Assembly (NCBI RefSeq): GCF_022568795.1
Contig: NZ_JAKZHU010000001.1
Span: forward strand, 62,001 to 126,000
Origin: Arsenicicoccus dermatophilus
GTDB taxonomy: Bacteria > Actinomycetota > Actinomycetes > Actinomycetales > Dermatophilaceae
Direction: 5' to 3'
DNA: 64,000 nt
The position numbers and the translations under genes are program-made. Shown in pieces: positions 1 to 64,000 of the stretch. Each line of letters opens with the position of its first letter. Position 1 is the first letter of the stretch. A model generated the notes under the pieces. That model was given only the letters and a program-made list of their open reading frames with translations. It ran no database searches and was not told the origin of the DNA.

Positions 1-578
1 CCGAAGGCCACGAGCAGCGGGACGATCACGCAGATCGTCTGCACCACGCGGCGCAGGACCGGGTTGGTGATGCGGTGCGCCATCAGCGCGAAGGTGAGAT
101 AGAGCGCGGTCGCGGCGCCCACGTGCCCGCTGGGGAAGCTGGAGGTGGGCGGGGCCGGGTCCAGCTTGGTGACGTCGGGACGCGGACGGCCCGTCAGCTC
201 GGTCGCCGCCACGAACACGCTGGCCTGCAGGGCGATGGCGATGCCGGGGATGACGGCATACCACCACTCCTTGGTGCGCCACCACACGAGGGCGACGACG
301 ATCAGGCACAGACCGATGACGTACTCCGTGTTGCCGATGGTGGACCAGACGTGCGTGATCGAGTTCCACAGCGGGGTGCGGGCCTGCTCGATGTCCTTGC
401 TCAGCGGCGCCTCGGCGGTGCGCACGCCGAGCAGCGGGCCCATCAGGAGCTTGCCGAAGCCGAGGATCGCGAGGAACAGCACGAACGCCGGGGCGAGGGC
501 GCGCACCGCGAGGTCCTTGAAGGCCTCGCCCGCGCGGGGGCGGGTGCGATCGAGGTCATATCGGAGGAGGAAGGGCAT
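1..578 (-). CDS. PAP2-family membrane phosphatase, 3' end cut by window
   Basis: Probable integral-membrane phosphatase of the PAP2 (phosphatidic acid phosphatase type 2) family, acting on lipid phosphates or lipid pyrophosphates at the membrane. 192 codons are visible from an ATG at 578; the C-terminus lies beyond base 1. Hydrophobic segments fall at about residues 28-50, 83-100 and 105-122. An RPRP segment at about 130 corresponds to the end of PAP2 motif 1, and SFPSGH at about 147-152 is motif 2. Motif 3, with the catalytic His/Asp pair, would be off-window. The ATG shares one base with the stop of the upstream PAP2 gene (TGATG), so the pair is probably translationally coupled. Substrate unknown. 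Confidence 0.85.
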   Translation of the reverse strand, partial: MPFLLRYDLDRTRPRAGEAFKDLAVRALAPAFVLFLAILGFGKLLMGPLLGVRTAEAPLSKDIEQARTPLWNSITHVWSTIGNTEYVIGLCLIVVALVWWRTKEWWYAVIPGIAIALQASVFVAATELTGRPRPDVTKLDPAPPTSSFPSGHVGAATALYLTFALMAHRITNPVLRRVVQTICVIVPLLVAF

Positions 579-1462
579 CAGCGGCTCCGCTGCTCGGGCC
601 CGGGGGCGGTCTGCCCGGGGGCGGGATGGGTGGTGGGACGAGCGTGGGCGCTCGGGTCGGGCTCGCTCGGGTCGGGCGTGCTCGGGTCGGTGGGGTCGGC
701 GGGGTTGGCCGGGACGCCGGGCTCGAGGTGGTGGGGACGCACGAAGCCGCGCCAGGAGCCGTAGACCAGGGCTGCGGCCAGCACCAGGCCGGCGGTCACG
801 TCCGAGGGATAGTGCACCCCCAGGAAGACGCGGTCGAGCAGGATCGACACGGTGACGGCGGCGGCCACCAGGCAGGCCGCGACCCGCGCCGCCGCGGTGC
901 GCAGCAGCGGCCAGAGCAGCACCACCAGGGTGATGCAGATGGCGGAGGTGTTGGCGGCATGCCCCGACGGGAAGCTGTAGCCCGGCGCGGTCGACACCGG
1001 GTCGTCGACGATCGGACGGGCGCGCTGGACCAGGAGCTTGGCCTGCAGGAAGAGGTTCCAGCCGACCATCATGGTGACCCAGGCCCACAGCGAGCGGGCG
1101 GCCATCCCCTTGGCCCGCCAGGTCCACAGGCACACCAGGGTCGCTGCGACATACGCCCGCCAGGGCTGCCAGATCTCCTGCCAGACCACGAGGGCCGACC
1201 GCAGCTGCGGGTGCGAACGGGTGTGGTCCGTCGCCCGCCTGATGATCTCCGTGTCCAGGTGGATCAGCGGCTCGAAGCGCTGCTGCACGAGCACCGCGAG
1301 CGCCACGACGGGCAGGCTGAGCAGGACCGAGGTCAGGACGGCGTTGCCGAGGCGCTTGAGGTGATGACGCTGGAGGCGGTGCAATCGATCACTCCCGTCC
1401 GGAGTCGTGCTGGCCCGCCGCGACCGGCGTGGCGCCGGTGTCGGGGGTGGCGTCGGCCACAC
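578..1462 (-). CDS. PAP2-family membrane phosphatase
   Basis: Second PAP2 phosphatase, 294 aa if the ATG at 1462 is used. Membrane segments are spread through the protein. All three PAP2 motifs are visible: KLLVQRARP (motif 1), YSFPSGHAA (motif 2) and DRVFLGVHYPSD (motif 3, with the catalytic His and Asp). The C-terminus is a low-complexity Pro/Asp/Glu tail, presumably cytoplasmic. The chosen start overlaps the upstream lipid kinase by 74 bases. I see no convincing ribosome site, so the true start may lie further in. Lipid kinase and two PAP2 enzymes in one coupled cluster suggest phosphorylation and dephosphorylation of membrane lipids or undecaprenyl phosphates, but the exact substrate cannot be read from sequence. 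Confidence 0.85.
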   Translation of the reverse strand: MWPTPPPTPAPRRSRRASTTPDGSDRLHRLQRHHLKRLGNAVLTSVLLSLPVVALAVLVQQRFEPLIHLDTEIIRRATDHTRSHPQLRSALVVWQEIWQPWRAYVAATLVCLWTWRAKGMAARSLWAWVTMMVGWNLFLQAKLLVQRARPIVDDPVSTAPGYSFPSGHAANTSAICITLVVLLWPLLRTAAARVAACLVAAAVTVSILLDRVFLGVHYPSDVTAGLVLAAALVYGSWRGFVRPHHLEPGVPANPADPTDPSTPDPSEPDPSAHARPTTHPAPGQTAPGPEQRSR

Positions 1463-2618
1463 GCACGCTCAGGGCCAGGGGCACGACGGTCGCGCGCATG
1501 CCGGTGCGCTCGCCGATCGTGTCGCCGTCCAGCTGGACCTGCACGGGCTGGTCCGATCGCACCGAGATGGTCCGCGTCGTGTGGTGGGTCACCCGGTGGT
1601 GGCCCTTGCGCTGGGCGGTGATGAGCCGCAGCGCGACCGCGCCCCAGCCGATCCCGCCGTCGGGCGACAGGACGAGGGCGTCCAGGCGGCCGTCGTCGAC
1701 CTGCGCCTCCGGCATGAGCGCCAGGCCCTGGATCTTGCCGCAGTTGCCGACGATGACGCTGCGGGTGCGTCGGGTGAAGCGTTCGGTGTCCGTCTCGACG
1801 CGGGCCTTGAACTGCGAGCCCCACAGGTGCTTCAGCCCCGAGACGATGTACGCCGGCCAACCCATCGCAGCCTTCAGGCCCTCGGGGGCGTCGGCCATGA
1901 TGTCCGCGTCGAAGCCCATGCCCGCCATGACGAGGAAGTACATCTCCTCGGGGCCGGAGTCCTCCGGCGGGATGCTGTCGGCGTCGGTCTGCTCGTCGTC
2001 GACCTCGTGCTCGTCGTCCTGCGGGGCCGGGTCCACGGTCAGCACCCCCACGTCGATGGTGCGGACCTCGCCGGTGAGCGCGATGACGAGCGCGTCGCGC
2101 AGCGAGTCGACGGGCAGGTCGAGGTTGCGGGCCAGCAGGTTGCCGGTGCCGCCGGGCAGCAGCCCCATCGGGACCGGGTCGCCCGCAGCGGTGAGCTCGC
2201 TGCCGACCGTGCGCACGGTGCCGTCGCCGCCCAGCGGGCAGATGACCTCGACGCCGGCGTCGATGGCTTCCTTGGTCTGCCCGGAGCCCGGGTCGTTCTC
2301 GGTGGTCTCCAGCCACAACGGCTCGTCCCAGCCGAGCTCCTGGCAGACCTCGGTCACCTCGGCACGGACCGCGTCCACGTCGTCGAACTTGGTGGGGTTG
2401 ACGATGACGGCGGCGCGGGGGAGACGTGGCTCGGGCTCCGGGAGGGGCTCGGGCTCCGGCTCGAGCCAGGGCTCCTGCCCGGGGACCGGGGCGGGTTCGA
2501 CGGGCGCGAACCCCGGCTCGACGGGCGGCCGGCGGTCGCTCCCCCGGCGGGAGAGCACGACGAGGAGGGCCGCCAGCACGACGACCACGACGATGATCCA
2601 CACCCACATGTCTGGCAC
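1389..2618 (-). CDS. Diacylglycerol kinase-type lipid kinase
   Basis: Lipid kinase with a DAGK catalytic domain (DgkB/YegS/BmrU-like), expected to phosphorylate diacylglycerol or a related lipid using ATP. 409 aa. Residues 6-23 form an N-terminal membrane anchor, followed by a Pro/Glu-rich linker to about residue 66. The catalytic domain starts at AAVIVNPTKF and carries the nucleotide-binding GGDGT motif at 130-134 and PGGTGN at 155-160. An acidic insertion at about 200-215, rich in Asp/Glu, interrupts the C-terminal half. The ATG at 2618 gives the anchored form. It is the first gene of a three-gene minus-strand cluster with the two PAP2 phosphatases. Family assignment is firm; substrate is not. 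Confidence 0.88.
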   Translation of the reverse strand: MPDMWVWIIVVVVVLAALLVVLSRRGSDRRPPVEPGFAPVEPAPVPGQEPWLEPEPEPLPEPEPRLPRAAVIVNPTKFDDVDAVRAEVTEVCQELGWDEPLWLETTENDPGSGQTKEAIDAGVEVICPLGGDGTVRTVGSELTAAGDPVPMGLLPGGTGNLLARNLDLPVDSLRDALVIALTGEVRTIDVGVLTVDPAPQDDEHEVDDEQTDADSIPPEDSGPEEMYFLVMAGMGFDADIMADAPEGLKAAMGWPAYIVSGLKHLWGSQFKARVETDTERFTRRTRSVIVGNCGKIQGLALMPEAQVDDGRLDALVLSPDGGIGWGAVALRLITAQRKGHHRVTHHTTRTISVRSDQPVQVQLDGDTIGERTGMRATVVPLALSVRVADATPDTGATPVAAGQHDSGRE

Positions 2619-2829
2619 GACGGTGACCGTACCCAGAGGGTCAAGCCTGCCTACCTGGTTTGGTCTGATCGGAGCCTGTTCGTGACCTGGCGTCTCCCTC
2701 GCGCTCGCAGCTCAGCTTCTTCTCGGCCTACCTCCGCGTCGCCTCATGGCCATCAGGTGTGCATCTCGCCGTCGCAGACGGCCGTCATACCAGGTGGAGG
2801 GTGGCCGGACCGCCCACTAGGCTCGGCCC

Positions 2830-4164
2830 GTGATCGACATCAAGCTCCTGCGCGAGGACCCCGAGCGGGTCCGGGCGTCGCAAAAGGCCCGTGGCGAGGA
2901 CCCCACCCTCGTCGACCAGATCCTCGACCTCGACCGGCGCCGACGCTCGGCGCAGTCCGAGTTCGAGCAGCTGCGGGCGGAGCAGAAGGCCGTCTCCAAG
3001 GACGTGGGCGGCCTCATGGGCCGCGCGCAGAAGGCCACGAAGGCCGGCGCCGCCGACGCCGACGAGCTGATGGCGCAGGCCCAGGCCGCGCGCAGCCGGG
3101 CCGCCGAGCTGAGCGACCAGGTCAAGGAGCTCGAGCAGGCGGCCGACGAGGCGGCCCGCGAGATGGAGACCATCGCCTTGCGCGTGGGCAATGTCGTCGT
3201 CGACGGGGTCCCGACCGGTGGCGAGGAGGACTTCGCGCTCGTCGAGGAGGTCGGGACGCCGCGGGACTTCGTGGCCGAGGGCTTCGCGCCCAAGGACCAC
3301 GTCGACCTCGGGCTCGGCCTGGGGATCATGGACCTGGAGCGCGGCGCCAAGGTCGCGGGCAGCCGGTTCTACTACCTCGTGGGTGACGGCGCCCGGCTGG
3401 AGTACGCCCTCATGGGGCTCGCCCAGCAGGTCGCGAACGACGAGGGCTTCGTGCCCCTCGTCGTCCCCAACCTCGTCAAGGGCCACACCATGGCGGGTGC
3501 CGGCTTCCTGGACAGCCACGCCGACGAGGTCTACCAGCTGCCCGCCGACGAGCTCTACCTCACCGGCACGTCGGAGGTGGGCCTCGCGGGCTACCACCTG
3601 GACGAGATCGTCGACCTGAGCGCCGGTCCGCTGCGCTACACCGCGACCTCGACGTGCTACCGCCGCGAGGCAGGCAGCCACGGCAAGGACACCAAGGGGA
3701 TCTTCCGGGTCCACCAGTTCCAGAAGACCGAGATGTTCGTCTACTGCCGCCCCGAGGACGCCGAGGCCGAGCACGCCAACCTGCTGCGCATCGAGCGGCG
3801 GATGCTCGACGCGCTCGAGCTGCCCTATCGCGTGATCGACGTGGCGGCGGGTGACCTCGGCGGGCCGGCGGCGCGCAAGTTCGACTGCGAGGCGTGGGTG
3901 CCCAGCCAGGAGCGCTATCGCGAGCTGACCTCGACGTCCAACTGCACGACCTTCCAGGCGCGGCGGCTCGGGATCCGCGAGCGCGACCCGCAGGGCAACG
4001 GCACCCGCATCGTCGCCACGCTCAACGGCACCATGCTCACCAACACCCGCCCGATGGTCGCGCTGCTCGAGAACCACCAGCAGGCCGACGGATCCGTGCG
4101 GGTGCCCGCGGCGCTGCGGCCCTGGCTGGGCGGGCGCGAGGTCCTCGAGCCGGTGTCCCGCTGA
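2830..4164 (+). CDS. serS: Serine--tRNA ligase
   Basis: Cytoplasmic class II aminoacyl-tRNA synthetase that charges tRNA-Ser (and tRNA-Sec where present) with serine. 444 aa, a slightly long but normal length. The N-terminal 110 residues form the long antiparallel coiled-coil arm that grips the tRNA variable loop. The catalytic core shows motif 1 around [16 protein letters not shown], motif 2 at [20 protein letters not shown] (Arg contacting ATP), and motif 3 near the C-terminus at [19 protein letters not shown]. Starts at ATG 2830 with [12 protein letters not shown], typical of the family. The stop overlaps the start of the following HAD phosphatase (TGATG), so the two genes are coupled. Confidence 0.97.
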
Positions 4165-5084
4165 TGCCGGGCGCCGGGCGCGAGACGGGCGGCCCGCAGG
4201 CCGCCGACGAGACGGTGACCTCCGTGGCCGACCAGGGCTCGGCGCCGGTCGGCGAGGTCGACGACGAGGTGGTGGACTCCCGGCGGGGCCGTCGTCCGCG
4301 GATGGTCTGCCTGGACATCGACGGCACCACCATCAACCACGCGGGCGATATGTCCGACGCGGTGCGGGAGGCCGTGCAGGACGTCGCCGCGGCCGGGGTC
4401 CACGTGGTCATGGCCACCGGGCGCGCCTGCGTGGCGACCATGCCGATCATCCGGCGGCTCGGGATCTCGCGTGGGCGGGCGGTGTGCTCCAACGGCGCCG
4501 TCACCCTCAAGCTCGACCCCGAGCGCAAGAAGGGCTACAAGTTCACCGAGGTCGTGACCTTCGAGCCCGGACCGTCCCTGGAGCTGCTGCGCGCCAAGAT
4601 CCCCGACGCCCTGGTCGCGGTCGAGGAGCTCGGCAAGGGATTCAAGGTCAACGAGCCCTTCCCCGAGGGCGAGCTCGACGGCAAGATCCGCGTGGTCGGG
4701 TGGGACGAGCTCATCGCCACCCCGGCCACCCGCGTCACGCTGCGCCAGCCCGACGTGCCCGTGGAGGACTTCCTGCGCAAGGTGCACTCGGTCGGGCTGC
4801 ACGGGGTGTCGTATGCCGTGGGCTTCTCGGCCTGGCTCGACATCAACCCCGAGGGCGTCTCCAAGGCCTCGGCGCTGGAGCTGGTGCGCCGCAAGCTGGG
4901 CGTCGACCCGCGTGACACGGTGGCCTGCGGCGACCAGCGCAACGACCTGGAGATGCTGTCCTGGGCTGCCCGCGGGGTGGCCATGGGCAACGCGCCCGAC
5001 GAGGTCAAGGCCGTCGCCGACGAGGTGACCGGGCACGTCGACGACGACGGTCTCGTGCCGGTGCTGCGCTCGCTGATCGCCTGA
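4164..5084 (+). CDS. Cof-type HAD-superfamily phosphatase
   Basis: Haloacid-dehalogenase phosphatase of the Cof (HAD-IIB) group, which hydrolyses small phosphorylated metabolites. 306 aa from the ATG that overlaps the serS stop by one base. The first about 45 residues are a non-conserved acidic tail. The nucleophile motif CLDIDGTT lies at 49-56 (catalytic Asp51 and Asp53), the Thr motif is MATGR near 83-87, Lys234 is the motif III lysine, and GDQRND at 256-261 is the Mg-binding motif IV, followed by GVAMGNA. The C2-type cap sits between motifs II and III. Linkage of serS with a HAD phosphatase is common in Actinomycetota. The physiological substrate is unknown. Confidence 0.9.
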   Translation: MPGAGRETGGPQAADETVTSVADQGSAPVGEVDDEVVDSRRGRRPRMVCLDIDGTTINHAGDMSDAVREAVQDVAAAGVHVVMATGRACVATMPIIRRLGISRGRAVCSNGAVTLKLDPERKKGYKFTEVVTFEPGPSLELLRAKIPDALVAVEELGKGFKVNEPFPEGELDGKIRVVGWDELIATPATRVTLRQPDVPVEDFLRKVHSVGLHGVSYAVGFSAWLDINPEGVSKASALELVRRKLGVDPRDTVACGDQRNDLEMLSWAARGVAMGNAPDEVKAVADEVTGHVDDDGLVPVLRSLIA

Positions 5085-5141
5085 TCCCACGCCCACGCCC
5101 ACGCCCTTCGGCCGGACCGCCTCGACTCGTTGCGCCTTCTT

Positions 5142-5209
5142 GGGGCCAGGCTGGCCCCGTGGCACGTTCAAAGAGGGGCCTAAACGTACTCAACGGGGCC
5201 AGCCTGGCC
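5142..5209. repeat. 68-bp palindromic repeat, copy 1
   Basis: Long imperfect hairpin in the gap between the HAD phosphatase and the M15 peptidase. Outer arms at 5144-5160 and 5193-5209 are exact 17-base reverse complements. A shorter inner pair (ACGTT near 5164 and AACGT near 5183) closes a loop containing AGAGGGGCC. The same element recurs at 7621-7688 with near-identical sequence. It has no open frame of its own. Possible roles: a REP/BIME-like or MITE-like dispersed repeat, also usable as a transcription terminator after the phosphatase gene. Confidence 0.85.
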
Positions 5210-5302
5210 TCGGAGCGTCGGTCCCTGGTTGTGGGAATCGACCCGCCCCTACGGTCACGTGCAGTAGCGTTTAACTACTGATAGTGACCTATGGGAGGTG
5301 TC

Positions 5303-6757
5303 GTGCACACGACCGGGTTACGGGTGGCCATGGCGACGTTGCTCGCCTGGGCGTTGCTGACGCCTGCCGGAGCTGCCCTGGCGGACCCCGACGCCCACAC
5401 GGACGGCCGGGTGGCGGCGTCCACGACACGACCCGCTGCGGGCGCGGCTGCGACGACTGCCGACCCGGCCCCTCCCGCCGCGACATCCGTCCCCGACCCG
5501 GTCCGGTCCGCGGAGACGTCGACGGACCCGATCCAGGGCGAGCCGCCTTCCGGCATACGGACCTCCACCGGGACCGCCCCCGTAGACCCGACCTCCTCGG
5601 CCACCCTGAGCCCGCGTCGGCCCGTCGGTCAGGCGCTGCGGCTCCAGGTCGGCTGCGAGAGCTGCTCCTGGCCCTTCTCCTGGGTCGCGGGGGTGGGCCG
5701 GACCCGGCTCACCGGTCTCACGCTGCCTTCCCGTCCTGGGGCGACGGTCACCATCCGGCGTCTGCTGCCGGGACAGACCGCCTGGTCCAACGTCGGCTAC
5801 GTCGCCGCCGACGGACTGGGCCGGTTCGCCTGGGTCGGCCCGATGACCCCGCCGGGCACCGTCACCTACCAGGCCACCATGGCCGCGGGCGGCACCTCTC
5901 CCGTCGAGCGCCGCACCGTGGTGAATCCCGCCGTCACGCTCGCCGTCCCAGCCACCCTCGACACCCTCCTCGACCCGAGGCTGAGCGGGGTCGTCGCGCC
6001 GCGGTTCCCCGGCATACCGGTCCGCACCGAGGTCCTCGTGGGAGGCGTATGGCGCAGCGCCGCCACCCGCGCCTCGGCGAGCGGGGGAGCCTGGGCGATG
6101 CCGCTGGCCTACGGCCGGGGCGTGGCGGGCTCGTTCACCGTCCGCGCCGCGATCACCCTGCCCGGTGGCAGGGTCGTCGCCAGCCCCGCGCGGGTGGTCC
6201 GCCGAGCCGCCGTCCTCCGACCCGTCGTGCGGGGCACCGTCCGGTCGGACGTGCCGGTGACCTACCGCACCGGGTGCCCGGTCGGCCCGTCCCGCCTCAG
6301 CACGATCGACATGAACCACTGGGGCTTCGACGGCCGGGTCCACCGCGGGCGGCTGGTGATCCGCACCGGCAACGTGACGCCGATCCTGCGGGCCTTCCAG
6401 GTGGCCTTCGACGGACGCTTCCCGATACGGGAGATGCGTGACGCGAGCGTCTACGGGGGCAACGACGTGATCTCCATGGAGCACGACAACACCAATGCCT
6501 TCAACTGCCGCCGCGTCACCGGCAATCCCTACCGGATGTCCCCGCACACCTACGGCACGTCGATCGACATCAACACCGTCGAGAACCCCTACCGCATCCC
6601 GTCCGGCGTGTGGCTGCCTCGCAACGGCGCTGCCTACGTCGCCCGATCGCCATACCGCGCAGGCATGCTCACGCCCGGCCACCCCTTCACCCGGGCGTTG
6701 CAGGGCAACGGCTTCACCTGGCTGAGCGGATTCGACTGGCAGCACTTCCAGCGATGA
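5303..6757 (+). CDS. Secreted M15-family peptidase (D-Ala-D-Ala carboxypeptidase-like)
   Basis: Exported cell-wall peptidase. From the GTG at 5303 the protein is 484 aa. An in-frame ATG lies four codons upstream at 5291, but GGGAGG at 5293-5298 is an ideal ribosome site for the GTG, so I prefer the GTG. It has an N-terminal signal peptide (hydrophobic core MATLLAWALL, cleavage after ALA) and a Pro/Thr/Ala-rich linker to about residue 100. A central region with beta-strand-rich repeats follows. The C-terminal about 130 residues carry the zinc signature SPHTYGTSIDIN (H and D ligands) and the terminal GFDWQHFQ motif of peptidase family M15. The stop overlaps the next lipoprotein gene (ATGA). Likely trims peptidoglycan stem peptides; exact cleavage site unknown. 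Confidence 0.82.
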   Translation: MHTTGLRVAMATLLAWALLTPAGAALADPDAHTDGRVAASTTRPAAGAAATTADPAPPAATSVPDPVRSAETSTDPIQGEPPSGIRTSTGTAPVDPTSSATLSPRRPVGQALRLQVGCESCSWPFSWVAGVGRTRLTGLTLPSRPGATVTIRRLLPGQTAWSNVGYVAADGLGRFAWVGPMTPPGTVTYQATMAAGGTSPVERRTVVNPAVTLAVPATLDTLLDPRLSGVVAPRFPGIPVRTEVLVGGVWRSAATRASASGGAWAMPLAYGRGVAGSFTVRAAITLPGGRVVASPARVVRRAAVLRPVVRGTVRSDVPVTYRTGCPVGPSRLSTIDMNHWGFDGRVHRGRLVIRTGNVTPILRAFQVAFDGRFPIREMRDASVYGGNDVISMEHDNTNAFNCRRVTGNPYRMSPHTYGTSIDINTVENPYRIPSGVWLPRNGAAYVARSPYRAGMLTPGHPFTRALQGNGFTWLSGFDWQHFQR

Positions 6758-7563
6758 GCCGTATGTCGGGGAAGGGCCTCCTCGTGCCCGCGGTGGTCGT
6801 GGCGGGGTGGGCTCTCGCGGGGTGCTCGGGCTCTGCCGGGCAGGCGGCGCGCTCGGCATCGGTGGTGACACCGATCGCCCCCTCCCGGACCGTGGCCGCC
6901 GGGTCGAGCGGGGCGGCGTCGCCGGGACCGTCGGGCTCCACGAGCACGGCAGGTGCTCAGGTCACCGGCACGGAAGCGCCGGTCGTCGAGTCGCGGCTCA
7001 GCGAGCCGCCCGTCGTCGAGCCCCCCAGACCCACGGCGCCGGCTCCCACGACGGCCGGCGCGCTGGACCCCCGTGCGCTGCCTATGCCATCGGGGTGGCG
7101 CACCCAGGTCGGGGACGGTGCAGACGGCGGGTACATCCCCAACGGCAGCTGGGTCAACGCCCGGGACGCGCGCTCGACGGCCAGCGAGATCCTGGCCCTG
7201 GGGTGCAGCGAGGTCCCGGTGGGGTGGCCGGTGCCCATGGCGGCGCTGGAGGGCAGCTATGTCGGGCCGGCCGGTGCGCCGGGGACGTCGGTGGCCCTGG
7301 AGCTCGCGTCGGCCGCGGACGCCGCACGCTTCCTGGAGGTCCACCGTGAGCAGGGGCGGTCATGCGTGCCGCCGGCCTACGAGGAGATAGACACCTCGAC
7401 CGACAGACTCGTGGATCGCCGTGTCCTCGAGGGGGATCCGACACCGTGGCTGGAGGTCGTCGGCATCCGCGATCGGCAGGTGACCTTCCTCATGCTCCAG
7501 GAGCGGGCCGGGACCCTGACGACGGCGCAGGTCGACGCCCTGGTGGCAAGCATCACCCGCTGA
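6754..7563 (+). CDS. Putative lipoprotein of unknown function
   Basis: 269-aa exported lipoprotein starting at the ATG that overlaps the peptidase stop (ATGA). The N-terminus has a positively charged MSRMSGK, a hydrophobic core and the lipobox LAGC. The mature protein begins with a long Ser/Thr/Pro/Ala-rich spacer to about residue 105, typical of surface lipoproteins that reach through the wall. The remaining about 160 residues form a compact domain with two cysteines (near GCSEVP and SCVPPA) that could pair. I do not recognise the domain. Tight coupling with an M15 peptidase suggests an envelope function, which is inference from context only. Confidence 0.7.
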   Translation: MSRMSGKGLLVPAVVVAGWALAGCSGSAGQAARSASVVTPIAPSRTVAAGSSGAASPGPSGSTSTAGAQVTGTEAPVVESRLSEPPVVEPPRPTAPAPTTAGALDPRALPMPSGWRTQVGDGADGGYIPNGSWVNARDARSTASEILALGCSEVPVGWPVPMAALEGSYVGPAGAPGTSVALELASAADAARFLEVHREQGRSCVPPAYEEIDTSTDRLVDRRVLEGDPTPWLEVVGIRDRQVTFLMLQERAGTLTTAQVDALVASITR

Positions 7564-7620
7564 ACGATCCCCGTTGTGGAGGTGGACCCACCTCCACGCC
7601 CCTGCCCGCTCGTCCCATGA

Positions 7621-7688
7621 GGGCCAGGCTGGCCCCGTGGCACGTTCAAAGAGGGGCCTAAACGTACTCAACGGGGCCAGCCTGGCCC
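7621..7688. repeat. 68-bp palindromic repeat, copy 2
   Basis: Second copy of the hairpin element seen at 5142-5209, same orientation, with exact 18-base arms at 7621-7638 and 7671-7688. It lies in the convergent gap between the lipoprotein gene (ends 7563) and the LURP-one gene (ends 7758), a position where it could terminate both transcripts. The inner sequence between the arms is the same as in copy 1, so this is a true dispersed repeat and not just two unrelated terminators. Confidence 0.85.
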
Positions 7689-7757
7689 GGGGTGGCGCGG
7701 GGTGTGGCGGGGCCCGGTGCGGCGCGGTGCGAGGCGGGGGCCCGGGGTGGCGCGCGG

Positions 7758-8366
7758 TCAGCGGGCCTGGAGGGCGTCCAGCGCCACGGCCATCGCGGCC
7801 GCGCAGCGCCAGTCGAGCTGCCACCCGTTCGCGGCGGTGGGCAGCTCCACGACATACCGGTCGCGCACCGAGATCTTGCGCTCGACGCCGAGCACCGGGG
7901 TGCCGTCGTTGGCGGTGAAGTCGAAGTGGTAGACCCACGGGATCGGGAGCTCGTCGAGCACGGGGAGGATCTCGAAGAGCCGGCGGGCCAGCGCCACGCC
8001 CTGGTTGCGCTCGGTGCCGGTCGACTCGAGCCCGTCGGCGGTGCCGAGGTGCCAGGTGGAGCGCAGCAGCGACTTCGCGAAGTCCTTGCGGAACCACCCG
8101 AGCGCCTGCCCCTGCGCGTCGGTGATGTCGTAGGTCGCGGCCAGGTCGATCCGCTGCCGCGCCCGGAACGAGAACACCGGCTGCGTCTTGGCCTCGTCGG
8201 CGTAGAACGTCACCTGCTCCTTGAAGGCGAACCGCTTCTGCTGTGCGAACGCCAGCAGCGCCCCCTCGTTGCCCGCGTCGTCGAGCTCACGGATCTCGTA
8301 GCGGTTGACCAGCATCGTGATGCGCTGGCGGACGGCGAATCGGCGGGGGCGCGGCTGGGTGCTCAT
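7758..8366 (-). CDS. LURP-one-related (tubby-like) family protein
   Basis: 202-aa cytoplasmic protein that looks like the LURP-one-related/YxjI family, a tubby-like beta-barrel fold with a central helix. Visible family features are the opening RQRITMLVNRYEI, the alternating strands such as PVFSFRARQRI and TYDITDAQGQALGWFRKDF, and the C-terminal hydrophobic helix WRCAAAMAVALDALQ. No catalytic motif is known for bacterial members; membrane-phospholipid binding has been proposed from the fold. ATG at 8366. It is convergent with the lipoprotein gene and divergent from the methyltransferase gene, so probably monocistronic. Confidence 0.7.
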   Translation of the reverse strand: MSTQPRPRRFAVRQRITMLVNRYEIRELDDAGNEGALLAFAQQKRFAFKEQVTFYADEAKTQPVFSFRARQRIDLAATYDITDAQGQALGWFRKDFAKSLLRSTWHLGTADGLESTGTERNQGVALARRLFEILPVLDELPIPWVYHFDFTANDGTPVLGVERKISVRDRYVVELPTAANGWQLDWRCAAAMAVALDALQAR

Positions 8367-8452
8367 GGGGCCATGCTGTCACCACGCGAGGGTCGTATGG
8401 CGGCAGGCTCGGCGCCCCACCCGCCATACGGCCGTGCCATCCTGGGGGCACC

Positions 8453-9268
8453 ATGTCCGAGCTCGTGATCACCTCTGCTGCCAACCCTCGCCTGCGCGCC
8501 CTAACCGGTCTGCGTCGCCGACGCGTCCGGGAGGAGGCGGGGTTGACGCTCCTGGAGGGTTTCGAGGAGCTGGAGCTGGCCCTGTCTGCGGGGGTGCGCC
8601 CGCAGTCGTTGTACTACTGCCCGGAGCTGATGCTCGACCCGGACGCCCAGCTGGCGGTGGTGCGGGCGGCGGCGGAGGACGGGGCGGAGACGGTGCGGCT
8701 GGGTCGGGCGGCCTTCGAGAAGGTCGCCTACCGGGAGGGGCCGGACGGTTTCCTCGCGGTCGTCGCCTCGGTGGACCGCGGCCTGGCCGACCTGGTCCTG
8801 CCCGAGGATCCCTTCGTGCTCATCTGCGAGGGCGTGGAGAAGCCCGGCAACCTGGGCGCGATGCTCCGCACGGCCGATGCCGCGGGGGTCGACGCGGTGC
8901 TCGCCGCCGACCCGGTCACCGACTGGGGCAACCCGAACGTCATCCGCGGGAGCAAGGGCACGGTGTTCTCCGTCCCGGTGGCCACGGCGACGTCCGCGCA
9001 GACGTTGGCGGCCTGCCGGCGGCGTGGCGTGATGGTCGTCGCGGCGACGCCGGACACCGACGTGGAGCACACCGACGTGGACTACACGGGGCCGGTCGCG
9101 ATCGCGGTGGGTGCTGAGAAGACTGGTCTGACAACGGAGTTCCTCGAGGCTGCCGACGTGCGGGTGCGGATCCCGATGGTGGGCCGGGCCAACTCGCTCA
9201 ACGTCGCCACCTCGGCGGCCATCGTGATCTACGAGGCGGTGCGGCAGCGGCGGGGCGTCCGTCGCTGA
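8453..9268 (+). CDS. TrmH/SpoU-family RNA 2'-O-methyltransferase
   Basis: SPOUT-class RNA methyltransferase expected to 2'-O-methylate a ribose in rRNA or tRNA using S-adenosylmethionine. 271 aa. The N-terminal about 100 residues match the SpoU substrate-binding domain (ITSAANPRLRALTGL then LLEGFEELELAL). The catalytic domain has the three SPOUT motifs: GNLGAMLRTADAAGVDAV (motif 1, with the conserved Arg), AIAVGAEKTGL (motif 2) and IPMVGRANSLNVATSAAIVIYEA (motif 3), which build the trefoil knot. ATG at 8453, 86 bases from the divergent LURP-one gene. The target nucleotide cannot be assigned from sequence. Confidence 0.92.
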   Translation: MSELVITSAANPRLRALTGLRRRRVREEAGLTLLEGFEELELALSAGVRPQSLYYCPELMLDPDAQLAVVRAAAEDGAETVRLGRAAFEKVAYREGPDGFLAVVASVDRGLADLVLPEDPFVLICEGVEKPGNLGAMLRTADAAGVDAVLAADPVTDWGNPNVIRGSKGTVFSVPVATATSAQTLAACRRRGVMVVAATPDTDVEHTDVDYTGPVAIAVGAEKTGLTTEFLEAADVRVRIPMVGRANSLNVATSAAIVIYEAVRQRRGVRR

Positions 9269-9329
9269 GGGTGTCCCAACGGTCACCCCCGCTGCATGAT
9301 CATCGACGGCTCTGTGTCACCATGAGGCC

Positions 9330-9965
9330 ATGCGCGTCGATCATGTCTCTTATGCCGCCGAGCCGGACGGCTCCATCGCCACCGCCGAGCGACTGGCCGA
9401 GCGACTCGGGGTGGAGCCGGTGTATGGCGGGGTCCACCCGGCCTTCGGGACGCGCAACGTCATCCTGCCGCTGGCCCACGAGCGGTACGTCGAGGTCGTG
9501 GAGTCGCTCGACCACCCGGTGTGCGACAAGGCGCCCTTCGGCCAGGCCGTCAAGGCGCGGTGCGCGCAGGGCGGTGGCTGGATGGGGTGGGTGGTGCGGG
9601 TCGACGACATCACCCGCGTCGAGGACCGGGTGGGCCGCGACGCGGTCGCGGGGTCGCGGACCCGTCCCGACGGCGTCCACCACTCCTGGCGTCAGCTGGG
9701 CATCAACGGGCTGCTGGCCGATCCGCAGCTGCCGTACTTCGTGCAGTGGGACGACGGGGTCCAGCATCCCTCGTCGGAGGCCGCGACCCTGGTGACCATC
9801 CAGCGGATCACCATCGCCGGGTCGCCCGACCGGGTGCGGGACTGGCTCGGCAAGGACGCCGACGACACCTCCTCGGTCATCGACTTCGAGTTCGTCTCGC
9901 CCAAGGGTCAGCCTGGGCTGATGGCGGTGACCTTCTCCACCCCGCAGGGCAAGATCACGATCTGA
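9330..9965 (+). CDS. VOC-family (glyoxalase-like domain) protein
   Basis: 211-aa cytoplasmic protein with a glyoxalase-like domain (vicinal oxygen chelate fold, Glyoxalase_3 type). The N-terminus MRVDHVSYAA contains the family's metal-ligand His in the first strand. GGVHPAFGTRNVILPL and RYVEVVE (Glu at a typical ligand position) follow, and LPYFVQWDDG lies in the second half. The enzymatic role is unknown; this subfamily is largely uncharacterised. ATG at 9330, 61 bases after the methyltransferase. It is followed by the kdp control region, so it is not part of the kdp operon. Confidence 0.75.
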   Translation: MRVDHVSYAAEPDGSIATAERLAERLGVEPVYGGVHPAFGTRNVILPLAHERYVEVVESLDHPVCDKAPFGQAVKARCAQGGGWMGWVVRVDDITRVEDRVGRDAVAGSRTRPDGVHHSWRQLGINGLLADPQLPYFVQWDDGVQHPSSEAATLVTIQRITIAGSPDRVRDWLGKDADDTSSVIDFEFVSPKGQPGLMAVTFSTPQGKITI

Positions 9966-9993
9966 TCGGCCGACCCGCCCCTGATGCCCAGGG

Positions 9994-10022
9994 CGTCAAG
10001 AAGGCGTCAAGAGCCCGTCAAG
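9994..10022 (+). promoter_or_regulatory. Candidate KdpE operator: three 11-bp direct repeats
   Basis: Three copies of CGTCAAG start at 9994, 10005 and 10016, spaced exactly 11 bases, 50-80 bases upstream of kdpF. Direct repeats at about one helical turn are the usual binding geometry of OmpR/PhoB-class regulators such as KdpE. No other gene lies between the repeats and kdpF. Assignment to KdpE is inference from position and spacing. Confidence 0.55.
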
Positions 10023-10072
10023 GTCTCGACAGGACCCCCATCAGGACCGACTGACCCTGTTGGCATGAGGTC

Positions 10073-10165
10073 ATGAACCTCATCCCCAACATCATCGGCG
10101 GTCTGGCCGCACTCGTCGTCCTCGTCTACCTGGGGTACGCGCTGGCGCATCCCGAGCGGTTCTGA
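10073..10165 (+). CDS. kdpF: K+-transporting ATPase accessory subunit KdpF
   Basis: 30-aa single-span membrane peptide, too short for most gene finders. It starts at ATG 10073 and consists almost entirely of one hydrophobic helix with a C-terminal YALAHPERF, the conserved tail of KdpF. In the family, KdpF stabilises the KdpFABC complex at the membrane. It sits 8 bases upstream of kdpA as the first gene of the kdpFABC operon, directly after the triple direct repeat that may be the KdpE operator. Confidence 0.9.
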   Translation: MNLIPNIIGGLAALVVLVYLGYALAHPERF

Positions 10166-10173
10166 GGGCGGCC

Positions 10174-11820
10174 ATGTCTGCGGTGATCCAGACGATCGCG
10201 GGCTTAGGGCTGGTCGGGGTGGTACTCGCCCTCCTCCACGTCCCGCTGGGCACCTGGCTGCACCGGGTCTTCGCCGACGACACGGACTGGGCGGTCGAGC
10301 GCCTGGTCTACCGTCTCGCGGGTGTGGATCCGCGGTCCGAGCAGCGGTGGTCCACCTATGCCTTGTCGGTCCTGGCCCTGGCCGCCGTGAGCGTCCTCGG
10401 GCTGTGGTCGCTGGTGCTGGTCCAGGGACTCCTGCCGTGGTCCTTCGGCCGGTCCCAGGACTGGCACACGGCGCTCAACACGGCGATCAGCTTCACGACC
10501 AACACCAACTGGCAGTCCTACGCCGGTGAGTCCAGCGCCGGGCACGTCGTGCAGATGGCGGGTCTGACCGTTCAGAACTTCTTGTCGGCGGCGACGGGCC
10601 TGGCCGTGGCTGTGGCACTGATCCGGGGGCTGGCCCGTCAGCGCACGGACCGGATCGGCAACTTCTGGGTCGATCTCGTCCGCTCCTGCATCCGCGTCCT
10701 TCTGCCGCTGTCGGTCGTCGGCGCGCTCTTGCTGATCCTCGGGGGAGTCACCCAAGATCTCGCGGGTCCGCATGTGATGCCGACGCTGCAGGGTGGTCAG
10801 CAGATCCTGCAGGGCGGTCCGGTCGCCAGTCAGGAGGCCATCAAGCTGTTGGGGACCAACGGGGGCGGTTTCTTCAACGCCAACAGCGCCCATCCGATGG
10901 AGAACCCCGACGCCTGGACCAATCTCCTCGAGATCATGCTGGTGCTGGCGATCCCCTTCTCGTTGCCTTATGCCTACGGCCTGATGGTGGGAGACCGGCG
11001 TCAGGGCAGTCTGGTGGCGGCGGTGATGGTTCTCCTCTTCACCGGTATGACGCTCCTCCTGGCCTGGGTCGAGCAGTCCACGACGGCTCTGCCCACGGGG
11101 GGTATGGAGGGCAAGGAGCAGCGCTTCGGCATCGCCTGGTCGGCGATCTTCGGAGCCGCCACGACGGGCACCTCCACCGGAGCGGTCAACTCGATGCACG
11201 ACTCCTACAGCGCTGGCGGCGGTGGGCTGCTCATGCTCCACATGATGCTGGGAGAGGTCTCCCCCGGCGGCGTCGGCACCGGGCTCTACGGCATGCTCGT
11301 CCTCGCGATCATCACCGTCTTCGTCGCCGGGCTCATGGTGGGTCGCACCCCCGAGCTGCTGGGCAAGACCATCGGACGCAGCGAGATCACGTGCGCCGCC
11401 CTGGCCTCGATCACGATGCCCGCGCTGGTCCTGACCTTCACCGCGGCCTCTGTGGTGCTTCCCACGGCTCGGGAGGCACTGCTGCACACGGGCCCGCACG
11501 GGCTCTCGGAGATGCTCTACGCCTTCACCTCCGCGGCCAACAACAATGGCTCGGCCTTTGCCGGGATCTCTGCGGACCAGCCCTGGCTCAACCTGACGCT
11601 CGGCCTGTGCATGCTCGTGGGCCGGTTCGCGACGATCGTGCTCATCCTCGCTCTGGCCGGGTCTCTGGCCGCCCAGACCCGACGGCCGGTCACGAGCGGG
11701 ACGATGCCGACGCACACGCCGCTGTTCGGCGTGCTGCTGACCGGGATCATCCTCGTCCTCGCCGGCCTCACCTTCTTCCCTTCCCTTGCCCTCGGTGCCC
11801 TCGCGGAGGCTCTGTCATGA
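10174..11820 (+). CDS. kdpA: Potassium-transporting ATPase potassium-binding subunit KdpA
   Basis: Membrane subunit of the high-affinity KdpFABC pump that binds and conducts K+ through a channel-like pore. 548 aa, normal length, ten or so membrane spans. The four selectivity-filter loops are visible: TNTNWQSY near residue 109, [13 protein letters not shown] near 230, GTSTGAVNS near 332 and NNNGSAFAG near 450. ATG at 10174. The stop overlaps the kdpB start (ATGA), so translation is coupled. Intact; no missing filter residues seen. Confidence 0.97.
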
Positions 11821-13943
11821 CGATCCCCATGCCCCTCGACCCCTCGACGGCCGATCGCGACGAGCGGCCGGCCCACCCGGCCGCCGGGCCGCCCGACCGC
11901 TCCCGAGACGGGGCCTCGCTCGTGCGCACCGCCCTCGCGGCTCTGCCCGACGCCCTGCGCAAGCTCGACCCCCGGCACGTCGTGCGGTCGCCGGTGATCT
12001 TCGTGGTCTGGATCGGGACCGTGCTCACCACGGTCCTGTGCCTGACGGATCCCACGGTCTTCGCCGTCGGGGTGACGCTGTGGCTGTGGGCCACGATGGT
12101 CTTCGCCAACCTCGCAGAAGCCATCGCGGAGGGGCGGGGCAAGGCCCAGGCCGCCACGCTGCGCCAGACCCGCACCGAGACCCCCGCCCGGCGGCTGCTC
12201 CCGGACGGTCGCGAGGAGCTCGTGTCCGGCCAGGACCTGCAGCTCGGTGACCGGGTGGTCGTCGAGGCCAGCCAGGTCATCCCGGGAGACGGAGACGTGG
12301 TGGACGGGGTCGCGACCGTCGACGAGTCCGCCATCACCGGGGAGTCTGCGCCGGTCGTGCGCGAGTCCGGCGGTGACCGTTGCGCTGTCACGGGTGGCAC
12401 CACCGTGCTGTCGGACCGCATCGTCGTCCAGATCACCAGCCGACCGGGCGAGACCTTCATCGACCGGATGATCTCCCTGGTGGAGGGCGCCGCGCGCCAG
12501 AAGACCCCGAACGAGGTCGCCCTGTCTATCCTGCTGATCGTCCTGACCTTGATCTTCGTCCTCGCGGTCACGGCGCTGCAGCCCATGGCGGTCTACTCCG
12601 GTCGTCCGCTCAGCCTGGTGGTGCTGGTGGCGCTGCTCGTCTGCCTCATCCCGACAACCATCGGCGCGCTCCTGTCCGCCATCGGAATAGCGGGCATGGA
12701 CCGGCTCGTGCAGCGCAATGTGCTGGCGATGTCCGGGCGGGCCGTGGAGGCGGCCGGGGACGTGTCGACCCTGCTGCTGGACAAGACCGGCACGATCACC
12801 TTCGGTAACCGTCGCGCCAGCGACGTCATACCGGTCGCAGGCGCCACACGCGCCGAGCTGCTGCGGGCCGCTCACCTGTCGTCGCTGGCCGACGAGACCC
12901 CCGAGGGCCGCTCCATCGTCGACTACGCGGTGGCCGAGGGTGGCGCCGGTGAGCTCACGACCGCCCTGGACCTGCAACGGGCGGGTGCCACCGTGGTGCC
13001 CTTCACCGCCCAGACCCGCATGTCGGGTGTCGACCTCGCCGACGGGACCCGGATCCGCAAGGGGGCCAGCTCGGCGGTGACCGCCTGGGTGCACGCGGAT
13101 GGGGGACACATGGTCCACGACGTGGACGACACCGTGGAGTCCGTCAGTCGCGCCGGGGGGACCCCGCTCGTCGTCGCCGTCCAGGATCCCGGCCAGGTTC
13201 CCCGCCAGCTCGGCGTGGTCTTCCTCAAGGACATCGTCAAGCCCGGTATGCCGGAGCGCTTCGCGCAGCTGCGGGCCATGGGCATCCGCACCGTGATGAT
13301 CACGGGGGACAACCCGCTCACGGCGGCGTCCATCGCGAAGGAGGCGGGGGTCGACGACTTCCTCGCCGAGGCCACCCCCGAGGACAAGATGCGCCTCATC
13401 AAGCAGGAGCAGTCCGGGGGCCGGCTGGTCGCCATGACCGGGGACGGCACCAACGACGCCCCCGCCCTGGCCCAGGCAGACGTGGGCGTGGCCATGAACA
13501 CCGGCACCTCGGCTGCCAAGGAGGCCGGCAACATGATCGACCTGGACTCCGACCCCACCAAGCTCATCGACATCGTCGCGATCGGCAAGCAGCTGCTCAT
13601 CACGCGCGGCGCGCTCACGACCTTCTCCATCGCCAACGACATCGCCAAGTACTTCGCGATCATCCCGGCGATGTTCGTGACGCTCTACCCCGGTCTGGAC
13701 CGGTTGAACGTGATGCGGCTGCACAGTCCCGAGTCGGCCATGCTCTCCGCCGTCATCTTCAACGCGCTGATCATCGTGGCGCTGATCCCCCTGGCACTCA
13801 GGGGAGTGGCCTACCGCCCGCTGTCGGCGGCCGCGCTGCTACGACGCAACCTGTTCGTCTACGGCCTCGGCGGCGTCATCGCGCCGTTCGTCGGCATCAA
13901 GCTGATCGACCTCCTCATCTCGCTCCTCCCTGGACTTCGGTGA
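11817..13943 (+). CDS. kdpB: Potassium-transporting ATPase ATP-binding subunit KdpB
   Basis: P-type ATPase subunit that supplies energy to KdpFABC. 708 aa from the ATG overlapping the kdpA stop. The N-terminal about 40 residues are a variable tail before the first membrane span. Actuator motif: ITGES. Phosphorylation motif: [13 protein letters not shown]. Hinge motif: [23 protein letters not shown]. Membrane-domain hallmark: a proline-containing [17 protein letters not shown] span that is characteristic of KdpB. All catalytic motifs are intact. The stop overlaps the kdpC GTG start. Confidence 0.97.
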
Positions 13944-14512
13944 TCCCCATGACCTTCCTGCGCCATACCTGGGCCGCGCTACGCGCCCTGATCGTCCTCA
14001 CCCTGCTCCTGGGTGTCGTCTATCCCCTGGGCATGACCGCCGTCGCCGGGGCGCTGCCCGGGACGGGGCACGAGGTGACCGTCGCCGGGCGGGTGGTGGG
14101 CGACTCGCGGATCGGGCAACCCTTCTCCGAGCCGCGCTGGTTCCAGGGCCGCCCGTCGGCGGTCGAGCACCCGGGCGAGGCCAGCGGCGGCTCCAATCTC
14201 GGGCCCCATCACCCGGATCTCGCCCGCCAGGTGGCCGAGCGCCGCGCCGCGCTGCGCCAGGCCAATCCCCAGGCACCCGAGGCGATCCCGGCCGATGCCC
14301 TCACCGCCTCCGCCTCGGGCGTGGATCCCGACATCAGCCCGGCCTATGCCCGCTGGCAGGTGGCCCGGGTCGCCGCTGCTCGGCACCTGGGCGTCGAGCA
14401 GATCCAGCGCCTCGTCGACGCGCACACCACGCGGGCCCGCTGGGGCTTCGTCGGGTCCGACACCGTCAACGTCCTCGAGCTGAACGCCGCCCTCACCCGG
14501 CTCGGCGCCTAG
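13940..14512 (+). CDS. kdpC: Potassium-transporting ATPase subunit KdpC
   Basis: 190-aa single-span subunit that bridges KdpA and KdpB and raises ATP affinity. The GTG at 13940 overlaps the kdpB stop (GTGA); an ATG three codons later is an alternative start. The N-terminal helix spans about residues 12-34 and includes [13 protein letters not shown], highly typical of KdpC. The soluble domain shows [33 protein letters not shown] (the conserved SGLDP-like motif) and a C-terminal [10 protein letters not shown]. Intact. Confidence 0.96.
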
Positions 14513-14523
14513 ACAATCACGTC

Positions 14524-17067
14524 ATGGCACGAGGGCGACTGAGGATCTACCTGGGTGCGGCACCGGGTGTGGGCAAGACGGTGGCGATGCTCGCCGAGGG
14601 CAGGCGGGCCGCGGAGCGCGGGAAGGACGTGGTCGTCGCGATCTGCGAGACCCACGGACGGCAGCACACGGCCCAGATGCTCGAGGGGCTGGAGACGGTC
14701 CCACGCGTGCGGCTGGCGCATCGCGGCGCCGTGCTGAGCGAGATGGACCTGGCGGCCGTCCTCGGCCGTCGACCCGCCATCGCCCTCGTCGACGAGCTGG
14801 CCCACACGAACGCCCCGGGGTCGCGCAACGACAAGCGCTGGCGGGACGTCGAGGAGCTGCTCGCCGCGGGGATCGACGTCATCTCCACCGTCAACATCCA
14901 GCACCTGGAGTCGCTCAACGACGCCGTCACCACTATCACGGGCATCGCCCAGCACGAGACGGTGCCCGACGAGGTGGTGCGGGCGGCCGACCAGATCGAG
15001 TTCGTCGACATGTCCCCGGAGGCTCTGCGACGACGTATGGCGCACGGCAACGTCTACACCGCGGACAAGATCGACGCCGCCCTCGCCAACTACTTCCGTC
15101 CCGGCAATCTCTCAGCACTGCGGGAGCTGGCGTTGCTGTGGGTGGCCGACCGGGTCGACGAAGGGCTGGGTCGCTATCGTGACGAGCACGGCATCACCTC
15201 GCCCTGGCCCACCCGCGAGCGGGTGCTGGTCGCCCTCTCCGGCGGGCCGGAGGGGGCGACCCTCCTGCGCCGGGGCGCCCGGATCGCCGGCCGGGGCGCG
15301 GGTGGGGAGCTGCACGCCGTCCACGTCGCCCGTGCCGACGGGCTCACCAGCGGGGTGCTCCCTCGCATCGCCGAGCAGCGCGCGCTGACGGGTGACCTGG
15401 GTGGCACCTTTCACGCCGTGACAGGGGAAGACACGGCCGAGGCCGTCCTCGACTTCGCCCGCGGGATCAATGCTTCCCAGATCGTCGTCGGTACGAGCCG
15501 TCACCACCGATGGGTGCGGGTGCTGCGCCAGGCGACGGGTGACGCCATCATCGCTCGCTCCGGTGAGATCGACGTGCACGTGGTGACCCACCCTCATGCC
15601 GCCTCACTGGGCGTGCGGCGACCGCGCCGGACCCTGTCCCGCGGTCGCACCCTGTCGGGCTACCTCCTGTCTGTAGGGGCCTCCGCCGCAGTCACGGCCG
15701 CACTCTCCCCCTGGGCACGGGCGGTCGGGCTGCCCCTCATCGTCCAGCTGTATCTCCTGCTGACCGTGCTCGTAGCTCTCGTCGGGGGCCTGGGGCCAGC
15801 CGTCGTCACCGCGGTCGGGTCCTGTCTGCTGATCAATTGGTTCTTCACCCCGCCGGTACACACCCTGACCATCGCCAGCGCTCAGAACGCCCTGGCTTTG
15901 GGCGTTTTCGTCGTGGTGGGGGTGCTCGTGTCCAATGTCGTCCTGCGGGCGGCAGCTCGGGCCGAAGAGGCTCTGCGTGCCCAGCACGAGTCGGCGGCCC
16001 TGGCCGAGCTCACCCATACCCTGCTTGGCTCGACGGACCAGCTCGCACTGCTGCTCAGCCGGGCGGTGGACCTGTTCGCGGCCTCGTCCGTCGCGGTGGT
16101 GCGGCGTCCCACCCATGACGATCCGGCCCCGGAGATCGTGGCGGCCACCGCGGGTTTCCCTCCCGGGCTGGCGATCTCCGGCGGGGCCGCGCGGGAGCCG
16201 GTCGACGAGCGACACGTCCTGGTCCTGGATGGGGATCCCCTGGCCGCGGACCAGCAGCGACTCTTCGCCGCCTGTGCCGTCCACGCGGGGGCGATCCTGC
16301 ACCGGCGCGTCCTGCGTGCGGAGGCGGCGGCGGCCGAGCGTCTCGAGCGGGACAACCGGGCCCGCACGGCGCTGCTGTCGGCCGTCTCGCACGACCTGCG
16401 CACACCCCTGGCAGCGATCAAGGCCGCCATCGGCTCCTTGCGCACCACCGAGGTGGACTTCCCACCGGAGGACGAGGCCGAGCTGGAGGCCATCATCGAG
16501 GAGTCCGCCGACCGGCTCGCGGCGCTCGTGGACAACCTGCTGGACATGTCACGGCTGTCGACCGAGGCGCTCGTGGCGTCTCCCCAGGACGTCGACCTGG
16601 CAGAGCTGCTGCCCGCCTGCGTGGCCACGGTCAGCGAGCCCTCCCGGGTGCGCTGGGCCCTCGGCGCCGGGGCTCGACGGGTGCAGGCGGACCCGGGTCT
16701 GCTCGATCGGGTCCTCGGCAACATCGTGGAAAATGCCCTGCGCCACCAGCCGCGCGGCGGGGAGGTGTTGCTGACGACCAGCGCGATGCGCGACCAGGTG
16801 GAGATCCGCGTGGTCGATCACGGGCCGGGCATCGCGCCCGGCGACCAGGACCGGGTCTTCCGTCCCTTCCAACGCCTCGGGGACGCCCCCGCCGGGGATG
16901 GTGTGGGGCTCGGACTCGCCGTCGCCCGAGGGCTGGCCGAGGCCATGGACGGGTCCGTCGTCGCGGAGGACACTCCTGGTGGCGGCCTGACCATGGTGGT
17001 CTCCCTGCCCATCGCGATGGTGGCCGGGCCGGTGCGCCTCGCCACCGTCCAGGAGGACCACCCATGA
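14524..17067 (+). CDS. kdpD: Sensor histidine kinase KdpD
   Basis: Membrane sensor kinase of the Kdp system that responds to K+ limitation and osmotic stress. 847 aa. Order of domains: KdpD cytoplasmic domain with Walker A GAAPGVGKT at 11-19 and LVDELAHTN around 89; a USP-like domain at about 235-365; four membrane spans at about 378-485 (DUF4118 type); a GAF-like segment at 500-600; HisKA with AVSHDLRTPL (phospho-acceptor His623); and a C-terminal ATPase with NIVENALRHQ, DHGPGI and GVGLGLAVARGLA. It starts 11 bases after kdpC and its stop overlaps kdpE. All kinase motifs look intact, although its partner regulator is frameshifted. Confidence 0.96.
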   Translation: MARGRLRIYLGAAPGVGKTVAMLAEGRRAAERGKDVVVAICETHGRQHTAQMLEGLETVPRVRLAHRGAVLSEMDLAAVLGRRPAIALVDELAHTNAPGSRNDKRWRDVEELLAAGIDVISTVNIQHLESLNDAVTTITGIAQHETVPDEVVRAADQIEFVDMSPEALRRRMAHGNVYTADKIDAALANYFRPGNLSALRELALLWVADRVDEGLGRYRDEHGITSPWPTRERVLVALSGGPEGATLLRRGARIAGRGAGGELHAVHVARADGLTSGVLPRIAEQRALTGDLGGTFHAVTGEDTAEAVLDFARGINASQIVVGTSRHHRWVRVLRQATGDAIIARSGEIDVHVVTHPHAASLGVRRPRRTLSRGRTLSGYLLSVGASAAVTAALSPWARAVGLPLIVQLYLLLTVLVALVGGLGPAVVTAVGSCLLINWFFTPPVHTLTIASAQNALALGVFVVVGVLVSNVVLRAAARAEEALRAQHESAALAELTHTLLGSTDQLALLLSRAVDLFAASSVAVVRRPTHDDPAPEIVAATAGFPPGLAISGGAAREPVDERHVLVLDGDPLAADQQRLFAACAVHAGAILHRRVLRAEAAAAERLERDNRARTALLSAVSHDLRTPLAAIKAAIGSLRTTEVDFPPEDEAELEAIIEESADRLAALVDNLLDMSRLSTEALVASPQDVDLAELLPACVATVSEPSRVRWALGAGARRVQADPGLLDRVLGNIVENALRHQPRGGEVLLTTSAMRDQVEIRVVDHGPGIAPGDQDRVFRPFQRLGDAPAGDGVGLGLAVARGLAEAMDGSVVAEDTPGGGLTMVVSLPIAMVAGPVRLATVQEDHP

Positions 17068-17767
17068 CCCGCATCCTCGTCGTGGACGACGAACCCGCCA
17101 TCCTGCGTACGCTGCGGATCAACCTGCGGGCCCGCGGCTACGAGGTGGAGACGGTGACGGGAGGCCGCGACGCGCTCGCCACCATGCAGGACGCTCCGGC
17201 CGACCTGGTCATCCTGGACCTGGGGCTGCCGGACCTGGACGGGGTCGAGGTGCTGCGGCGGTTGCGCCGAGAGTCGGACGTGCCCGTCGTGGTCCTCTCG
17301 GCGCGGCACGGGTCCGACGACAAGGTGGAGGCGCTCGACGAGGGGGCCGACGACTACGTGACCAAGCCGTTCGGCGCCGACGAGCTCATGGCCCGGGTGC
17401 GAGCGGCGCTGCGCCGTGGCAGCGCGGGCCGGCACACCGGGCTCGCACCGGTCGAGGCAGCGGGGGTTCGGCTGGACTTCGACGCGGCCAAGCCACCCGC
17501 GACGGTCGTCCGGTGCGCCTCACCCCCACGGAGTGGCGCCTGCTCGCCGCGCTGGCCCGGCGACCGGGGGCGCTCGTCTCCCACGCGGATCTGCTGGAGG
17601 CGGTCTGGGGACCGGGCTACGGTCGCGAGCTGCACTACCTGCGGGTCTACGCCAACCAGATCCGGCGCAAGCTGGAGACGGATCCGTCGGCGCCGCAGCT
17701 GCTCGTCACCGACCCAGGGCTGGGCTACCGCCTGGTGTGCGGGTCCTCCCCGGGGCCGGTCGGCTGA
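17064..17767 (+). pseudogene. kdpE: Response regulator KdpE, one-base frameshift
   Basis: OmpR-family regulator of kdpFABC. The receiver domain (residues 1-118) is intact: acidic pocket VVDDE, phospho-acceptor Asp52 in LVILDLGLPDLDG, Lys101 in KPF. After Lys143, at 17490-17492, the reading frame is lost. The winged-helix domain, starting at VRLTPTEWRLLAAL near 17513 and ending at 17767, continues in the -1 frame. Inserting one base between 17492 and 17493, for example a G giving GCC ACC CGC GAC, restores a normal 234-aa KdpE. Unrepaired, the receiver frame runs to 18011 into copA antisense. Either a recent inactivating deletion or a sequencing or assembly error in a GC-rich stretch. Confidence 0.85.
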
Positions 17768-17772
17768 GCGAG

Positions 17773-17791
17773 GGGTGGGTCAGTCCCACCC
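17773..17791. terminator. Hairpin between kdpE and copA
   Basis: A 7-bp perfect stem (GGGTGGG at 17773-17779, CCCACCC at 17785-17791) with a 5-base loop, 5 bases after the kdpE stop, in the convergent gap with copA. There is no T-tract, as is usual in GC-rich actinobacteria. Confidence 0.5.
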
Positions 17792-17872
17792 GTCCCGGCC
17801 CAGCCCCGGGCCCACGGTCACGGCTCTGGTCCACGGCACCGGGCTCCCGAGCACCGGGCCAGGCCGTGCAGC

Positions 17873-20176
17873 TCAGGAGGGGGTGCGTGCGAAGGACCTC
17901 AGCCGCAGCGAGTTGGTGACCACCAGCACGCTGGACAGGGCCATCGCGGCGCCGGAGACCATCGGGTCGAGGGCGCCGAGCACGGCCAGCGGGATCGCGA
18001 TCACGTTGTAGCCGAAGGCCCAGACGAGGTTTTGCTGGATGATCCGCAGGGTCTGCCGGGACAGCGCGATCGCGTCGGCGACGGCGCCCACGTCGGGGCG
18101 CACCAGGACGATGTCGGCCGAGTCGATGGCGACGTCCGCGCCGGAGCCCATCGCCAGACCGAGGTCGGCCTGGGCGAGGGCGGCGGCGTCGTTGACCCCG
18201 TCGCCGACCATCGCCACGACCCGTCCTTGCTGCTGGAGGCGGGCGATCTCGGCGTGCTTCTCCTTGGGGAGCACCTCGGCGACCACGTCGGCGGCGCCGA
18301 TGCCGACCTGCTCGCCGACCTGGGCGGCCGTGCGGCGGTTGTCACCGGTGAGCAGCACGGTGCGCAGCCCGAGGTCGCGCAGCCGCTGCACCGAGGCGCT
18401 GGAGCTGTCGCGCAGCTCGTCGGCGACGGTGAGGGCGGCGTGGGCGACGCCGCCCCAGCCGACATACACCGTGGTGCCGACCCGGTCGCCCTGCAGGTCG
18501 CCGGGGACGAGGTCGAACAGGCTGGCCCGTCCGACCGTGACCTCGGTGTCCTTGATGGTGGCGCGGGCCCCGAGGCCGGGCAGGTTGGTGAAGCCGGTGA
18601 TCGGGCGCAGGTCGAGACCTTCGGCCTGGGCGGCCCGCACGACGGCCTGGGCGATGGGGTGCTCGGACCACGCCTCGACCGACGCCGCGGCCTGCAGCGC
18701 CGCGGTGGGGGTGAGCCGCCCGGAGGGGGTGACGTCCACGAGCGTGGCGGAGCCGGTGGTGAGCGTGCCGGTCTTGTCCAGGACCACGGTGTCGATGCGG
18801 CGGGTGGACTCCAGGATCTCCGGGCCCTTGATCAGGACGCCGAGCTCGGCGGCCCGGCCGGTGCCGACGAGCAGCCCGGTGGGGGTGGCCAGACCGAGCG
18901 CGCAGGGGCAGGCGACGACGAGCACCGAGACGGCGGCGGAGAGCGCGGCCGCGGCCGGGTGCCCGGTGACCAGCCACCCCACGAAGGTGAGCACCGCGAT
19001 CACCAGCACGACGGGCACGAAGACCGCCGAGATCCGGTCGGCCAGCCGCTGGACGGGGGCCTTGCCGGTCTGGGCCTGCTCGACGAGGCGGGTGATGCCG
19101 GCGAGGGTGGTATCCGCACCCACGCGCGTCGCCTGCACGAGCAGCCGCCCGTGCGCGTTGATGGTGCCGCCGGTGACCTCGTCGCCGGGGCCGACCTCGA
19201 CGGGCAGCGACTCGCCGGTGACCAGGGAGCGGTCGAGGGCGGAGGTGCCGTCGACGACGACGCCGTCGGTGGCGACCTTCTCCCCGGGCCGCACCACGAA
19301 CTGCTCGCCGACCTGCAGCTGCTCGATCGGGATGCGGGTCTCGCGGGTGACCCGGTCGACCGGGTCGATGCGCTGCACCGCGACGTCCTTGGCGCCGAGC
19401 TCCAGCAGGCTGGTGAGCGCGGACTTCCCGGCGGTGCGGGCGCGGTGCTCGGCGAGGCGACCGGCGAGCAGGAAGGTCACGACCACGGCGGCGACCTCGT
19501 AGTACATGTGTCCGGTGCTGCCTGGCAGCGTGGCCACGACCGACCAGAGCATCGAGGCGATCACACCCAGGCTGACCAGGGTGTCCATGGTGGAGGCGCC
19601 GTGCCGGGCGGTGATCGCCGCCGCCCGGTGGAAGGGCCACGCGGACCACACCGCGACGGGCAGCGTCAGCAGCAGCTCCACCCACGGCCGGGCGTCGCCG
19701 AGCAGGTGGTGCACCGACGGCACCATCGCCAGCAGCACGACGAGGACCGTGAGCGGGAGCGCCACCTCGAGGCGTTGCCGCAGCGACGCGCGGCTCAGGA
19801 CCTGGTCCAGTCTGTATGCCGGGCCGGCGCCGGCCCGGGGGGCCGGCCCGGTCTCCACGAGCAGGGGTCCGCCCGGGGCGCCGCCGCCGGATCCCTCGCT
19901 CCCGTCGATCGAGCCCGCGACGCGGGTCGCCCCGGCCGGGGCGGGCGTCAGGTCGGTGGCGGTGTAGCCGGTGCGCTCCACGACCGCGATCAGGTCGGCC
20001 ACGGACAGCGAGCCGGGGAAGGCGACGTGGGCCTTCTCCGTGGCGAGGTTGACGGTGGCGTCCACGCCGTCGAGCCTGTTGAGCTTGCGCTCCACGCGGC
20101 TCGAGCAGGACGCGCAGGTCATCCCGCCGATGGCCAGGTCGACCTCGTGGCGGTCCTGCTCGGTCGCGGTGCTCAC
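17873..20176 (-). CDS. copA: Copper-exporting P1B-type ATPase
   Basis: Membrane Cu+ efflux pump of the P1B-1 ATPase family, 767 aa. It has one N-terminal heavy-metal-associated domain with GMTCASC at about residues 18-24, then a linker and eight predicted spans. The transmembrane metal site is C423-P424-C425 in VVACPCALGLATPT. The cytoplasmic motifs are all present: LVTGES (actuator), VLDKTGTLTTG (phosphorylation), SEHPIAQAVV (nucleotide-binding SEHP) and GDGVNDAAALAQADLGLAMG. The ATG overlaps the copZ stop, so copZ and copA are coupled. Expression is presumably controlled by CsoR from the operator upstream of csoR. Confidence 0.95.
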   Translation of the reverse strand: MSTATEQDRHEVDLAIGGMTCASCSSRVERKLNRLDGVDATVNLATEKAHVAFPGSLSVADLIAVVERTGYTATDLTPAPAGATRVAGSIDGSEGSGGGAPGGPLLVETGPAPRAGAGPAYRLDQVLSRASLRQRLEVALPLTVLVVLLAMVPSVHHLLGDARPWVELLLTLPVAVWSAWPFHRAAAITARHGASTMDTLVSLGVIASMLWSVVATLPGSTGHMYYEVAAVVVTFLLAGRLAEHRARTAGKSALTSLLELGAKDVAVQRIDPVDRVTRETRIPIEQLQVGEQFVVRPGEKVATDGVVVDGTSALDRSLVTGESLPVEVGPGDEVTGGTINAHGRLLVQATRVGADTTLAGITRLVEQAQTGKAPVQRLADRISAVFVPVVLVIAVLTFVGWLVTGHPAAAALSAAVSVLVVACPCALGLATPTGLLVGTGRAAELGVLIKGPEILESTRRIDTVVLDKTGTLTTGSATLVDVTPSGRLTPTAALQAAASVEAWSEHPIAQAVVRAAQAEGLDLRPITGFTNLPGLGARATIKDTEVTVGRASLFDLVPGDLQGDRVGTTVYVGWGGVAHAALTVADELRDSSSASVQRLRDLGLRTVLLTGDNRRTAAQVGEQVGIGAADVVAEVLPKEKHAEIARLQQQGRVVAMVGDGVNDAAALAQADLGLAMGSGADVAIDSADIVLVRPDVGAVADAIALSRQTLRIIQQNLVWAFGYNVIAIPLAVLGALDPMVSGAAMALSSVLVVTNSLRLRSFARTPS

Positions 20177-20391
20177 TCGACCACCGTGTAGCCCGCCTCG
20201 TCGACGGCCGCCTTGACGGCGGCCGGGTCGAGCGGGCCCTCGCTGGTGATGGTCACGGGGGAGTCGCCACCTGCGACCAGGTCGATCTGCACGTCCTGGA
20301 CGCCGGCGACCTCCTTGAGCTCGGACGTGACCGCGCTGGTGCAGTGGCCGCAGGTCATGCCGTTGACGGTGATGGTGGTGGTCTGGCTCAT
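20173..20391 (-). CDS. copZ: Copper chaperone CopZ
   Basis: 72-aa cytosolic Cu+ chaperone made of a single heavy-metal-associated ferredoxin-like domain. The metal-binding motif GMTCGHC is at about residues 11-17, followed by the usual VTSELKEVAGV helix and a final AGYTV strand. It is expected to hand copper to the N-terminal domain of CopA, whose gene overlaps its stop. Start ATG 20391 preceded by an AGGAGA ribosome site. It lies 74 bases downstream of csoR in the same direction. Confidence 0.93.
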   Translation of the reverse strand: MSQTTTITVNGMTCGHCTSAVTSELKEVAGVQDVQIDLVAGGDSPVTITSEGPLDPAAVKAAVDEAGYTVVE

Positions 20392-20465
20392 GACGCTCTC
20401 CTGGGGGTGGGGGTGGCTGGGGCCGGGGACCCGGTCCTGGGTGGGTTCGGCTGAGAGGGCTGGGC

Positions 20466-20783
20466 TCAGCTCCTGACGAGCCGCGCGATGGCGGCGGAGG
20501 CCTCGGCGACCTTGGCGGCCGCGGCCTCGTCGGACTCGCGCGCGGCGCCGACGACGCAGTGGCCGATGTGGTCCTCGAGCAGGCCCAGGCTGACGGCCTG
20601 CAGGGCCTTGGTGATCGCCGAGATCTGGGTGAGGACGTCGATGCAGTAGGTGTCCTCGTCGACCATCCGCTGGACGCCGCGGACCTGACCCTCGATGCGC
20701 CGCAGCCGCTTGAGGTAGGCGTCCTTGTGGTCGACCTCGGCGTAGGCGGGCAGCGGGGGTGCGTGCTGGCAGGTGTCGGTCAT
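20466..20783 (-). CDS. csoR: Copper-sensing transcriptional repressor CsoR
   Basis: 105-aa all-helical repressor of the CsoR/RcnR family; Cu+ binding releases DNA. The diagnostic ligand set is present: Cys in TYCIDVL, and His/Cys in LLEDHIGHCVVGA, corresponding to the C-H-C triad of copper sensors. The N-terminal YLKRLRRIEGQVRGVQRMV is the family DNA-binding helix. ATG at 20783 is chosen for its upstream AAGGAGGCC; a longer in-frame extension exists but is not family-like. The operator AATACCCCTAGGGGGTATT lies 28 bases upstream, so the csoR-copZ-copA operon is probably self-repressed. Confidence 0.94.
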   Translation of the reverse strand: MTDTCQHAPPLPAYAEVDHKDAYLKRLRRIEGQVRGVQRMVDEDTYCIDVLTQISAITKALQAVSLGLLEDHIGHCVVGAARESDEAAAAKVAEASAAIARLVRS

Positions 20784-20810
20784 CCGGCCTCCTTCGACGA
20801 GGTCAACCCT

Positions 20811-20830
20811 AATACCCCTAGGGGGTATTT
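20811..20830. promoter_or_regulatory. CsoR operator
   Basis: Near-perfect palindrome (AATACCCC-TA-GGGGGTATT) matching the known actinobacterial CsoR operator built of ATACCC and GGGTAT half-sites around TA. It sits 28 bases upstream of the csoR start, where binding would block transcription of csoR-copZ-copA. Confidence 0.9.
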
Positions 20831-21060
20831 CCGCGGACCGATCGGGCGGCGCGGTGTGCTGCCCGTCGAGCCCGGGTTCGTGCCCGGATCTGCAACGGTC
20901 GACGCTACCCTCTGGACCGCCCCATGAGATGTCGCCGACGGGCTTGCACGGGCGTGGTGTGGGCCATGTCGACGAGAGCGCGTGGCTCGATCTCGTCACC
21001 AGAGATGGGTGCAGGTGCACTTCGTACGTCTTCCGCGTCGTGCACCACTAGCCTGTCGTC

Positions 21061-21741
21061 ATGGTGGCAGCACAAGAAGCGCCTCGTTGCGCCAGCAGGT
21101 CCCCACGTGGATCACATCCGCGTCCTCTTCGCGGCGTGCTGGTGCTGCACCGCGGTGCCGATGGCGAGGTCGGGGCATGGCAGGTGGCACTGACGGCACC
21201 GAGCGCTGTGGGGATGACTCATGCCATGGTGCTGCCTGGTCCGACTGACGAACAGGCCCAGCGTGTCGCCAGCCTGGGTCATCTGCAGCTGTTCGCGACG
21301 AGCCCTGTCTTTCCAGGAGCCCTTCTGCCGGATGGCGTTCCTGCTGTGCCGGTGACCGCCCTGGCGGAGAGGCTGCGGGAGGCTACCCACGATCTTGAGT
21401 CGCGGACGGTCGCGGCGATCGACGAGTACGAAGAGCGCGTCAAGCGCCGCGGGCTGGTGCGTCCTGTCGGGGCTCGGCTTGAGGTGCCCCTGGAGCCCGC
21501 TGCGAGGGATTCCACCGCTGGCGCCACACTGACCTACGCGATCCTGGTGCGAGCACGTTGGCAGGAGTGGATCGAGGCGGAGCGGAATCGCCTGCGTCGC
21601 ATCTGTCATCCCAAGACCGGGGCGACCCCGTACGTGATGCCGCCAGAACTGTCGCATCCGGAATTTCGTGCATTTCCCCCGCAGGTATATGACGGGACGG
21701 TTCTGGTTCCCAGTCAGACCCCGGTAGGCATCCCGTCATGA
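21061..21741 (+). CDS. Unknown protein preceding Pif1-like helicase
   Basis: 226-aa protein that I do not recognise. It appears soluble, with no signal peptide or membrane span. It has a predicted beta-rich N-terminal part (RGVLVLHRGADGEVGAWQVAL) and a helical middle (TALAERLREATHDLESRTVAAIDEYEERVKRRG). A charged segment, WQEWIEAERNRLRRICHPKTG, lies near the C-terminus. Its stop overlaps the start of the helicase gene (ATGA), so the two are translated together and probably work together. Base composition here is visibly less GC-rich than in neighbouring operons, suggesting horizontal transfer. The start at ATG 21061 has no strong ribosome site and is uncertain. Confidence 0.6.
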   Translation: MVAAQEAPRCASRSPRGSHPRPLRGVLVLHRGADGEVGAWQVALTAPSAVGMTHAMVLPGPTDEQAQRVASLGHLQLFATSPVFPGALLPDGVPAVPVTALAERLREATHDLESRTVAAIDEYEERVKRRGLVRPVGARLEVPLEPAARDSTAGATLTYAILVRARWQEWIEAERNRLRRICHPKTGATPYVMPPELSHPEFRAFPPQVYDGTVLVPSQTPVGIPS

Positions 21742-24089
21742 CCCGTGAGCACGACGCAGACTCAGGACTGGTCCTGACCGAGGAGTTCCGGCAAGCACTG
21801 GACTGGCTGGAGCAGGGCGAGCACGTCTTTCTTACCGGCAAGGCCGGCACCGGCAAATCAACCCTGATCCGGGAGTTCCTGCGCCGCACCACTCGCAAGT
21901 CCGTCGTGGCTGCTCCGACGGGTATCGCGGCGCTGAACGTCGGTGGCTACACGATCCATCGGTTGTTCTCCTTCTCGCCTACGACCACCCTCGACGAGGT
22001 CGCAGACGGCAGGTACTACCCGGCGAAGTTTGCCGAGACTTTGCGAGAGCTGGATACCCTCATCATCGATGAGGTGTCGATGGTGCGCGCTGATCTGTTC
22101 GACCAGCTGGCTGTGGCCCTGCGCAGGTTCGGTCCCCGGCGCGGGCAGCCGTTCGGCGGCGTCCAGCTCGTCCTCGTCGGCGATCTCTACCAGCTGCCCC
22201 CCGTCGTAGCCGGCGAAGAAGAAGCGACCTTCTTCCGCACTCGCTACGAGAGCCCGTACTTCTTCTCCGCCGACCACTACGACCGGGACGCTTTCCGATC
22301 CGTGGCCCTGACCCACGTATTCCGGCAGAGCGACTCCAGCCTGGTGGACATGCTGAACGCCGTCCGTGACGGGACGATCCAGCAGGACACGCTCGACCAC
22401 CTGAATCGCCGCCTCGACCCAGCCTTCGAGCCGGATCTCGACGAGTTCTGGGTCACTCTGACCACCACGAACAAGACAGCCGAGCGTCGCAATCGCGACC
22501 GCCTGAACCGCCTCGTCGGCCCGGACATCGTGGCGACAGCCGTCGTGGAGGGAGACCTGTCGACCTTCGACCCGCCCACGGCCGAGACCCTCTGCTTCAA
22601 GGTCGGTGCGCAGATCATGCTCCTGACCAACGACCCGTCGGACCGCTGGTTCAACGGCACCATCGCCCGGATCGCGCGATGGAACGCCGCTACTGGTGAG
22701 GTCGTCGTCGACCTTCCCGACGGCTCCACCGCCACTGTCGCGCCGCACCGATGGGAAGTCACCCGACCCACGGTCCACCAAGGAGCTCTCGTCCACGAAC
22801 CCATCGGGGCGTTCACGCAGCTTCCCTTCCGTCTGGCCTGGGCCATCACCATCCACAAGAGCCAAGGTCAGACGCTCGACCGGATGATCGTCGACCTCAC
22901 CGGGGGCACGTTCACCGACGGCCAGCTCTACGTGGCGCTGAGCCGCTGCACCAGCCTGGACGGACTTGTCCTGGCCAGGGAGGTCAAGCATCGCGACCTT
23001 CGCATCGACCCGCGGGTGCACCGCTTCCTGCGGTCGGTGAAGGCGCCCGCCCCAGCCCTCCCGCCGGCCTACCTCGGGGTGATCACGGTCGGGGACTCGG
23101 GCCGCAGCTGGCGTCCTCGACCCATCGAGATCGCCTGCGTCACCGACGACGGGATCAGCATCAGCACCATCATCAATCCCTGCCATGACCTGGAGGACTC
23201 TCGGACCCGGTACGGGATCGGAGCACGCGATGTCCAGCTCGCTCCCACCCTGGTCGAGGCGTGGGCGGTGATCTCCGACCTGCTGAACGGCCGGGTCCTC
23301 GTCGGTGTCGACATCGACCGTGACCTGGGATACATCGACTACGAGATCAAGCGCCTCGCCCGTGCCATCCCTCCACAGCTGGGGGGCAACGTCGGCGATG
23401 ACCATGACGCCGATCTGGTACGCACGCTCCCCAGCGCCGTGCAGCGTGCCCGAGCGGTCCAGGCCCTGGCTGCGTCTTCGCAGACCTGCCTTCAGGGTGG
23501 GCTTCCCCTCGAGCGAGCGGCGGGACTTGGCGCTGGCTACCTCTTGCCTCGCGGCGACAACCCGCACCAGTTCATGATCCTGCCCGACGCAGGGCCTGAC
23601 GCACGGCTCGCCACAGCCCAGTCGATGATGTCGGCTCGCGACCGCTCGAACCTGTCCAGGGAGCAGGATCAGATCCTGGCAGCGGTCTGCCGACAGCTCG
23701 GGCTCGACGCGGAGGACCCATCCCTCGTCGGGTCCGACGGGCCGGGTATCGACGAGGTCCTCATCCCCGGTGCCACGGTTTGCTTCAGCGGCACCACGGT
23801 CCTGCCGGACGGGCGGCGGATGCAGAAGGAAGAACTGGCCGAGCTGGCCCGGGACCATGGTCTTGTCGTCGTCGACACGGTCACCAAGAAGGCCTGCGAC
23901 TGTCTGGTCACCGCCGAGCCGGGCAGCCAGTCCGGCAAGGCGAAGGCCGCCCGACGATGGGGAAAGCCTGTCTACAACTCGGAAGGATTTCTCGCCTGGG
24001 CGAGTGACCGACGAGGCCCTCAGGAAGGGTGCTCCCCTCACGCTTCGCCCGAGGCCGTCGTCGTCGAGATCCGTCGGGAACGCGACTGA
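21738..24089 (+). CDS. Pif1-like SF1 helicase with exonuclease-like region and BRCT domain
   Basis: 783-aa fusion. Residues 1-430 form an SF1B helicase of the Pif1/RecD-like group: Walker A GKAGTGKST at 34-42, APTGIAAL, LIIDEVSM (Walker B), LVGDLYQLPPV (motif III), and the C-terminal AWAITIHKSQGQTLD and YVALSRC motifs. Residues about 444-550 resemble a DnaQ-like DEDD 3'-5' exonuclease (IEIACVTDDG, GIGARDVQLAPTLVEAW), but the first DxE motif is absent, so it may be inactive or only structural. Residues about 671-755 form a BRCT domain (GATVCFSGTTVLPDGRRMQKEELAELA). Expected role: DNA unwinding in repair, recombination or defence. It is coupled to the preceding unknown gene. Confidence 0.82.
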   Translation: MTREHDADSGLVLTEEFRQALDWLEQGEHVFLTGKAGTGKSTLIREFLRRTTRKSVVAAPTGIAALNVGGYTIHRLFSFSPTTTLDEVADGRYYPAKFAETLRELDTLIIDEVSMVRADLFDQLAVALRRFGPRRGQPFGGVQLVLVGDLYQLPPVVAGEEEATFFRTRYESPYFFSADHYDRDAFRSVALTHVFRQSDSSLVDMLNAVRDGTIQQDTLDHLNRRLDPAFEPDLDEFWVTLTTTNKTAERRNRDRLNRLVGPDIVATAVVEGDLSTFDPPTAETLCFKVGAQIMLLTNDPSDRWFNGTIARIARWNAATGEVVVDLPDGSTATVAPHRWEVTRPTVHQGALVHEPIGAFTQLPFRLAWAITIHKSQGQTLDRMIVDLTGGTFTDGQLYVALSRCTSLDGLVLAREVKHRDLRIDPRVHRFLRSVKAPAPALPPAYLGVITVGDSGRSWRPRPIEIACVTDDGISISTIINPCHDLEDSRTRYGIGARDVQLAPTLVEAWAVISDLLNGRVLVGVDIDRDLGYIDYEIKRLARAIPPQLGGNVGDDHDADLVRTLPSAVQRARAVQALAASSQTCLQGGLPLERAAGLGAGYLLPRGDNPHQFMILPDAGPDARLATAQSMMSARDRSNLSREQDQILAAVCRQLGLDAEDPSLVGSDGPGIDEVLIPGATVCFSGTTVLPDGRRMQKEELAELARDHGLVVVDTVTKKACDCLVTAEPGSQSGKAKAARRWGKPVYNSEGFLAWASDRRGPQEGCSPHASPEAVVVEIRRERD

Positions 24090-24250
24090 GCGATGGCAGG
24101 AAGGCCCCGATGGGGGGAACGTCCCGGGACGTCCTGCGAGCGTCCATGTGGGGCTGGTGGGTCCCTGGGTGCCACGGCTCCTGGGATCGCCGATGACCCG
24201 TGGAGGCTCAGGAGGTAGGTGATCGACCGGCTCCACTGCTCGGGAGCGGG

Positions 24251-24811
24251 TCAGGCGTCGGTGATCTCGCAGAAGCTGCGGTAGTGGTCGCCGGTGTAGT
24301 ACCAGTGCTCGGGGCTGGTCAGCCCCCCGCCGCCGGTGATGATGCGGCGGGTGCCGCGCGTGGGGGAGCCGGGCGTCTCGACGGTGTACTCGTGGTAGTA
24401 GCCGCGCGGCTGGCGGGGCAGGATCCGCTCGCGGTTGGCGAAGGTCACGCCGTCGTTGCGCGGGTGCGTGAAGGGCCCGCCCGCGCGGATGGCGAGGATC
24501 ACCGCGGGCACCTGGGCCGGCAGCTCGGCCATCCTGCAGGGACGGAGCAGGCCCGTGACCGAGGGGGTCGAGGGTCGCGGTGCCGGGGTGGGCGAGGAGG
24601 TCGAGGGTCGCGGCGCCGGGGCGGTGCGGGGGGCGCTGGGCTTCGCCGACGGTGCTGCGGTATGCCGCGCTGTCGCGGACGTGCTGGTCCTGGCCGCCGC
24701 GCGGGGGCGGTTGGGGTGCGAGCACCCCGCGAGCGCCGGGCTGATCACCAGGGCGACCGCCATCAGAGCTGGACACAGTCGGTCGGGACGCAGCCGCTGG
24801 GGGAGCCGCAC
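24251..24811 (-). CDS. Guanyl-specific ribonuclease (RNase Sa-like), predicted lipoprotein
   Basis: 186 aa. The C-terminal 95 residues closely resemble secreted RNase Sa/N1-type enzymes that cut RNA after guanine. The catalytic set is intact by alignment to RNase Sa: Glu141 (in YYHEYTV), Arg152 and Arg156 (TRGTRRIITG) and His176 (TGDHY). Cys92 and Cys181 match the family disulfide. Unlike classical RNase Sa it carries a lipobox LAGC (Cys30), then a Ser/Thr/Pro linker of about 55 residues, so it may be tethered to the outer face of the membrane. GTG at 24811; an ATG at 24763 is an alternative start. The barstar-like inhibitor gene lies 41 bases upstream. Confidence 0.88.
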   Translation of the reverse strand: MRLPQRLRPDRLCPALMAVALVISPALAGCSHPNRPRAAARTSTSATARHTAAPSAKPSAPRTAPAPRPSTSSPTPAPRPSTPSVTGLLRPCRMAELPAQVPAVILAIRAGGPFTHPRNDGVTFANRERILPRQPRGYYHEYTVETPGSPTRGTRRIITGGGGLTSPEHWYYTGDHYRSFCEITDA

Positions 24812-24852
24812 GTTCGCCTCGCTCTCGGTCGGTGACGTGGTCGATGCCTCGG

Positions 24853-25380
24853 TCAGTGCACGGACGGGTCCGTGGGGTCGAGGGGGCTCGTGGTGCCCGA
24901 CGGCACCAGCACGGTCTCGAGCACCCGCTCGTGCTCGTCGCCCGGCCCCTCGTCCTCCCGGTCAGACTGCCACAGGTGGGTGTGGGCTTCGCTCAGGATC
25001 GACACCAGCTCGTCGAAGCCTTCCCGGTCGCTCTCACGCAGCGTGTCTGCGTCGGACCAGAGCAGGGCGATCCGGCGCGTGCGGGGCCACCACAGGTCGA
25101 GGTCGCGCAGGGCGTCGGCGAGGGCGTCCAGGTTGACGGCGGCGGAGCCGGGCAGGCGCAGCGCCGAGGCGACGGCGGCCTGCGCCGAGCGCAGGTCCCG
25201 CAGGTCGGCGCCCTGGACGGGGATGACGTGGAAGTCCTCGTCGAGGAGCAGCGCCCGTGCGCGGGAGGGGCCGACGGCCTCGTGCTGGACCCACCAGACG
25301 CCGGGGGCGATCTGCTCCCCGCTGCGTCGCAGGCGGTGGGGGACGGTGGCCCAGGCGTCGATCGGCGTGCTGCTGCTCAC
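24853..25380 (-). CDS. Barstar-family ribonuclease inhibitor
   Basis: 175-aa cytoplasmic protein with a barstar domain in its middle: LRDLRSAQAAVASAL, then NLDALADALRDLDLWW, then RIALLW. This is the conserved pattern of barnase-type inhibitors, including the aspartate-rich helix that plugs the RNase active site. The N-terminal about 45 residues and an acidic C-terminal tail are extra. It is the upstream gene of the RNase operon, so inhibitor is made before enzyme and protects the cell from unexported RNase. GTG start at 25380. Confidence 0.83.
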   Translation of the reverse strand: MSSSTPIDAWATVPHRLRRSGEQIAPGVWWVQHEAVGPSRARALLLDEDFHVIPVQGADLRDLRSAQAAVASALRLPGSAAVNLDALADALRDLDLWWPRTRRIALLWSDADTLRESDREGFDELVSILSEAHTHLWQSDREDEGPGDEHERVLETVLVPSGTTSPLDPTDPSVH

Positions 25381-25485
25381 GACAGGTCTCGCTCTCGGTC
25401 ATGGTCGGACCGGTCCAGTGTGCCTCGCCCGGGCTGCGGGCGGGGGAGGCGCCTGGTCGGGGGCCGGCGAGGGGGCGGCGGACGG

Positions 25486-25520
25486 GTCGAGGCCTCCCGG
25501 AGGGTCCGGGAGGCCTCGAC
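25486..25520 (-). terminator. Strong hairpin downstream of lipoprotein gene
   Basis: Perfect 15-bp stem (25486-25500 with 25506-25520) and a 5-base loop, 6 bases past the stop of the minus-strand lipoprotein gene. It separates that gene from the barstar-RNase operon. Confidence 0.8.
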
Positions 25521-25526
25521 GGTGGC

Positions 25527-26135
25527 TCAGTTGCTGGACAGGTCGGCCTTGGACTCGTCGGTGGTCTCGGTGACGGGCATGCCTGCGGCCTTGCTGGACT
25601 CCATCACCTGGCTGACCAGGCCCTGCGCGGCGACGACGGAGGACAGGTCGCCCTTGGCGATGCCGCCGGCCATCTGGCTGGCGGTGTCCTTGAGCTTGCC
25701 CAGGGGGCCGCTCAGGGCCTTGCACATGGACGGGTCGGCCCGCACGTTGTCGTAGGCGTTGTTGATGAGCTTGTAGTCGAGGGCGGCGACGGCCAGGCCC
25801 TTGGCGATGGCGGTCTTGCGGCCGGGGGCGCCCTCCTTGAAGGTGCCGGCCTGGTACGGCGTGTAGATCCAGCGGTGGAAGGTGCCGGCGGCCAGGCCGA
25901 GGTCGGCGACGAAGCGGGTCTTGGCGAAGTGGCGGGTCGCCTCGGTCGGGCAGTCGGCGGGCACCACGTCGGTGGTGGTGGCCACGGGGCCTGCGGCGGT
26001 CGTGGTCATCACGGCGCCGGTGCTGGTGGCGGCCGTGGTCGCGGCGGTGGTGGTCTTCTCGGCGCCACCGCAGGCGGACAGGGCCAGCGAGCAGGCGAGG
26101 ACGGGGGTGGCGATGCGGAGGGCGTTGTGGTTCAT
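25527..26135 (-). CDS. Putative lipoprotein of unknown function
   Basis: 202-aa exported lipoprotein. The ATG at 26135 gives a clean type II signal: MNHNALRIATPVLACSLALSAC, with the lipobox LSAC. A GTG six codons upstream is possible but unlikely. After a Thr/Ala-rich spacer to about residue 60 the protein is mostly helical, with two further cysteines (PADCPTEA, SMCKAL) that may pair. It has no recognisable catalytic motif. A Gly/Ala/Lys-rich helical body of this kind occurs in several actinobacterial surface proteins of unknown role. Terminated by a strong hairpin, so probably monocistronic. Confidence 0.7.
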   Translation of the reverse strand: MNHNALRIATPVLACSLALSACGGAEKTTTAATTAATSTGAVMTTTAAGPVATTTDVVPADCPTEATRHFAKTRFVADLGLAAGTFHRWIYTPYQAGTFKEGAPGRKTAIAKGLAVAALDYKLINNAYDNVRADPSMCKALSGPLGKLKDTASQMAGGIAKGDLSSVVAAQGLVSQVMESSKAAGMPVTETTDESKADLSSN

Positions 26136-26248
26136 GCACCAGGTCATTGGCACGATCCAGGTCGTCTAGACCCCGAGTCCCGGATCGTGACCTTTCGGCA
26201 ACCCGGTGATCAGCGTGCGCTCAGCGTGACCCCCTCCCTGTCACACGC

Positions 26249-27664
26249 TCAGCCCAGGTGGTCGACCAGGGTGGGAGCCAGGCCGACATACGTGCTGGGG
26301 GTCATCGCCGCCAGCCGCTCCTCGACCTCGGCGGGCAGGTCCAGGCCCTTCACGAACGCGACCAGGTCGTCCTGCCCGATCCGGCGGCCGCGGGTGAGCT
26401 CCTTGAGCCGCTCGTAGGGGTTGTCCATCCCCGCGACGCCCTGGGCGCCGAGCGCACGCATCGCCGACTGGACGGGCTCGCCCAGCACCTCCCAGTTGCC
26501 GTCGAGGTCCTCGGCCATCCGCGCCGGCACCGCGTCCAGGCCTGCGAGCCCACGAGAGACGTTGTCCAGCGCCAGCATCGAGTGGCCGAGCGCCGTGCCG
26601 ACGTTGCGCTGCATGGAGGAGTCCGTCAGGTCGCGCTGCAGCCGCGACTGCACCAGCGTGGCCGCCAGCACGTCGAGCAGGGCGCAGGAGACCTCGAGGT
26701 TGGCCTCGGCGTTCTCGAAGCGGATCGGGTTGACCTTGTGCGGCATCGTCGACGAGCCGACGGTGCCCTGGCCGCGCACCTGGGCGTAGTAGCCCATCGA
26801 GATGTAGGTCCAGAAGTCGGTGCACACGTTGTGCAGGATCCGGTTGAACCGGGCGACGTCGGCGTAGAGCTCGGCCTGCCAGTCGTGCGACTCGATCTGG
26901 GTGGTCAGCGGGTTCCACGTCAGGCCCAGGCCCTCGACGAAGGCCCGCGAGATCGCCTGCCAGTCGGCGCCGGGCACGGCGGCCAGGTGCGCGCCGTAGG
27001 TGCCGGTCGCGCCGTTGAGCTTGCCGAGGTAGTCCTGCCCCTCGACGCGGTTCAGCTGCCGGCCCAGGCGGTGGGCCATGACGGCGATCTCCTTGCCCAT
27101 CGTCGTGGGCGTCGCCGGCTGGCCGTGGGTGTGCGCGAGGAGGGGGATGTCGGCGAGGTCCTTCGCCATGCCGGACAGCTGGTCGACGACGGAGCGGGCC
27201 TTGGGCAGCCAGACCTCGCGCGTGGCGCCCTGGACCATGAGGGCGTAGGACAGGTTGTTGATGTCCTCGCTGGTGCAGCAGAAGTGGATGAGCTGCTTGA
27301 GCCGGGCCGCGTCGTCGGGGGCGATGCGGTCGACGCGGCGCTGCAGGAAGTACTCCACGGCCTTGACGTCGTGCACCGTCTCACGCTCGATCTCGGCCAG
27401 CTCGGCGATGTCCTCGGCGCCGAACTTCACGACCACGGCGCGCAGCTCGCGCACCTCGTCGTCGGAGAGGCGACGCACGCCCGGCACGACCTGCTCCTGC
27501 GTCAGGTGGATCAGCCACTCCACCTCGACGTGGACCCGGGTGCGGTTGAGCGCGGCCTCCGACAGGTGGTCGACCAGGGGTGCGACCGCCGAGCGGTATC
27601 GGCCGTCGAGGGCGCCGAGGGCGATGGGCGGGGTCACGTCAGCGAGGGAGGCCATGACGGTCAT
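26249..27664 (-). CDS. purB: Adenylosuccinate lyase
   Basis: Purine-biosynthesis enzyme that cleaves SAICAR to AICAR and adenylosuccinate to AMP, releasing fumarate each time. 471 aa from the ATG at 27664, which overlaps the IclR stop; an ATG three codons later (27655) is equally plausible. Family landmarks: the opening LGALDGRY, the HTHGQPATPTTMGKE segment with the catalytic His, and the fumarase/aspartase signature GSSTMPHKVNP containing the mobile catalytic serine loop. Length and layout match the E. coli-type PurB. Overlap with an unrelated sugar-acid regulator is probably incidental packing. Confidence 0.96.
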   Translation of the reverse strand: MTVMASLADVTPPIALGALDGRYRSAVAPLVDHLSEAALNRTRVHVEVEWLIHLTQEQVVPGVRRLSDDEVRELRAVVVKFGAEDIAELAEIERETVHDVKAVEYFLQRRVDRIAPDDAARLKQLIHFCCTSEDINNLSYALMVQGATREVWLPKARSVVDQLSGMAKDLADIPLLAHTHGQPATPTTMGKEIAVMAHRLGRQLNRVEGQDYLGKLNGATGTYGAHLAAVPGADWQAISRAFVEGLGLTWNPLTTQIESHDWQAELYADVARFNRILHNVCTDFWTYISMGYYAQVRGQGTVGSSTMPHKVNPIRFENAEANLEVSCALLDVLAATLVQSRLQRDLTDSSMQRNVGTALGHSMLALDNVSRGLAGLDAVPARMAEDLDGNWEVLGEPVQSAMRALGAQGVAGMDNPYERLKELTRGRRIGQDDLVAFVKGLDLPAEVEERLAAMTPSTYVGLAPTLVDHLG

Positions 27665-28533
27665 TCTGCCAGCCGGCGAGCGGCCGCTCCGCGAGTGCGT
27701 GTGCCGCAGGGATCCTGCTCCTCGAGGCCGTCGCGGTCGACCTGGTGACCCAGCGCTCGCGAGATGCGGTCGGCGGTCGCCCGCATCACCGTGCTGAGGC
27801 TGCGCATCCGCGCGGTGGGCATGTAAGGGCTGGTCGCGGACATGCTGATCGCCGCCGTGATCGCGCCCGACGCGTCGCGCACCGGCGCGGCGACGCACCG
27901 GATACCGATCTCGTTCTCCTCCAGGTCCCAGGCCACCCCTGCCTCGGCATAGGTCCTCATCCGACGCAGGAAGTCCTCACGGGCCTGGCCGGTGACCGTG
28001 CCCTCGTGGTCGATGTCGTACTGCGTGTCCCAGTCGGGGCCGCTGTCGAGCAGGAGGGCCTTGCCCACCCCGGTGCGGCTGAGCGGCATCCGCTGGCCGA
28101 CGCGGGAGCGCATCTCCACCCCGCGGGAGCCGGAGATCTTGTCCAGATAGAGGACGGCGCCCCCGTCGCGGATCCCCAGGTGGACGGTGTCGTGCTGCAC
28201 GTCGACCAGCTGCTGCAGGATCGGTCTGGCGAGCGCGGTGACGGGGCTCTGCTCGACGGCGCGGAAACCCATCTCCATCAACGTCGGTCCGAGGAAGTAC
28301 TCGCCGGCCTGATGTCTCAGGTATCCCGCCTGGGTCAGGGCCTGCAGGAGGCGGTGGCAGGTCGAGCGGGTGATTCCGGTGGCATCGCTGGCCCGTTGCA
28401 GGGTCCGAGCCCCTACTGCCACCGCTCTGACCAGCACCAATCCGCGCAGGAGGGTCTGGGCGCCAGCCAGGTCGGCGTGGAGGGCGCGGGCCTCGGGGGA
28501 GTCGAGGGGCTGACTCGCGGCAAGATCAGGCAT
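27661..28533 (-). CDS. IclR-family transcriptional regulator, probable dgo regulator
   Basis: 290 aa from ATG 28533. The N-terminal winged helix-turn-helix covers about residues 30-85 (LQRASDATGITRSTCHRLLQAL is the recognition region), followed by YLRHQAGEYFLGPTLMEMG. The C-terminal effector domain has the usual IclR core (HLGIRDGGAVLYLDKISG, PLSRTGVGKALL, GVAWDLEENEIGIRCVAAPV, GAITAAISMSA). It is divergent from the dgoK-dgoA-dgoD-transporter genes, so it most likely controls galactonate use, with galactonate or 2-keto-3-deoxygalactonate as effector. Effector and sign of control are inferred from context. Confidence 0.87.
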   Translation of the reverse strand: MPDLAASQPLDSPEARALHADLAGAQTLLRGLVLVRAVAVGARTLQRASDATGITRSTCHRLLQALTQAGYLRHQAGEYFLGPTLMEMGFRAVEQSPVTALARPILQQLVDVQHDTVHLGIRDGGAVLYLDKISGSRGVEMRSRVGQRMPLSRTGVGKALLLDSGPDWDTQYDIDHEGTVTGQAREDFLRRMRTYAEAGVAWDLEENEIGIRCVAAPVRDASGAITAAISMSATSPYMPTARMRSLSTVMRATADRISRALGHQVDRDGLEEQDPCGTRTRGAAARRLAE

Positions 28534-28542
28534 GGGCCCAGG

Positions 28543-28579
28543 ATCCCACATTCAGGGACTGCGATTGAGAGTGTGGGAT
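28543..28579. promoter_or_regulatory. Candidate IclR operator in the divergent dgo promoter region
   Basis: Inverted repeat ATCCCACA (28543-28550) and TGTGGGAT (28572-28579), centred between the divergent IclR gene and dgoK. It begins 10 bases upstream of the regulator start and ends 57 bases before dgoK. Position and symmetry suit a site that controls both genes. Confidence 0.5.
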
Positions 28580-28635
28580 GACGGGGCGGATCCTGACGAC
28601 GTGCCAGCACCACCGCCCGACCGAAGGATCCTGCC

Positions 28636-29592
28636 GTGAGCTCCACCGACGTGCTCCTTGCCCTCGACTGGGGTACGAGCAGCCTACGGGCCTACCGGTT
28701 CGGCGCCGATGGCCGCGTCGTGGGCAGCTCGTCCTCCGACGACGGCGTCGGCGCGGTCCACGACCGGGGGCCGCGGGCCCTGCGCGACGCCCTCGCCCGG
28801 GCAGCGCGTCGCGCCGGGGCGACCCGGCCGCTGCCGACGCTCGCGTGCGGGATGGTGGGCAGTCGGCAGGGGTGGGTCGAGGTGCCCTACGTGAGCGTCC
28901 CCGCTGACCTGGCCACCCTCACCGACCGGATCACGGTCGTGCCCGCCGACGAGGGCCCCCTGCACATCCTGCCGGGGATGGTCGACGAGGGCTCGCTCCC
29001 CTCCGTCATGCGAGGCGAGGAGACCCAGGTCGTCGGGGTTCTCGACCGAGCTCGGTGGGCGGGGAGCGAGAGCATCGAGCAGCTGATCGTGCTGCCGGGC
29101 ACGCACACCAAGTGGGTCACCGTGCGAGGGCGGTCCCTGCAGAGCATCGCCACGACGATGACCGGCGAGGTGTACGCGCTGCTCCGCCGCTCGAGCATCC
29201 TCGCAGCCACGATGACCACGACCACGGCCCTCCATCGCGAGGTCTTCGAGTCGGCCGTGCGGCTGGCCCGGAGCAGCGGGGTCGGCGCCACGTCGACGAT
29301 CTTCTCCACGCGCAGCCTCGGGCTGCTGGATCGTCTCCCTCCCGAGGCGCAGGCGGCACACCTGTCCGGCCTCCTCATCGGTCACGAGCTGCTCGATCAC
29401 CAGCCCCCGGGCGACCCGCCCGCCTGGACCCTCGCCGGCGAGGAGGCTCTGTGCCGGCGCTACGCCTGCGCGGGCGAGGTCCTCGGCTGGCCCACCCCCA
29501 CCATCCGCGCGGATGCAGCCCCTCGCGGCCTGTGGCGGCTCGCCACGGCTGCCGGGCTGGTCCGCCTCGTTGAGGAGGAAGCCCATGAGTGA
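28636..29592 (+). CDS. dgoK: 2-dehydro-3-deoxygalactonokinase
   Basis: Cytoplasmic sugar-acid kinase that phosphorylates 2-keto-3-deoxygalactonate at C6 in the DeLey-Doudoroff route of D-galactonate breakdown. 318 aa. The N-terminal ATP phosphate-binding segment is LALDWGTSSLRAYRFG. LACGMVGSRQGWVE, IEQLIVLPGTHTKWV and the conserved SLLGL-like C-terminal region (GEEALCRRYACA) are all typical of DgoK. GTG start at 28636, with AAGGA 8 bases upstream. It overlaps dgoA by 8 bases. First gene of the catabolic operon divergent from the IclR regulator. Confidence 0.92.
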   Translation: MSSTDVLLALDWGTSSLRAYRFGADGRVVGSSSSDDGVGAVHDRGPRALRDALARAARRAGATRPLPTLACGMVGSRQGWVEVPYVSVPADLATLTDRITVVPADEGPLHILPGMVDEGSLPSVMRGEETQVVGVLDRARWAGSESIEQLIVLPGTHTKWVTVRGRSLQSIATTMTGEVYALLRRSSILAATMTTTTALHREVFESAVRLARSSGVGATSTIFSTRSLGLLDRLPPEAQAAHLSGLLIGHELLDHQPPGDPPAWTLAGEEALCRRYACAGEVLGWPTPTIRADAAPRGLWRLATAAGLVRLVEEEAHE

Positions 29593-30220
29593 CAGTCTTG
29601 CCACCCGACCCGGTCACGGCCTGATCGCGATCCTGCGAGGGGTCCGCCCCGCCGAGGCCGTCGCCGTGGCCACCGCGGTCCACGAGGCCGGGATCGGCAC
29701 CATCGAGGTGCCTCTGAACTCCCCGGACCCCCTGACATCCATCGCGGCCATCCGGGCGGCACTGCCGCCCACCGCGGTCGTGGGGGCCGGGACGGTCCTC
29801 ACGACCGACGACGTCGAGCGCGTCGCCCAGGCAGGCGGCGAGATCGTTGTCTCCCCGGCGATGAACCCCGAGGTCATCCGGGCCACCGTCGCCGCGGGCA
29901 TGATCAGCTGCCCGGGCGTCGCCACCCCCAGCGAGGCCTTCACCGCCCTCGCCTGCGGCGCCCAGGTCCTCAAGGTCTTTCCCGCCGAGCAGGTCGGCCC
30001 GGCCGGTGTGAAGGCGTGGATGTCGGTGCTGCCCCCGCACACCCCCGTCGTGCCCGTCGGCGGCATCACCCCGGCGACCATGGCGGACTGGTGGCCCATC
30101 GGCGTCAGCGGCTTCGGGATCGGGTCCGCCGTCTACCGCGCCGGCTCGACCCCCCAGCAGGCGGGCGAGCAGGCACGAGCCTTCGTCGCGGCATACGCCG
30201 CTCTGTCCAGCAAGGAGTAG
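29585..30220 (+). CDS. dgoA: 2-dehydro-3-deoxy-6-phosphogalactonate aldolase
   Basis: Class I aldolase of the KDPG/KDPGal family that splits 2-keto-3-deoxy-6-phosphogalactonate to pyruvate and glyceraldehyde 3-phosphate. 211 aa. ATG at 29585 lies within the end of dgoK. The TIM-barrel carries the catalytic Glu in GTIEVPLNSP (about residue 39) and the Schiff-base Lys in VLKVFPAE (about residue 129). The phosphate-binding GGITP and GIGSAVY loops follow. The unusual GTVLTTDDVERVAQAGGEIVVSPAMN stretch matches the KDPGal subgroup. It is followed by dgoD after 3 bases. Confidence 0.92.
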   Translation: MSDSLATRPGHGLIAILRGVRPAEAVAVATAVHEAGIGTIEVPLNSPDPLTSIAAIRAALPPTAVVGAGTVLTTDDVERVAQAGGEIVVSPAMNPEVIRATVAAGMISCPGVATPSEAFTALACGAQVLKVFPAEQVGPAGVKAWMSVLPPHTPVVPVGGITPATMADWWPIGVSGFGIGSAVYRAGSTPQQAGEQARAFVAAYAALSSKE

Positions 30221-30223
30221 TCC

Positions 30224-31372
30224 ATGAAGATCACCACGGTGACGACCTACCAGGTGCCTCCGCGCTGGTGCTTCGTCAAGATCGAGACCGACGAGGGCGT
30301 GGTCGGCTGGGGCGAGCCGGTCCTCGAGGGACGGGCCGCCAGCGTCGCGGCCACCGTCGACGAGCTGGCCGACCTGGTCGTCGGCCGGGACCCCCGCCAC
30401 ATCGAGGACCTGTGGACGCTGATGTACCGCAGCGCCTTCTATCGCGGCGGCGGCATCCACATGAGCGCGATCGCCGGCATCGACCAGGCCCTCTGGGACA
30501 TCAAGGGCAAGGCTCTCGGGGTCCCCGTCGCCGAGCTGCTCGGCGGCCAGGTCCGCGACCGGATCAAGGTCTACTCCTGGATCGGCGGAGATCGCCCGGC
30601 CGAGACCGCGGCGGCGGCCCGGGCTGCCGCCGACCGAGGATTCACGGCCGTCAAGATGAACGGCACCGAGGAGATGCAGTACCTCGACTCCTGGGACAAG
30701 GTCCAGCTGTGCCTCGACAACGTCGGCGCGGTCCGGGACGCGGTGGGCCCCGACATCGGCATCGGCGTGGACTTCCACGGCCGGGTCCACAAGCCGATGG
30801 CCAAGGTCCTCATGAAGGAGCTCGAGCCCTACCACCTGATGTTCATCGAGGAACCGGTGCTGTCCGAGCACCTCGACGCGATGATCGACGTCCTGCACGG
30901 CGTCAGCACCCCGATCGCCCTGGGCGAGCGGCTGTTCTCGCGCTGGGACGTCAAGGACGTGCTCGCGAGCGGGGCCGTCGACATCATCCAGCCCGACCCC
31001 TGCCACGCGGGCGGCATCACCGAGACGCGCAAGATCGCCATGATGGCCGAGGCCTACGACGTGGCCCTGGCGCTGCACTGCCCCCTGGGCCCGATCGCGC
31101 TGGCCACCTGTCTGCAGATCGACGCCGGCTGCTACAACGCCGTCATCCAGGAGCAGAGCCTGGGGATCCACTACAACACCACCAACGACCTGCTCGACTA
31201 CGTCGTCGACCCCTCCGTGTTCGCCTACGAGGACGGCATGGTCACCATCCCCACCGGCCCCGGCCTGGGGATCGAGGTCAACGAGGAGTATGTCGCCGAG
31301 CGTGCCGTCGTCGGCCACCGCTGGCGCAACCCGGTGTGGCGCCACCGCGACGGCAGCTTCGCCGAGTGGTGA
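30224..31372 (+). CDS. dgoD: D-galactonate dehydratase
   Basis: Mandelate-racemase/enolase superfamily enzyme that dehydrates D-galactonate to 2-keto-3-deoxygalactonate with Mg2+. 382 aa, the family length. The Mg2+ ligands are visible: Asp in GVDFHGRVH, Glu in FIEEPVL and Glu in [10 protein letters not shown]. The acid/base histidines lie in DFHGRVH and [11 protein letters not shown]. The N-terminal [31 protein letters not shown] is nearly diagnostic for galactonate dehydratases. ATG at 30224, immediately after dgoA. It performs the first step of the pathway. Confidence 0.95.
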
Positions 31373-31514
31373 ACCCCACCGCCTGACGCGACACCGAGCC
31401 GCCCAGCGCCGCCCGCGTCATACCCCCGACGCGACATCTCAGGGTGCGGGTCCACCGCCCCCTGACCCCTTCCCCCGCGCACGCCGTCGTGCGCCCACCC
31501 AGAAAGACCCCCTG

Positions 31515-32813
31515 ATGAGCACGACCTCCGGCGCCGTCGCGCCCCGTCCGACCCGGACGCGCTACCTGATCATGGTGATGCTCTTCGTCACCGTGGTCAT
31601 CAACTACCTCGACCGCAGCAACCTCTCGGTCGCGTCCACGGGCATCGCCAAGGACCCGCACCTGACGACCTTCCAGCAGGGTCTGATGCTCTCGGCCTTC
31701 GGATGGACCTATGCCGCCGCCCAGATCCCCGGCGGCTGGCTCGTCGACCGGGTCCCACCGCGGGTGCTGTACCCGGCGGCACTCGTGCTGTGGTCGCTGG
31801 CCACCTGCCTCATGGGCGTGGTGGGGAGCTTCGTCGGGCTGTTCGTGCTGCGCCTCGCGGTGGGCGCCTTCGAGGCGCCGGCCTATCCGATCAACAACAA
31901 GGTCGTCACCGCGTGGTTCCCCGAGCGGGAGCGCGCCGGCGCCATCGGGTTCTACACCTCTGGGCAGTTCGTGGGCCTGGCCCTGCTGACCCCCCTCCTG
32001 CTCTGGATGCAGAAGTCCTACGGGTGGCACACGATCTTCGTCGTCACCGGCCTGGTCGGCCTGGTGTGGGCAGTGGTGTGGTTCGCCGTCTACCGGGGTC
32101 CGCGCGACTTCCGGGGCACGAACGACGCCGAGCTGGAGCACATCGCGGTCGGAGGCGGTCTCGTGGACGTCGACGGCGGGCAGCACGCCAAGGAGCCCTT
32201 CCGGTGGGGAGACCTTGCCCTCGTGCTGAGCCGACGCAAGCTGTGGGGGGCCTACCTCGGGCAGTTCTGCCTGACCTCGACCCTGTGGTTCTTCCTCACC
32301 TGGTTCCCGACCTACCTCGTGAAGTACCGCCACATGGACTTCCTCAAGACCGGCTTCCTGGCGTCGCTGCCCTTCGTCGCAGCCTTCGTCGGTGTCGTCT
32401 TCTCCGGGATCTTCTCCGACCGACTTCTGCGTCGGGGGGTCTCCGTGGGGACTGCCCGCAAGCTCCCGATCATCACCGGCCTGCTGATCTCGATCTCGGT
32501 CCTCGGGGCGAACCACACCGACAGCACGGGGATGGTGATCTTCTTCCTCGCCCTGGCGTTCTTCGGCAACGGGCTGGCCTCGATCACCTGGTCGCTGGTC
32601 TCGGCGCTGGCGCCATCGCGGCTGCTGGGCCTCACCGGCGGCGTCTTCAACTTCATCGGCAACCTGTCCTCGATCGCGACCCCGCTCATCATCGGAGCCC
32701 TGGTGTCCGAGACCGACTTCACCCCCGCCCTGGTCTACATCGCGGTCGTCTCGGCTCTCGGTGCCCTGTCCTACCTCCTCCTCGTCGGATCGGTGGAGCG
32801 CATCGAGGGCTGA
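31515..32813 (+). CDS. MFS sugar-acid transporter, probable D-galactonate permease
   Basis: 432-aa major facilitator of the anion:cation symporter family (the family of DgoT, GudP and ExuT), with twelve predicted spans. The first span ends in NYLDRSNLSVA, the signature of this family, and the loop 2-3 motif is GGWLVDRVPPR. It imports galactonate or a related hexonate with protons. It follows dgoD after a 142-base gap without a convincing promoter, so it is probably cotranscribed. Substrate is assigned by operon context, since the family also includes glucarate and hexuronate carriers. Confidence 0.87.
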   Translation: MSTTSGAVAPRPTRTRYLIMVMLFVTVVINYLDRSNLSVASTGIAKDPHLTTFQQGLMLSAFGWTYAAAQIPGGWLVDRVPPRVLYPAALVLWSLATCLMGVVGSFVGLFVLRLAVGAFEAPAYPINNKVVTAWFPERERAGAIGFYTSGQFVGLALLTPLLLWMQKSYGWHTIFVVTGLVGLVWAVVWFAVYRGPRDFRGTNDAELEHIAVGGGLVDVDGGQHAKEPFRWGDLALVLSRRKLWGAYLGQFCLTSTLWFFLTWFPTYLVKYRHMDFLKTGFLASLPFVAAFVGVVFSGIFSDRLLRRGVSVGTARKLPIITGLLISISVLGANHTDSTGMVIFFLALAFFGNGLASITWSLVSALAPSRLLGLTGGVFNFIGNLSSIATPLIIGALVSETDFTPALVYIAVVSALGALSYLLLVGSVERIEG

Positions 32814-32836
32814 CCCCTCGAGCCCGTGGAACGACG

Positions 32837-32879
32837 GACCGGGTGCCGGTCGCCCGAGATCGGGGGCCGGCACCCGGTC
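32837..32879. terminator. Bidirectional terminator hairpin after dgo operon
   Basis: Perfect 13-bp arms (32837-32849 and 32867-32879, GACCGGGTGCCGG with its complement) around a 17-base loop. It lies between the convergent transporter and the minus-strand gene ending at 32887. Confidence 0.75.
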
Positions 32880-32886
32880 GGACGGA

Positions 32887-33600
32887 TCAGGACTTCGTGT
32901 CGCCCGTGTCCTGCTCGGCCTTCGCCCGTGCCTCGTCGACCTTCTCCGAGAGCCGGGCCTGCAGGTGCTTCTGCGCGAGCGCGAGGTCGCCGAGGCTCTC
33001 CAGGACGGCCTCGGAGTCACCCTTCAGCTGGGCGTCGAACAGCTCGCCCTCGACCTCCATGACCCACAGCCGGGCGTAGTAGAGCCGGTCCTCGGCCAGG
33101 TGGGCCAGGACGACCAGACCCGTGAGCAGGGGGTGGTTCTGGGTGACGTTGGTGCCGCGGGTGACGCCGTGCTCCAGCTCCACCGCGAGGGCGTAGCGGA
33201 ACTCCCACAGGTGACCCAGGCACCTCTCGCCCTGGAACTCCTCGCCCTCGGGGAGGAAGTCGTTCAGCAGGTCCGGGGCGTCCTCGCCGTCGGCGGAGGG
33301 CTCGATGACCTTCTCGGCCACGAGGTACTTCAGCGCGCTGAGGATCGCGACGGTCTCGTCCTCGGGGACGACGGCGACACCCTCCTCGCCATCAGGGGCG
33401 ATCTCGTCGAGCTCGAGGGTGGCCCAGTTGCGGCTGATCCCGAGCTCGGTGCAGAAGGTCCCGACGGCCTTGCGGGTCAGGAAGTCCAGGTCGACGTCCT
33501 TGCCGTCCGTGAAGTCGTTGATGCGGTCGATGACGTAGGCGACCAGGTCGTCGCCCTTGGCCTTCTTGGCCACGGCCTCGTCGAAGGTCTGGAACTTCAT
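32887..33600 (-). CDS. Unknown acidic protein
   Basis: 237-aa soluble protein, strongly acidic overall. It starts at ATG 33600 behind a clear GGGAGGA ribosome site; the upstream extension is not coding-like. It has no signal peptide, membrane span or known catalytic motif. The N-terminal half is mixed (MKFQTFDEAVAKKAKGDDLV). The middle contains GHLWEFRYALAVELEHGVTRG and QNHPLLTGLVVLAHLAEDRLYYARLW, with several His/Glu residues that could bind metal. The C-terminal 40 residues are a charged helix ending in Lys/Asp repeats. I do not recognise the family. It is divergent from nadE and bounded by a terminator, so likely a single-gene unit. Confidence 0.75.
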   Translation of the reverse strand: MKFQTFDEAVAKKAKGDDLVAYVIDRINDFTDGKDVDLDFLTRKAVGTFCTELGISRNWATLELDEIAPDGEEGVAVVPEDETVAILSALKYLVAEKVIEPSADGEDAPDLLNDFLPEGEEFQGERCLGHLWEFRYALAVELEHGVTRGTNVTQNHPLLTGLVVLAHLAEDRLYYARLWVMEVEGELFDAQLKGDSEAVLESLGDLALAQKHLQARLSEKVDEARAKAEQDTGDTKS

Positions 33601-33710
33601 CGGTCCTCCCGGGGGTGATGAGTGGGTCTTGCCTCCGGCATACCCCGGCAGGTCCGTCTCGATCCCGCAGGTCACCCGGCCGGACCGCCGCCGGGTGGCA
33701 GGATGGCGCC

Positions 33711-35753
<2,043 letters not shown>

Positions 35754-35802
35754 CGGTCCGGGGCCGTCCCGACCCGGCCGGGCGCGGGTCAGGGGTGCGC
35801 GG

Positions 35803-36537
35803 TCAGGCGTCGGCGGCGGTGATCGACAGTCCGCTCAGGCGGTATGCCGCGAAGGCCGTGCCCACGACCAGCACGAGCAGCAGCCCCACCAGGGCATGGG
35901 TCAGCCCGATCTCGGTGGGCGCGATGACCGACATCTGACCCACCTCGCTGGCGACCCGCGTGGCCCAGGCGCCGACGGAGACCTTCTCGATCCCGCGCAG
36001 CAGGGTGCGCAGGCCGCCCTCCCACACGGTGAGGTAGAGCAGGCCCCACACCACGGCGTGCCGGGTCGAGGCCGACAGCGCGGTGAACAGCCCGCTGTAG
36101 GCCACGGCGGCAGCCGCGCCACCGGCCGCCCACCCCAGCGCCTTGACCGGCGAGTCCGGGTCGAGCAGCAGGGCGGCGAGCCCGAGGGGGAGCGCGCCCA
36201 GCACCAGCGTCGTGGCGGCCCCGGCGATGAGCTTGCTCACCACCACGTGCCAGCGGGGCACCGGCTTGGACAGCAGGTAGTAGATCGTGCCGTCCTCCAG
36301 CTCGGTGCCGAGCAGCCGGGTGGCCGTGAGCAGCGCCAGCATGGGCACCACCACGACCAGCCCGAGGGTGCCGAGGACGGCGCGCCCGGCCGGGTCGTCG
36401 GCCGAGGCGTCCGGCCCGAGGACGAACCGGGCGAAACCGGTGAGGACCAGCAGCACCGTCGGCAGCGCCAGCAGCGGCAGCAGCCGGGCACGACCGAGCA
36501 CCGAGGAGAAGGCGAGACGCAGGACGACAGGGTTCAT
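35803..36537 (-). CDS. ABC transporter permease (ABC-2 type)
   Basis: 244-aa integral membrane protein with about six spans, resembling ABC-2/NosY-type permeases. The opening MNPVVLRLAFSSVLGRARLLPLLAL and the conserved segment TATRLLGTELEDGTIYYLLSKPVPRWHVVVSKL are typical of single-domain permeases that pair with a separate ATPase. ATG at 36537 overlaps the stop of the upstream ATPase gene (ATGA). It is the last gene of four in a tightly overlapping chain. Substrate unknown; such modules export drugs, lipids or peptides or act in copper-protein assembly, and nothing here decides between them. Confidence 0.85.
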   Translation of the reverse strand: MNPVVLRLAFSSVLGRARLLPLLALPTVLLVLTGFARFVLGPDASADDPAGRAVLGTLGLVVVVPMLALLTATRLLGTELEDGTIYYLLSKPVPRWHVVVSKLIAGAATTLVLGALPLGLAALLLDPDSPVKALGWAAGGAAAAVAYSGLFTALSASTRHAVVWGLLYLTVWEGGLRTLLRGIEKVSVGAWATRVASEVGQMSVIAPTEIGLTHALVGLLLVLVVGTAFAAYRLSGLSITAADA

Positions 36538-37448
36538 GAGGTCACCAGGTAGGAGAAGACGCTCTCGAGCGACTCGTCGGTCGGGCTGACCTCGACGAGG
36601 GTGATCCCGCGGGCGCGGGCGACGCGCGGCAGCACGTGGGTGAACCGGCCGAAGTCGCCGGCCTCCACCTCGACCCCGCCCTCCGGCCGCAGGGCGACCG
36701 CGCGCACGCAGTCGTCGCCGACCAGCGCGGCGGCGAGGACCCGGTCGTCGGTGGACCGCACGACATACCGGTTGGGCCGGTCGGTCATCAGCCGGCGGAT
36801 GGCCCCGAAGTCGCCGCTCGCGGCGTGCCGGCCCGCCACGACCACCTCGACCTGGCGGGCGACCTGCTCGACCTCCTCCAGGATGTGCGAGCTGAACAGC
36901 ACGGTCCGCCCGTCCGCGCCCATCCGGCGCAGCAGCTCCATCAGGTGCAGCCGCTGCCGCGGGTCCATGCCGTTGAAGGGCTCGTCGAGCAGCAGCACCT
37001 GCGGGTCGTGGACCAGGGCGCTCGCCATCTTCACGCGCTGGCGCATGCCCTTGGAGTATGTCGAGATGCGGCGTCCCGCAGGCTCGGTCATCTCCACGAG
37101 GTCCAGCGCCCGCTCGGTGGCCGCGCCGGGGTCGGACAGCCCGTGCAGGTCGGCCATCGCCCGCACGAAGGCCCGTCCGGTCAGGTGCTCCAGGATGCCC
37201 TCGCGCTCGGGCACCATCCCGAGCCGGCGATAGACCTCGGGGTGCCGCCAGGTGGGGGTGCCGTCCAGCTCGACCGAGCCCGCGGAGGGGGCGAGGAAGC
37301 CGGACATGAGGGCGAGCAGCGTGGACTTGCCGGCGCCGTTGGGGCCGAGCAGGCCGGTGACGCCGGGCCCGATCTCCATGGAGACGTCGTTGACGGCCAC
37401 CAGGTCGCCGAACCACCGGGAGACGCCGTGCAGGACGAGAGTGCTCAT
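36534..37448 (-). CDS. ABC transporter ATP-binding protein
   Basis: 304-aa ATPase. Walker A GPNGAGKST at about residues 36-44, signature motif YSKGMRQRVKMASALV (SKGM variant of LSGGQ), Walker B VLLLDEPFNGMD and the switch His in SSHILEEVE. The C-terminal 90 residues form the extra domain common to ABC-2 exporters. Start codon ATG 37448 overlaps the stop of the upstream permease. It pairs with the 244-aa permease downstream. Third gene of the four-gene operon. Confidence 0.92.
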   Translation of the reverse strand: MSTLVLHGVSRWFGDLVAVNDVSMEIGPGVTGLLGPNGAGKSTLLALMSGFLAPSAGSVELDGTPTWRHPEVYRRLGMVPEREGILEHLTGRAFVRAMADLHGLSDPGAATERALDLVEMTEPAGRRISTYSKGMRQRVKMASALVHDPQVLLLDEPFNGMDPRQRLHLMELLRRMGADGRTVLFSSHILEEVEQVARQVEVVVAGRHAASGDFGAIRRLMTDRPNRYVVRSTDDRVLAAALVGDDCVRAVALRPEGGVEVEAGDFGRFTHVLPRVARARGITLVEVSPTDESLESVFSYLVTS

Positions 37449-38359
37449 GCCGCACCAGCCTTCGTGTAGCGACGCAGCAGGATCGCGGCGCCACCGAGCA
37501 GGGTGACGACCAGGGCGACGAGGTAGAACACCCCGTCCACGGTCGAGCGCACCGGTGGCCCGGTGGGGGCCTGGTCGAACCACCACACGCCGAGCCCCTC
37601 GGCGAGGCTGAAGGGGTTGAGCACCCCCGGCCAGGCGGGGTGGATCCCCGCGGTCGTGTAGCCGGTGCTGAGGATCGCCCCGAGCCCGCCCGCGACCGCC
37701 GAGCTCATCGTCAAGGTGGCGATGATCGCGACGATGGCCATGCCCCGACGGGTGGCCAGGCTGGCCAGGACCCCGCCGACCACGGTGAGCAGGGCCGTCA
37801 GGACCAGGATCCCGGGCAGCGCCTCCAGGGCCTTGCGCGTGTGCTCCCCGGCCGGCAGGCCCGCCAGCAGCGCGCCGACATACAGGACCACGACGGGCAG
37901 GCCCACGACCAGGAGGATGGCGACGAAGAGCGAGGCGAGCCGGGCCAGCACGTAGGTCCCGCGGCGCAGCGGGCGGGCGAGGTAGAGCGTGATCGCGCGG
38001 TAGCGCAGGTCCCGGGAGAACACCACGGGCGCCTGGGCGGCCACGAAGATCGAGGTGACCATCTGCAGCATCGTCGGGTAGCGCGCGTAGTCGACCGGGA
38101 GGGTCGAGATCGTGGTCATCGCCACGACCGACACCATCACCAGGGCGGGCAGCAGCGAGACCAGCAGGATCCCGACGGGCAGCCACTTGGCCCTGCGGGA
38201 GCGGCCGAGGCCGTAGGCGTGGCGCAGACCCTGGACGAACAGCGAGCGGGCGACGCCGCCCTCGCCGAGCCGGGGGCCGTCGTAGCCGCGGTAGCCCAGG
38301 TCGTGGATCCGGGCGCCGTGGCCGTGATCGGAGACGGGAGCCGGGGTGGGGTCCGTCAT
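37445..38359 (-). CDS. ABC transporter permease (ABC-2 type)
   Basis: 304-aa membrane protein with six predicted spans after a roughly 55-residue cytoplasmic N-terminus (IHDLGYRGYDGPRLG precedes the first helix, a motif frequent in this permease group). The segment YRAITLYLARPLRRGTYVLARL is the counterpart of the element in the other permease of this operon. The ATG at 38359 overlaps the stop of its partner ATPase. Second gene of the operon; the two permeases are distant homologues, so the operon looks like a duplicated exporter module. Confidence 0.85.
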   Translation of the reverse strand: MTDPTPAPVSDHGHGARIHDLGYRGYDGPRLGEGGVARSLFVQGLRHAYGLGRSRRAKWLPVGILLVSLLPALVMVSVVAMTTISTLPVDYARYPTMLQMVTSIFVAAQAPVVFSRDLRYRAITLYLARPLRRGTYVLARLASLFVAILLVVGLPVVVLYVGALLAGLPAGEHTRKALEALPGILVLTALLTVVGGVLASLATRRGMAIVAIIATLTMSSAVAGGLGAILSTGYTTAGIHPAWPGVLNPFSLAEGLGVWWFDQAPTGPPVRSTVDGVFYLVALVVTLLGGAAILLRRYTKAGAA

Positions 38360-39351
38360 CGCGGGGCCACCTCTCGGGTCTGGAAGACGTCCTGGATGCG
38401 GTGGCGCCCGTCCTGGACCCGGACCAGACCCAGGTCGAGGTCGATCACGGTGTCCCGCACCAGGTCTCGTATGGCGCGCTCCTGCTGCTGGGTGGTCTGC
38501 GCGCTCGCCTCGGGGTCGACCGCCCACAGGCCGCCGGGCGTGATCTCGACCGACCCGTCGACGGGATGGCACACGAGCCCGTGGGCGGCCAGGGCGTTGC
38601 CGAGCAGGTCGCGCTCGGTGGCGCCGCCCAGCACCTCGACGAGCAGGCTGCCGGTGCGCTCGACGTAGTCGCTGGTCGCCGAGGACCGCAGCAGGTGACC
38701 GCCGTCGAGGACGACGACGTGGTCGCTGACCCGCTCCAGCTCGCCGAGCAGGTGGCTGGTCACCAGCACCGTGATCCCGAAGTCCGAGCCGATCCGTCGC
38801 ACCAGCCCGAGCATCTCGTCGCGACTGGCCGGGTCCAGGCCGTTGGTCGGCTCGTCCAGCATGATCAGGTCCGGGTCGTGGACGAGCGCCTGGGCGAGCT
38901 TGGCGCGCTGCCGCATGCCCGTGGAGTAGGTCCCCATGTCGCGGTAGCGCTCCTCGGCCAGCCCCACGTGCCGCAGCACGTCGGCCGCGCGCTCGCGGGC
39001 GACCACGTGGGGCAGTCCCGCCATCCGCCCCATGTGCACGGTGAACTCGCTGGCGTTGACGTCGCCCGGCAGGCAGTCGTGCTCGGGCATGTAGCCCACC
39101 CGCGCGCGGATCGCCCGCCCCTCCCGGGCCACGTCGTGCCCCAGCACCTGCGCCTCGCCGCTGGTCGGCGCCAGCAGGCCGAGCAGCACCTTGATCAGCG
39201 TCGACTTGCCCGCGCCGTTGGCCCCGACGAGCCCGGTCACGCCGGGCCCGATCTGCAGGTCCAGCCCGTCCAGCGCCCGCACCCGCGGATAGACCTTGGT
39301 CAGCCCCCGGGTGCGGATCACCGGCGGGCCGTCTCCCCCTGTGACGTCCAT
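38356..39351 (-). CDS. ABC transporter ATP-binding protein
   Basis: 331-aa ATPase and first gene of the four-gene operon. Walker A GANGAGKST at about 43-51, signature YSTGMRQRAKLAQALV (STGM variant), Walker B LIMLDEPTNGLD, switch His in TSHLLGELE. The C-terminal 100 residues form an accessory domain of low conservation. ATG at 39351 (MDVTGGDGPP) gives the usual N-terminal length. It is similar in design to the second ATPase of this operon. Promoter expected in the 152 bases between this gene and the upstream VOC gene. Confidence 0.92.
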   Translation of the reverse strand: MDVTGGDGPPVIRTRGLTKVYPRVRALDGLDLQIGPGVTGLVGANGAGKSTLIKVLLGLLAPTSGEAQVLGHDVAREGRAIRARVGYMPEHDCLPGDVNASEFTVHMGRMAGLPHVVARERAADVLRHVGLAEERYRDMGTYSTGMRQRAKLAQALVHDPDLIMLDEPTNGLDPASRDEMLGLVRRIGSDFGITVLVTSHLLGELERVSDHVVVLDGGHLLRSSATSDYVERTGSLLVEVLGGATERDLLGNALAAHGLVCHPVDGSVEITPGGLWAVDPEASAQTTQQQERAIRDLVRDTVIDLDLGLVRVQDGRHRIQDVFQTREVAPR

Positions 39352-39503
39352 GGGCCTCAACCTAGTGGCGATACGGGGGGATCGGCACCAGGGAGGACCC
39401 TGATGTCGACCCCGACCCGCCCGAGGGGGCTCCGGTCCGCCCGAGGGGGCCGCCGCAGCGCAGGTCTTCGCGCGGGGTCGCGCGAGCCTGCGCCGCCGCG
39501 GCG

Positions 39504-40286
39504 TCACTCGTCGACGTGCTCCGGACGGATCACGCTGAAGATCTCGCCCTGCGGCCCGCTCAGGACCGCGAGCTCGCCGAAGGGGCCCTCGGTGACGTCC
39601 ATCAGCACGGTGCCGCCGAGCTGGGTGCAGCGCGCGGCCGCGGCCCGCGGGTCCTCGGCGAAGAAGTAGGTCATCCAGTGGGCGCGGTACTCCTCGCCGT
39701 ACTCCTCGCCGATCTGCCCGAGCCCGGCCACGAGCCGCCCGCTCGGCGTGATCATCGTGGCGTAGGCGAAGGACCCGTCGGGCTCGGTGAACTCCTCGAA
39801 GGAGAAGCCGAAGACCTCGCTGTAGTAGCCCATCGCGTCCTCGTGGTCGCGCACCATGAGCTCGTTCCAGACGGGTGCGTGCTCCTCGTTGTAGCGCTCG
39901 ATCCCGTTGAGGGGAGCGGGCTCCCACAGCCCGAAGTGGGCGCCGCTGGGCTCCGTGAGCAGGGCGATGGTGGCCATCCCGGGCAGCGTCGTGGGCGGGA
40001 GCAGCTCCGTGGCGCCCTCGGCCTTGGCGTGCGCGATGGTGAGGTAGACGTCGTCGACGGCGAGGTAGGTCGTCCAGACCGCGGGCCACTCGGCGCCCCG
40101 CGGCTTGGGCCCGATGCCGGCCACGCGCAGCCCGCCGCTGGTCATGAAGGCATAGCCGTCGGGGCCCTGGGTCGTCTCCCAGCCGAACAGCTGCTCGTAG
40201 AACCGCGACGCGCTCGCCGGGTCGTCGGCCATCAGGTCGGGCCAGCAGGGGGTGCCCTGGGGCCAGGGCGTCATGCGGATCGGCAT
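39504..40286 (-). CDS. VOC-family protein with two glyoxalase domains
   Basis: 260-aa protein built of two tandem glyoxalase/bleomycin-resistance modules. Module one opens with PCWPDLMADDPASASRFYEQLFGWE; module two starts near residue 137 with NELMVRDHEDAMGYYSEVFGFSFEEF. Each has the strand-turn pattern typical of this fold (GGLRVAGIGPKP; SGRLVAGLGQIG). Actinobacterial two-module VOC proteins are common and mostly uncharacterised; some respond to oxidative or drug stress. The ATG at 40286 is preceded by GAGGAGC. It is not obviously part of the flanking operons. Confidence 0.83.
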   Translation of the reverse strand: MPIRMTPWPQGTPCWPDLMADDPASASRFYEQLFGWETTQGPDGYAFMTSGGLRVAGIGPKPRGAEWPAVWTTYLAVDDVYLTIAHAKAEGATELLPPTTLPGMATIALLTEPSGAHFGLWEPAPLNGIERYNEEHAPVWNELMVRDHEDAMGYYSEVFGFSFEEFTEPDGSFAYATMITPSGRLVAGLGQIGEEYGEEYRAHWMTYFFAEDPRAAAARCTQLGGTVLMDVTEGPFGELAVLSGPQGEIFSVIRPEHVDE

Positions 40287-40344
40287 AGGAGCTCCTCGAG
40301 GTGGTGGATGCTTGCGCCTAGTCCACCAGAGCGGGCGGCGGCTG

Positions 40345-40848
40345 TCACCGAGCGGGGGGTATGCCGACGAGCGGGCGCACGTGCTCGACCACCCCACGCA
40401 TGGCCGCCTCCACCTCGTCGCGGCAGCGGTCGAAGCCCGCCGCGTCGCCGTAGTAGGGGTCGTCCACCTCCAGCGTGCCTGCGGCGACGGCGGACTCGTC
40501 GAACTCGCGTATCAGCCGGACCTTGTCGCGGTCGTCGGGGGTCGGGGCGTGCCGCTGCAGCTCCCGCTGGTGGCCACGGTCGGCGACCAGGACGAGGTCC
40601 CGCTCGGCATACCAGGATCGCTGCCACTGGCGGGCGCGGTGGGCGGAGCCGTCATACCCGCCGCCGGTCAGGGCGGTGAGGGTGCGCGGGTCGGCGCCGT
40701 CGCCCTCGTGCCAGCCGCCGGTGCCCGCGGAGTCCACCTCGACCTGGTCGCCGAGTCCGGCCTCGTCGAGCAGGTGGCGCAGGATCACCTCGCCCATGGG
40801 GGAGCGGCAGATGTTGCCCGTGCAGATGACACAGATGCGATACGCCAT
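40345..40848 (-). CDS. Low-molecular-weight protein tyrosine phosphatase
   Basis: 167-aa cytoplasmic phosphatase. The catalytic P-loop CTGNICRS (C-X5-R-S) lies at residues 9-16, so Cys9 is the nucleophile and Arg15 binds phosphate. The general acid Asp is in DPYYGD near residue 130. These, plus overall length, match LMW-PTPs of the PtpA/arsenate-reductase-like fold. Without an arsenic operon nearby, a role on phosphotyrosine proteins is more likely. ATG at 40848; a long inverted repeat begins 11 bases upstream. Confidence 0.93.
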   Translation of the reverse strand: MAYRICVICTGNICRSPMGEVILRHLLDEAGLGDQVEVDSAGTGGWHEGDGADPRTLTALTGGGYDGSAHRARQWQRSWYAERDLVLVADRGHQRELQRHAPTPDDRDKVRLIREFDESAVAAGTLEVDDPYYGDAAGFDRCRDEVEAAMRGVVEHVRPLVGIPPAR

Positions 40849-41178
40849 GTCCCGAACCTACCGGCGGCGGTCGGGTCCGCCGGGATCGGTGCCGCAGGCG
40901 GGTCCGACCGCCGCCGGTACGTCTGACGACTCCCTTGCTCATGCCACTCTTATGGCTGATAATAGCGTCATAGGGTTATGTGTTCTTACTAATCCGTGGT
41001 TAATGGGTCGCCCAGGGTGCCGTGGCACGCCTGAACAGGGGTCAATGTTGGGCAGAGTGCTCTTGCCATTGCGGAGCGCAACATGTCGGTGCCAGGGTGA
41101 ACGTGGCCGCCGGGGGGTAGCCCAGATCTCTTTCACCCAGACGCTGTTCGCTGTCCCTCATGTGAATGGAGCAGACTC
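40849..41178. other. Gene-free divergent region before the peptidoglycan-binding proteins
   Basis: 330 bases without a credible gene. Its left part holds the 16-bp inverted repeat described separately. From about 40935 to 41010 the sequence is unusually AT-rich for this window (ATGGCTGATAATAGCG, TTCTTACTAATCC), suggesting promoters for the plus-strand secreted protein at 41179. No terminator or known riboswitch motif is recognisable in the rest. Confidence 0.5.
40859..40919. repeat. 16-bp perfect inverted repeat upstream of the phosphatase gene
   Basis: Arms 40859-40874 (TACCGGCGGCGGTCGG) and 40904-40919 (exact complement) around a 29-base loop. It starts 11 bases before the minus-strand phosphatase start codon, within its expected leader or promoter. 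Could be an operator for a dimeric regulator or an mRNA hairpin that limits translation; no homologue is recognised. Confidence 0.7.
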
Positions 41179-41544
41179 ATGCGCAAGCTCGTCGGTGCCG
41201 TCCTCGGCGCCTCCCTCATGCTCGGTGGCGCCGCTGCTACCGCTCCCGTGGCTCAGGCCGCGCCCGTTCGTCCGATCACCGGTGCGGCCTATGGGTGCAA
41301 CTACAGCCACAACCACACCCAGATCCTCAGGTACGGCTCGAAGGGGGCGGCCGTGAAGCAGGCCCAGTGCCTTCTGAACGCCAACAACCGCATCATGGGC
41401 CTGGGCCTGCCCAACCTGGCCGTCGACGGCGACTACGGCGACCGCACCTACCAGATGGTAATCCGTTTCCAGAAGGCGATGGAGATCAAGGCCGACGGCA
41501 TCGTCGGTCCCCAGACCTGGTACTGGCTCGAGAAGACGAACTGA
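41179..41544 (+). CDS. Small secreted peptidoglycan-binding protein
   Basis: 121-aa exported protein. A signal peptide covers about residues 1-28 (MRKLVGAVLGASLMLGG, cleavage after AQA). The rest is a single peptidoglycan-binding PG_binding_1 domain: ILRYGSKGAAVKQAQCLLN, then LAVDGDYGDRTYQMVIRFQKAMEIKADGIVGPQTWYWL. The two mature-region cysteines (GCNYS and AQCLLN) may form a disulfide. No catalytic domain is attached, so it probably binds the cell wall only. ATG at 41179. A related 127-aa gene lies 140 bases downstream in the same direction. Confidence 0.88.
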   Translation: MRKLVGAVLGASLMLGGAAATAPVAQAAPVRPITGAAYGCNYSHNHTQILRYGSKGAAVKQAQCLLNANNRIMGLGLPNLAVDGDYGDRTYQMVIRFQKAMEIKADGIVGPQTWYWLEKTN

Positions 41545-41684
41545 CGCCGGTTCCGGCTGGCTGCAGTCTCTTCACGACGGTGGGAGTCTCCATGGTGGAG
41601 GCGCCCACCGTCCGTCGTCAGCGGTGTCCACCCGCTGACGGGTGTCGATGCCTCCTCGCCAGACCACCTCACCCAGGAGCTTTC

Positions 41685-42068
41685 GTGCGCACGATCATCG
41701 CTGGCGTTCTCGGCGCCTCCCTCCTCCTCGGCGGCACCGCCGCCACCGCATCGGCCACCGGCACGGCCACGGGCACCGACCGGGTCTGCACCTACCTGCG
41801 CCCCGGTGAGGCTCCGGGACCGCTGCGACACGGCTCGACCGGACGCGTGGTGAAGCAGCTGCAGTGCCTGCTCAACCTCGCGGTCGTCGAGCTCGGGCTC
41901 GAGGACGCCGACGGGAAGCCGCTGGCGCCGCTCGCCCTCGACGGCTCGTTCGGAGCCGCGACGCAGCACCGGATCGTGCTCGTCCAGCGGGCGCTGCTCC
42001 TGCCCGCTGACGGGCCTGTCGGTCCTCGGCTCTGGGCCATCCTGGAGTCGTACGACACCAGCCGCTGA
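41685..42068 (+). CDS. Small secreted peptidoglycan-binding-like protein, paralogue
   Basis: 127 aa from a GTG at 41685, preceded by CAGGAGC. The signal peptide is nearly a copy of that of the upstream gene (VRTIIAGVLGASLLLGGTAATASA). The mature part keeps the PG_binding_1 framework (LRHGSTGRVVKQLQCLLN, LALDGSFGAATQHRIVLVQRALLLPADGPVGPRLWAIL) and both cysteines. It is more diverged (for example an inserted EDADGKPLAPL). Tandem duplication is the simplest origin. It ends 7 bases before a terminator hairpin. Confidence 0.82.
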   Translation: MRTIIAGVLGASLLLGGTAATASATGTATGTDRVCTYLRPGEAPGPLRHGSTGRVVKQLQCLLNLAVVELGLEDADGKPLAPLALDGSFGAATQHRIVLVQRALLLPADGPVGPRLWAILESYDTSR

Positions 42069-42074
42069 TCATCT

Positions 42075-42106
42075 GCGGGCGGTCTGTCCTCGGAGGGGCC
42101 GCCCGC
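42075..42106. terminator. Bidirectional hairpin between peptidoglycan-binding gene and cydC
   Basis: GCGGGCGG (42075-42082) pairs perfectly with CCGCCCGC (42099-42106); 16-base loop. It lies in the 47-base gap between convergent genes. Confidence 0.65.
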
Positions 42107-42115
42107 GGCGTGCTG

Positions 42116-43798
42116 TCAGCCGAGGCGCAGCTCGCGATCGAATCCCGCCACCCCGTCCTCGCGGTGGCTCACCATCACCACGGTGCGCCCCGCCCGGGCG
42201 GCCAGCAGGTCGTCGAGCACCGCGGTGGCCGTCGCGTGGTCGAGGTGGGCGACCGGTTCGTCGAGCAGCACCACGGGCCGCTCGGACAGGATCGCCCGGG
42301 CCAGCGCCAGCCGGGCCCGCTCGCCCCCGGAGACGCCGCGGTGCCCGCTGCCGAGCATGGTGTCCAGTCCGTCGGGCAGGTCGTCGAGCCAGGGGCCGAG
42401 GCCGGCGCGGGTCAGCGCGGTCCGCAGCGCGTCGTCGTCGGCGTCGGGACGGGCCAGCCGGAGGTTCTCGCGGACCGTGGACGCGAAGACGTGCGGCTCG
42501 TCGTCGAGCAGCGCCACCTGGCCGCGCAGCGAGTCCACCCGCAGGTCACGGGAGCTCGCGCCGTCGACGAGGACCTCACCGCTTGCCGGGTCGAGGTGGG
42601 TGGCGAGCACGGCGAGCAGCGTGGACTTGCCCGAGCCGTTGGGGCCGGTGACGAGCACGGCCTCCCCGGGCGCGATCTCCGTGGTGACCGGGCCGACGGC
42701 GTCCCGGTCCGGCGTCCAGCGAGCGGTCACGTCCTGCAGGTTGATCCGCGGCGGTATGCCGGGGAGGGCGCCCACCTCGCCCGCCCCGTGAGGACCGAGC
42801 GGGGGGTCCTGGTCGACCAGGGCCTCCAGCCGCTCGCCGCTCGCCTCGGCACGGGCCCAGGCGCCCATCGCATCCGGCAGCGGGGTGAACGCGTCGGCGG
42901 CGGCGACGGGGGTGAGCACGAGCAGCGCGGCGATGGCGTCGCCGAAGCCTGCGACCACCAGCCCGTGCGCGTAGGCCGCCATGGCGAGGGTGCCTGCGCC
43001 GCAGGCGATCCCGGTGAGCGCCAGGCCCAGGGCCCGCCCTCGTGCGCGACGGGCGTTGGCGGCGGCGAGGCGCCCGTGGGCCTCGGCCAGCCAGGTGTCG
43101 GCCGCGGCGGTGGCGCCGATCGCCTGCAGCTCCAGCGCGTTGGCGGTGACCAGCGTGGCGACGCGGGCGACCTCGGCCCGGGCGGCCAGCCAGTCCCGCT
43201 GCGCCGCCCGCTCGCTCGCGAGGACGAGCCAGGCCACCAGCGCGCAGGCGACGAGGACGGCGGCGACGATCCCGGCCGCGACGTAGGAGAACAGCGCCGT
43301 CGCCACGATCGTCAGCAGCCCGGCCAGGGCGGACCCGATGACGGGGACGACCACCCGCACCTGGGCATAGACGCGATCCTCCAGGTCGTCCACCGCCCCG
43401 GTGAGCACCTCGCTGCGCGACCGCCGTCCGAGGCGGGCCGGGGTGAGCGGCACCAGCGCGGCATAGGCCGCCACCCGCTGGTCCGCCAGGTCCCCCAGGG
43501 CCGCGTCGTGCGAGCGCACCCGCTCCCCGTAGCGCAGCACCGGGCGCGCCATGCCGAAGGCACGCACCGCCACGATCGCCGCCATCAGCGTGAGGATCTG
43601 CGGTCGGTGGGAGGCGGCGACGATCAGCCAGCCGGAGGTGGTGGTCAGGGCGATGCCGCTGGCGGTGGACAGGCCCCCGAGCGCGGCGGCGCCGCCGATC
43701 CCGCGGGGCATGCGCCAGACCCCGGCGAGCCGCCCGCGGCGTCCGCCCGGGTGGCGACCGGCGCGGGGCTCGGGCCGGGGAGCGCGGTCGGGCTTCAC
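42116..43798 (-). CDS. cydC: ABC exporter subunit CydC for cytochrome bd assembly
   Basis: 560-aa fused membrane-ATPase half-transporter. CydDC exports thiols (glutathione or cysteine in E. coli) and is needed to assemble heme in cytochrome bd. The membrane domain spans residues about 25-300 (SGIALTTTSGWLIVAASHRP near the start is typical of CydC). The ATPase has Walker A GPNGSGKST, signature VSGGERARLALARAIL and Walker B VVLLDEPVAHLD. The GTG start at 43798 overlaps the cydD stop (GTGA). Last gene of the cyd region. Confidence 0.9.
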   Translation of the reverse strand: MKPDRAPRPEPRAGRHPGGRRGRLAGVWRMPRGIGGAAALGGLSTASGIALTTTSGWLIVAASHRPQILTLMAAIVAVRAFGMARPVLRYGERVRSHDAALGDLADQRVAAYAALVPLTPARLGRRSRSEVLTGAVDDLEDRVYAQVRVVVPVIGSALAGLLTIVATALFSYVAAGIVAAVLVACALVAWLVLASERAAQRDWLAARAEVARVATLVTANALELQAIGATAAADTWLAEAHGRLAAANARRARGRALGLALTGIACGAGTLAMAAYAHGLVVAGFGDAIAALLVLTPVAAADAFTPLPDAMGAWARAEASGERLEALVDQDPPLGPHGAGEVGALPGIPPRINLQDVTARWTPDRDAVGPVTTEIAPGEAVLVTGPNGSGKSTLLAVLATHLDPASGEVLVDGASSRDLRVDSLRGQVALLDDEPHVFASTVRENLRLARPDADDDALRTALTRAGLGPWLDDLPDGLDTMLGSGHRGVSGGERARLALARAILSERPVVLLDEPVAHLDHATATAVLDDLLAARAGRTVVMVSHREDGVAGFDRELRLG

Positions 43799-45423
43799 CG
43801 GGCCACCACCTGGTCGGCGTCCCGCCCGGCGGGGGAGAGGACGACGTGCTGGTCGGCGTGCCCGACCAGGCCGCCGCGGTGGGTGACCACGACGACGGCG
43901 CGGTCGCGGGCGAGGTCGCGGATCACCCCCTCCACCAGGGCCGTCGACGCGGGGTCCAGGTGGGCGGTGGGCTCGTCGAGGGCGATCAGGTCGGCGTCGC
44001 TCAGCAGCGCGCGCGCGACCCCGAGCCGCGCGCGCTGACCGGCGCTCAGCCCGAAGCCGTCGTCGCCGAGCAGCGTCCCGAGCCCGTCGGGCAGGCCGCG
44101 CACCAGCTCGCCCAGCCCGACGCGGTCGAGCGCGGCGAGCAGGGTGTCGTCGTCGGCCGGGCCCGCCAGGGTGAGGTTGTGCCGGATCGACCCCGCCGCC
44201 AGGAAGGGCCGCTGGGTCACCAGGTGGCTGGGCGCCGCCTGCGTCATACCTGCGCCGGGCTCGCGCAACCCGCACAGCAGCTCCAGCGCGGTGGTCTTGC
44301 CGCAGCCGGAGGGGCCGGTGACCACGGTCAGGCCGCGCGGGACCGCGAGGGACAGGCCGCGCAGCACGTCCCGGTCGCCGCCCGGATGGCGATAGCTCAC
44401 CCCCGCCAGCAGCGCCACGGTCCCCTCCGCGGGTCGGAGCGCGGGCCCCTGGGCCTGCGGGCTCATGCCGGCCGGCTCGGCCAGCGCGTCCGCCACCGCC
44501 CCCACGGCCTCGGCACCGTCCGCCGCCGCGTGGAACTCCTGGCCCACCCGCCGCACCGGCCAGTAGGCCTCGGGCGCCAGCAGGATTGCCGCCAGCCCGG
44601 TCCCGAGTCCCAGCTGCCCCTGCGTGAGGCGCAGCCCGACCGACACCGCCACCAGCGCCACCGCGATCGTCGCCAGCAGCTCCAGCGCCGCCGAGGACAG
44701 GAAGGCCATCCGCAGCGTCTCCACCGTCGCCCGCCGGTGCCGCTGGGAGACCTCCCCGATCGTCTCGGTCTGCCGCTCGCCACGGCCGTACGCCACGAGG
44801 GTCGGCAGCCCGCGCATCAGGTCGAGGAAGTGTCCGGCCAGCGCGGTCATCGCCCGCCAGCGCCGGTCGGAGGCGTCGGCGGTCGCCTTGCCGATCAGCG
44901 CGGCGAAGAGCGGCAGCAGCGGCAGGGTCAGCACCACGATCAGCGCCGACCACAGGTCCATGAGGAGCAGGGTGACCACGACCAGCGCCGGGAGCACGGC
45001 CGCGGCGACCAGCGCCGGCAGGTAGCGCGCGACATAGGTCTCGATGCTGGTGGTGCCCTGCGCCGCGAGGGTCTGGGCTGCGGCGGGCTCGGGACGGCCT
45101 TCCGGCATACGGCCCAGCCAGGTCTGCAGCAGCCGCGCCCGCAGGCCACAGCTCACCTCGGTGCCCGCCCGGGACGCGACGAGCTCGGTGGCCGCGGTCA
45201 GCAGCGCACGTATGCCGAGGACCACGGCCAGCCACGCCACCGGCCCGGCCACCGCAGGAGTGGTCACCGCTCCGCCCCGCGTCACCGCCACCACGACCGC
45301 CGCCACGGCGAAGGCCTGCCCGATCGCGGCGACGCCTTGGGCCACGCCGATGGCGGCGAGCAGCAGGACGGGTCCGCGGGCGCCGGGTGCGAGGGCGAGC
45401 AGTCGGCGGTCGAAGGGTTTCAC
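43795..45423 (-). CDS. cydD: ABC exporter subunit CydD for cytochrome bd assembly
   Basis: 542-aa fused membrane-ATPase partner of CydC. From the GTG at 45423 (VKPFDRRLLALAPGARG), with AGGA 8 bases upstream. The membrane domain includes the CydD-like VSCGLRARLLQTWLGR and QGTTSIETYVARYLPALV segments. The ATPase has Walker A GPSGCGKTT, signature LSAGQRARLGVARALL (SAGQ variant) and Walker B LIALDEPTAHLD. It lies downstream of cydAB but is separated from it by a 217-base gap containing a strong hairpin, so it may have its own promoter. Confidence 0.9.
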   Translation of the reverse strand: MKPFDRRLLALAPGARGPVLLLAAIGVAQGVAAIGQAFAVAAVVVAVTRGGAVTTPAVAGPVAWLAVVLGIRALLTAATELVASRAGTEVSCGLRARLLQTWLGRMPEGRPEPAAAQTLAAQGTTSIETYVARYLPALVAAAVLPALVVVTLLLMDLWSALIVVLTLPLLPLFAALIGKATADASDRRWRAMTALAGHFLDLMRGLPTLVAYGRGERQTETIGEVSQRHRRATVETLRMAFLSSAALELLATIAVALVAVSVGLRLTQGQLGLGTGLAAILLAPEAYWPVRRVGQEFHAAADGAEAVGAVADALAEPAGMSPQAQGPALRPAEGTVALLAGVSYRHPGGDRDVLRGLSLAVPRGLTVVTGPSGCGKTTALELLCGLREPGAGMTQAAPSHLVTQRPFLAAGSIRHNLTLAGPADDDTLLAALDRVGLGELVRGLPDGLGTLLGDDGFGLSAGQRARLGVARALLSDADLIALDEPTAHLDPASTALVEGVIRDLARDRAVVVVTHRGGLVGHADQHVVLSPAGRDADQVVAR

Positions 45424-45550
45424 CGGGGCGGTTCCTGCTCTCTGGGTCGGGACGGGTTCGGCGGGCGGGGCCGTGCTGGGTAGGCGGGGTTCCGAGCGGA
45501 CGACCCGGCCTGACCAGCCCGGCCGCACCCGGTCGGGCCGGCCGGCATGC

Positions 45551-45592
45551 CGTGAGGGTCTGCTCCGACGATTGTCGGGGCAGACCCTCACG
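45551..45592 (-). terminator. Strong hairpin between cydB and cydD
   Basis: A 19-bp stem with one G-U pair (45551-45569 with 45574-45592) and a GATT loop. It lies 49 bases past the cydB stop and 128 bases before the cydD start, so it should end or attenuate the cydAB transcript. Confidence 0.75.
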
Positions 45593-45640
45593 ATTCCTGG
45601 GAGGCGGCGGGTCGCCTGCCCGGGTGGAGCAGCCGCTGAG

Positions 45641-46783
45641 TCAGTGGGCGCGGGTGGCGCCGCTCCCGGCACCGCTGCCGCCCGCGCGGATGGAGCGGCC
45701 GGCGGTGTCCACCAGACCGGTGTCCACCAGACCGGCGGCCTCGAGCTCGGTGACCTCGCGGGGTTCGTGGGCGTCGGGGATGTGGTGGACGCCGATGCGC
45801 TTGCGGAAGATCCAGTAGGTCCACGCGGTGTAGGCCAGCACGATCGGCGTGAACACGAGGGCCGCGCCGGTCATGATCTTGAGCGTCAGCGGGGTGCTGG
45901 CGGCGTTCTCGTGGGTGAGCGACCAGGCCGGGTCGAGCGAGGACGGCATCACGTCGGGGAACAGGGCGGTGAACAGCGCGAACACGACGAACGCGATGGC
46001 CAGCGCGCTGCAGGTGAAGCCGATGCCCTCGCGTCCGGCGAGGGTCATGACGATCCCCACGACCCAGAGGGCGGCGGCGAGCAGGGTGAGGACCCAGGCG
46101 ACGGGGTTGCCGGTCTTGAGCATCGTCCACACCATGAAGGCGACGCAGACGACGGCGGCGACCAGCCCCGACCTGAAGGCGACCCTGCGGGCGTCCTCGC
46201 GGATCTCGCCGGTGGTCTTGAGCGCGACGAAGGTCGCGCCGTGGGTGAGGAAGACGAGCAGCGTCGTCAGACCGCCCAGCAGGCCGTGCGGGTTGAGCAG
46301 GGTGAGCAGGTTGCCCGTGAACTCCTTGTGCTGGTCGATCGGCGTGCCGCCCACGATGTTGGCGAAGGCGACGCCCCACAGCAGGGCGGGGAGGAAGGAG
46401 CCGATGACGATGCACGTGTCCCAGTTGCGGCGCCACGCCACGTCGTCGCGCTTGTGGCGGTACTCGAAGCCCATGTTGCGGATGATCAGGGCGACCAGGA
46501 TCAGCAGCAGGGGCAGGTAGAACCCGGAGAAGAGGGTGGCGTACCAGTGCGGGAACGCCGCGAAGGTCGCGCCGCCGGCGGTGAGCACCCACACCTCGTT
46601 GCCGTCCCAGTGGGGGCCGATGGTGTTGAGCAGGACACGGCGACGACGGTCGTCGTCCACCCCGTCACGGCCCTTGCCGAGGATCGGCATGAGCATGCCG
46701 ACGCCGAAGTCGAATCCCTCGAGGACGAAGTAGCCGGTCCACAGGACCGCGATCAGGACGAACCAGATGACAGACAGATCCAT
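45641..46783 (-). CDS. cydB: Cytochrome bd ubiquinol/menaquinol oxidase subunit II
   Basis: 380-aa membrane subunit of the high-affinity terminal oxidase. It starts MDLSVIWFVLIAVLWTGYFVLEGFDFGVG, the hallmark N-terminus of CydB, and continues with IGPHWDGNEVWVLTAGGATFAAFPHWYA, also invariant-like. Eight or nine spans. The last about 40 residues are a hydrophilic Gly/Ala-rich tail. ATG at 46783, 11 bases after cydA. In actinobacteria this oxidase supports low-oxygen and stress respiration, taking electrons from menaquinol. Confidence 0.96.
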   Translation of the reverse strand: MDLSVIWFVLIAVLWTGYFVLEGFDFGVGMLMPILGKGRDGVDDDRRRRVLLNTIGPHWDGNEVWVLTAGGATFAAFPHWYATLFSGFYLPLLLILVALIIRNMGFEYRHKRDDVAWRRNWDTCIVIGSFLPALLWGVAFANIVGGTPIDQHKEFTGNLLTLLNPHGLLGGLTTLLVFLTHGATFVALKTTGEIREDARRVAFRSGLVAAVVCVAFMVWTMLKTGNPVAWVLTLLAAALWVVGIVMTLAGREGIGFTCSALAIAFVVFALFTALFPDVMPSSLDPAWSLTHENAASTPLTLKIMTGAALVFTPIVLAYTAWTYWIFRKRIGVHHIPDAHEPREVTELEAAGLVDTGLVDTAGRSIRAGGSGAGSGATRAH

Positions 46784-46794
46784 GACGAGGCTCC

Positions 46795-48234
46795 TCAGTA
46801 GGCGAAGACGAGGGGACGGTCCTCGCCGGCGTCGGCGGGCGACTGGGGATCGACCGGCTCCGCACCGACGCGGGTGTACTTGAGGAAGAGCTTGACCTCG
46901 ACGACGGCCAGCGCGGCATACAGCGCGGTGTAGACGACCATCGAGACGAGGACGGACCAGGCCGGGACGGAGGGGCTGACGCCCGACGCCGTCGTCATCT
47001 GGCCGAAGACGATCCAGGGCTGGCGACCCACCTCGGTGAAGATCCAGCCGAAGGAGATGGCGAGGACCGGCAGCAGCGGGCTCCAGATCACCAGGTGCTT
47101 CCACCACCGGGCGGTGGGCGGCGTCCGGCCCTTGCGGGTGGCGAAGAGGGCCAGCAGCGAGCACAGCATCGACAGGAAGCCCACGCCCATCATCAGGCGG
47201 AAGGTCCAGTAGGTGGTGGGGACGTTGGGCACGTAGTCCGTGGCCTTGTCCGCGGTGCGCGGGGTGCCGGCGTACTGGGTCTGGTAGTCCGCCTGGATGT
47301 CGCGGATGCCCTTGACCTCGGCGTCGAAGGAGCCGTGGCCGAGGAAGCTCAGCAGGCCGGGCACCTCGATGATGCGCCTGGCCTGCGAGCCGTCGAGCGA
47401 GCCGATCGACAGGACGGAGAAGGACGCGGGCTTCTCGGTGTGGTAGAGGCCTTCGGCGACGGCCATCTTCATGGGCTGCACCTCGGTCATCACCTTGCCC
47501 TGCAGGTCGCCGGTGATGACCACGCCGAAGGACGCGACGAGGGACATGACGGCGCCGACCTGGACCGCCTTGCGGTACATCTCGCGGTCGCGGTCCGCGA
47601 TCGGGCCGCGGCGCAGCCAGTGCCACAGCGCGACGCCCAGGACCACGCCGCCACCGGTCATGTAGGAGCTGAGGACGACGTGGGGGAAGGTGACGAGCTG
47701 GACCTTGTTGGTGAGCACGGCGACGAAGTCCGCCATCTCGGCGCGGCCGGTCTGCGGGTTGAACCGGTAGCCCACCGGGTTCTGCATGAACGAGTTGGCC
47801 GCGAGGATGAAGTAGGCGCTGAGCACGGTGCCGATGTGGGTGATCCACATGGTCCACGCGTGCAGCTTCTCCGGGATCCGGCCCCAGCCGAAGATCCACA
47901 GCCCGAGGAAGGTCGACTCCATGAAGAACGCGAGGAGCGCCTCGAAGGCCAGCGGCGCGCCGAAGATGTCACCGACGAAGCGGGAGTAGTCCGACCAGTT
48001 CATCCCGAACTGGAACTCCTGCACGATGCCCGTGACCAGGCCGAGCGCGAAGTTGATGGTGAACAGCTTGCCGAGCCACTTGGCCAGGCGCAGGTACTCC
48101 GGGTTGCGGGTGCGCACCCAGGCGGTGTGGTAGCCGGCGACGACGGCCGACAGGCCGATCGTGATCGGCACGAAGAGGAAGTGATACACGGTGGTGATGG
48201 CGAACTGCCACCGTGCCAGGTCCAGGTTGCTCAT
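46795..48234 (-). CDS. cydA: Cytochrome bd oxidase subunit I
   Basis: 479-aa heme-bearing subunit. It starts MSNLDLARWQFAITTVYHFLFVPITIG, where His18 corresponds to the heme b595 ligand. A second conserved His lies in QLVTFPHVVLSSYMTGG (b558 ligand region). WSDYSRFVGDIFGAPLAFEALLAFFMESTFLGLWIFGW contains the conserved Glu residues of the proton path. Length is below that of E. coli CydA (522 aa), consistent with the short Q-loop form common in Gram-positive bacteria. ATG at 48234. First gene of cydAB; its promoter must lie in the 308-base gap upstream. Confidence 0.96.
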   Translation of the reverse strand: MSNLDLARWQFAITTVYHFLFVPITIGLSAVVAGYHTAWVRTRNPEYLRLAKWLGKLFTINFALGLVTGIVQEFQFGMNWSDYSRFVGDIFGAPLAFEALLAFFMESTFLGLWIFGWGRIPEKLHAWTMWITHIGTVLSAYFILAANSFMQNPVGYRFNPQTGRAEMADFVAVLTNKVQLVTFPHVVLSSYMTGGGVVLGVALWHWLRRGPIADRDREMYRKAVQVGAVMSLVASFGVVITGDLQGKVMTEVQPMKMAVAEGLYHTEKPASFSVLSIGSLDGSQARRIIEVPGLLSFLGHGSFDAEVKGIRDIQADYQTQYAGTPRTADKATDYVPNVPTTYWTFRLMMGVGFLSMLCSLLALFATRKGRTPPTARWWKHLVIWSPLLPVLAISFGWIFTEVGRQPWIVFGQMTTASGVSPSVPAWSVLVSMVVYTALYAALAVVEVKLFLKYTRVGAEPVDPQSPADAGEDRPLVFAY

Positions 48235-48542
48235 GAAGTCCCCGTCTGCAGAGCGGTGGTGAACATCAGAAGATTACCCACCGGTTACCCCCGGTCTCAC
48301 CGCGTTGTGGACAACGGAACCCCCGTGTGACCTGCGGTTTTATGAGCACGTGGCGTCACTCTCCTCCCCCGTCTGCGCGAGAGGGCCTGGGTATGAGCGC
48401 GGTTCGCCCGGGCCCCGGCCGCACGGTCCCCCTCGACGCGGACGGACCGTGTGACTGACATCACCGTTCGTACGTCGGGGGGCCTGGTGGCGTCTCGTCC
48501 GTGACCTGTTCCTTCCCTGCGCGTCCCGGCGCAGCGGGGGCT
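48235..48542. other. Gene-free region upstream of cydA
   Basis: 308 bases with no credible gene. The part next to cydA (48245-48350) is the likely promoter region; it includes GGTGAACATCAGAAG, which resembles only half of a Rex-type site and is not called. Near the other end, CACGGTCC (48422-48429) pairs with GGACCGTG (48444-48451), a modest hairpin about 90 bases past the minus-strand hydrolase stop. Confidence 0.4.
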
Positions 48543-49448
48543 TCACTGCCCGCGGGTGAACCTGCCCAGGTCGGCGATGGCCTCCCGGGCCTGGCGCAGG
48601 TGGGCGTGGTGCAGGTGCCAGACGTGGATCTGGCCACGCCAGGTCTCCAGGGTGACGTCGACGCCGGCGGTGGTCAGGGCGGAGTGCAGCCGCCGGGAGT
48701 CGCTGAGCAGCACCTCGCGGGTGCCCACCTGGATGAGGGTGGGGGGCAGGCCCGTCAGGTCGGCATACAGGGGAGAGGCCAGCGGGTGCCGAGGGTGGGC
48801 GCCGGCGAGGTAGGTCTGGGCGAAGCTCGCGCAGCCGGCTGCGTCGACGAGAGGGTCGGCGCCGGCGTTGCTGACGAGGGTGCGGCCCGTCCCGGCCAGG
48901 TCGACCCAGGGCGAGACCAGGGTCGCGCAGGCCGGCAGCGGAAGCCCCCGGTCGCGGGCCGTGAGCATCATCGCCACGGCCAGACCACCGCCGGCGGAGT
49001 CGCCGCCGACCACGATCTCGCGCCCGGACCAGCCCCGGACGAGCAGCGACCGGTAGGCCGCGAGGGCGTCCTCCACCGCCATGGGGAAGGGGTTCTCCGG
49101 AGCGAGGCGGTAGAGGGGGTGCACGAAGGGGTGGCCGCAGGCGCGGGCGATCTCGGCGACCATGCTCCCGTGGCTGGCGTGCGAGCCCTGGACGTAGGCG
49201 CCGCCGTGCAGCCACAGGCCGATCCGGCCGGTGTCCCCGTCGGGCGGGGTGAGCTCGACCGCGGGGACGGCCCCGAGCGACACGCAGCGCTGGGTGATGT
49301 CGTCGGCGACCGGGCTTCCCCAGCCGTCGTAGTAGCGGCGGCCCTCCTCCAGGCCCTCCGGCCAGTCCTGCGGGGCCAGACGTCGCAGGAGCGCCGCCAG
49401 CTGCGCCTCGTCGTCGGCGGTGAACTCCTGGTGATCAACCGTGGTCAA
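48543..49448 (-). CDS. Alpha/beta hydrolase (hormone-sensitive-lipase-like esterase)
   Basis: 301-aa esterase/lipase. The oxyanion-hole motif is HGGAY at 81-85. The nucleophile elbow GDSAGGG places the catalytic serine at 151. The acid is probably in AGADPLVDAAG, and the catalytic His is in GQIHVWHLHH near the C-terminus. The start is unusual: no ATG or GTG fits, but a TTG at 49448 stands 8 bases behind GAGAGGA, so TTG initiation is proposed. No signal peptide, so cytoplasmic. It is the last gene before the CRISPR array, with 263 bases between them. Substrate unknown. Confidence 0.85.
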   Translation of the reverse strand: MTTVDHQEFTADDEAQLAALLRRLAPQDWPEGLEEGRRYYDGWGSPVADDITQRCVSLGAVPAVELTPPDGDTGRIGLWLHGGAYVQGSHASHGSMVAEIARACGHPFVHPLYRLAPENPFPMAVEDALAAYRSLLVRGWSGREIVVGGDSAGGGLAVAMMLTARDRGLPLPACATLVSPWVDLAGTGRTLVSNAGADPLVDAAGCASFAQTYLAGAHPRHPLASPLYADLTGLPPTLIQVGTREVLLSDSRRLHSALTTAGVDVTLETWRGQIHVWHLHHAHLRQAREAIADLGRFTRGQ

Positions 49449-49711
49449 CGTATATTCCTCTCCACCAACACAATTCGCGCGGACGGAGGAAAGGTTAGGC
49501 CTTTGCCCGGGATGTTGGCGACGCTCGACATGAGGTCGGTCCGGACCCCTCACCTTCCGTATGACGACACCCTGGTCCCCGTAGTCACCGGCGCGCCCCA
49601 CCCGCCTCCGGGGTCGACCGCCCGGCCCACCTCCCGGCAGGGGCCCCTGGTGGTCACCCACGTCGACTCCTGTCGGCGACCGGGCAGGTCTGACCGACCC
49701 CTGTGCGCTCG
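49449..49711. other. Leader-distal flank of the CRISPR array
   Basis: 263 bases between the hydrolase gene and the most degenerate repeat. No credible gene on either strand and no further repeat copy at the expected spacing. An AT-rich patch near 49446-49475 may be the hydrolase promoter. Confidence 0.4.
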
Positions 49712-52700
49712 AGGTGGACTCCCGCTGACGCGGGACGGAGTCCTCGGCCTGCTCGTCGACGGCGGTGAAGTAGGAAGCACTCCCGCGGACGCGGGACGGA
49801 GAGGATCGGCTTGGCGGGCGCTTCGGGTGATGGTGGAAGTACTCCCGCGGACGCGAGACGGAGGTGACCGTTGAGAAGGCCCTCGCCTTCCTGAAGGAAG
49901 CACTCCCGCGGACGCGGGACGGAACCGGTGGCGACGCGAAGAAGTACGCCGAGGCGGGAAGCACTCCCGCGGACGCGGGACGGAGTCGCCGTCCGGGACG
50001 GCGATCGGCTGCGATGGGGAAGCACTCTCGCGGACGCGGGACGGAGGTGGTGGCTGCTCAACGAGCCCGATAAGTTGGTGGAAGCACTCCCGCGGACGCG
50101 GGACGGAGGACACCCCGACGAGCACACCCGAGCCGGTCCTGGAAGCACTCCCGCGGACGCGGGACGGAGGCCTCCCGCTCGATCGCGAGCCGCACCAGCA
50201 TGGAAGCACTCCCGCGGACGCGGGACGGAGTCCTGGGCGAACCACGCGACGAGGCGGACGAGGGAAGCACTCCCGCGGACGCGGGACGGAGCCCGCCACA
50301 CCCCGTCGACGATCCGGCGAAAAGGAAGCACTCCCGCGGACGCGGGACGGAGGCACGGACAGGGTGGCGCTACGCCCCACGGTGGGAAGCACTCCCGCTG
50401 ACGCGGGACGGAGTCGAGTACGACCACCCCCGCTCCAAAGCCATCGGAAGCACTCCCGCGGACGCGGGACGGAGTCCTCGGCGGTGTTTCCATCGGGCGC
50501 GTTGAGGGAAGCACTCCCGCGGACGCGGGACGGAGTCGTCACGGATGGCGAGGCGCAGCGGGCCGAGGGAAGCACTCCCGCGGACGCGGGACGGAGAGTA
50601 GGGGAACGGGGTGCCGTCGATGGTGAGGGGAAGCACTCCCGCGGACGCGGGACGGAGGAGAAAGTCTTGAGGCGGGCGCCCATCAGCCGGGAAGCACTCC
50701 CGCGGACGCGGGACGGAGGCTCCAGGATCCGCCGTGAAGACCCCGGCGTAGGAAGCACTCCCGCGGACGCGGGACGGAGCGAGGCGAGCCAGATCAACGA
50801 GGCCTACGAGCGGAAGCACTCCCGCGGACGCGGGACGGAGTCCCGCTGGCCACGCCACCACGACTGCGTCTGGGAAGCACTCCCGCGGACGCGGGACGGA
50901 GTCCTTCGTGGTCCCCCCGAACATGCTGGAGAGGGAAGCACTCCCGCGGACGCGGGACGGAGACGCGGTCGCGCGGTTGCGGCGGGCTGGGCTGGGAAGC
51001 ACTCCCGCGGACGCGGGACGGAGGTGAACGTGTAGGTCATGCCCTGCGTCACCTTGGAAGCACTCCCGCGGACGCGGGACGGAGCGGCGGGTGCGCTGCC
51101 AGTCGATGAACAGGATGGAAGCACTCCCGCGGACGCGGGACGGAGCTGGCGGGGGCGGGTTGTCCGGGAAACTGTGGGGAAGCACTCCCGCGGACGCGGG
51201 ACGGAGGTGACGCGCATGAACAGGCCGTCGTTGATGCGGGAAGCACTCCCGCGGACGCGGGACGGAGTCACCGATGACGAGACCCGTTGTCAGGTCGGTT
51301 GGGAAGCACTCCCGCGGACGCGGGACGGAGGGCACGAGCCGCAGCTCACCGGCCGCGCCCATGGAAGCACTCCCGCGGACGCGGGACGGAGTCAGAGGGG
51401 GCCCCGCCGCGCGCGGCGGGGGAGGAAGCACTCCCGCGGACGCGGGACGGAGGCCGCGGGGTGGCGCATCGCGTTCCCGGGCCTGGAAGCACTCCCGCGG
51501 ACGCGGGACGGAGTCGTCCCCCAGCCCTATGTTGCCTGGACCCAGGGAAGCACTCCCGCGGACGCGGGACGGAGGCTGCGGTGCGTCGGGTGGCGGCGTC
51601 GAGGTCGGAAGCACTCCCGCGGACGCGGGACGGAGGGGTTGGGGATGGAGAAGCCGGCCGCGGCGGCGGAAGCACTCCCGCGGACGCGGGACGGAGATCA
51701 GCAGCGCCAGGCGCAGGTGCTCGGCCCAGGAAGCACTCCCGCGGACGCGGGACGGAGTCATCGCGTCGGCGCTGAAGAAGGAGGAGCTCGGAAGCACTCC
51801 CGCGGACGCGGGACGGAGGTCGATCTTCCCCGAGAAGTAGATCCCGGCCCGGAAGCACTCCCGCGGACGCGGGACGGAGCCGTCGGGCAATTCAAGAACT
51901 CACCTCTGCGCGGAAGCACTCCCGCGGACGCGGGACGGAGACAAGCTCTCCCGCCGCGCCGGGTCCCACGGCGGAAGCACTCCCGCGGACGCGGGACGGA
52001 GAATCCGCCACCGCCGCCGCCGGCGGCTGCGAGGGAAGCACTCCCGCGGACGCGGGACGGAGCCCGACCCGGACCACAGCATCGACTCGATGTGGGAAGC
52101 ACTCCCGCGGACGCGGGACGGAGCTGCTGGGTGGTTACGCGGAGTGAGTGTTCATGGAAGCACTCCCGCGGACGCGGGACGGAGCAGGCCCTCGTGCGGC
52201 CCATCGATGCGGATCAGGAAGCACTCCCGCGGACGCGGGACGGAGGGTCTTCCCACCTGGCGCGAGCGTCCTTGCCGGGAAGCACTCCCGCGGACGCGGG
52301 ACGGAGCCGACAAGCCCTACGCCGTCGACCGCACCCCCGGAAGCACTCCCGCGGACGCGGGACGGAGTCGCCACCCCAACCAAGACCGACCACCAAGCGG
52401 GAAGCACTCCCGCGGACGCGGGACGGAGCGGCGGTGCTCGGGGCCGCGGTGGATGGTGCGGGAAGCACTCCCGCGGACGCGGGACGGAGGCACGCGCGCC
52501 TTCTCCAGCTGCCTCAAGACCGGAAGCACTCCCGCGGACGCGGGACGGAGGCGGTGATGGTGGCGGCGCACCAGGGGGAGCCGGAAGCACTCCCGCGGAC
52601 GCGGGACGGAGTCGGTGAGGGCCTGGTCGACCTTGGCGGCGTTGGAAGCACTCCCGCGGACGCGGGACGGAGGTGCGGGCTGTGAGAGTGACCCTCCCCT

Positions 52701-53281
52701 GATCGGAAGCACTCCCGCGGACGCGGGACGGAGGCGACGGTCACGGCCGGCTGCTGGAAGGGCACGGAAGCACTCCCGCGGACGCGGGACGGAGAGGCCC
52801 GGGCGGGCCGTCGGCGCGGCGAACTGTGGAAGCACTCCCGCGGACGCGGGACGGAGTGGAGGTGCTTGAACGACACCCAGCCGTCAGTGGAAGCACTCCC
52901 GCGGACGCGGGACGGAGATGGCTTCGATCCGCTCAGCCAGCGAGGCCATGGAAGCACTCCCGCGGACGCGGGACGGAGGGCCTGCGGGGTCGCCCACAGC
53001 TCAGCCCACAGGAAGCACTCCCGCGGACGCGGGACGGAGTCCTTCATCTGCACGAGGAAGACGAAGAGAGGGGAAGCACTCCCGCGGACGCGGGACGGAG
53101 AGTCGCGGTCGAGGTCGAGCTCCTGGGGGTGGAAGCACTCCCGCGGACGCGGGACGGAGCCGGGGTCATCCTGTGACGGCGGTGTGCGCCGGGAAGCACT
53201 CCCGCGGACGCGGGACGGAGGCTACATGGTCGGTTGGGAGGAAGACGGTGCAGGAAGCACTCCCGCGGACGCGGGACGGAG
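49712..53281 (-). CRISPR. Type I-E CRISPR array, 59 repeats and 58 spacers
   Basis: 29-bp repeat; on the plus strand it begins GGAAGCACTCCCGCG and ends GCGGGACGGAG. As transcribed (minus strand) it has a 6-bp stem TCCCGC/GCGGGA, loop GTCC and handle GTGCTTCC, matching the E. coli type I-E repeat position by position. Repeats start every 61 bases with 32-nt spacers, except 33-nt spacers before 49835, 50080 and 52828, a 34-nt one before 51302 and a 30-nt one before 53131. The left end is oldest: the repeat at 49712 has five mismatches, and 49835, 50018 and 50385 carry one or two changes. All others I read are identical. The leader is at the right end, next to cas2. I found no obvious spacer match inside this window, but did not compare exhaustively. 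Confidence 0.99.
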
Positions 53282-53311
53282 CCCGCCTCACCTGCTAGTT
53301 TGTCAGAGCCG
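53282..53311 (-). promoter_or_regulatory. CRISPR leader, only 30 bases outside cas2
   Basis: The gap between the cas2 stop and the first (newest) repeat is only 30 bases. A functional leader with promoter and integration signals normally needs more, so it must extend into the cas2 coding region, or the array is read through from the cas operon. CTGACAAACTAG near 53297-53308 (minus strand) is the only AT-rich patch. Confidence 0.6.
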
Positions 53312-53650
53312 TCACCATCCTGGGTCGATCTCCTCGCCCGTGGCGCTGACCTGGCTCTCGTCGTGCTGCCTGGAGATCAGGGCGAGCCCGTGGTGGTCCA
53401 CGACGGCATACCTGCTGGACCCGACGCTGCGCAGCTCAAATCCCTGCTCGGTCGCGGCCGGATAGACCGCCAGCGCGTAGCCGATCTCGTCTCCCCGCAC
53501 CCAGTCCTCGACCTGGGACCACAGCTCGTCCCGGATCCGGGCAGACACGGTCCCGACGAAGACACCGGGATTGATCTCGACGTACCACTGCGACAGGGCC
53601 CCGCGCAGTCCCGGCGACAGCCGCTCGGTCACCAGCACCTGCAGACTCAC
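53312..53650 (-). CDS. cas2: CRISPR adaptation protein Cas2e
   Basis: 112-aa subunit of the Cas1-Cas2 integrase; the Cas2 dimer is the scaffold between two Cas1 dimers during spacer integration. From the GTG at 53650, whose GTGA overlaps the cas1 stop. Type I-E form (CasB-like Cas2e): VTERLSPGLRGALSQWYVEINPGVFVGTVSARIRDELWSQV, then GYALAVYPAATEQGFELRS. The C-terminal tail of about 15 residues is hydrophilic. Last gene of the cas operon; its 3' end probably contains part of the CRISPR leader. Confidence 0.95.
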   Translation of the reverse strand: MSLQVLVTERLSPGLRGALSQWYVEINPGVFVGTVSARIRDELWSQVEDWVRGDEIGYALAVYPAATEQGFELRSVGSSRYAVVDHHGLALISRQHDESQVSATGEEIDPGW

Positions 53651-54636
53651 GTCGACCACTCCGCGTGCGACCAGGTCGCCTCCACCTCGCCGGCCGGGCC
53701 CCACAGCTGCAGGGCGTCGATCGTCCAGCCGTCGTCGACCTCGACCCCGAGGACCATGTCGATGTCGGACACGATCTCGGGCAGCAGGCGGAGCATCCGC
53801 ACCTCGTCACGCAGCGCCCGCAGGGCGGCGTTGGAGGGATCGGCGTGCCCCTTGAGGGAGAACGCGAGCGGGATCGTGACCCTCGTCTTGTACATGTCCG
53901 CGATGTCGAGCGTGAACGACTGCCTGTTGCCCGTGTGGATGATCCCGAGCCCGGGGCTCAGACCGAGAGCGATCACGACGCTGTTGACGATCCCGTAGAG
54001 CGCCGAGTTGCCCGCGTTGAGAGCCAGGTTGACCGAGTCAGGAGGTCCCATCTCCGGGCGGGTTCCCGTGTTGCGCCGCCAGGATCGCAGCCGGTGCTTG
54101 CGGGCATGCTGCTCGTAGACGGCCCGCATCCGCAGGCCCTCCACCCCTCTCATCTGCTCGATCGTCGCGCCCGCGAAGGTTGCGGAGGAGGTCCCGGGGA
54201 AGCGTTTGAGGTACATCCGCCGGGCCGCCTCCGCGCGCAGCTCGGGGTCGGTGCTGACGACGGCCTGCCGTTGCAGGCGGTCCGTCGGGGCGTATGGCGA
54301 CAGGAAGGCGCCGTAGGACCTCACGGCCCCACCGCCGACGAAGCTCGCGGCGCACCCTGCCCCCGCCAGGTGGGCCGCCGCCTGCTGGGTGATGGACGTC
54401 CCCGGCCCGAGCATGAGGCACGACAGCGTGGCGACGGGGATCTGCGTGGAGCGGGTGCCGCCCTCCACCTCGATCACCGCCACCGTGCCGTTGTCGGACT
54501 GGTGGATGGCACAGCGATCGAGGTAGAGGAAGGACAACCGGTCGTCGGTGCGGGTCAGCAGCAGCGCCCGAGGCTTGGCGAGCGTCAGCGGCGTCGAGCG
54601 GTCGCCACCCCCGGCCGTGCTCCCTGGGGCAGTCAT
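53647..54636 (-). CDS. cas1: CRISPR integrase Cas1e
   Basis: 329-aa metal-dependent nuclease/integrase that inserts new spacers at the leader end. The catalytic Glu lies in QMRGVEGLRMRAVYEQHA. His and Asp lie in LGLSPGLGIIHTGNRQSFTLDIADMYK, the classical E-H-D triad of Cas1. The N-terminal beta domain contains YLDRCAIHQSDNGTVAVIE and TLSCLMLGPGTSITQQAA. Length is slightly above the E. coli enzyme (305 aa) because of a 15-residue Gly/Ser-rich N-terminus. ATG at 54636 overlaps the cas6e stop. Intact, so adaptation is probably functional. Confidence 0.97.
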   Translation of the reverse strand: MTAPGSTAGGGDRSTPLTLAKPRALLLTRTDDRLSFLYLDRCAIHQSDNGTVAVIEVEGGTRSTQIPVATLSCLMLGPGTSITQQAAAHLAGAGCAASFVGGGAVRSYGAFLSPYAPTDRLQRQAVVSTDPELRAEAARRMYLKRFPGTSSATFAGATIEQMRGVEGLRMRAVYEQHARKHRLRSWRRNTGTRPEMGPPDSVNLALNAGNSALYGIVNSVVIALGLSPGLGIIHTGNRQSFTLDIADMYKTRVTIPLAFSLKGHADPSNAALRALRDEVRMLRLLPEIVSDIDMVLGVEVDDGWTIDALQLWGPAGEVEATWSHAEWST

Positions 54637-55265
54637 CCCAGCGGCCGGACGGTGAGCAGTCCTGCGCCATAAGCCTTTCCACGCCCCACCCCGTCGAGCC
54701 GCAGCTGCTGCAGAGCAGCGGCGTCGGCGACCGTGGCCAGACCGTCCACGGTGTCTACGACGAAGCGGGGCGGGGTGCGGTCACGGTGGCGCCGGTGGTG
54801 ATGGGTGCGTCGCGTGTGCCCGAAGACCTCGTCGAGGGTCAGGGCGTCGGACACCTTGGCCGACACCCACTCCGGGACCTCGTCCGGAGCGAGGGTCGAC
54901 AGGCTCTCCCGCCGCCGCCCCGCGTCGTCGCGCTCGGTGCGCCGACGCACGGCGTTGACCGCGACGCGGAAGAGCACCGGGGTGCCCGCCGCCAGGTCCC
55001 AGCCGCCCCGAGGGATCGTGGTGGCCCGGGCCTGAGGCGGGGCGGTCTCCAGCGCATGTCGCGACTGGACGAGCACGGTGGAGCTGCCGTCCAGGTGATG
55101 GTCCACGCGATAGAGGATCTGACCGGTGGCCCGCCGCTCGTGCGCTGCGCCGGGCAGCTCGCGCTCGAAGAGCCGCATCACGGCACGGTGGGACTCGCCG
55201 TGATCGGTCCAGTCGGTCTTGACCGCGTGGGTGGGAAAGACCGTCCAGAAGGGTGCCTCGGTCAT
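54633..55265 (-). CDS. cas6e: CRISPR RNA endonuclease Cas6e
   Basis: 210-aa crRNA-processing enzyme that cuts each repeat at the base of its hairpin, leaving an 8-nt 5' handle, and stays on the 3' hairpin in Cascade. It has two ferredoxin-like folds. The active-site His is probably in the N-terminal HGESHRAVMRLFE. The C-terminal glycine-rich loop GVGRGKAYGAGLLTVRPL is the RAMP signature. The segment TRRTHHHRRHRDRTPP is unusually basic and may bind RNA. ATG at 55265 overlaps the cas5e stop. Confidence 0.95.
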   Translation of the reverse strand: MTEAPFWTVFPTHAVKTDWTDHGESHRAVMRLFERELPGAAHERRATGQILYRVDHHLDGSSTVLVQSRHALETAPPQARATTIPRGGWDLAAGTPVLFRVAVNAVRRRTERDDAGRRRESLSTLAPDEVPEWVSAKVSDALTLDEVFGHTRRTHHHRRHRDRTPPRFVVDTVDGLATVADAAALQQLRLDGVGRGKAYGAGLLTVRPLG

Positions 55266-56002
55266 CGGGTCAGGTGCTCCTTCGCCCACGCGAGCTGCTC
55301 GGCCCGCCGTGCGGCTGTCGGGGGAGAGACGAGGCCGCACTCCCGGTGTCGGGGCGCGGCGTGCCCTCCCGTGGCCTCGTAGACGCGCAGCCGCTCCGGC
55401 GTCGGGTGGCCGTCCATGGCGACCAGGGGGATCTGCGACATCAGATCGCCCACGTCCTGGGGCCCGCGCCCCAGGTGGAAGGGGTAGGAGGGGCCGTTCG
55501 CCATACGCCCCAGGTAGGGCATGAAGGTGGGCCGCCGGAAACCCTCCTGCAGCCGTTCGTCGAGCTCGTCGTCCAGCGCGTCGACGACGCAGAGGAACTC
55601 GGCGTGCGGCAGGAAGGTGCGGCCCTCGGAGAACTGCACCTTGTTGGTCCCGCCGGTGAGGTTGATGTCCTTCACGCGGTAGGGCTTCACCTTGTCCCCG
55701 CGCCGGACGGCCGAGGTGACCTCGTGCAGGGCCACCGAGCGGTGCCAGACCTCGGTGGCGCGTCCGGGGGGAGGCGGCACCGCCACCTGCAGGTCCACCT
55801 CTGCCGGGTTGGTGCGGTCCACACGCACGTGCAGGGTGAACCGATCCAGGAGGGTGAGGTGATCGCTGACCCCGAGGCAGGCGCCGAGGAGGCCGGCGAC
55901 GCCGGACGCGGTAGGCAGCGGGAGCGTCCGGACGGTGCGGTGGGAGGCGCTGTAGCCGGCCCAGCTCTGGATCGGGGCCGCCAGGCGGATGACGTGCCGC
56001 AT
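55262..56002 (-). CDS. cas5e: Cascade subunit Cas5e
   Basis: 246-aa RAMP protein that holds the 5' handle of the crRNA in Cascade. The N-terminal IRLAAPIQSWAGYSASHRTVRTLPLPTASGVAGLLGACLG is diagnostic for Cas5e. The thumb-like region includes VKDINLTGGTNKVQFSEGRTFLPHAEFL. Normal length for the family (E. coli 224) with a somewhat long C-terminus. ATG at 56002 shares one base with the cas7e stop (TGATG). Confidence 0.95.
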   Translation of the reverse strand: MRHVIRLAAPIQSWAGYSASHRTVRTLPLPTASGVAGLLGACLGVSDHLTLLDRFTLHVRVDRTNPAEVDLQVAVPPPPGRATEVWHRSVALHEVTSAVRRGDKVKPYRVKDINLTGGTNKVQFSEGRTFLPHAEFLCVVDALDDELDERLQEGFRRPTFMPYLGRMANGPSYPFHLGRGPQDVGDLMSQIPLVAMDGHPTPERLRVYEATGGHAAPRHRECGLVSPPTAARRAEQLAWAKEHLTR

Positions 56003-57231
56003 CAGCGACCCGCGTAGACCTGCTCGACCACGAAGTCGAGGAGTGCCTCCAGGTCGGGGACGGTGGTGGTCTCCGCAAAGGTCGCGTCGCCGACGCGACC
56101 CGCGACGACGGAGTCGCCGAAGAGGGTGGGGTCGAAGTCCCTCGCCTCCTTCTGGCGGCGGGCGAGCTCGGCGACGGCCTGGGCGGTGTAGCCACCGCGG
56201 TCGTCGCGGGTGGCCAGCGCCTGCTCGAAGTCGTAGGTGACGCGGAAGTTCTGGACCTCGGCGAGGACGAGTGCGGGGAGCGTGCCGGAGTTGGTGGCGT
56301 TGACCTTTCCCTTGGGCAGTGCGAGCACCAGGGCGCGCACCAGGTCCTTGAGCGCCTCCTTGGCCCCCGGCTCGCCGAAGGCCGTCCAGGACGCGGCCAG
56401 CTGATCGACGTCGATCGTGAAGGTGCGGTAGTAGGTGCCGGAGGTGAAGTAGCTCTCGTCGATGTGTGCCGCGCCGGCGTGCCCCGTCTCCAGGTCCTCC
56501 ACGGCCGTGAAGTAGTCGGTGACGAGCTGCATGCGGTGGACCGTCGTGGCGTGCGAGACGGCGACGGCGGCATGGGTGGCCAGGCCGGCCTGCGCGGCGA
56601 ACATGCGGCCGAAGGCGGCGATGTCCAAGGCATCCGACCGAGCGCTGCGGACCAGCTCGGTCGGCTCCTCCCCTCGACCGGTGTGGGCGGCGTGGACGGC
56701 GGCGGCGAAGGCCACGATCTCCGAGGTGGACAGGTAGACGATCGTGTCCTTGGTCTCGGCCTCCTGCTCCTTCTTCGCGCCCTTGTCCTCGGTCGTCTCC
56801 TCGGCGGTCTCGGCCGCGGCGGTGGCGACGGCCTCCTCCAGGCTCCTGCCCTGGGTACGCTTCAGCAGGTCCCGGACCTTCGCGGTCTGCTTGGCGAGCG
56901 CCTTGGCGTCGGTCTTCTCGGTGTAGAGCGCACGAACGGCCGTGACCGCGGTCTTGATCACGGCATCGACGTCCACCTGGGTGCCGTCGGCGTCGGCCTG
57001 GTCGAGCACCCGTCGGGTGATCTCGAAGGCCGCGAGGCGGGTGCGGGTCGAGTCCTCGTGGCCCGCCTGGCGATAGGCCTGACGCGCGGCACGCTTCAGG
57101 GACTGGCTGGAGAGCCGGGCACGCTGGACACCCCCGTCGAACTGGCTCTTGGGCAGGCCGTTGGAGTCGCGGTTGAGGTTGTGCAGCGGGAGCGTGACGA
57201 TGACATGGCAGGTGACGAAACGGGTGGTCAT
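56002..57231 (-). CDS. cas7e: Cascade backbone subunit Cas7e
   Basis: 409-aa backbone RAMP, six copies of which wrap the guide and flip out every sixth base. The opening HVIVTLPLHNLNRDSNGLPKSQFDGGVQRARLSSQSLKRAARQAYR is the family hallmark. It is longer than the E. coli protein (363 aa) because of a roughly 40-residue acidic insertion near residues 135-160, rich in Glu/Lys, probably a solvent-exposed loop. The C-terminal half (AAFGRMFAA, AVAVSHATTVHRMQLVTDYFTAVEDL, HIDESYFTSGTYYRTFTIDVDQL) is conserved. ATG at 57231 shares one base with the cse2 stop. Confidence 0.96.
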   Translation of the reverse strand: MTTRFVTCHVIVTLPLHNLNRDSNGLPKSQFDGGVQRARLSSQSLKRAARQAYRQAGHEDSTRTRLAAFEITRRVLDQADADGTQVDVDAVIKTAVTAVRALYTEKTDAKALAKQTAKVRDLLKRTQGRSLEEAVATAAAETAEETTEDKGAKKEQEAETKDTIVYLSTSEIVAFAAAVHAAHTGRGEEPTELVRSARSDALDIAAFGRMFAAQAGLATHAAVAVSHATTVHRMQLVTDYFTAVEDLETGHAGAAHIDESYFTSGTYYRTFTIDVDQLAASWTAFGEPGAKEALKDLVRALVLALPKGKVNATNSGTLPALVLAEVQNFRVTYDFEQALATRDDRGGYTAQAVAELARRQKEARDFDPTLFGDSVVAGRVGDATFAETTTVPDLEALLDFVVEQVYAGR

Positions 57232-57836
57232 CAGCGGGTGCCTTCCGTGGTGGTCCGGGTGGTTTCAGGGGCCTCGGCGGTCGTGCCGGGCTCCGGGTCG
57301 GGTCGGGTGGTGTAGAAGTCGTGCACGACGGCACGCCGGATGTCCTGGGACCTCTGGCTGAGGCCGTCCCCCCAGGAGGTGAGGGTGCGCGCCAGGTCGT
57401 GGAAGTTGACCGGCACGTGGTGCTGCGAGCACAGGTCCACGAGATGGCCCAAGGAGATCGCGGCGTTCTCGGTGTCGAGCAGCGGCAGGGTCTGCACCCG
57501 CTGCTCGACGTGGTTGCCACCGATCGCACGGTGGAGGCGGGCCAGGGCCCGCCCGACGGTCGCGTAGGGCGAGTCGTCCTGCGGGGCTCCTGTCGCTCCC
57601 GCGCAGATGGCGGCGGCGCGCCGCAGCCCGGCGGCCTGGGTCGGGCGGAGCGTGGCGGGGACGAACCGCTCGGTGGCCCCGTAGGCCGCGACCTCGGTCG
57701 CCGGGGTGATGGCTCGTCGGACGGACGCCGTCCATCCGGCATACGATCGGTCGTGGCGACGGTCGAGCACGACCTGGACGAGCGGGCTGGTGTAGCGCGG
57801 CCTCTCGTCCGGGGCGAGCTCGGGCTGGGTGGTCAT
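57231..57836 (-). CDS. cse2: Cascade small subunit Cse2 (Cas11e)
   Basis: 201-aa all-helical small subunit, two copies per Cascade, which stabilises the displaced DNA strand. Conserved segments include SYAGWTASVRRAI, TVGRALARLHRAIG, VEQRVQTLPLLDTENAAISLGHLVDL and VPVNFHDLARTLTSWG, followed by a DIRRAVVHDFY region. The C-terminal 25 residues are a Pro/Thr/Glu-rich tail absent from E. coli. ATG at 57836 overlaps the cse1 stop by four bases. Confidence 0.93.
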   Translation of the reverse strand: MTTQPELAPDERPRYTSPLVQVVLDRRHDRSYAGWTASVRRAITPATEVAAYGATERFVPATLRPTQAAGLRRAAAICAGATGAPQDDSPYATVGRALARLHRAIGGNHVEQRVQTLPLLDTENAAISLGHLVDLCSQHHVPVNFHDLARTLTSWGDGLSQRSQDIRRAVVHDFYTTRPDPEPGTTAEAPETTRTTTEGTR

Positions 57837-59401
57837 GAGGCGGTCTCCTGGGTCGGGGTGGCGGGGTGGCGCGGGGCTGCGGTGCCGGCGGTGAAGCGGG
57901 CCCGAGCCTGGTAGATCTGCGGTGCCGTCGCGAGGGTGAGCAGCGGCTCCGTGGCGGCCTCGAACGCCGCCCGGGCTCGCTCGGTCATCCGGCTGCGCAC
58001 GGCAAGGGTGTCGACGTCATCGCCCTGGGCGAGGCGATGCACGGCGTCGAGCACGGGCTCGTCCAGGGCGGACATCACCGTGCTGCGCACGAGGTGGCGC
58101 CGGGCGCTGCGGTGGTCGATTCCCCCGGCGAGCAGGGCCGAGCCCAGCGCCTTGCGGATCTTCTCCACGTGGGTCATCACGGCCTCGACCGGGATCCGGG
58201 CCTCCACGAGGAGCTCGGCGGCGGGCACCTCTTCCCACTGGGAGAGCTCCCTGTTCCCATAGGTGTCGCCCTCCTCGTGGTGGAAACCGACCCGGATGGG
58301 TGCGTCCGGCAAGGGGACGGCGCGGGGTTCGTAGATCCATGCCTGCAGAGAGGACTCGAGGGCGTTCTGGTACCACCGCTCGTAGCCCTCGGCGCTGCGC
58401 AGGGAGGCGTCGGCGTGGACGTACTTGGTGCCCTTGGTCTTGGTGTTCACCACCCGGCAGTAGTCGCCCGACGCCACGGCCTTGGCGAAGGCCTTGACAC
58501 CCTCTATGCCGGTTGTGGGTCCGTCCTGCTCGACGATCGGCACGGGCCGACGCGTCAGCCCACGGGTGACCGCCACAGGTATGCCGTCCTGCCAGCGCAC
58601 GTGCGCCCGGCTTGCGGTCCAGGTGCAGCGCCACAGACTGCCCTGTCGTGCGCCGCCGACCAGCTGCTCGTCGGGCTGGAAGGGTTCCCCCGACGGGCCG
58701 CGGTCCTGGTCCAGCCAGGCCGGCAGGGCCTTCTCCCGCAGCCAGGCCGCGCGAACGTTGAGCATCAGGGTCTCGGCCAGGGTCTCGCCCAGCAGGTGGA
58801 AGACGGTGTCATGCGGCCCGCCCGCCGGTGCCCCGGAGATCGGCGAGCACTTCGGGCCGGAGGTGGGGACGTAGAAGGACGCACCCGCGCCGTTGCTCGG
58901 TTTGCCGTGGAACCACGAGACCACGAGCAGCAGGAAGAGGACGGCGGGGTCGGTGGCGTCCCGCGGCTCAGGGCTGGTGCCCCAGGTCGCGCTGGATGCT
59001 CCGGGCACCCTCAGGTGCAGGGTCTCCAGGGAGGTGTAGCCCTTGGCGAGGTCCGTCGCCGTGGGCTCGGGGGTGTGCCACTCCTGCAGCAGCGGCCTGT
59101 CCCGGTCGGCCAGGTCGAACAGACCGGCGTACCGGTCAAACACCTCGTCGACGCGCTCGGCCGGGAAGCGAGCTGGATCCCGGTATCCCCCTGGGGGAGA
59201 GCCCCGCAGCATGACTGCCGCGAGCGACTCCAGGAACCGCAGCAGGGCCTCCCGCTCGACGGGCAGCAGGGAGTCGTCGAGCCCGGTCAGCTTGTGCGCC
59301 TGAAGGAAGGTCTCACGCAAGGAGACGAGGTCCGAGGAGTCTCCTCGGCGCACCGGGATGCACGGCAGGTCGACGACATTCGTCGTCGTGGTCAGGGTCA
59401 T
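57833..59401 (-). CDS. cse1: Cascade large subunit Cse1 (Cas8e)
   Basis: 522-aa large subunit that recognises the PAM and recruits Cas3. It begins with the variant leader MTLTTTTNVVDLPCIPVRRG then DLVSLRETFLQAHKLTGLDD, as in the family. Conserved elements: LLRFLESLAAVML, FDLADRDRPLLQEWHTPE and WFHGKPSNGAGASFYVPTSGPKCSP. The C-terminal four-helix bundle runs from about residue 390. Length matches E. coli (502). ATG at 59401 overlaps the cas3 stop. If the crRNA-like mini-array upstream of cas3 is real, this subunit would have to accept its target flank. Confidence 0.95.
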   Translation of the reverse strand: MTLTTTTNVVDLPCIPVRRGDSSDLVSLRETFLQAHKLTGLDDSLLPVEREALLRFLESLAAVMLRGSPPGGYRDPARFPAERVDEVFDRYAGLFDLADRDRPLLQEWHTPEPTATDLAKGYTSLETLHLRVPGASSATWGTSPEPRDATDPAVLFLLLVVSWFHGKPSNGAGASFYVPTSGPKCSPISGAPAGGPHDTVFHLLGETLAETLMLNVRAAWLREKALPAWLDQDRGPSGEPFQPDEQLVGGARQGSLWRCTWTASRAHVRWQDGIPVAVTRGLTRRPVPIVEQDGPTTGIEGVKAFAKAVASGDYCRVVNTKTKGTKYVHADASLRSAEGYERWYQNALESSLQAWIYEPRAVPLPDAPIRVGFHHEEGDTYGNRELSQWEEVPAAELLVEARIPVEAVMTHVEKIRKALGSALLAGGIDHRSARRHLVRSTVMSALDEPVLDAVHRLAQGDDVDTLAVRSRMTERARAAFEAATEPLLTLATAPQIYQARARFTAGTAAPRHPATPTQETAS

Positions 59402-62088
59402 GAGGTCTCCTCGTCGGTGAGCGTGGTGAGCCCTAGCACGTCGTCGTAGACAAGGCCTGCTTCGGCCAGAGCCTCGGCGGAGACGGGACGGGCGTGGGTT
59501 AGCAAGGGGTGGGAGGACTTCCAGTCGGGGGAGGTCGCAGTGGCCACGGCGCAGACACGGTCGACCCAGCTGGCTCCGGAGACCGTGAAGAGGCTGCCCA
59601 GGGCCTCGCGGACGCGGTCGTCGTCCGTCATCGCGGCCAGCTCGGCGGGGCTCGCTGGCGTGCCCCGTGTCCCACCGACCAGCACGAAGGTCGCCGAGGG
59701 CAGGGTGGAGTAGCGGGTCGTCAGCTCCAGGTCGCCGACTCCGTCCATCGATGGCGGCGGACTGGTGGCTGCGGCCAGGGTGGCGTGGGTGGCGGGGACG
59801 AAGGGATCGACGAGCCCCAGGACTCCTGCGGCGAGCGTGCCGGCGGCCTCCTGGCGCATGCTGGCGTCGACGAGCTCGGCGAGGCGCAGGTCCGCCAGAC
59901 TGCTGCGTGCCAGGTCGTAGGTGGTGCGGTCCACGAAGTCCTGCACGTCCTCGGGGATGCGCAGGGTGGGGTGCTCCTCCAGCGATCGGGCCACCGCAGC
60001 GAGCTCGTCGGCGAAGTAGGGAAGCGCCACCTGCTCGGTCAGGGGGCCGGCGCCGTCGGGGACGACTACGTGAAGGGCACGCTCGGCGGGTCGGGCATCG
60101 CTCTCGTCGAGCAGTCGCTGCATGCCGGGCAGGAAGCGCCACAGGCGCCCGGCGCGCTGCACCAGCGAGGCCGCGGGGGCGATGTCGCAGGCCATCGACC
60201 AGAAGGACACGTCGAGGCTCACGTCCAGCACCTGGGTGGCGCACACGACGAGCGGGCGTCGGCCCCTCGGCGTACCGGGCCCCAGGCGCGCCTCCAGCTC
60301 ACGCTCGATCTCGGCGCGATGAGCGAGCGTCATCCGAGAGTGCAGCACCAGCACGTCCACGTCGCGGCCGGCGAGGTCCGCGCCGAGCAGGCGGGCCGTG
60401 GCGACGGCGTCGTCGACGCGGGAGCGCACCACGGCGAGGCTGCACCGGGGATAGCGGTCGTACGTCGCGACCACCCACTCTCGGTGGAGCTGCGTGGCGT
60501 CGTCGGTGTGGGTGATGGGCAGGCGCAGATCGGGGACGGCCGTCTGCAGCGCCGGGCTGCTCGGGGCGTCGTGCCCGGCCAGCCAGTGCGCTGGATAGGC
60601 CGTCGCCTGCTCGCCGCTCGCCTCTCGTCCCGTGTAGGCGTCCTCTAGGGCGCGACGTTGCCAGGTCGGCATGGTGGCGGACAGGACCGTGACGCGGGTG
60701 CCGGTGCGGCCCCACCACGCCATCAGCGCGGCCAGCAGCGTGGTCTGGTAACGGTCGTAGGTGTGCACCTCGTCGAGGACGACGTGGTGGTTGGTGAGCG
60801 CGAGCAGGCGCAGTGGCAGGTGGCGCTGGGGGAGCGACCCGGCCAGCACCTGGTCGCAGGTCGCCGCGACGACGGGAGCGAGCAGCCGGCGGGTGCTGGT
60901 GCTGAACCACTCGAAGCCGTGGCCCTCGGTGGCGGGGCAGCGGTAGAGCGAGGCGAACTGGTGGGAGAGGAGCACGCCGTTGCCGGTGCCGGAGAAGGCC
61001 CGCTGCAGTCGTCGCTGCATGGCGTCCGTGGTCGCTCGCGTGGGCAGGGCGAAGATCAGCCCTTCGTCCTGCTCGACCTGGTGGCGCAGCAGCGCTGCGC
61101 CGGTCTTGCCCTCGCTCGTCGGGTAGGCCACGAACCACAGGCCGTCACCGACCTGCTCGGCGTCCTCCTGCAGGGGGCGGAGGCTGCGGACGCGACCGTC
61201 CCCGTCCAGACCGACGGCGGTGCGGTGACGGTCGGTCGGTGCGGAGTAGGAGCCCAAAGACGTGGTCACGTGTGTCGCGAGCTCGGCGGCGCGAGTCTGC
61301 GCCCAGGTGGGAGACATGGGGTCGAGGCCTTGCTCGATCAGGGCGAGCCCGGCATCGACGACGGCCGCCTCCGAGGCCAGCCAGTCGGACAGCTGCACGA
61401 TCCCGGTGATGAGCATCGTCACGACGCCGGCCAGCTCGGGCCCCACCCTCGGAGACTCGGACGGATGCACACCGCACACCTGGGCGACCAGCTCGAGGTG
61501 CTCGGTCTGCGCCTCGCCCCAGCGACCGGCCGTGGCGTCGGCCAGGACGGTGGCCGTGGCGGCAGGCGGTGATTCGAGCCAAGCTCCGTGATGCCCACCG
61601 ACAGCCAGCGCCAGCCAGGAGGTCTCGGCGCTCATGGCGGGAATGCCTCTGTCTCGCGCCGACAGCAGACACATGCCGAGGAAGTCGTGGCGGCGCAGAT
61701 CCTCACGTGTCTCCGCGGCCGCGGCGGCGTCGACGCTCATCGGGGAGTACCCATCGGCCATCAGGGCTGCGCTCAGGTCCTGCCGCCAAGGCACAGTCGG
61801 ATCCCTGCGCCACGGGCGTAGCTGGAATCCCGCCGAGATCTTGAACAGGTCGTGCGCGCCCGCTGCCAGCGTGACCCACGCGCGCGCTGTTGCCTGCTCA
61901 TGTGGCGAGGTGCCCCCCTCGAGCTCGCGGGCGAGGAGTCGACGGACTCGACCAGTCAGGACGGTGTCCCACACCACCCCGGCGATGACGGTCGTGTCGA
62001 GCAGGTGGGCCGAGACCGGGTATGGCGCTTCGCCTGACAGCAGCCGCTCGGGTCTCTTCGCCCACAGCGCGGGATGACCGGCCCCCAT
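59398..62088 (-). CDS. cas3: CRISPR nuclease-helicase Cas3
   Basis: 896-aa effector from the ATG at 62088 (MGAGHPALWAKRPERLL), chosen because family similarity begins there and a G-rich ribosome site (GGGGGA) precedes it. The frame stays open to 62229 but that extension has no ribosome site and no conservation. The N-terminal HD nuclease has His79-Asp80 in AAGAHDLFK and the GGHHGAW metal motif. The helicase has TSEGKTGAALL (Walker A), VVLDEVHTYD (DEVH box), VLSATMP (motif III) and a C-terminal VQRAGRLWRF (motif VI). It is the first gene of the operon cas3-cse1-cse2-cas7e-cas5e-cas6e-cas1-cas2. All motifs are intact, so interference is probably active. Confidence 0.95.
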   Translation of the reverse strand: MGAGHPALWAKRPERLLSGEAPYPVSAHLLDTTVIAGVVWDTVLTGRVRRLLARELEGGTSPHEQATARAWVTLAAGAHDLFKISAGFQLRPWRRDPTVPWRQDLSAALMADGYSPMSVDAAAAAETREDLRRHDFLGMCLLSARDRGIPAMSAETSWLALAVGGHHGAWLESPPAATATVLADATAGRWGEAQTEHLELVAQVCGVHPSESPRVGPELAGVVTMLITGIVQLSDWLASEAAVVDAGLALIEQGLDPMSPTWAQTRAAELATHVTTSLGSYSAPTDRHRTAVGLDGDGRVRSLRPLQEDAEQVGDGLWFVAYPTSEGKTGAALLRHQVEQDEGLIFALPTRATTDAMQRRLQRAFSGTGNGVLLSHQFASLYRCPATEGHGFEWFSTSTRRLLAPVVAATCDQVLAGSLPQRHLPLRLLALTNHHVVLDEVHTYDRYQTTLLAALMAWWGRTGTRVTVLSATMPTWQRRALEDAYTGREASGEQATAYPAHWLAGHDAPSSPALQTAVPDLRLPITHTDDATQLHREWVVATYDRYPRCSLAVVRSRVDDAVATARLLGADLAGRDVDVLVLHSRMTLAHRAEIERELEARLGPGTPRGRRPLVVCATQVLDVSLDVSFWSMACDIAPAASLVQRAGRLWRFLPGMQRLLDESDARPAERALHVVVPDGAGPLTEQVALPYFADELAAVARSLEEHPTLRIPEDVQDFVDRTTYDLARSSLADLRLAELVDASMRQEAAGTLAAGVLGLVDPFVPATHATLAAATSPPPSMDGVGDLELTTRYSTLPSATFVLVGGTRGTPASPAELAAMTDDDRVREALGSLFTVSGASWVDRVCAVATATSPDWKSSHPLLTHARPVSAEALAEAGLVYDDVLGLTTLTDEETS

Positions 62089-62173
62089 GATTCCCCCGTC
62101 CCCGTCGCCACCGTTGCATGTGGAGACGTCTCCTGAGGCGTCCCCTAGCGTGACGGCAGACGTGAGATCTGCT

Positions 62174-62207
62174 GCACCCCAACGATCCTTGTTGACCGTT
62201 GGGGTGC
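62174..62207. repeat. 11-bp inverted repeat in the cas3 leader region
   Basis: GCACCCCAACG (62174-62184) and its exact complement (62197-62207) with a 12-base loop. It lies between the predicted cas promoter and the cas3 start, so it would form a stable hairpin in the cas mRNA leader or serve as a protein operator. Confidence 0.75.
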
Positions 62208-62242
62208 CCCCCGGGGATGAGCATCCCATGATTCAGCAACTT

Positions 62243-62274
62243 TGTCTATCCCCTCCAAACTCCCCTGGTTGCAA
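62243..62274 (-). promoter_or_regulatory. Putative cas operon promoter, matched by the mini-array guide
   Basis: On the minus strand TTGCAA (62274-62269) and GATAGA (62250-62245), 18 bases apart, form a weak but possible -35/-10 pair for cas3. The stretch 62274-62260 equals the first 15 bases of the guide encoded at 62371-62339, except for position 6. The flank immediately 5' of the match reads GAC. Promoter call is tentative; the sequence match is directly visible. Confidence 0.6.
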
Positions 62275-62309
62275 GTCTCTATCTCAGTGGCCGACGAACG
62301 TGCCGTCAT

Positions 62310-62400
62310 GCAGCTACTCCCGCTGCCGCGGGACGGGGTGGGGCGTGGTGCGATCGCTCCCCTGGGTGCAAAGAAGCACTCCCGCGCGAGCGGGACGGTG
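62310..62400 (-). ncRNA. Two-repeat degenerate CRISPR mini-array: candidate Cascade-guiding regulatory RNA
   Basis: Two repeat-like units in the same orientation as the main array, 62372-62400 (24 of 29 matching) and 62310-62338 (22 of 29), enclose a 33-nt guide (62339-62371). As transcribed, both keep the complete 6-bp stem TCCCGC/GCGGGA; changes lie mainly in the loop and outside the stem. The 5' unit keeps the handle GTGCTTCT (7 of 8). The 3' unit has lost its handle (GTAGCTGC), which Cas6e would cut off anyway. A crRNA-like product of about 62 nt is therefore predicted. Its guide starts TTGCACCCAGGGGAG and matches the cas3 upstream region. Possible -10 boxes TACCCT and TAGGGT lie just upstream at 62419-62404. 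Confidence 0.75.
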
Positions 62401-62436
62401 CTGACCCTAACTCAGGGTAGTAAGCAGAACCGTCGC

Positions 62437-63507
62437 TCAGCCCTCCACGTCGAAGTGGTGGGCAATCTTGTCGAGTGTGAACTCCTGGCGGAGCTTGCAG
62501 GCGCTGTTCGTGTTGGCGAACATACCTGTCTCCCAGACAGCTTCAGAGGCGGGGCGGGCGTCGTTCCAGCGCACCGGAATGAACCACTCGGCCTGATCCG
62601 GGTCGTCGCTGTCGGTGTACGTACCCTCCAGCGCGCACGACGCCAAGAGTTTGGGGTCGCCGTCCACCGTCACCGTGGTCTCTCGTAGGAGCGATGCCGC
62701 CGCAAGCGTCGTACCGACGGCGACATATCCGCGCTGCGGCAGGTGTACGTTGACACGCGCGCCGGGTGGCACGTTGCGCAGGGACTGGGAGTACCACTTG
62801 CCCCCGCCCGCTGAGACGAACCCATATCGCAGGCCGTCGGACCAGGCGCGGCTGCCGGGGGCGTCGCCGAAGGACACGAACCAGTCGGTGCCGTTCCAGT
62901 CGGCCTGCTTGCCCGGGCGGTTGCGTGGTCCCGTGCTGGCTTCGTCCCCCTGCGTCGTGAGCCAGCTCCGAGCGAGGTAGCGACGACCGTCGTCTTCCAG
63001 GTGGGTGAAGAAGGCAGCGTTGATAGGGACGCCGTACTCGCGAAGGTAGGTGATGATCCTTTCGGAGGCCGGGTCGAGGTCCGATGCCAGGACAACCAGG
63101 TGATGAGCGGTGTTGAGGTCGTCGGGTGGGGTAGCGCCGAAGCGTTCCGAGAACGCCGTCTCGAACGGCTTGTCCAAGAACCCCTGAGCGATCTCCAGGA
63201 TGTCGTCCCGGCTCAGCTGTCCGACCCACTGGCCGTAGTCCAGCACCTGGGCAACCACCTCGCGGGGGGTGCGGTTCCGCTTCAGCTCCAAGACATGGAC
63301 GTCCCCCTCGTTGTCGATGCCCAGTAGGTCGATGAACTTACCGTGAGCGGTCCGCACCTGCCGCCCGATGATGAGGAGTGGCGGGTCGATCAGGTCAGGG
63401 TCGGCGACGAGGTAGTTCTCCAGCCAAGACTCCATGGGGAGCGGACTTGGCGGCACCCTGACGGGAATTCCCTCGCTCACACGCCACAGGCCCGTCTTGA
63501 GCGTCAT
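62437..63507 (-). CDS. PD-(D/E)xK nuclease-domain protein (NucS/DUF91-like)
   Basis: 356 aa. Residues about 25-110 carry a PD-(D/E)xK nuclease core: Glu30, then Asp60 in KFIDLLGIDNEGDVHVLELKR with Glu74-x-Lys76, and QVLDYGQWV as the following helix. This matches the nuclease half of NucS/DUF91-type proteins but without the NucS N-terminal DNA-binding domain. The C-terminal 200 residues (WFVSFGDAPGSRAWSDGLRYGFVSAGGGKW, and others) look like a separate beta-rich module that I do not recognise. ATG at 63507. It lies 37 bases upstream of the mini-array in the same direction, so read-through could feed it. A defence or repair role is plausible, not shown. Confidence 0.75.
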   Translation of the reverse strand: MTLKTGLWRVSEGIPVRVPPSPLPMESWLENYLVADPDLIDPPLLIIGRQVRTAHGKFIDLLGIDNEGDVHVLELKRNRTPREVVAQVLDYGQWVGQLSRDDILEIAQGFLDKPFETAFSERFGATPPDDLNTAHHLVVLASDLDPASERIITYLREYGVPINAAFFTHLEDDGRRYLARSWLTTQGDEASTGPRNRPGKQADWNGTDWFVSFGDAPGSRAWSDGLRYGFVSAGGGKWYSQSLRNVPPGARVNVHLPQRGYVAVGTTLAAASLLRETTVTVDGDPKLLASCALEGTYTDSDDPDQAEWFIPVRWNDARPASEAVWETGMFANTNSACKLRQEFTLDKIAHHFDVEG

Positions 63508-63552
63508 CGGTCGCCCCTGTCGGTTGTCGTTGCTGGTAACTACCCTACGTAT

Positions 63553-64000
63553 TCAATCGCGCCGGTGGCGGAGGGACCTGATGCGGCCAGCAGCGTCGCT
63601 GGCAGCAGTCTTCGCGCCGTTCAGCGAGAGGCCACCGAGCTCACGAGCCGCTTGGGCCTTGGCCCGCCCGGTGCGGACGAGGTGCTCGTGCGTCTCGCCC
63701 GCCGCGGACTTCCAGGAACGTGCCTCCACTTCCCGCGCCGCTGGCGCCAGGCCGAGAGTCTCTTGCAAGCCGGCGACCGCAGAGGAGGCGCAGTTGGCCG
63801 AGGCCACGACAGCCGGTGCCTTGAGCGGGTTGAACAACACCCTGTCGTTCGCGAGGGTCGCGGCCGCCTCGATGCGCTCCAGCAGGCTATGCGTGGCCGT
63901 GTCGATGGCGGTGAGTCGCCTTCGTCGGGCGGTCGTCATACCTGCGCGGTGAGCGTCGACCGAGTCGGCGTCCGAATCGAGCACCCGGTCGAGCTCGAGG
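63553..64000 (-). CDS. Unrecognised gene, 5' end beyond window
   Basis: The frame is open from the window edge to a stop at 63553 (at least 148 residues). Visible sequence is Ala/Arg-rich and helical: MTTARRRRLTAIDTATHSLLERIEAAATLAN, then AGLQETLGLAPAAREVEARSWKSAAGETHEHLVRTG, ending RIRSLRHRRD. No signal peptide or membrane segment is visible. A GTG at 63984 and an ATG at 63939 could be starts, so it may be complete or truncated here. It ends 45 bases upstream of the nuclease gene in the same direction and may share its operon. Confidence 0.5.
   Translation of the reverse strand, partial: LELDRVLDSDADSVDAHRAGMTTARRRRLTAIDTATHSLLERIEAAATLANDRVLFNPLKAPAVVASANCASSAVAGLQETLGLAPAAREVEARSWKSAAGETHEHLVRTGRAKAQAARELGGLSLNGAKTAASDAAGRIRSLRHRRD

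Follow-up and report, generated by a model that had tools for sequence, protein, structure and literature searches.

Does the degenerate CRISPR unit that lies upstream of cas3 in Arsenicicoccus dermatophilus encode an RNA with which a type I-E system restrains its own expression? We addressed this question in a stretch of 64,000 nucleotides (the window), near the end of which cas3, cas8e, cse2, cas7e, cas5e, cas6e, cas1e and cas2e follow one another in that order on the minus strand, as in type I-E. An earlier note on the same DNA had proposed that the unit specifies a crRNA-like autorepressor of the cas operon. The sections below take up the unit, its match upstream of cas3, the behaviour of this match in other genomes, and the readings that compete with autorepression.

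The cas operon and its main array

With its proposed start, cas3 spans 59398-62088, the cas3_core model scoring above its cut-off and the full-length Cas3 model below. The adjoining cas8e/cse1 (57833-59398) is divergent, with a Pfam CRISPR_Cse1 match at E 2.2e-21 and NCBIfam casA_cse1 below cut-off. NCBIfam models score above cut-off for cse2 (Cse2, 57231-57836), cas6e (Cas6e, 54633-55262), cas1e (Cas1e, 53647-54636) and cas2e (Cas2e, 53312-53704), and just below it for cas7e (casC_Cse4, 56002-57231) and cas5e (casD_Cas5e, 55262-56017); cas6e would be the processor of the mini-array transcript. The main CRISPR array (49712-53281, minus strand) holds 58 repeats at up to four mismatches and a terminal degenerate repeat at 49740-49712; 54 of the 58 copies are identical, and 52 of the 57 spacers are 32 nt long, against 33 nt for the guide of the mini-array. 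It begins about 30 bp after cas2 (53282-53311 lies between them), and the relative G037, introduced below, is alike, with a similar short intervening stretch. The array and the cas genes may be co-transcribed.

The mini-array and its guide

Between cas3 and the gene at 62437-63507, which encodes a NucS-like domain, the minus strand carries from 62400 to 62310 a 33-nt guide flanked by two degenerate type I-E repeats. The 5' repeat (62372-62400) is identical to the array repeat at 24 of 29 positions, with five differences, and has the handle GTGCTTCT; the guide, TTGCACCCAGGGGAGCGATCGCACCACGCCCCA, occupies 62339-62371; and the 3' repeat (62310-62338) retains 22 of 29 positions, with seven differences. 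The earlier note had claimed just such a unit at these coordinates, with the Cas6e stem kept in both repeats and the handle kept solely in the 5' one. Repeats and guide are present there, the 6-bp stem TCCCGC/GCGGGA is intact in each repeat, and the 3' handle is lost, but the 5' handle is not entirely kept, as it differs from the array handle GTGCTTCC in its last base alone. Folded whole, the 91-nt mini-array precursor favours a long-range helix over two separate hairpins.

The first 15 bases of the guide match the minus strand at 62274-62260 (TTGCAACCAGGGGAG) at 14 positions, position 6 being the sole mismatch, and past position 15 the agreement falls to 3 of 18 bases, so that both the match and its collapse are as the earlier note had them. 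The triplet in the PAM position is GAC (62275-62277, minus strand), which also stands at the target of G037. With position 6 left free, guide and target are the sole occurrences of the 15-mer in the 3.5-Mb genome.

The weight of this match was judged against null guides, which were real array spacers scored on the same flanks and on both strands. By the plain score one of 336 null spacers reaches 14/15 on the window flanks; with positions 6 and 12 skipped, the observed 13/13 is reached by 0/336 and 0/400, and a further draw gives 0/300 by either score. Within the 221 bp between the mini-array and the start codon, the best score among 135 spacers is 12 on the same strand, and on the opposite one a single spacer reaches 14. 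On the flanks of G037, two of 336 null spacers equal the observed match by either score, and one of 400 does so in another draw. The probability of 1e-5 to 1e-4 that the earlier note had estimated for a chance match is therefore too optimistic, since the spacer null (1/336, 0/336 and 0/400) points to a value of about 3e-3 or lower when this locus is taken by itself.

Covariation in a relative

Of 186 family genomes searched, three have this type of Cas3, namely the window's own, G037 (69% identical) and G086 (49%), and 25 have any Cas3 match at E 0.001. Among five genomes of the genus only the window's own has it, and at E 1e-100 the genomes sampled from the order (396) and from the class (394) likewise returned the own genome only. 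The window Cas3 alone gave 24 pattern matches and no relative against genome contigs, the Cas3 alignment A1 gave 17 pattern matches and no relative against viral contigs, and none of 203 plasmid records had a Cas3 with 80% cover; A1 against genome contigs pointed to one locus, in Leekyejoonella antrihumi.

G037, which belongs to another genus, has mini-array, target and cas3 in the same layout as the window. The two guides share only 6 of 15 bases and so do their targets, and each guide fits its own target (14/15 in the window, 13/15 in G037), whereas swapped guides reach at most 10/15 on the other's leader. Both pairs are mismatched at position 6 and both follow GAC, and the G037 pair is unique in its genome. 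The 5' handles track their own arrays, GTGCTTCT going with GTGCTTCC in the window and GTGATTCC with GTGATTCC in G037, where the predicted 5' end of the RNA is GUGAUUCC, the counterpart of GUGCUUCU in the window. An alignment of related genomes, which the earlier note had proposed as a check for covariation of guide and target, thus speaks for its reading: the pair has changed together, and register, GAC and promoter position are kept.

G086, in which this type of Cas3 also occurs, showed no mini-array in the scan. Inspection by eye of the stretch upstream of its cas3 (L005) revealed an inverted repeat, TTGACAATGC...GCATTGTCAA, in the place of the mini-array, which possibly represents another kind of regulation.

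A survey of 124 loci

A wider survey covered 124 loci from 121 genomes, chosen by Cas3 similarity and type I-E-like by Cas3. Besides the window they comprise 23 family loci and a further 100 drawn from among those that two sampled searches listed; in these searches 56 of 396 order genomes and 64 of 394 class genomes gave a match. L059 (a weak hit with another repeat type), L035, L037 and L060 (extra pieces) and L069 and L070 (short stretches) were left out of the count. Several stretches start less than 2.5 kb from cas3, L045 has nothing upstream, and the 5' ends of cas3 were estimated for several partial matches.

Two degenerate repeats spaced as in an array are found upstream in 31 of the 124 loci, a set that retains likely unmasked ordinary array units (e.g. 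L111, L123, L130, L148 and L151), and in none of the 124 downstream control stretches, which consist of cas3 itself and are coding, unlike the upstream stretch. L038 and L043, seen in earlier scans, escaped the uniform one, and the first nine mini-arrays, the window's included, had been hand-picked before it was run. Twelve of the 31 candidates have a supported target, that is, one within 350 bp that is equalled by no more than 5% of the 400 null spacers, where 1.6 would be expected at this threshold. No supported target was found in the other 19, some of which look like ordinary array pieces; L079, L115 and L121, among them, have true-looking mini-arrays about 260-360 bp before cas3. No target was found in L038 and L043 either, and the matches in L051 and L046 were not significant in the null-spacer test. 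Related strains in which the mini-array persists with no seed match upstream of cas3 were named by the earlier note as an observation that would count against it. Such loci do occur in other lineages (L038, L079, L115 and L121), but the close relative G037 is not one of them.

The supported targets of L073 and L117 are located on the opposite strand and upstream of the mini-array, which may there be part of the cas3 leader and share the cas3 promoter.

Pairing signature and PAM

Pairing was read by leaving one position out at a time: the target was picked by the other 14 positions (at least 11/14) and the left-out position was then scored. Matches occur in 2 of 15 cases at position 6 and in 4 of 12 at position 12; at the remaining positions the rate ranges from 7/12 to 8/9 (58-89%), and with null guides from 20 to 34%. 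At a threshold of 10/14 the two positions match in 3/19 and 5/16, and at 12/14 in 1/9 and 3/7, position 12 being the weaker signal. Position 9 is low as well (10/20, 6/10 and 4/7 at 10/14, 11/14 and 12/14, respectively), as is position 15 at 7/12, and for position 9 we know of no explanation in the geometry of Cascade. Four unrelated pairs (L049, L073, L084 and L117) have their mismatches within the first 15 bases at exactly positions 6, 9 and 12. Among the 12 supported pairs position 6 is mismatched in 11, which is not clearly different from the 75% expected if it were merely free; target choice for these pairs skipped positions 6 and 12, and the leave-one-out rates alone are unbiased. Because every sixth guide base is flipped out in Cascade, as the available part of PMC5904413 has it, the low match rates at 6 and 12 can be read as positions that behave as unpaired, the signature of Cascade. 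Neither a protein operator nor chance would be expected to yield it.

The PAM triplet played no part in picking the targets. Its middle base is nevertheless A in each of the 12 supported pairs, compared with 147 of the 720 best hits of null spacers, and the triplets are AAC (5), AAT (4), GAC (2) and AAG (1). AAG, reported as the PAM of both E. coli and S. avermitilis in the portion of PMC4762764 consulted, is thus found in just one of the 12. The 29th repeat base is C in 57/57 and 76/77, and a PAM with C as its last base would agree with this, provided that the S. avermitilis rule given in that portion holds. As for the spacers of the array, two have matches in Arthrobacter phage genes (29/32, preceded by TCC, and 28/32, preceded by GAT), two plasmid records match weakly, and the searched part of the G037 array has no phage match.

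These results invite the generalisation that actinobacterial type I-E CreR pairs follow a common code set by Cascade, with pairing at positions 1-5, positions 6 and 12 and often 9 free or avoided, a match that ends at about 15-21, AAC, AAT or GAC in place of AAG, and guides tuned to bind without licensing Cas3. We offer it tentatively, as an idea that could well be right but has the odds somewhat against it.

The putative cas3 promoter and leader

From the sequence around the target we infer a cas3 promoter at 62220-62248 (minus strand), made up of TAGACA (62248-62243), a gap of 17 bp and GATGCT (62225-62220), which aligns with TTGACA-17-CATGCT of G037. A consensus promoter scan of 62080-62520 found none for either cas3 or the mini-array, this one lying below its threshold. 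The putative -35 box begins 26 nt past the first target base in the window, 25 nt past it in G037 and 27 nt past it in G010 (counted by hand), and the full 33-nt protospacer (62274-62242) extends over the box.

The start codon of cas3 is probably the ATG at 62088 rather than that at 62229, with which the long open reading frame begins. The Cas3 ATG of G037 aligns with Met48 of this long frame (62088), and the 35 open codons before it contain no ATG, GTG or TTG; moreover, the ATG at 62229 stands beside the putative -10 box (62225-62220). With a start at 62088, the target therefore precedes the start codon by about 170-190 nt, at the putative promoter.

The cas mRNA would then have a 5' leader of 126 nt (62088-62213, minus strand), its transcript start being a guess. 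This leader folds better than its shuffles (z -4.64, none of 200 as good), as does that of G037 (z -2.93, 2 of 200 as good), and it opens with a 14-bp hairpin containing one G-U pair (62207-62174; z -4.39 for a 48-nt fold, 0 of 200 shuffles).

Competing explanations

The structured leaders bear on the best surviving alternative, an addiction module of the CreTA kind in which a toxic small RNA within the 126-nt leader is under the control of the repressed promoter, the guide RNA acts as antitoxin, and cas3 merely follows. CreTA resembles what is proposed for the window in that a crRNA-like RNA with degenerate repeats directs Cascade to a promoter, and the guides of CreA also bring about repression through partial complementarity (PMC9458426 and PMC12737573, each in the part available). 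The window differs from CreTA in that the target promoter precedes cas3. Against an addiction module, no toxin gene was seen; no second promoter was found between leader and cas3, in a scan that detected none at all; and the leaders of the window and G037 are only partly similar, hairpins in mRNA leaders being common. The first repeat is the more diverged one in CreTA according to the same portion of PMC9458426, in which the terms CreR and I-E were not found, whereas in the window the 5' repeat is better kept (five changes against seven). We regard an addiction module as unlikely.

A somewhat smaller chance goes to the view that the unit has no regulatory role and is what is left of an ordinary array, with a spacer acquired in the past from the cell's own cas promoter and tolerated since mutations weakened it. 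Self-targeting spacers decay, and the repeats are indeed degenerate, but a relic would hardly keep its stems and 5' handles, nor would independent pairs with unrelated letters retain seed complementarity beside cas3. A double operator of a DNA-binding protein, with the CRISPR-like hairpins incidental, would account for two near-identical 15-mers lying 97 bp apart in one intergenic region. It is nonetheless very improbable, as one copy begins exactly at the guide position in both the window and its relative, other loci have different sequences, match rates fall at 6 and 12, and the middle base of the PAM is A in 12/12. Least credible of all is a chance match, which one of 336 null spacers likewise achieves at 14/15 on the window locus, but which leaves aside the 0/400 of the position-aware score, the 12 of 31 loci supported at the 5% threshold, the PAM bias and the covariation with G037.

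Proposed autorepression by a CreR-type RNA

We thus favour, with a probability of roughly 0.85, the reading of the mini-array as a CreR-type cas-autorepressing RNA, whose expression, processing, binding to Cascade and repressive effect are predictions. The autorepressor reading of the earlier note gains support, at the level of sequence, from the covariation with G037, the pairs at other loci, the unpaired positions 6 and 12, and the A in 12 of 12 PAMs. Three features of CreR that sequence can test are present in the window, and none of those tested failed: a degenerate mini-array adjoins the cas operon and is compatible with Cas6 (stems intact, 5' handle complete but for one base); complementarity is partial and PAM-proximal, with the target upstream of the putative -35 box of a cas promoter; and the match between guide and target is kept as sequence drifts, both between the window and G037 and in 12 of 31 candidates.

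According to this CreR-type reading, the mini-array would be transcribed from the minus strand, and Cas6e would cut after both kept stems to release a crRNA-like RNA consisting of the handle GUGCUUCU, the 33-nt guide and a 3' hairpin. Loaded into Cascade, this RNA would guide it through GAC and pairing at 14 of the first 15 bases, all but the flipped-out position 6, so that the complex would cover the -35 box of the cas3-cas8e-cse2-cas7e-cas5e-cas6e-cas1-cas2 operon together with the bases immediately before it, blocking transcription. With a match that ends at base 15, the R-loop would be too short to license Cas3. Repression would track free Cascade, easing when crRNAs compete for it or when anti-CRISPR proteins disable it.

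What is known from E. coli partly agrees with this scheme. In the available part of PMC5904413, AAG and as few as five seed bases suffice for Cascade to bind, and robust interference needs at least 18-25 bp, so a 15-base match would be placed to bind without cutting. The same part reports that promoter repression by Cascade drops greatly with as few as six PAM-distal mismatches and that off-target sites of Cascade look transcriptionally inert; given this sensitivity to mismatches, a natural CreR would have to compensate through local design or abundance.

The window would therewith offer a well-supported case of RNA-guided CRISPR self-restraint in a divergent actinobacterial type I-E system. 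The evolutionary record of its relatives serves as a genome-only readout of how guide and DNA pair in natural Cascades, and in this readout position 6 is almost unconstrained, position 12 little constrained, and the PAM rarely AAG. Natural guide-target pairs open a direct way to test seed-only repression, the choice of PAM and how self-cleavage is avoided.

Relation to known systems

CreR, the cas-regulating RNA, was reportedly described by Liu et al. in Cell Host Microbe in 2023 for types I-B, I-E and V-A. The same three types are given in the accessible part of PMC13131331, and CreR is also summarised in that of PMC12737573; the mechanism has thus been published, type I-E included. Like the window, CreR has a mini-CRISPR beside the cas operon, a guide partly complementary to the cas promoter, and a proposed autorepression by the system's own effector. 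The window differs from the CreR examples in its divergent actinobacterial type I-E system, in GAC in place of AAG and in its 33-nt guide. Among the papers listed in searches of the open-licence literature, none deals with this locus in its title or the opening of its abstract.

In type II systems, a long form of the tracrRNA is said to bring about autorepression by Cas9. There, as proposed for the window, an effector represses its own promoter through a natural short guide, but the effector is of class 2, the guide is derived from the tracrRNA, and there is no mini-array.

Other matches and neighbouring genes

Two further matches were considered and set aside. The 3' end of the guide together with the repeat could pair as an antisense with cas6e (54679-54705; 24/27, 17 of them contiguous), but 20 of 600 random 91-mers do equally well and the longest such match in the part of G037 examined is 10. 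In G010, a third exact match to the guide lies inside a coding gene, rhodanese-like to judge by its translation, and has no A-centred PAM; we took it to be a chance occurrence.

In L039 and L051 the mini-array points away from cas3, and a candidate target lies at the start of a small gene that precedes cas3. The small gene of L039, which has no Pfam match, is presumably DUF3800-like.

Fusions of about 1375-1385 amino acids, in which Fic/DOC domains are followed by Cas3 domains, occur in two genera, at 8327-12451 (minus strand) in L046 and at 7045-11202 (plus strand) in L049; the term Fic domain is absent from the papers among the matches listed in our literature search. A mini-array precedes the fusion gene in both loci, with a match to the promoter region that is good in L049 and not significant in L046. 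A similarly long Cas3 frame is present in G104.
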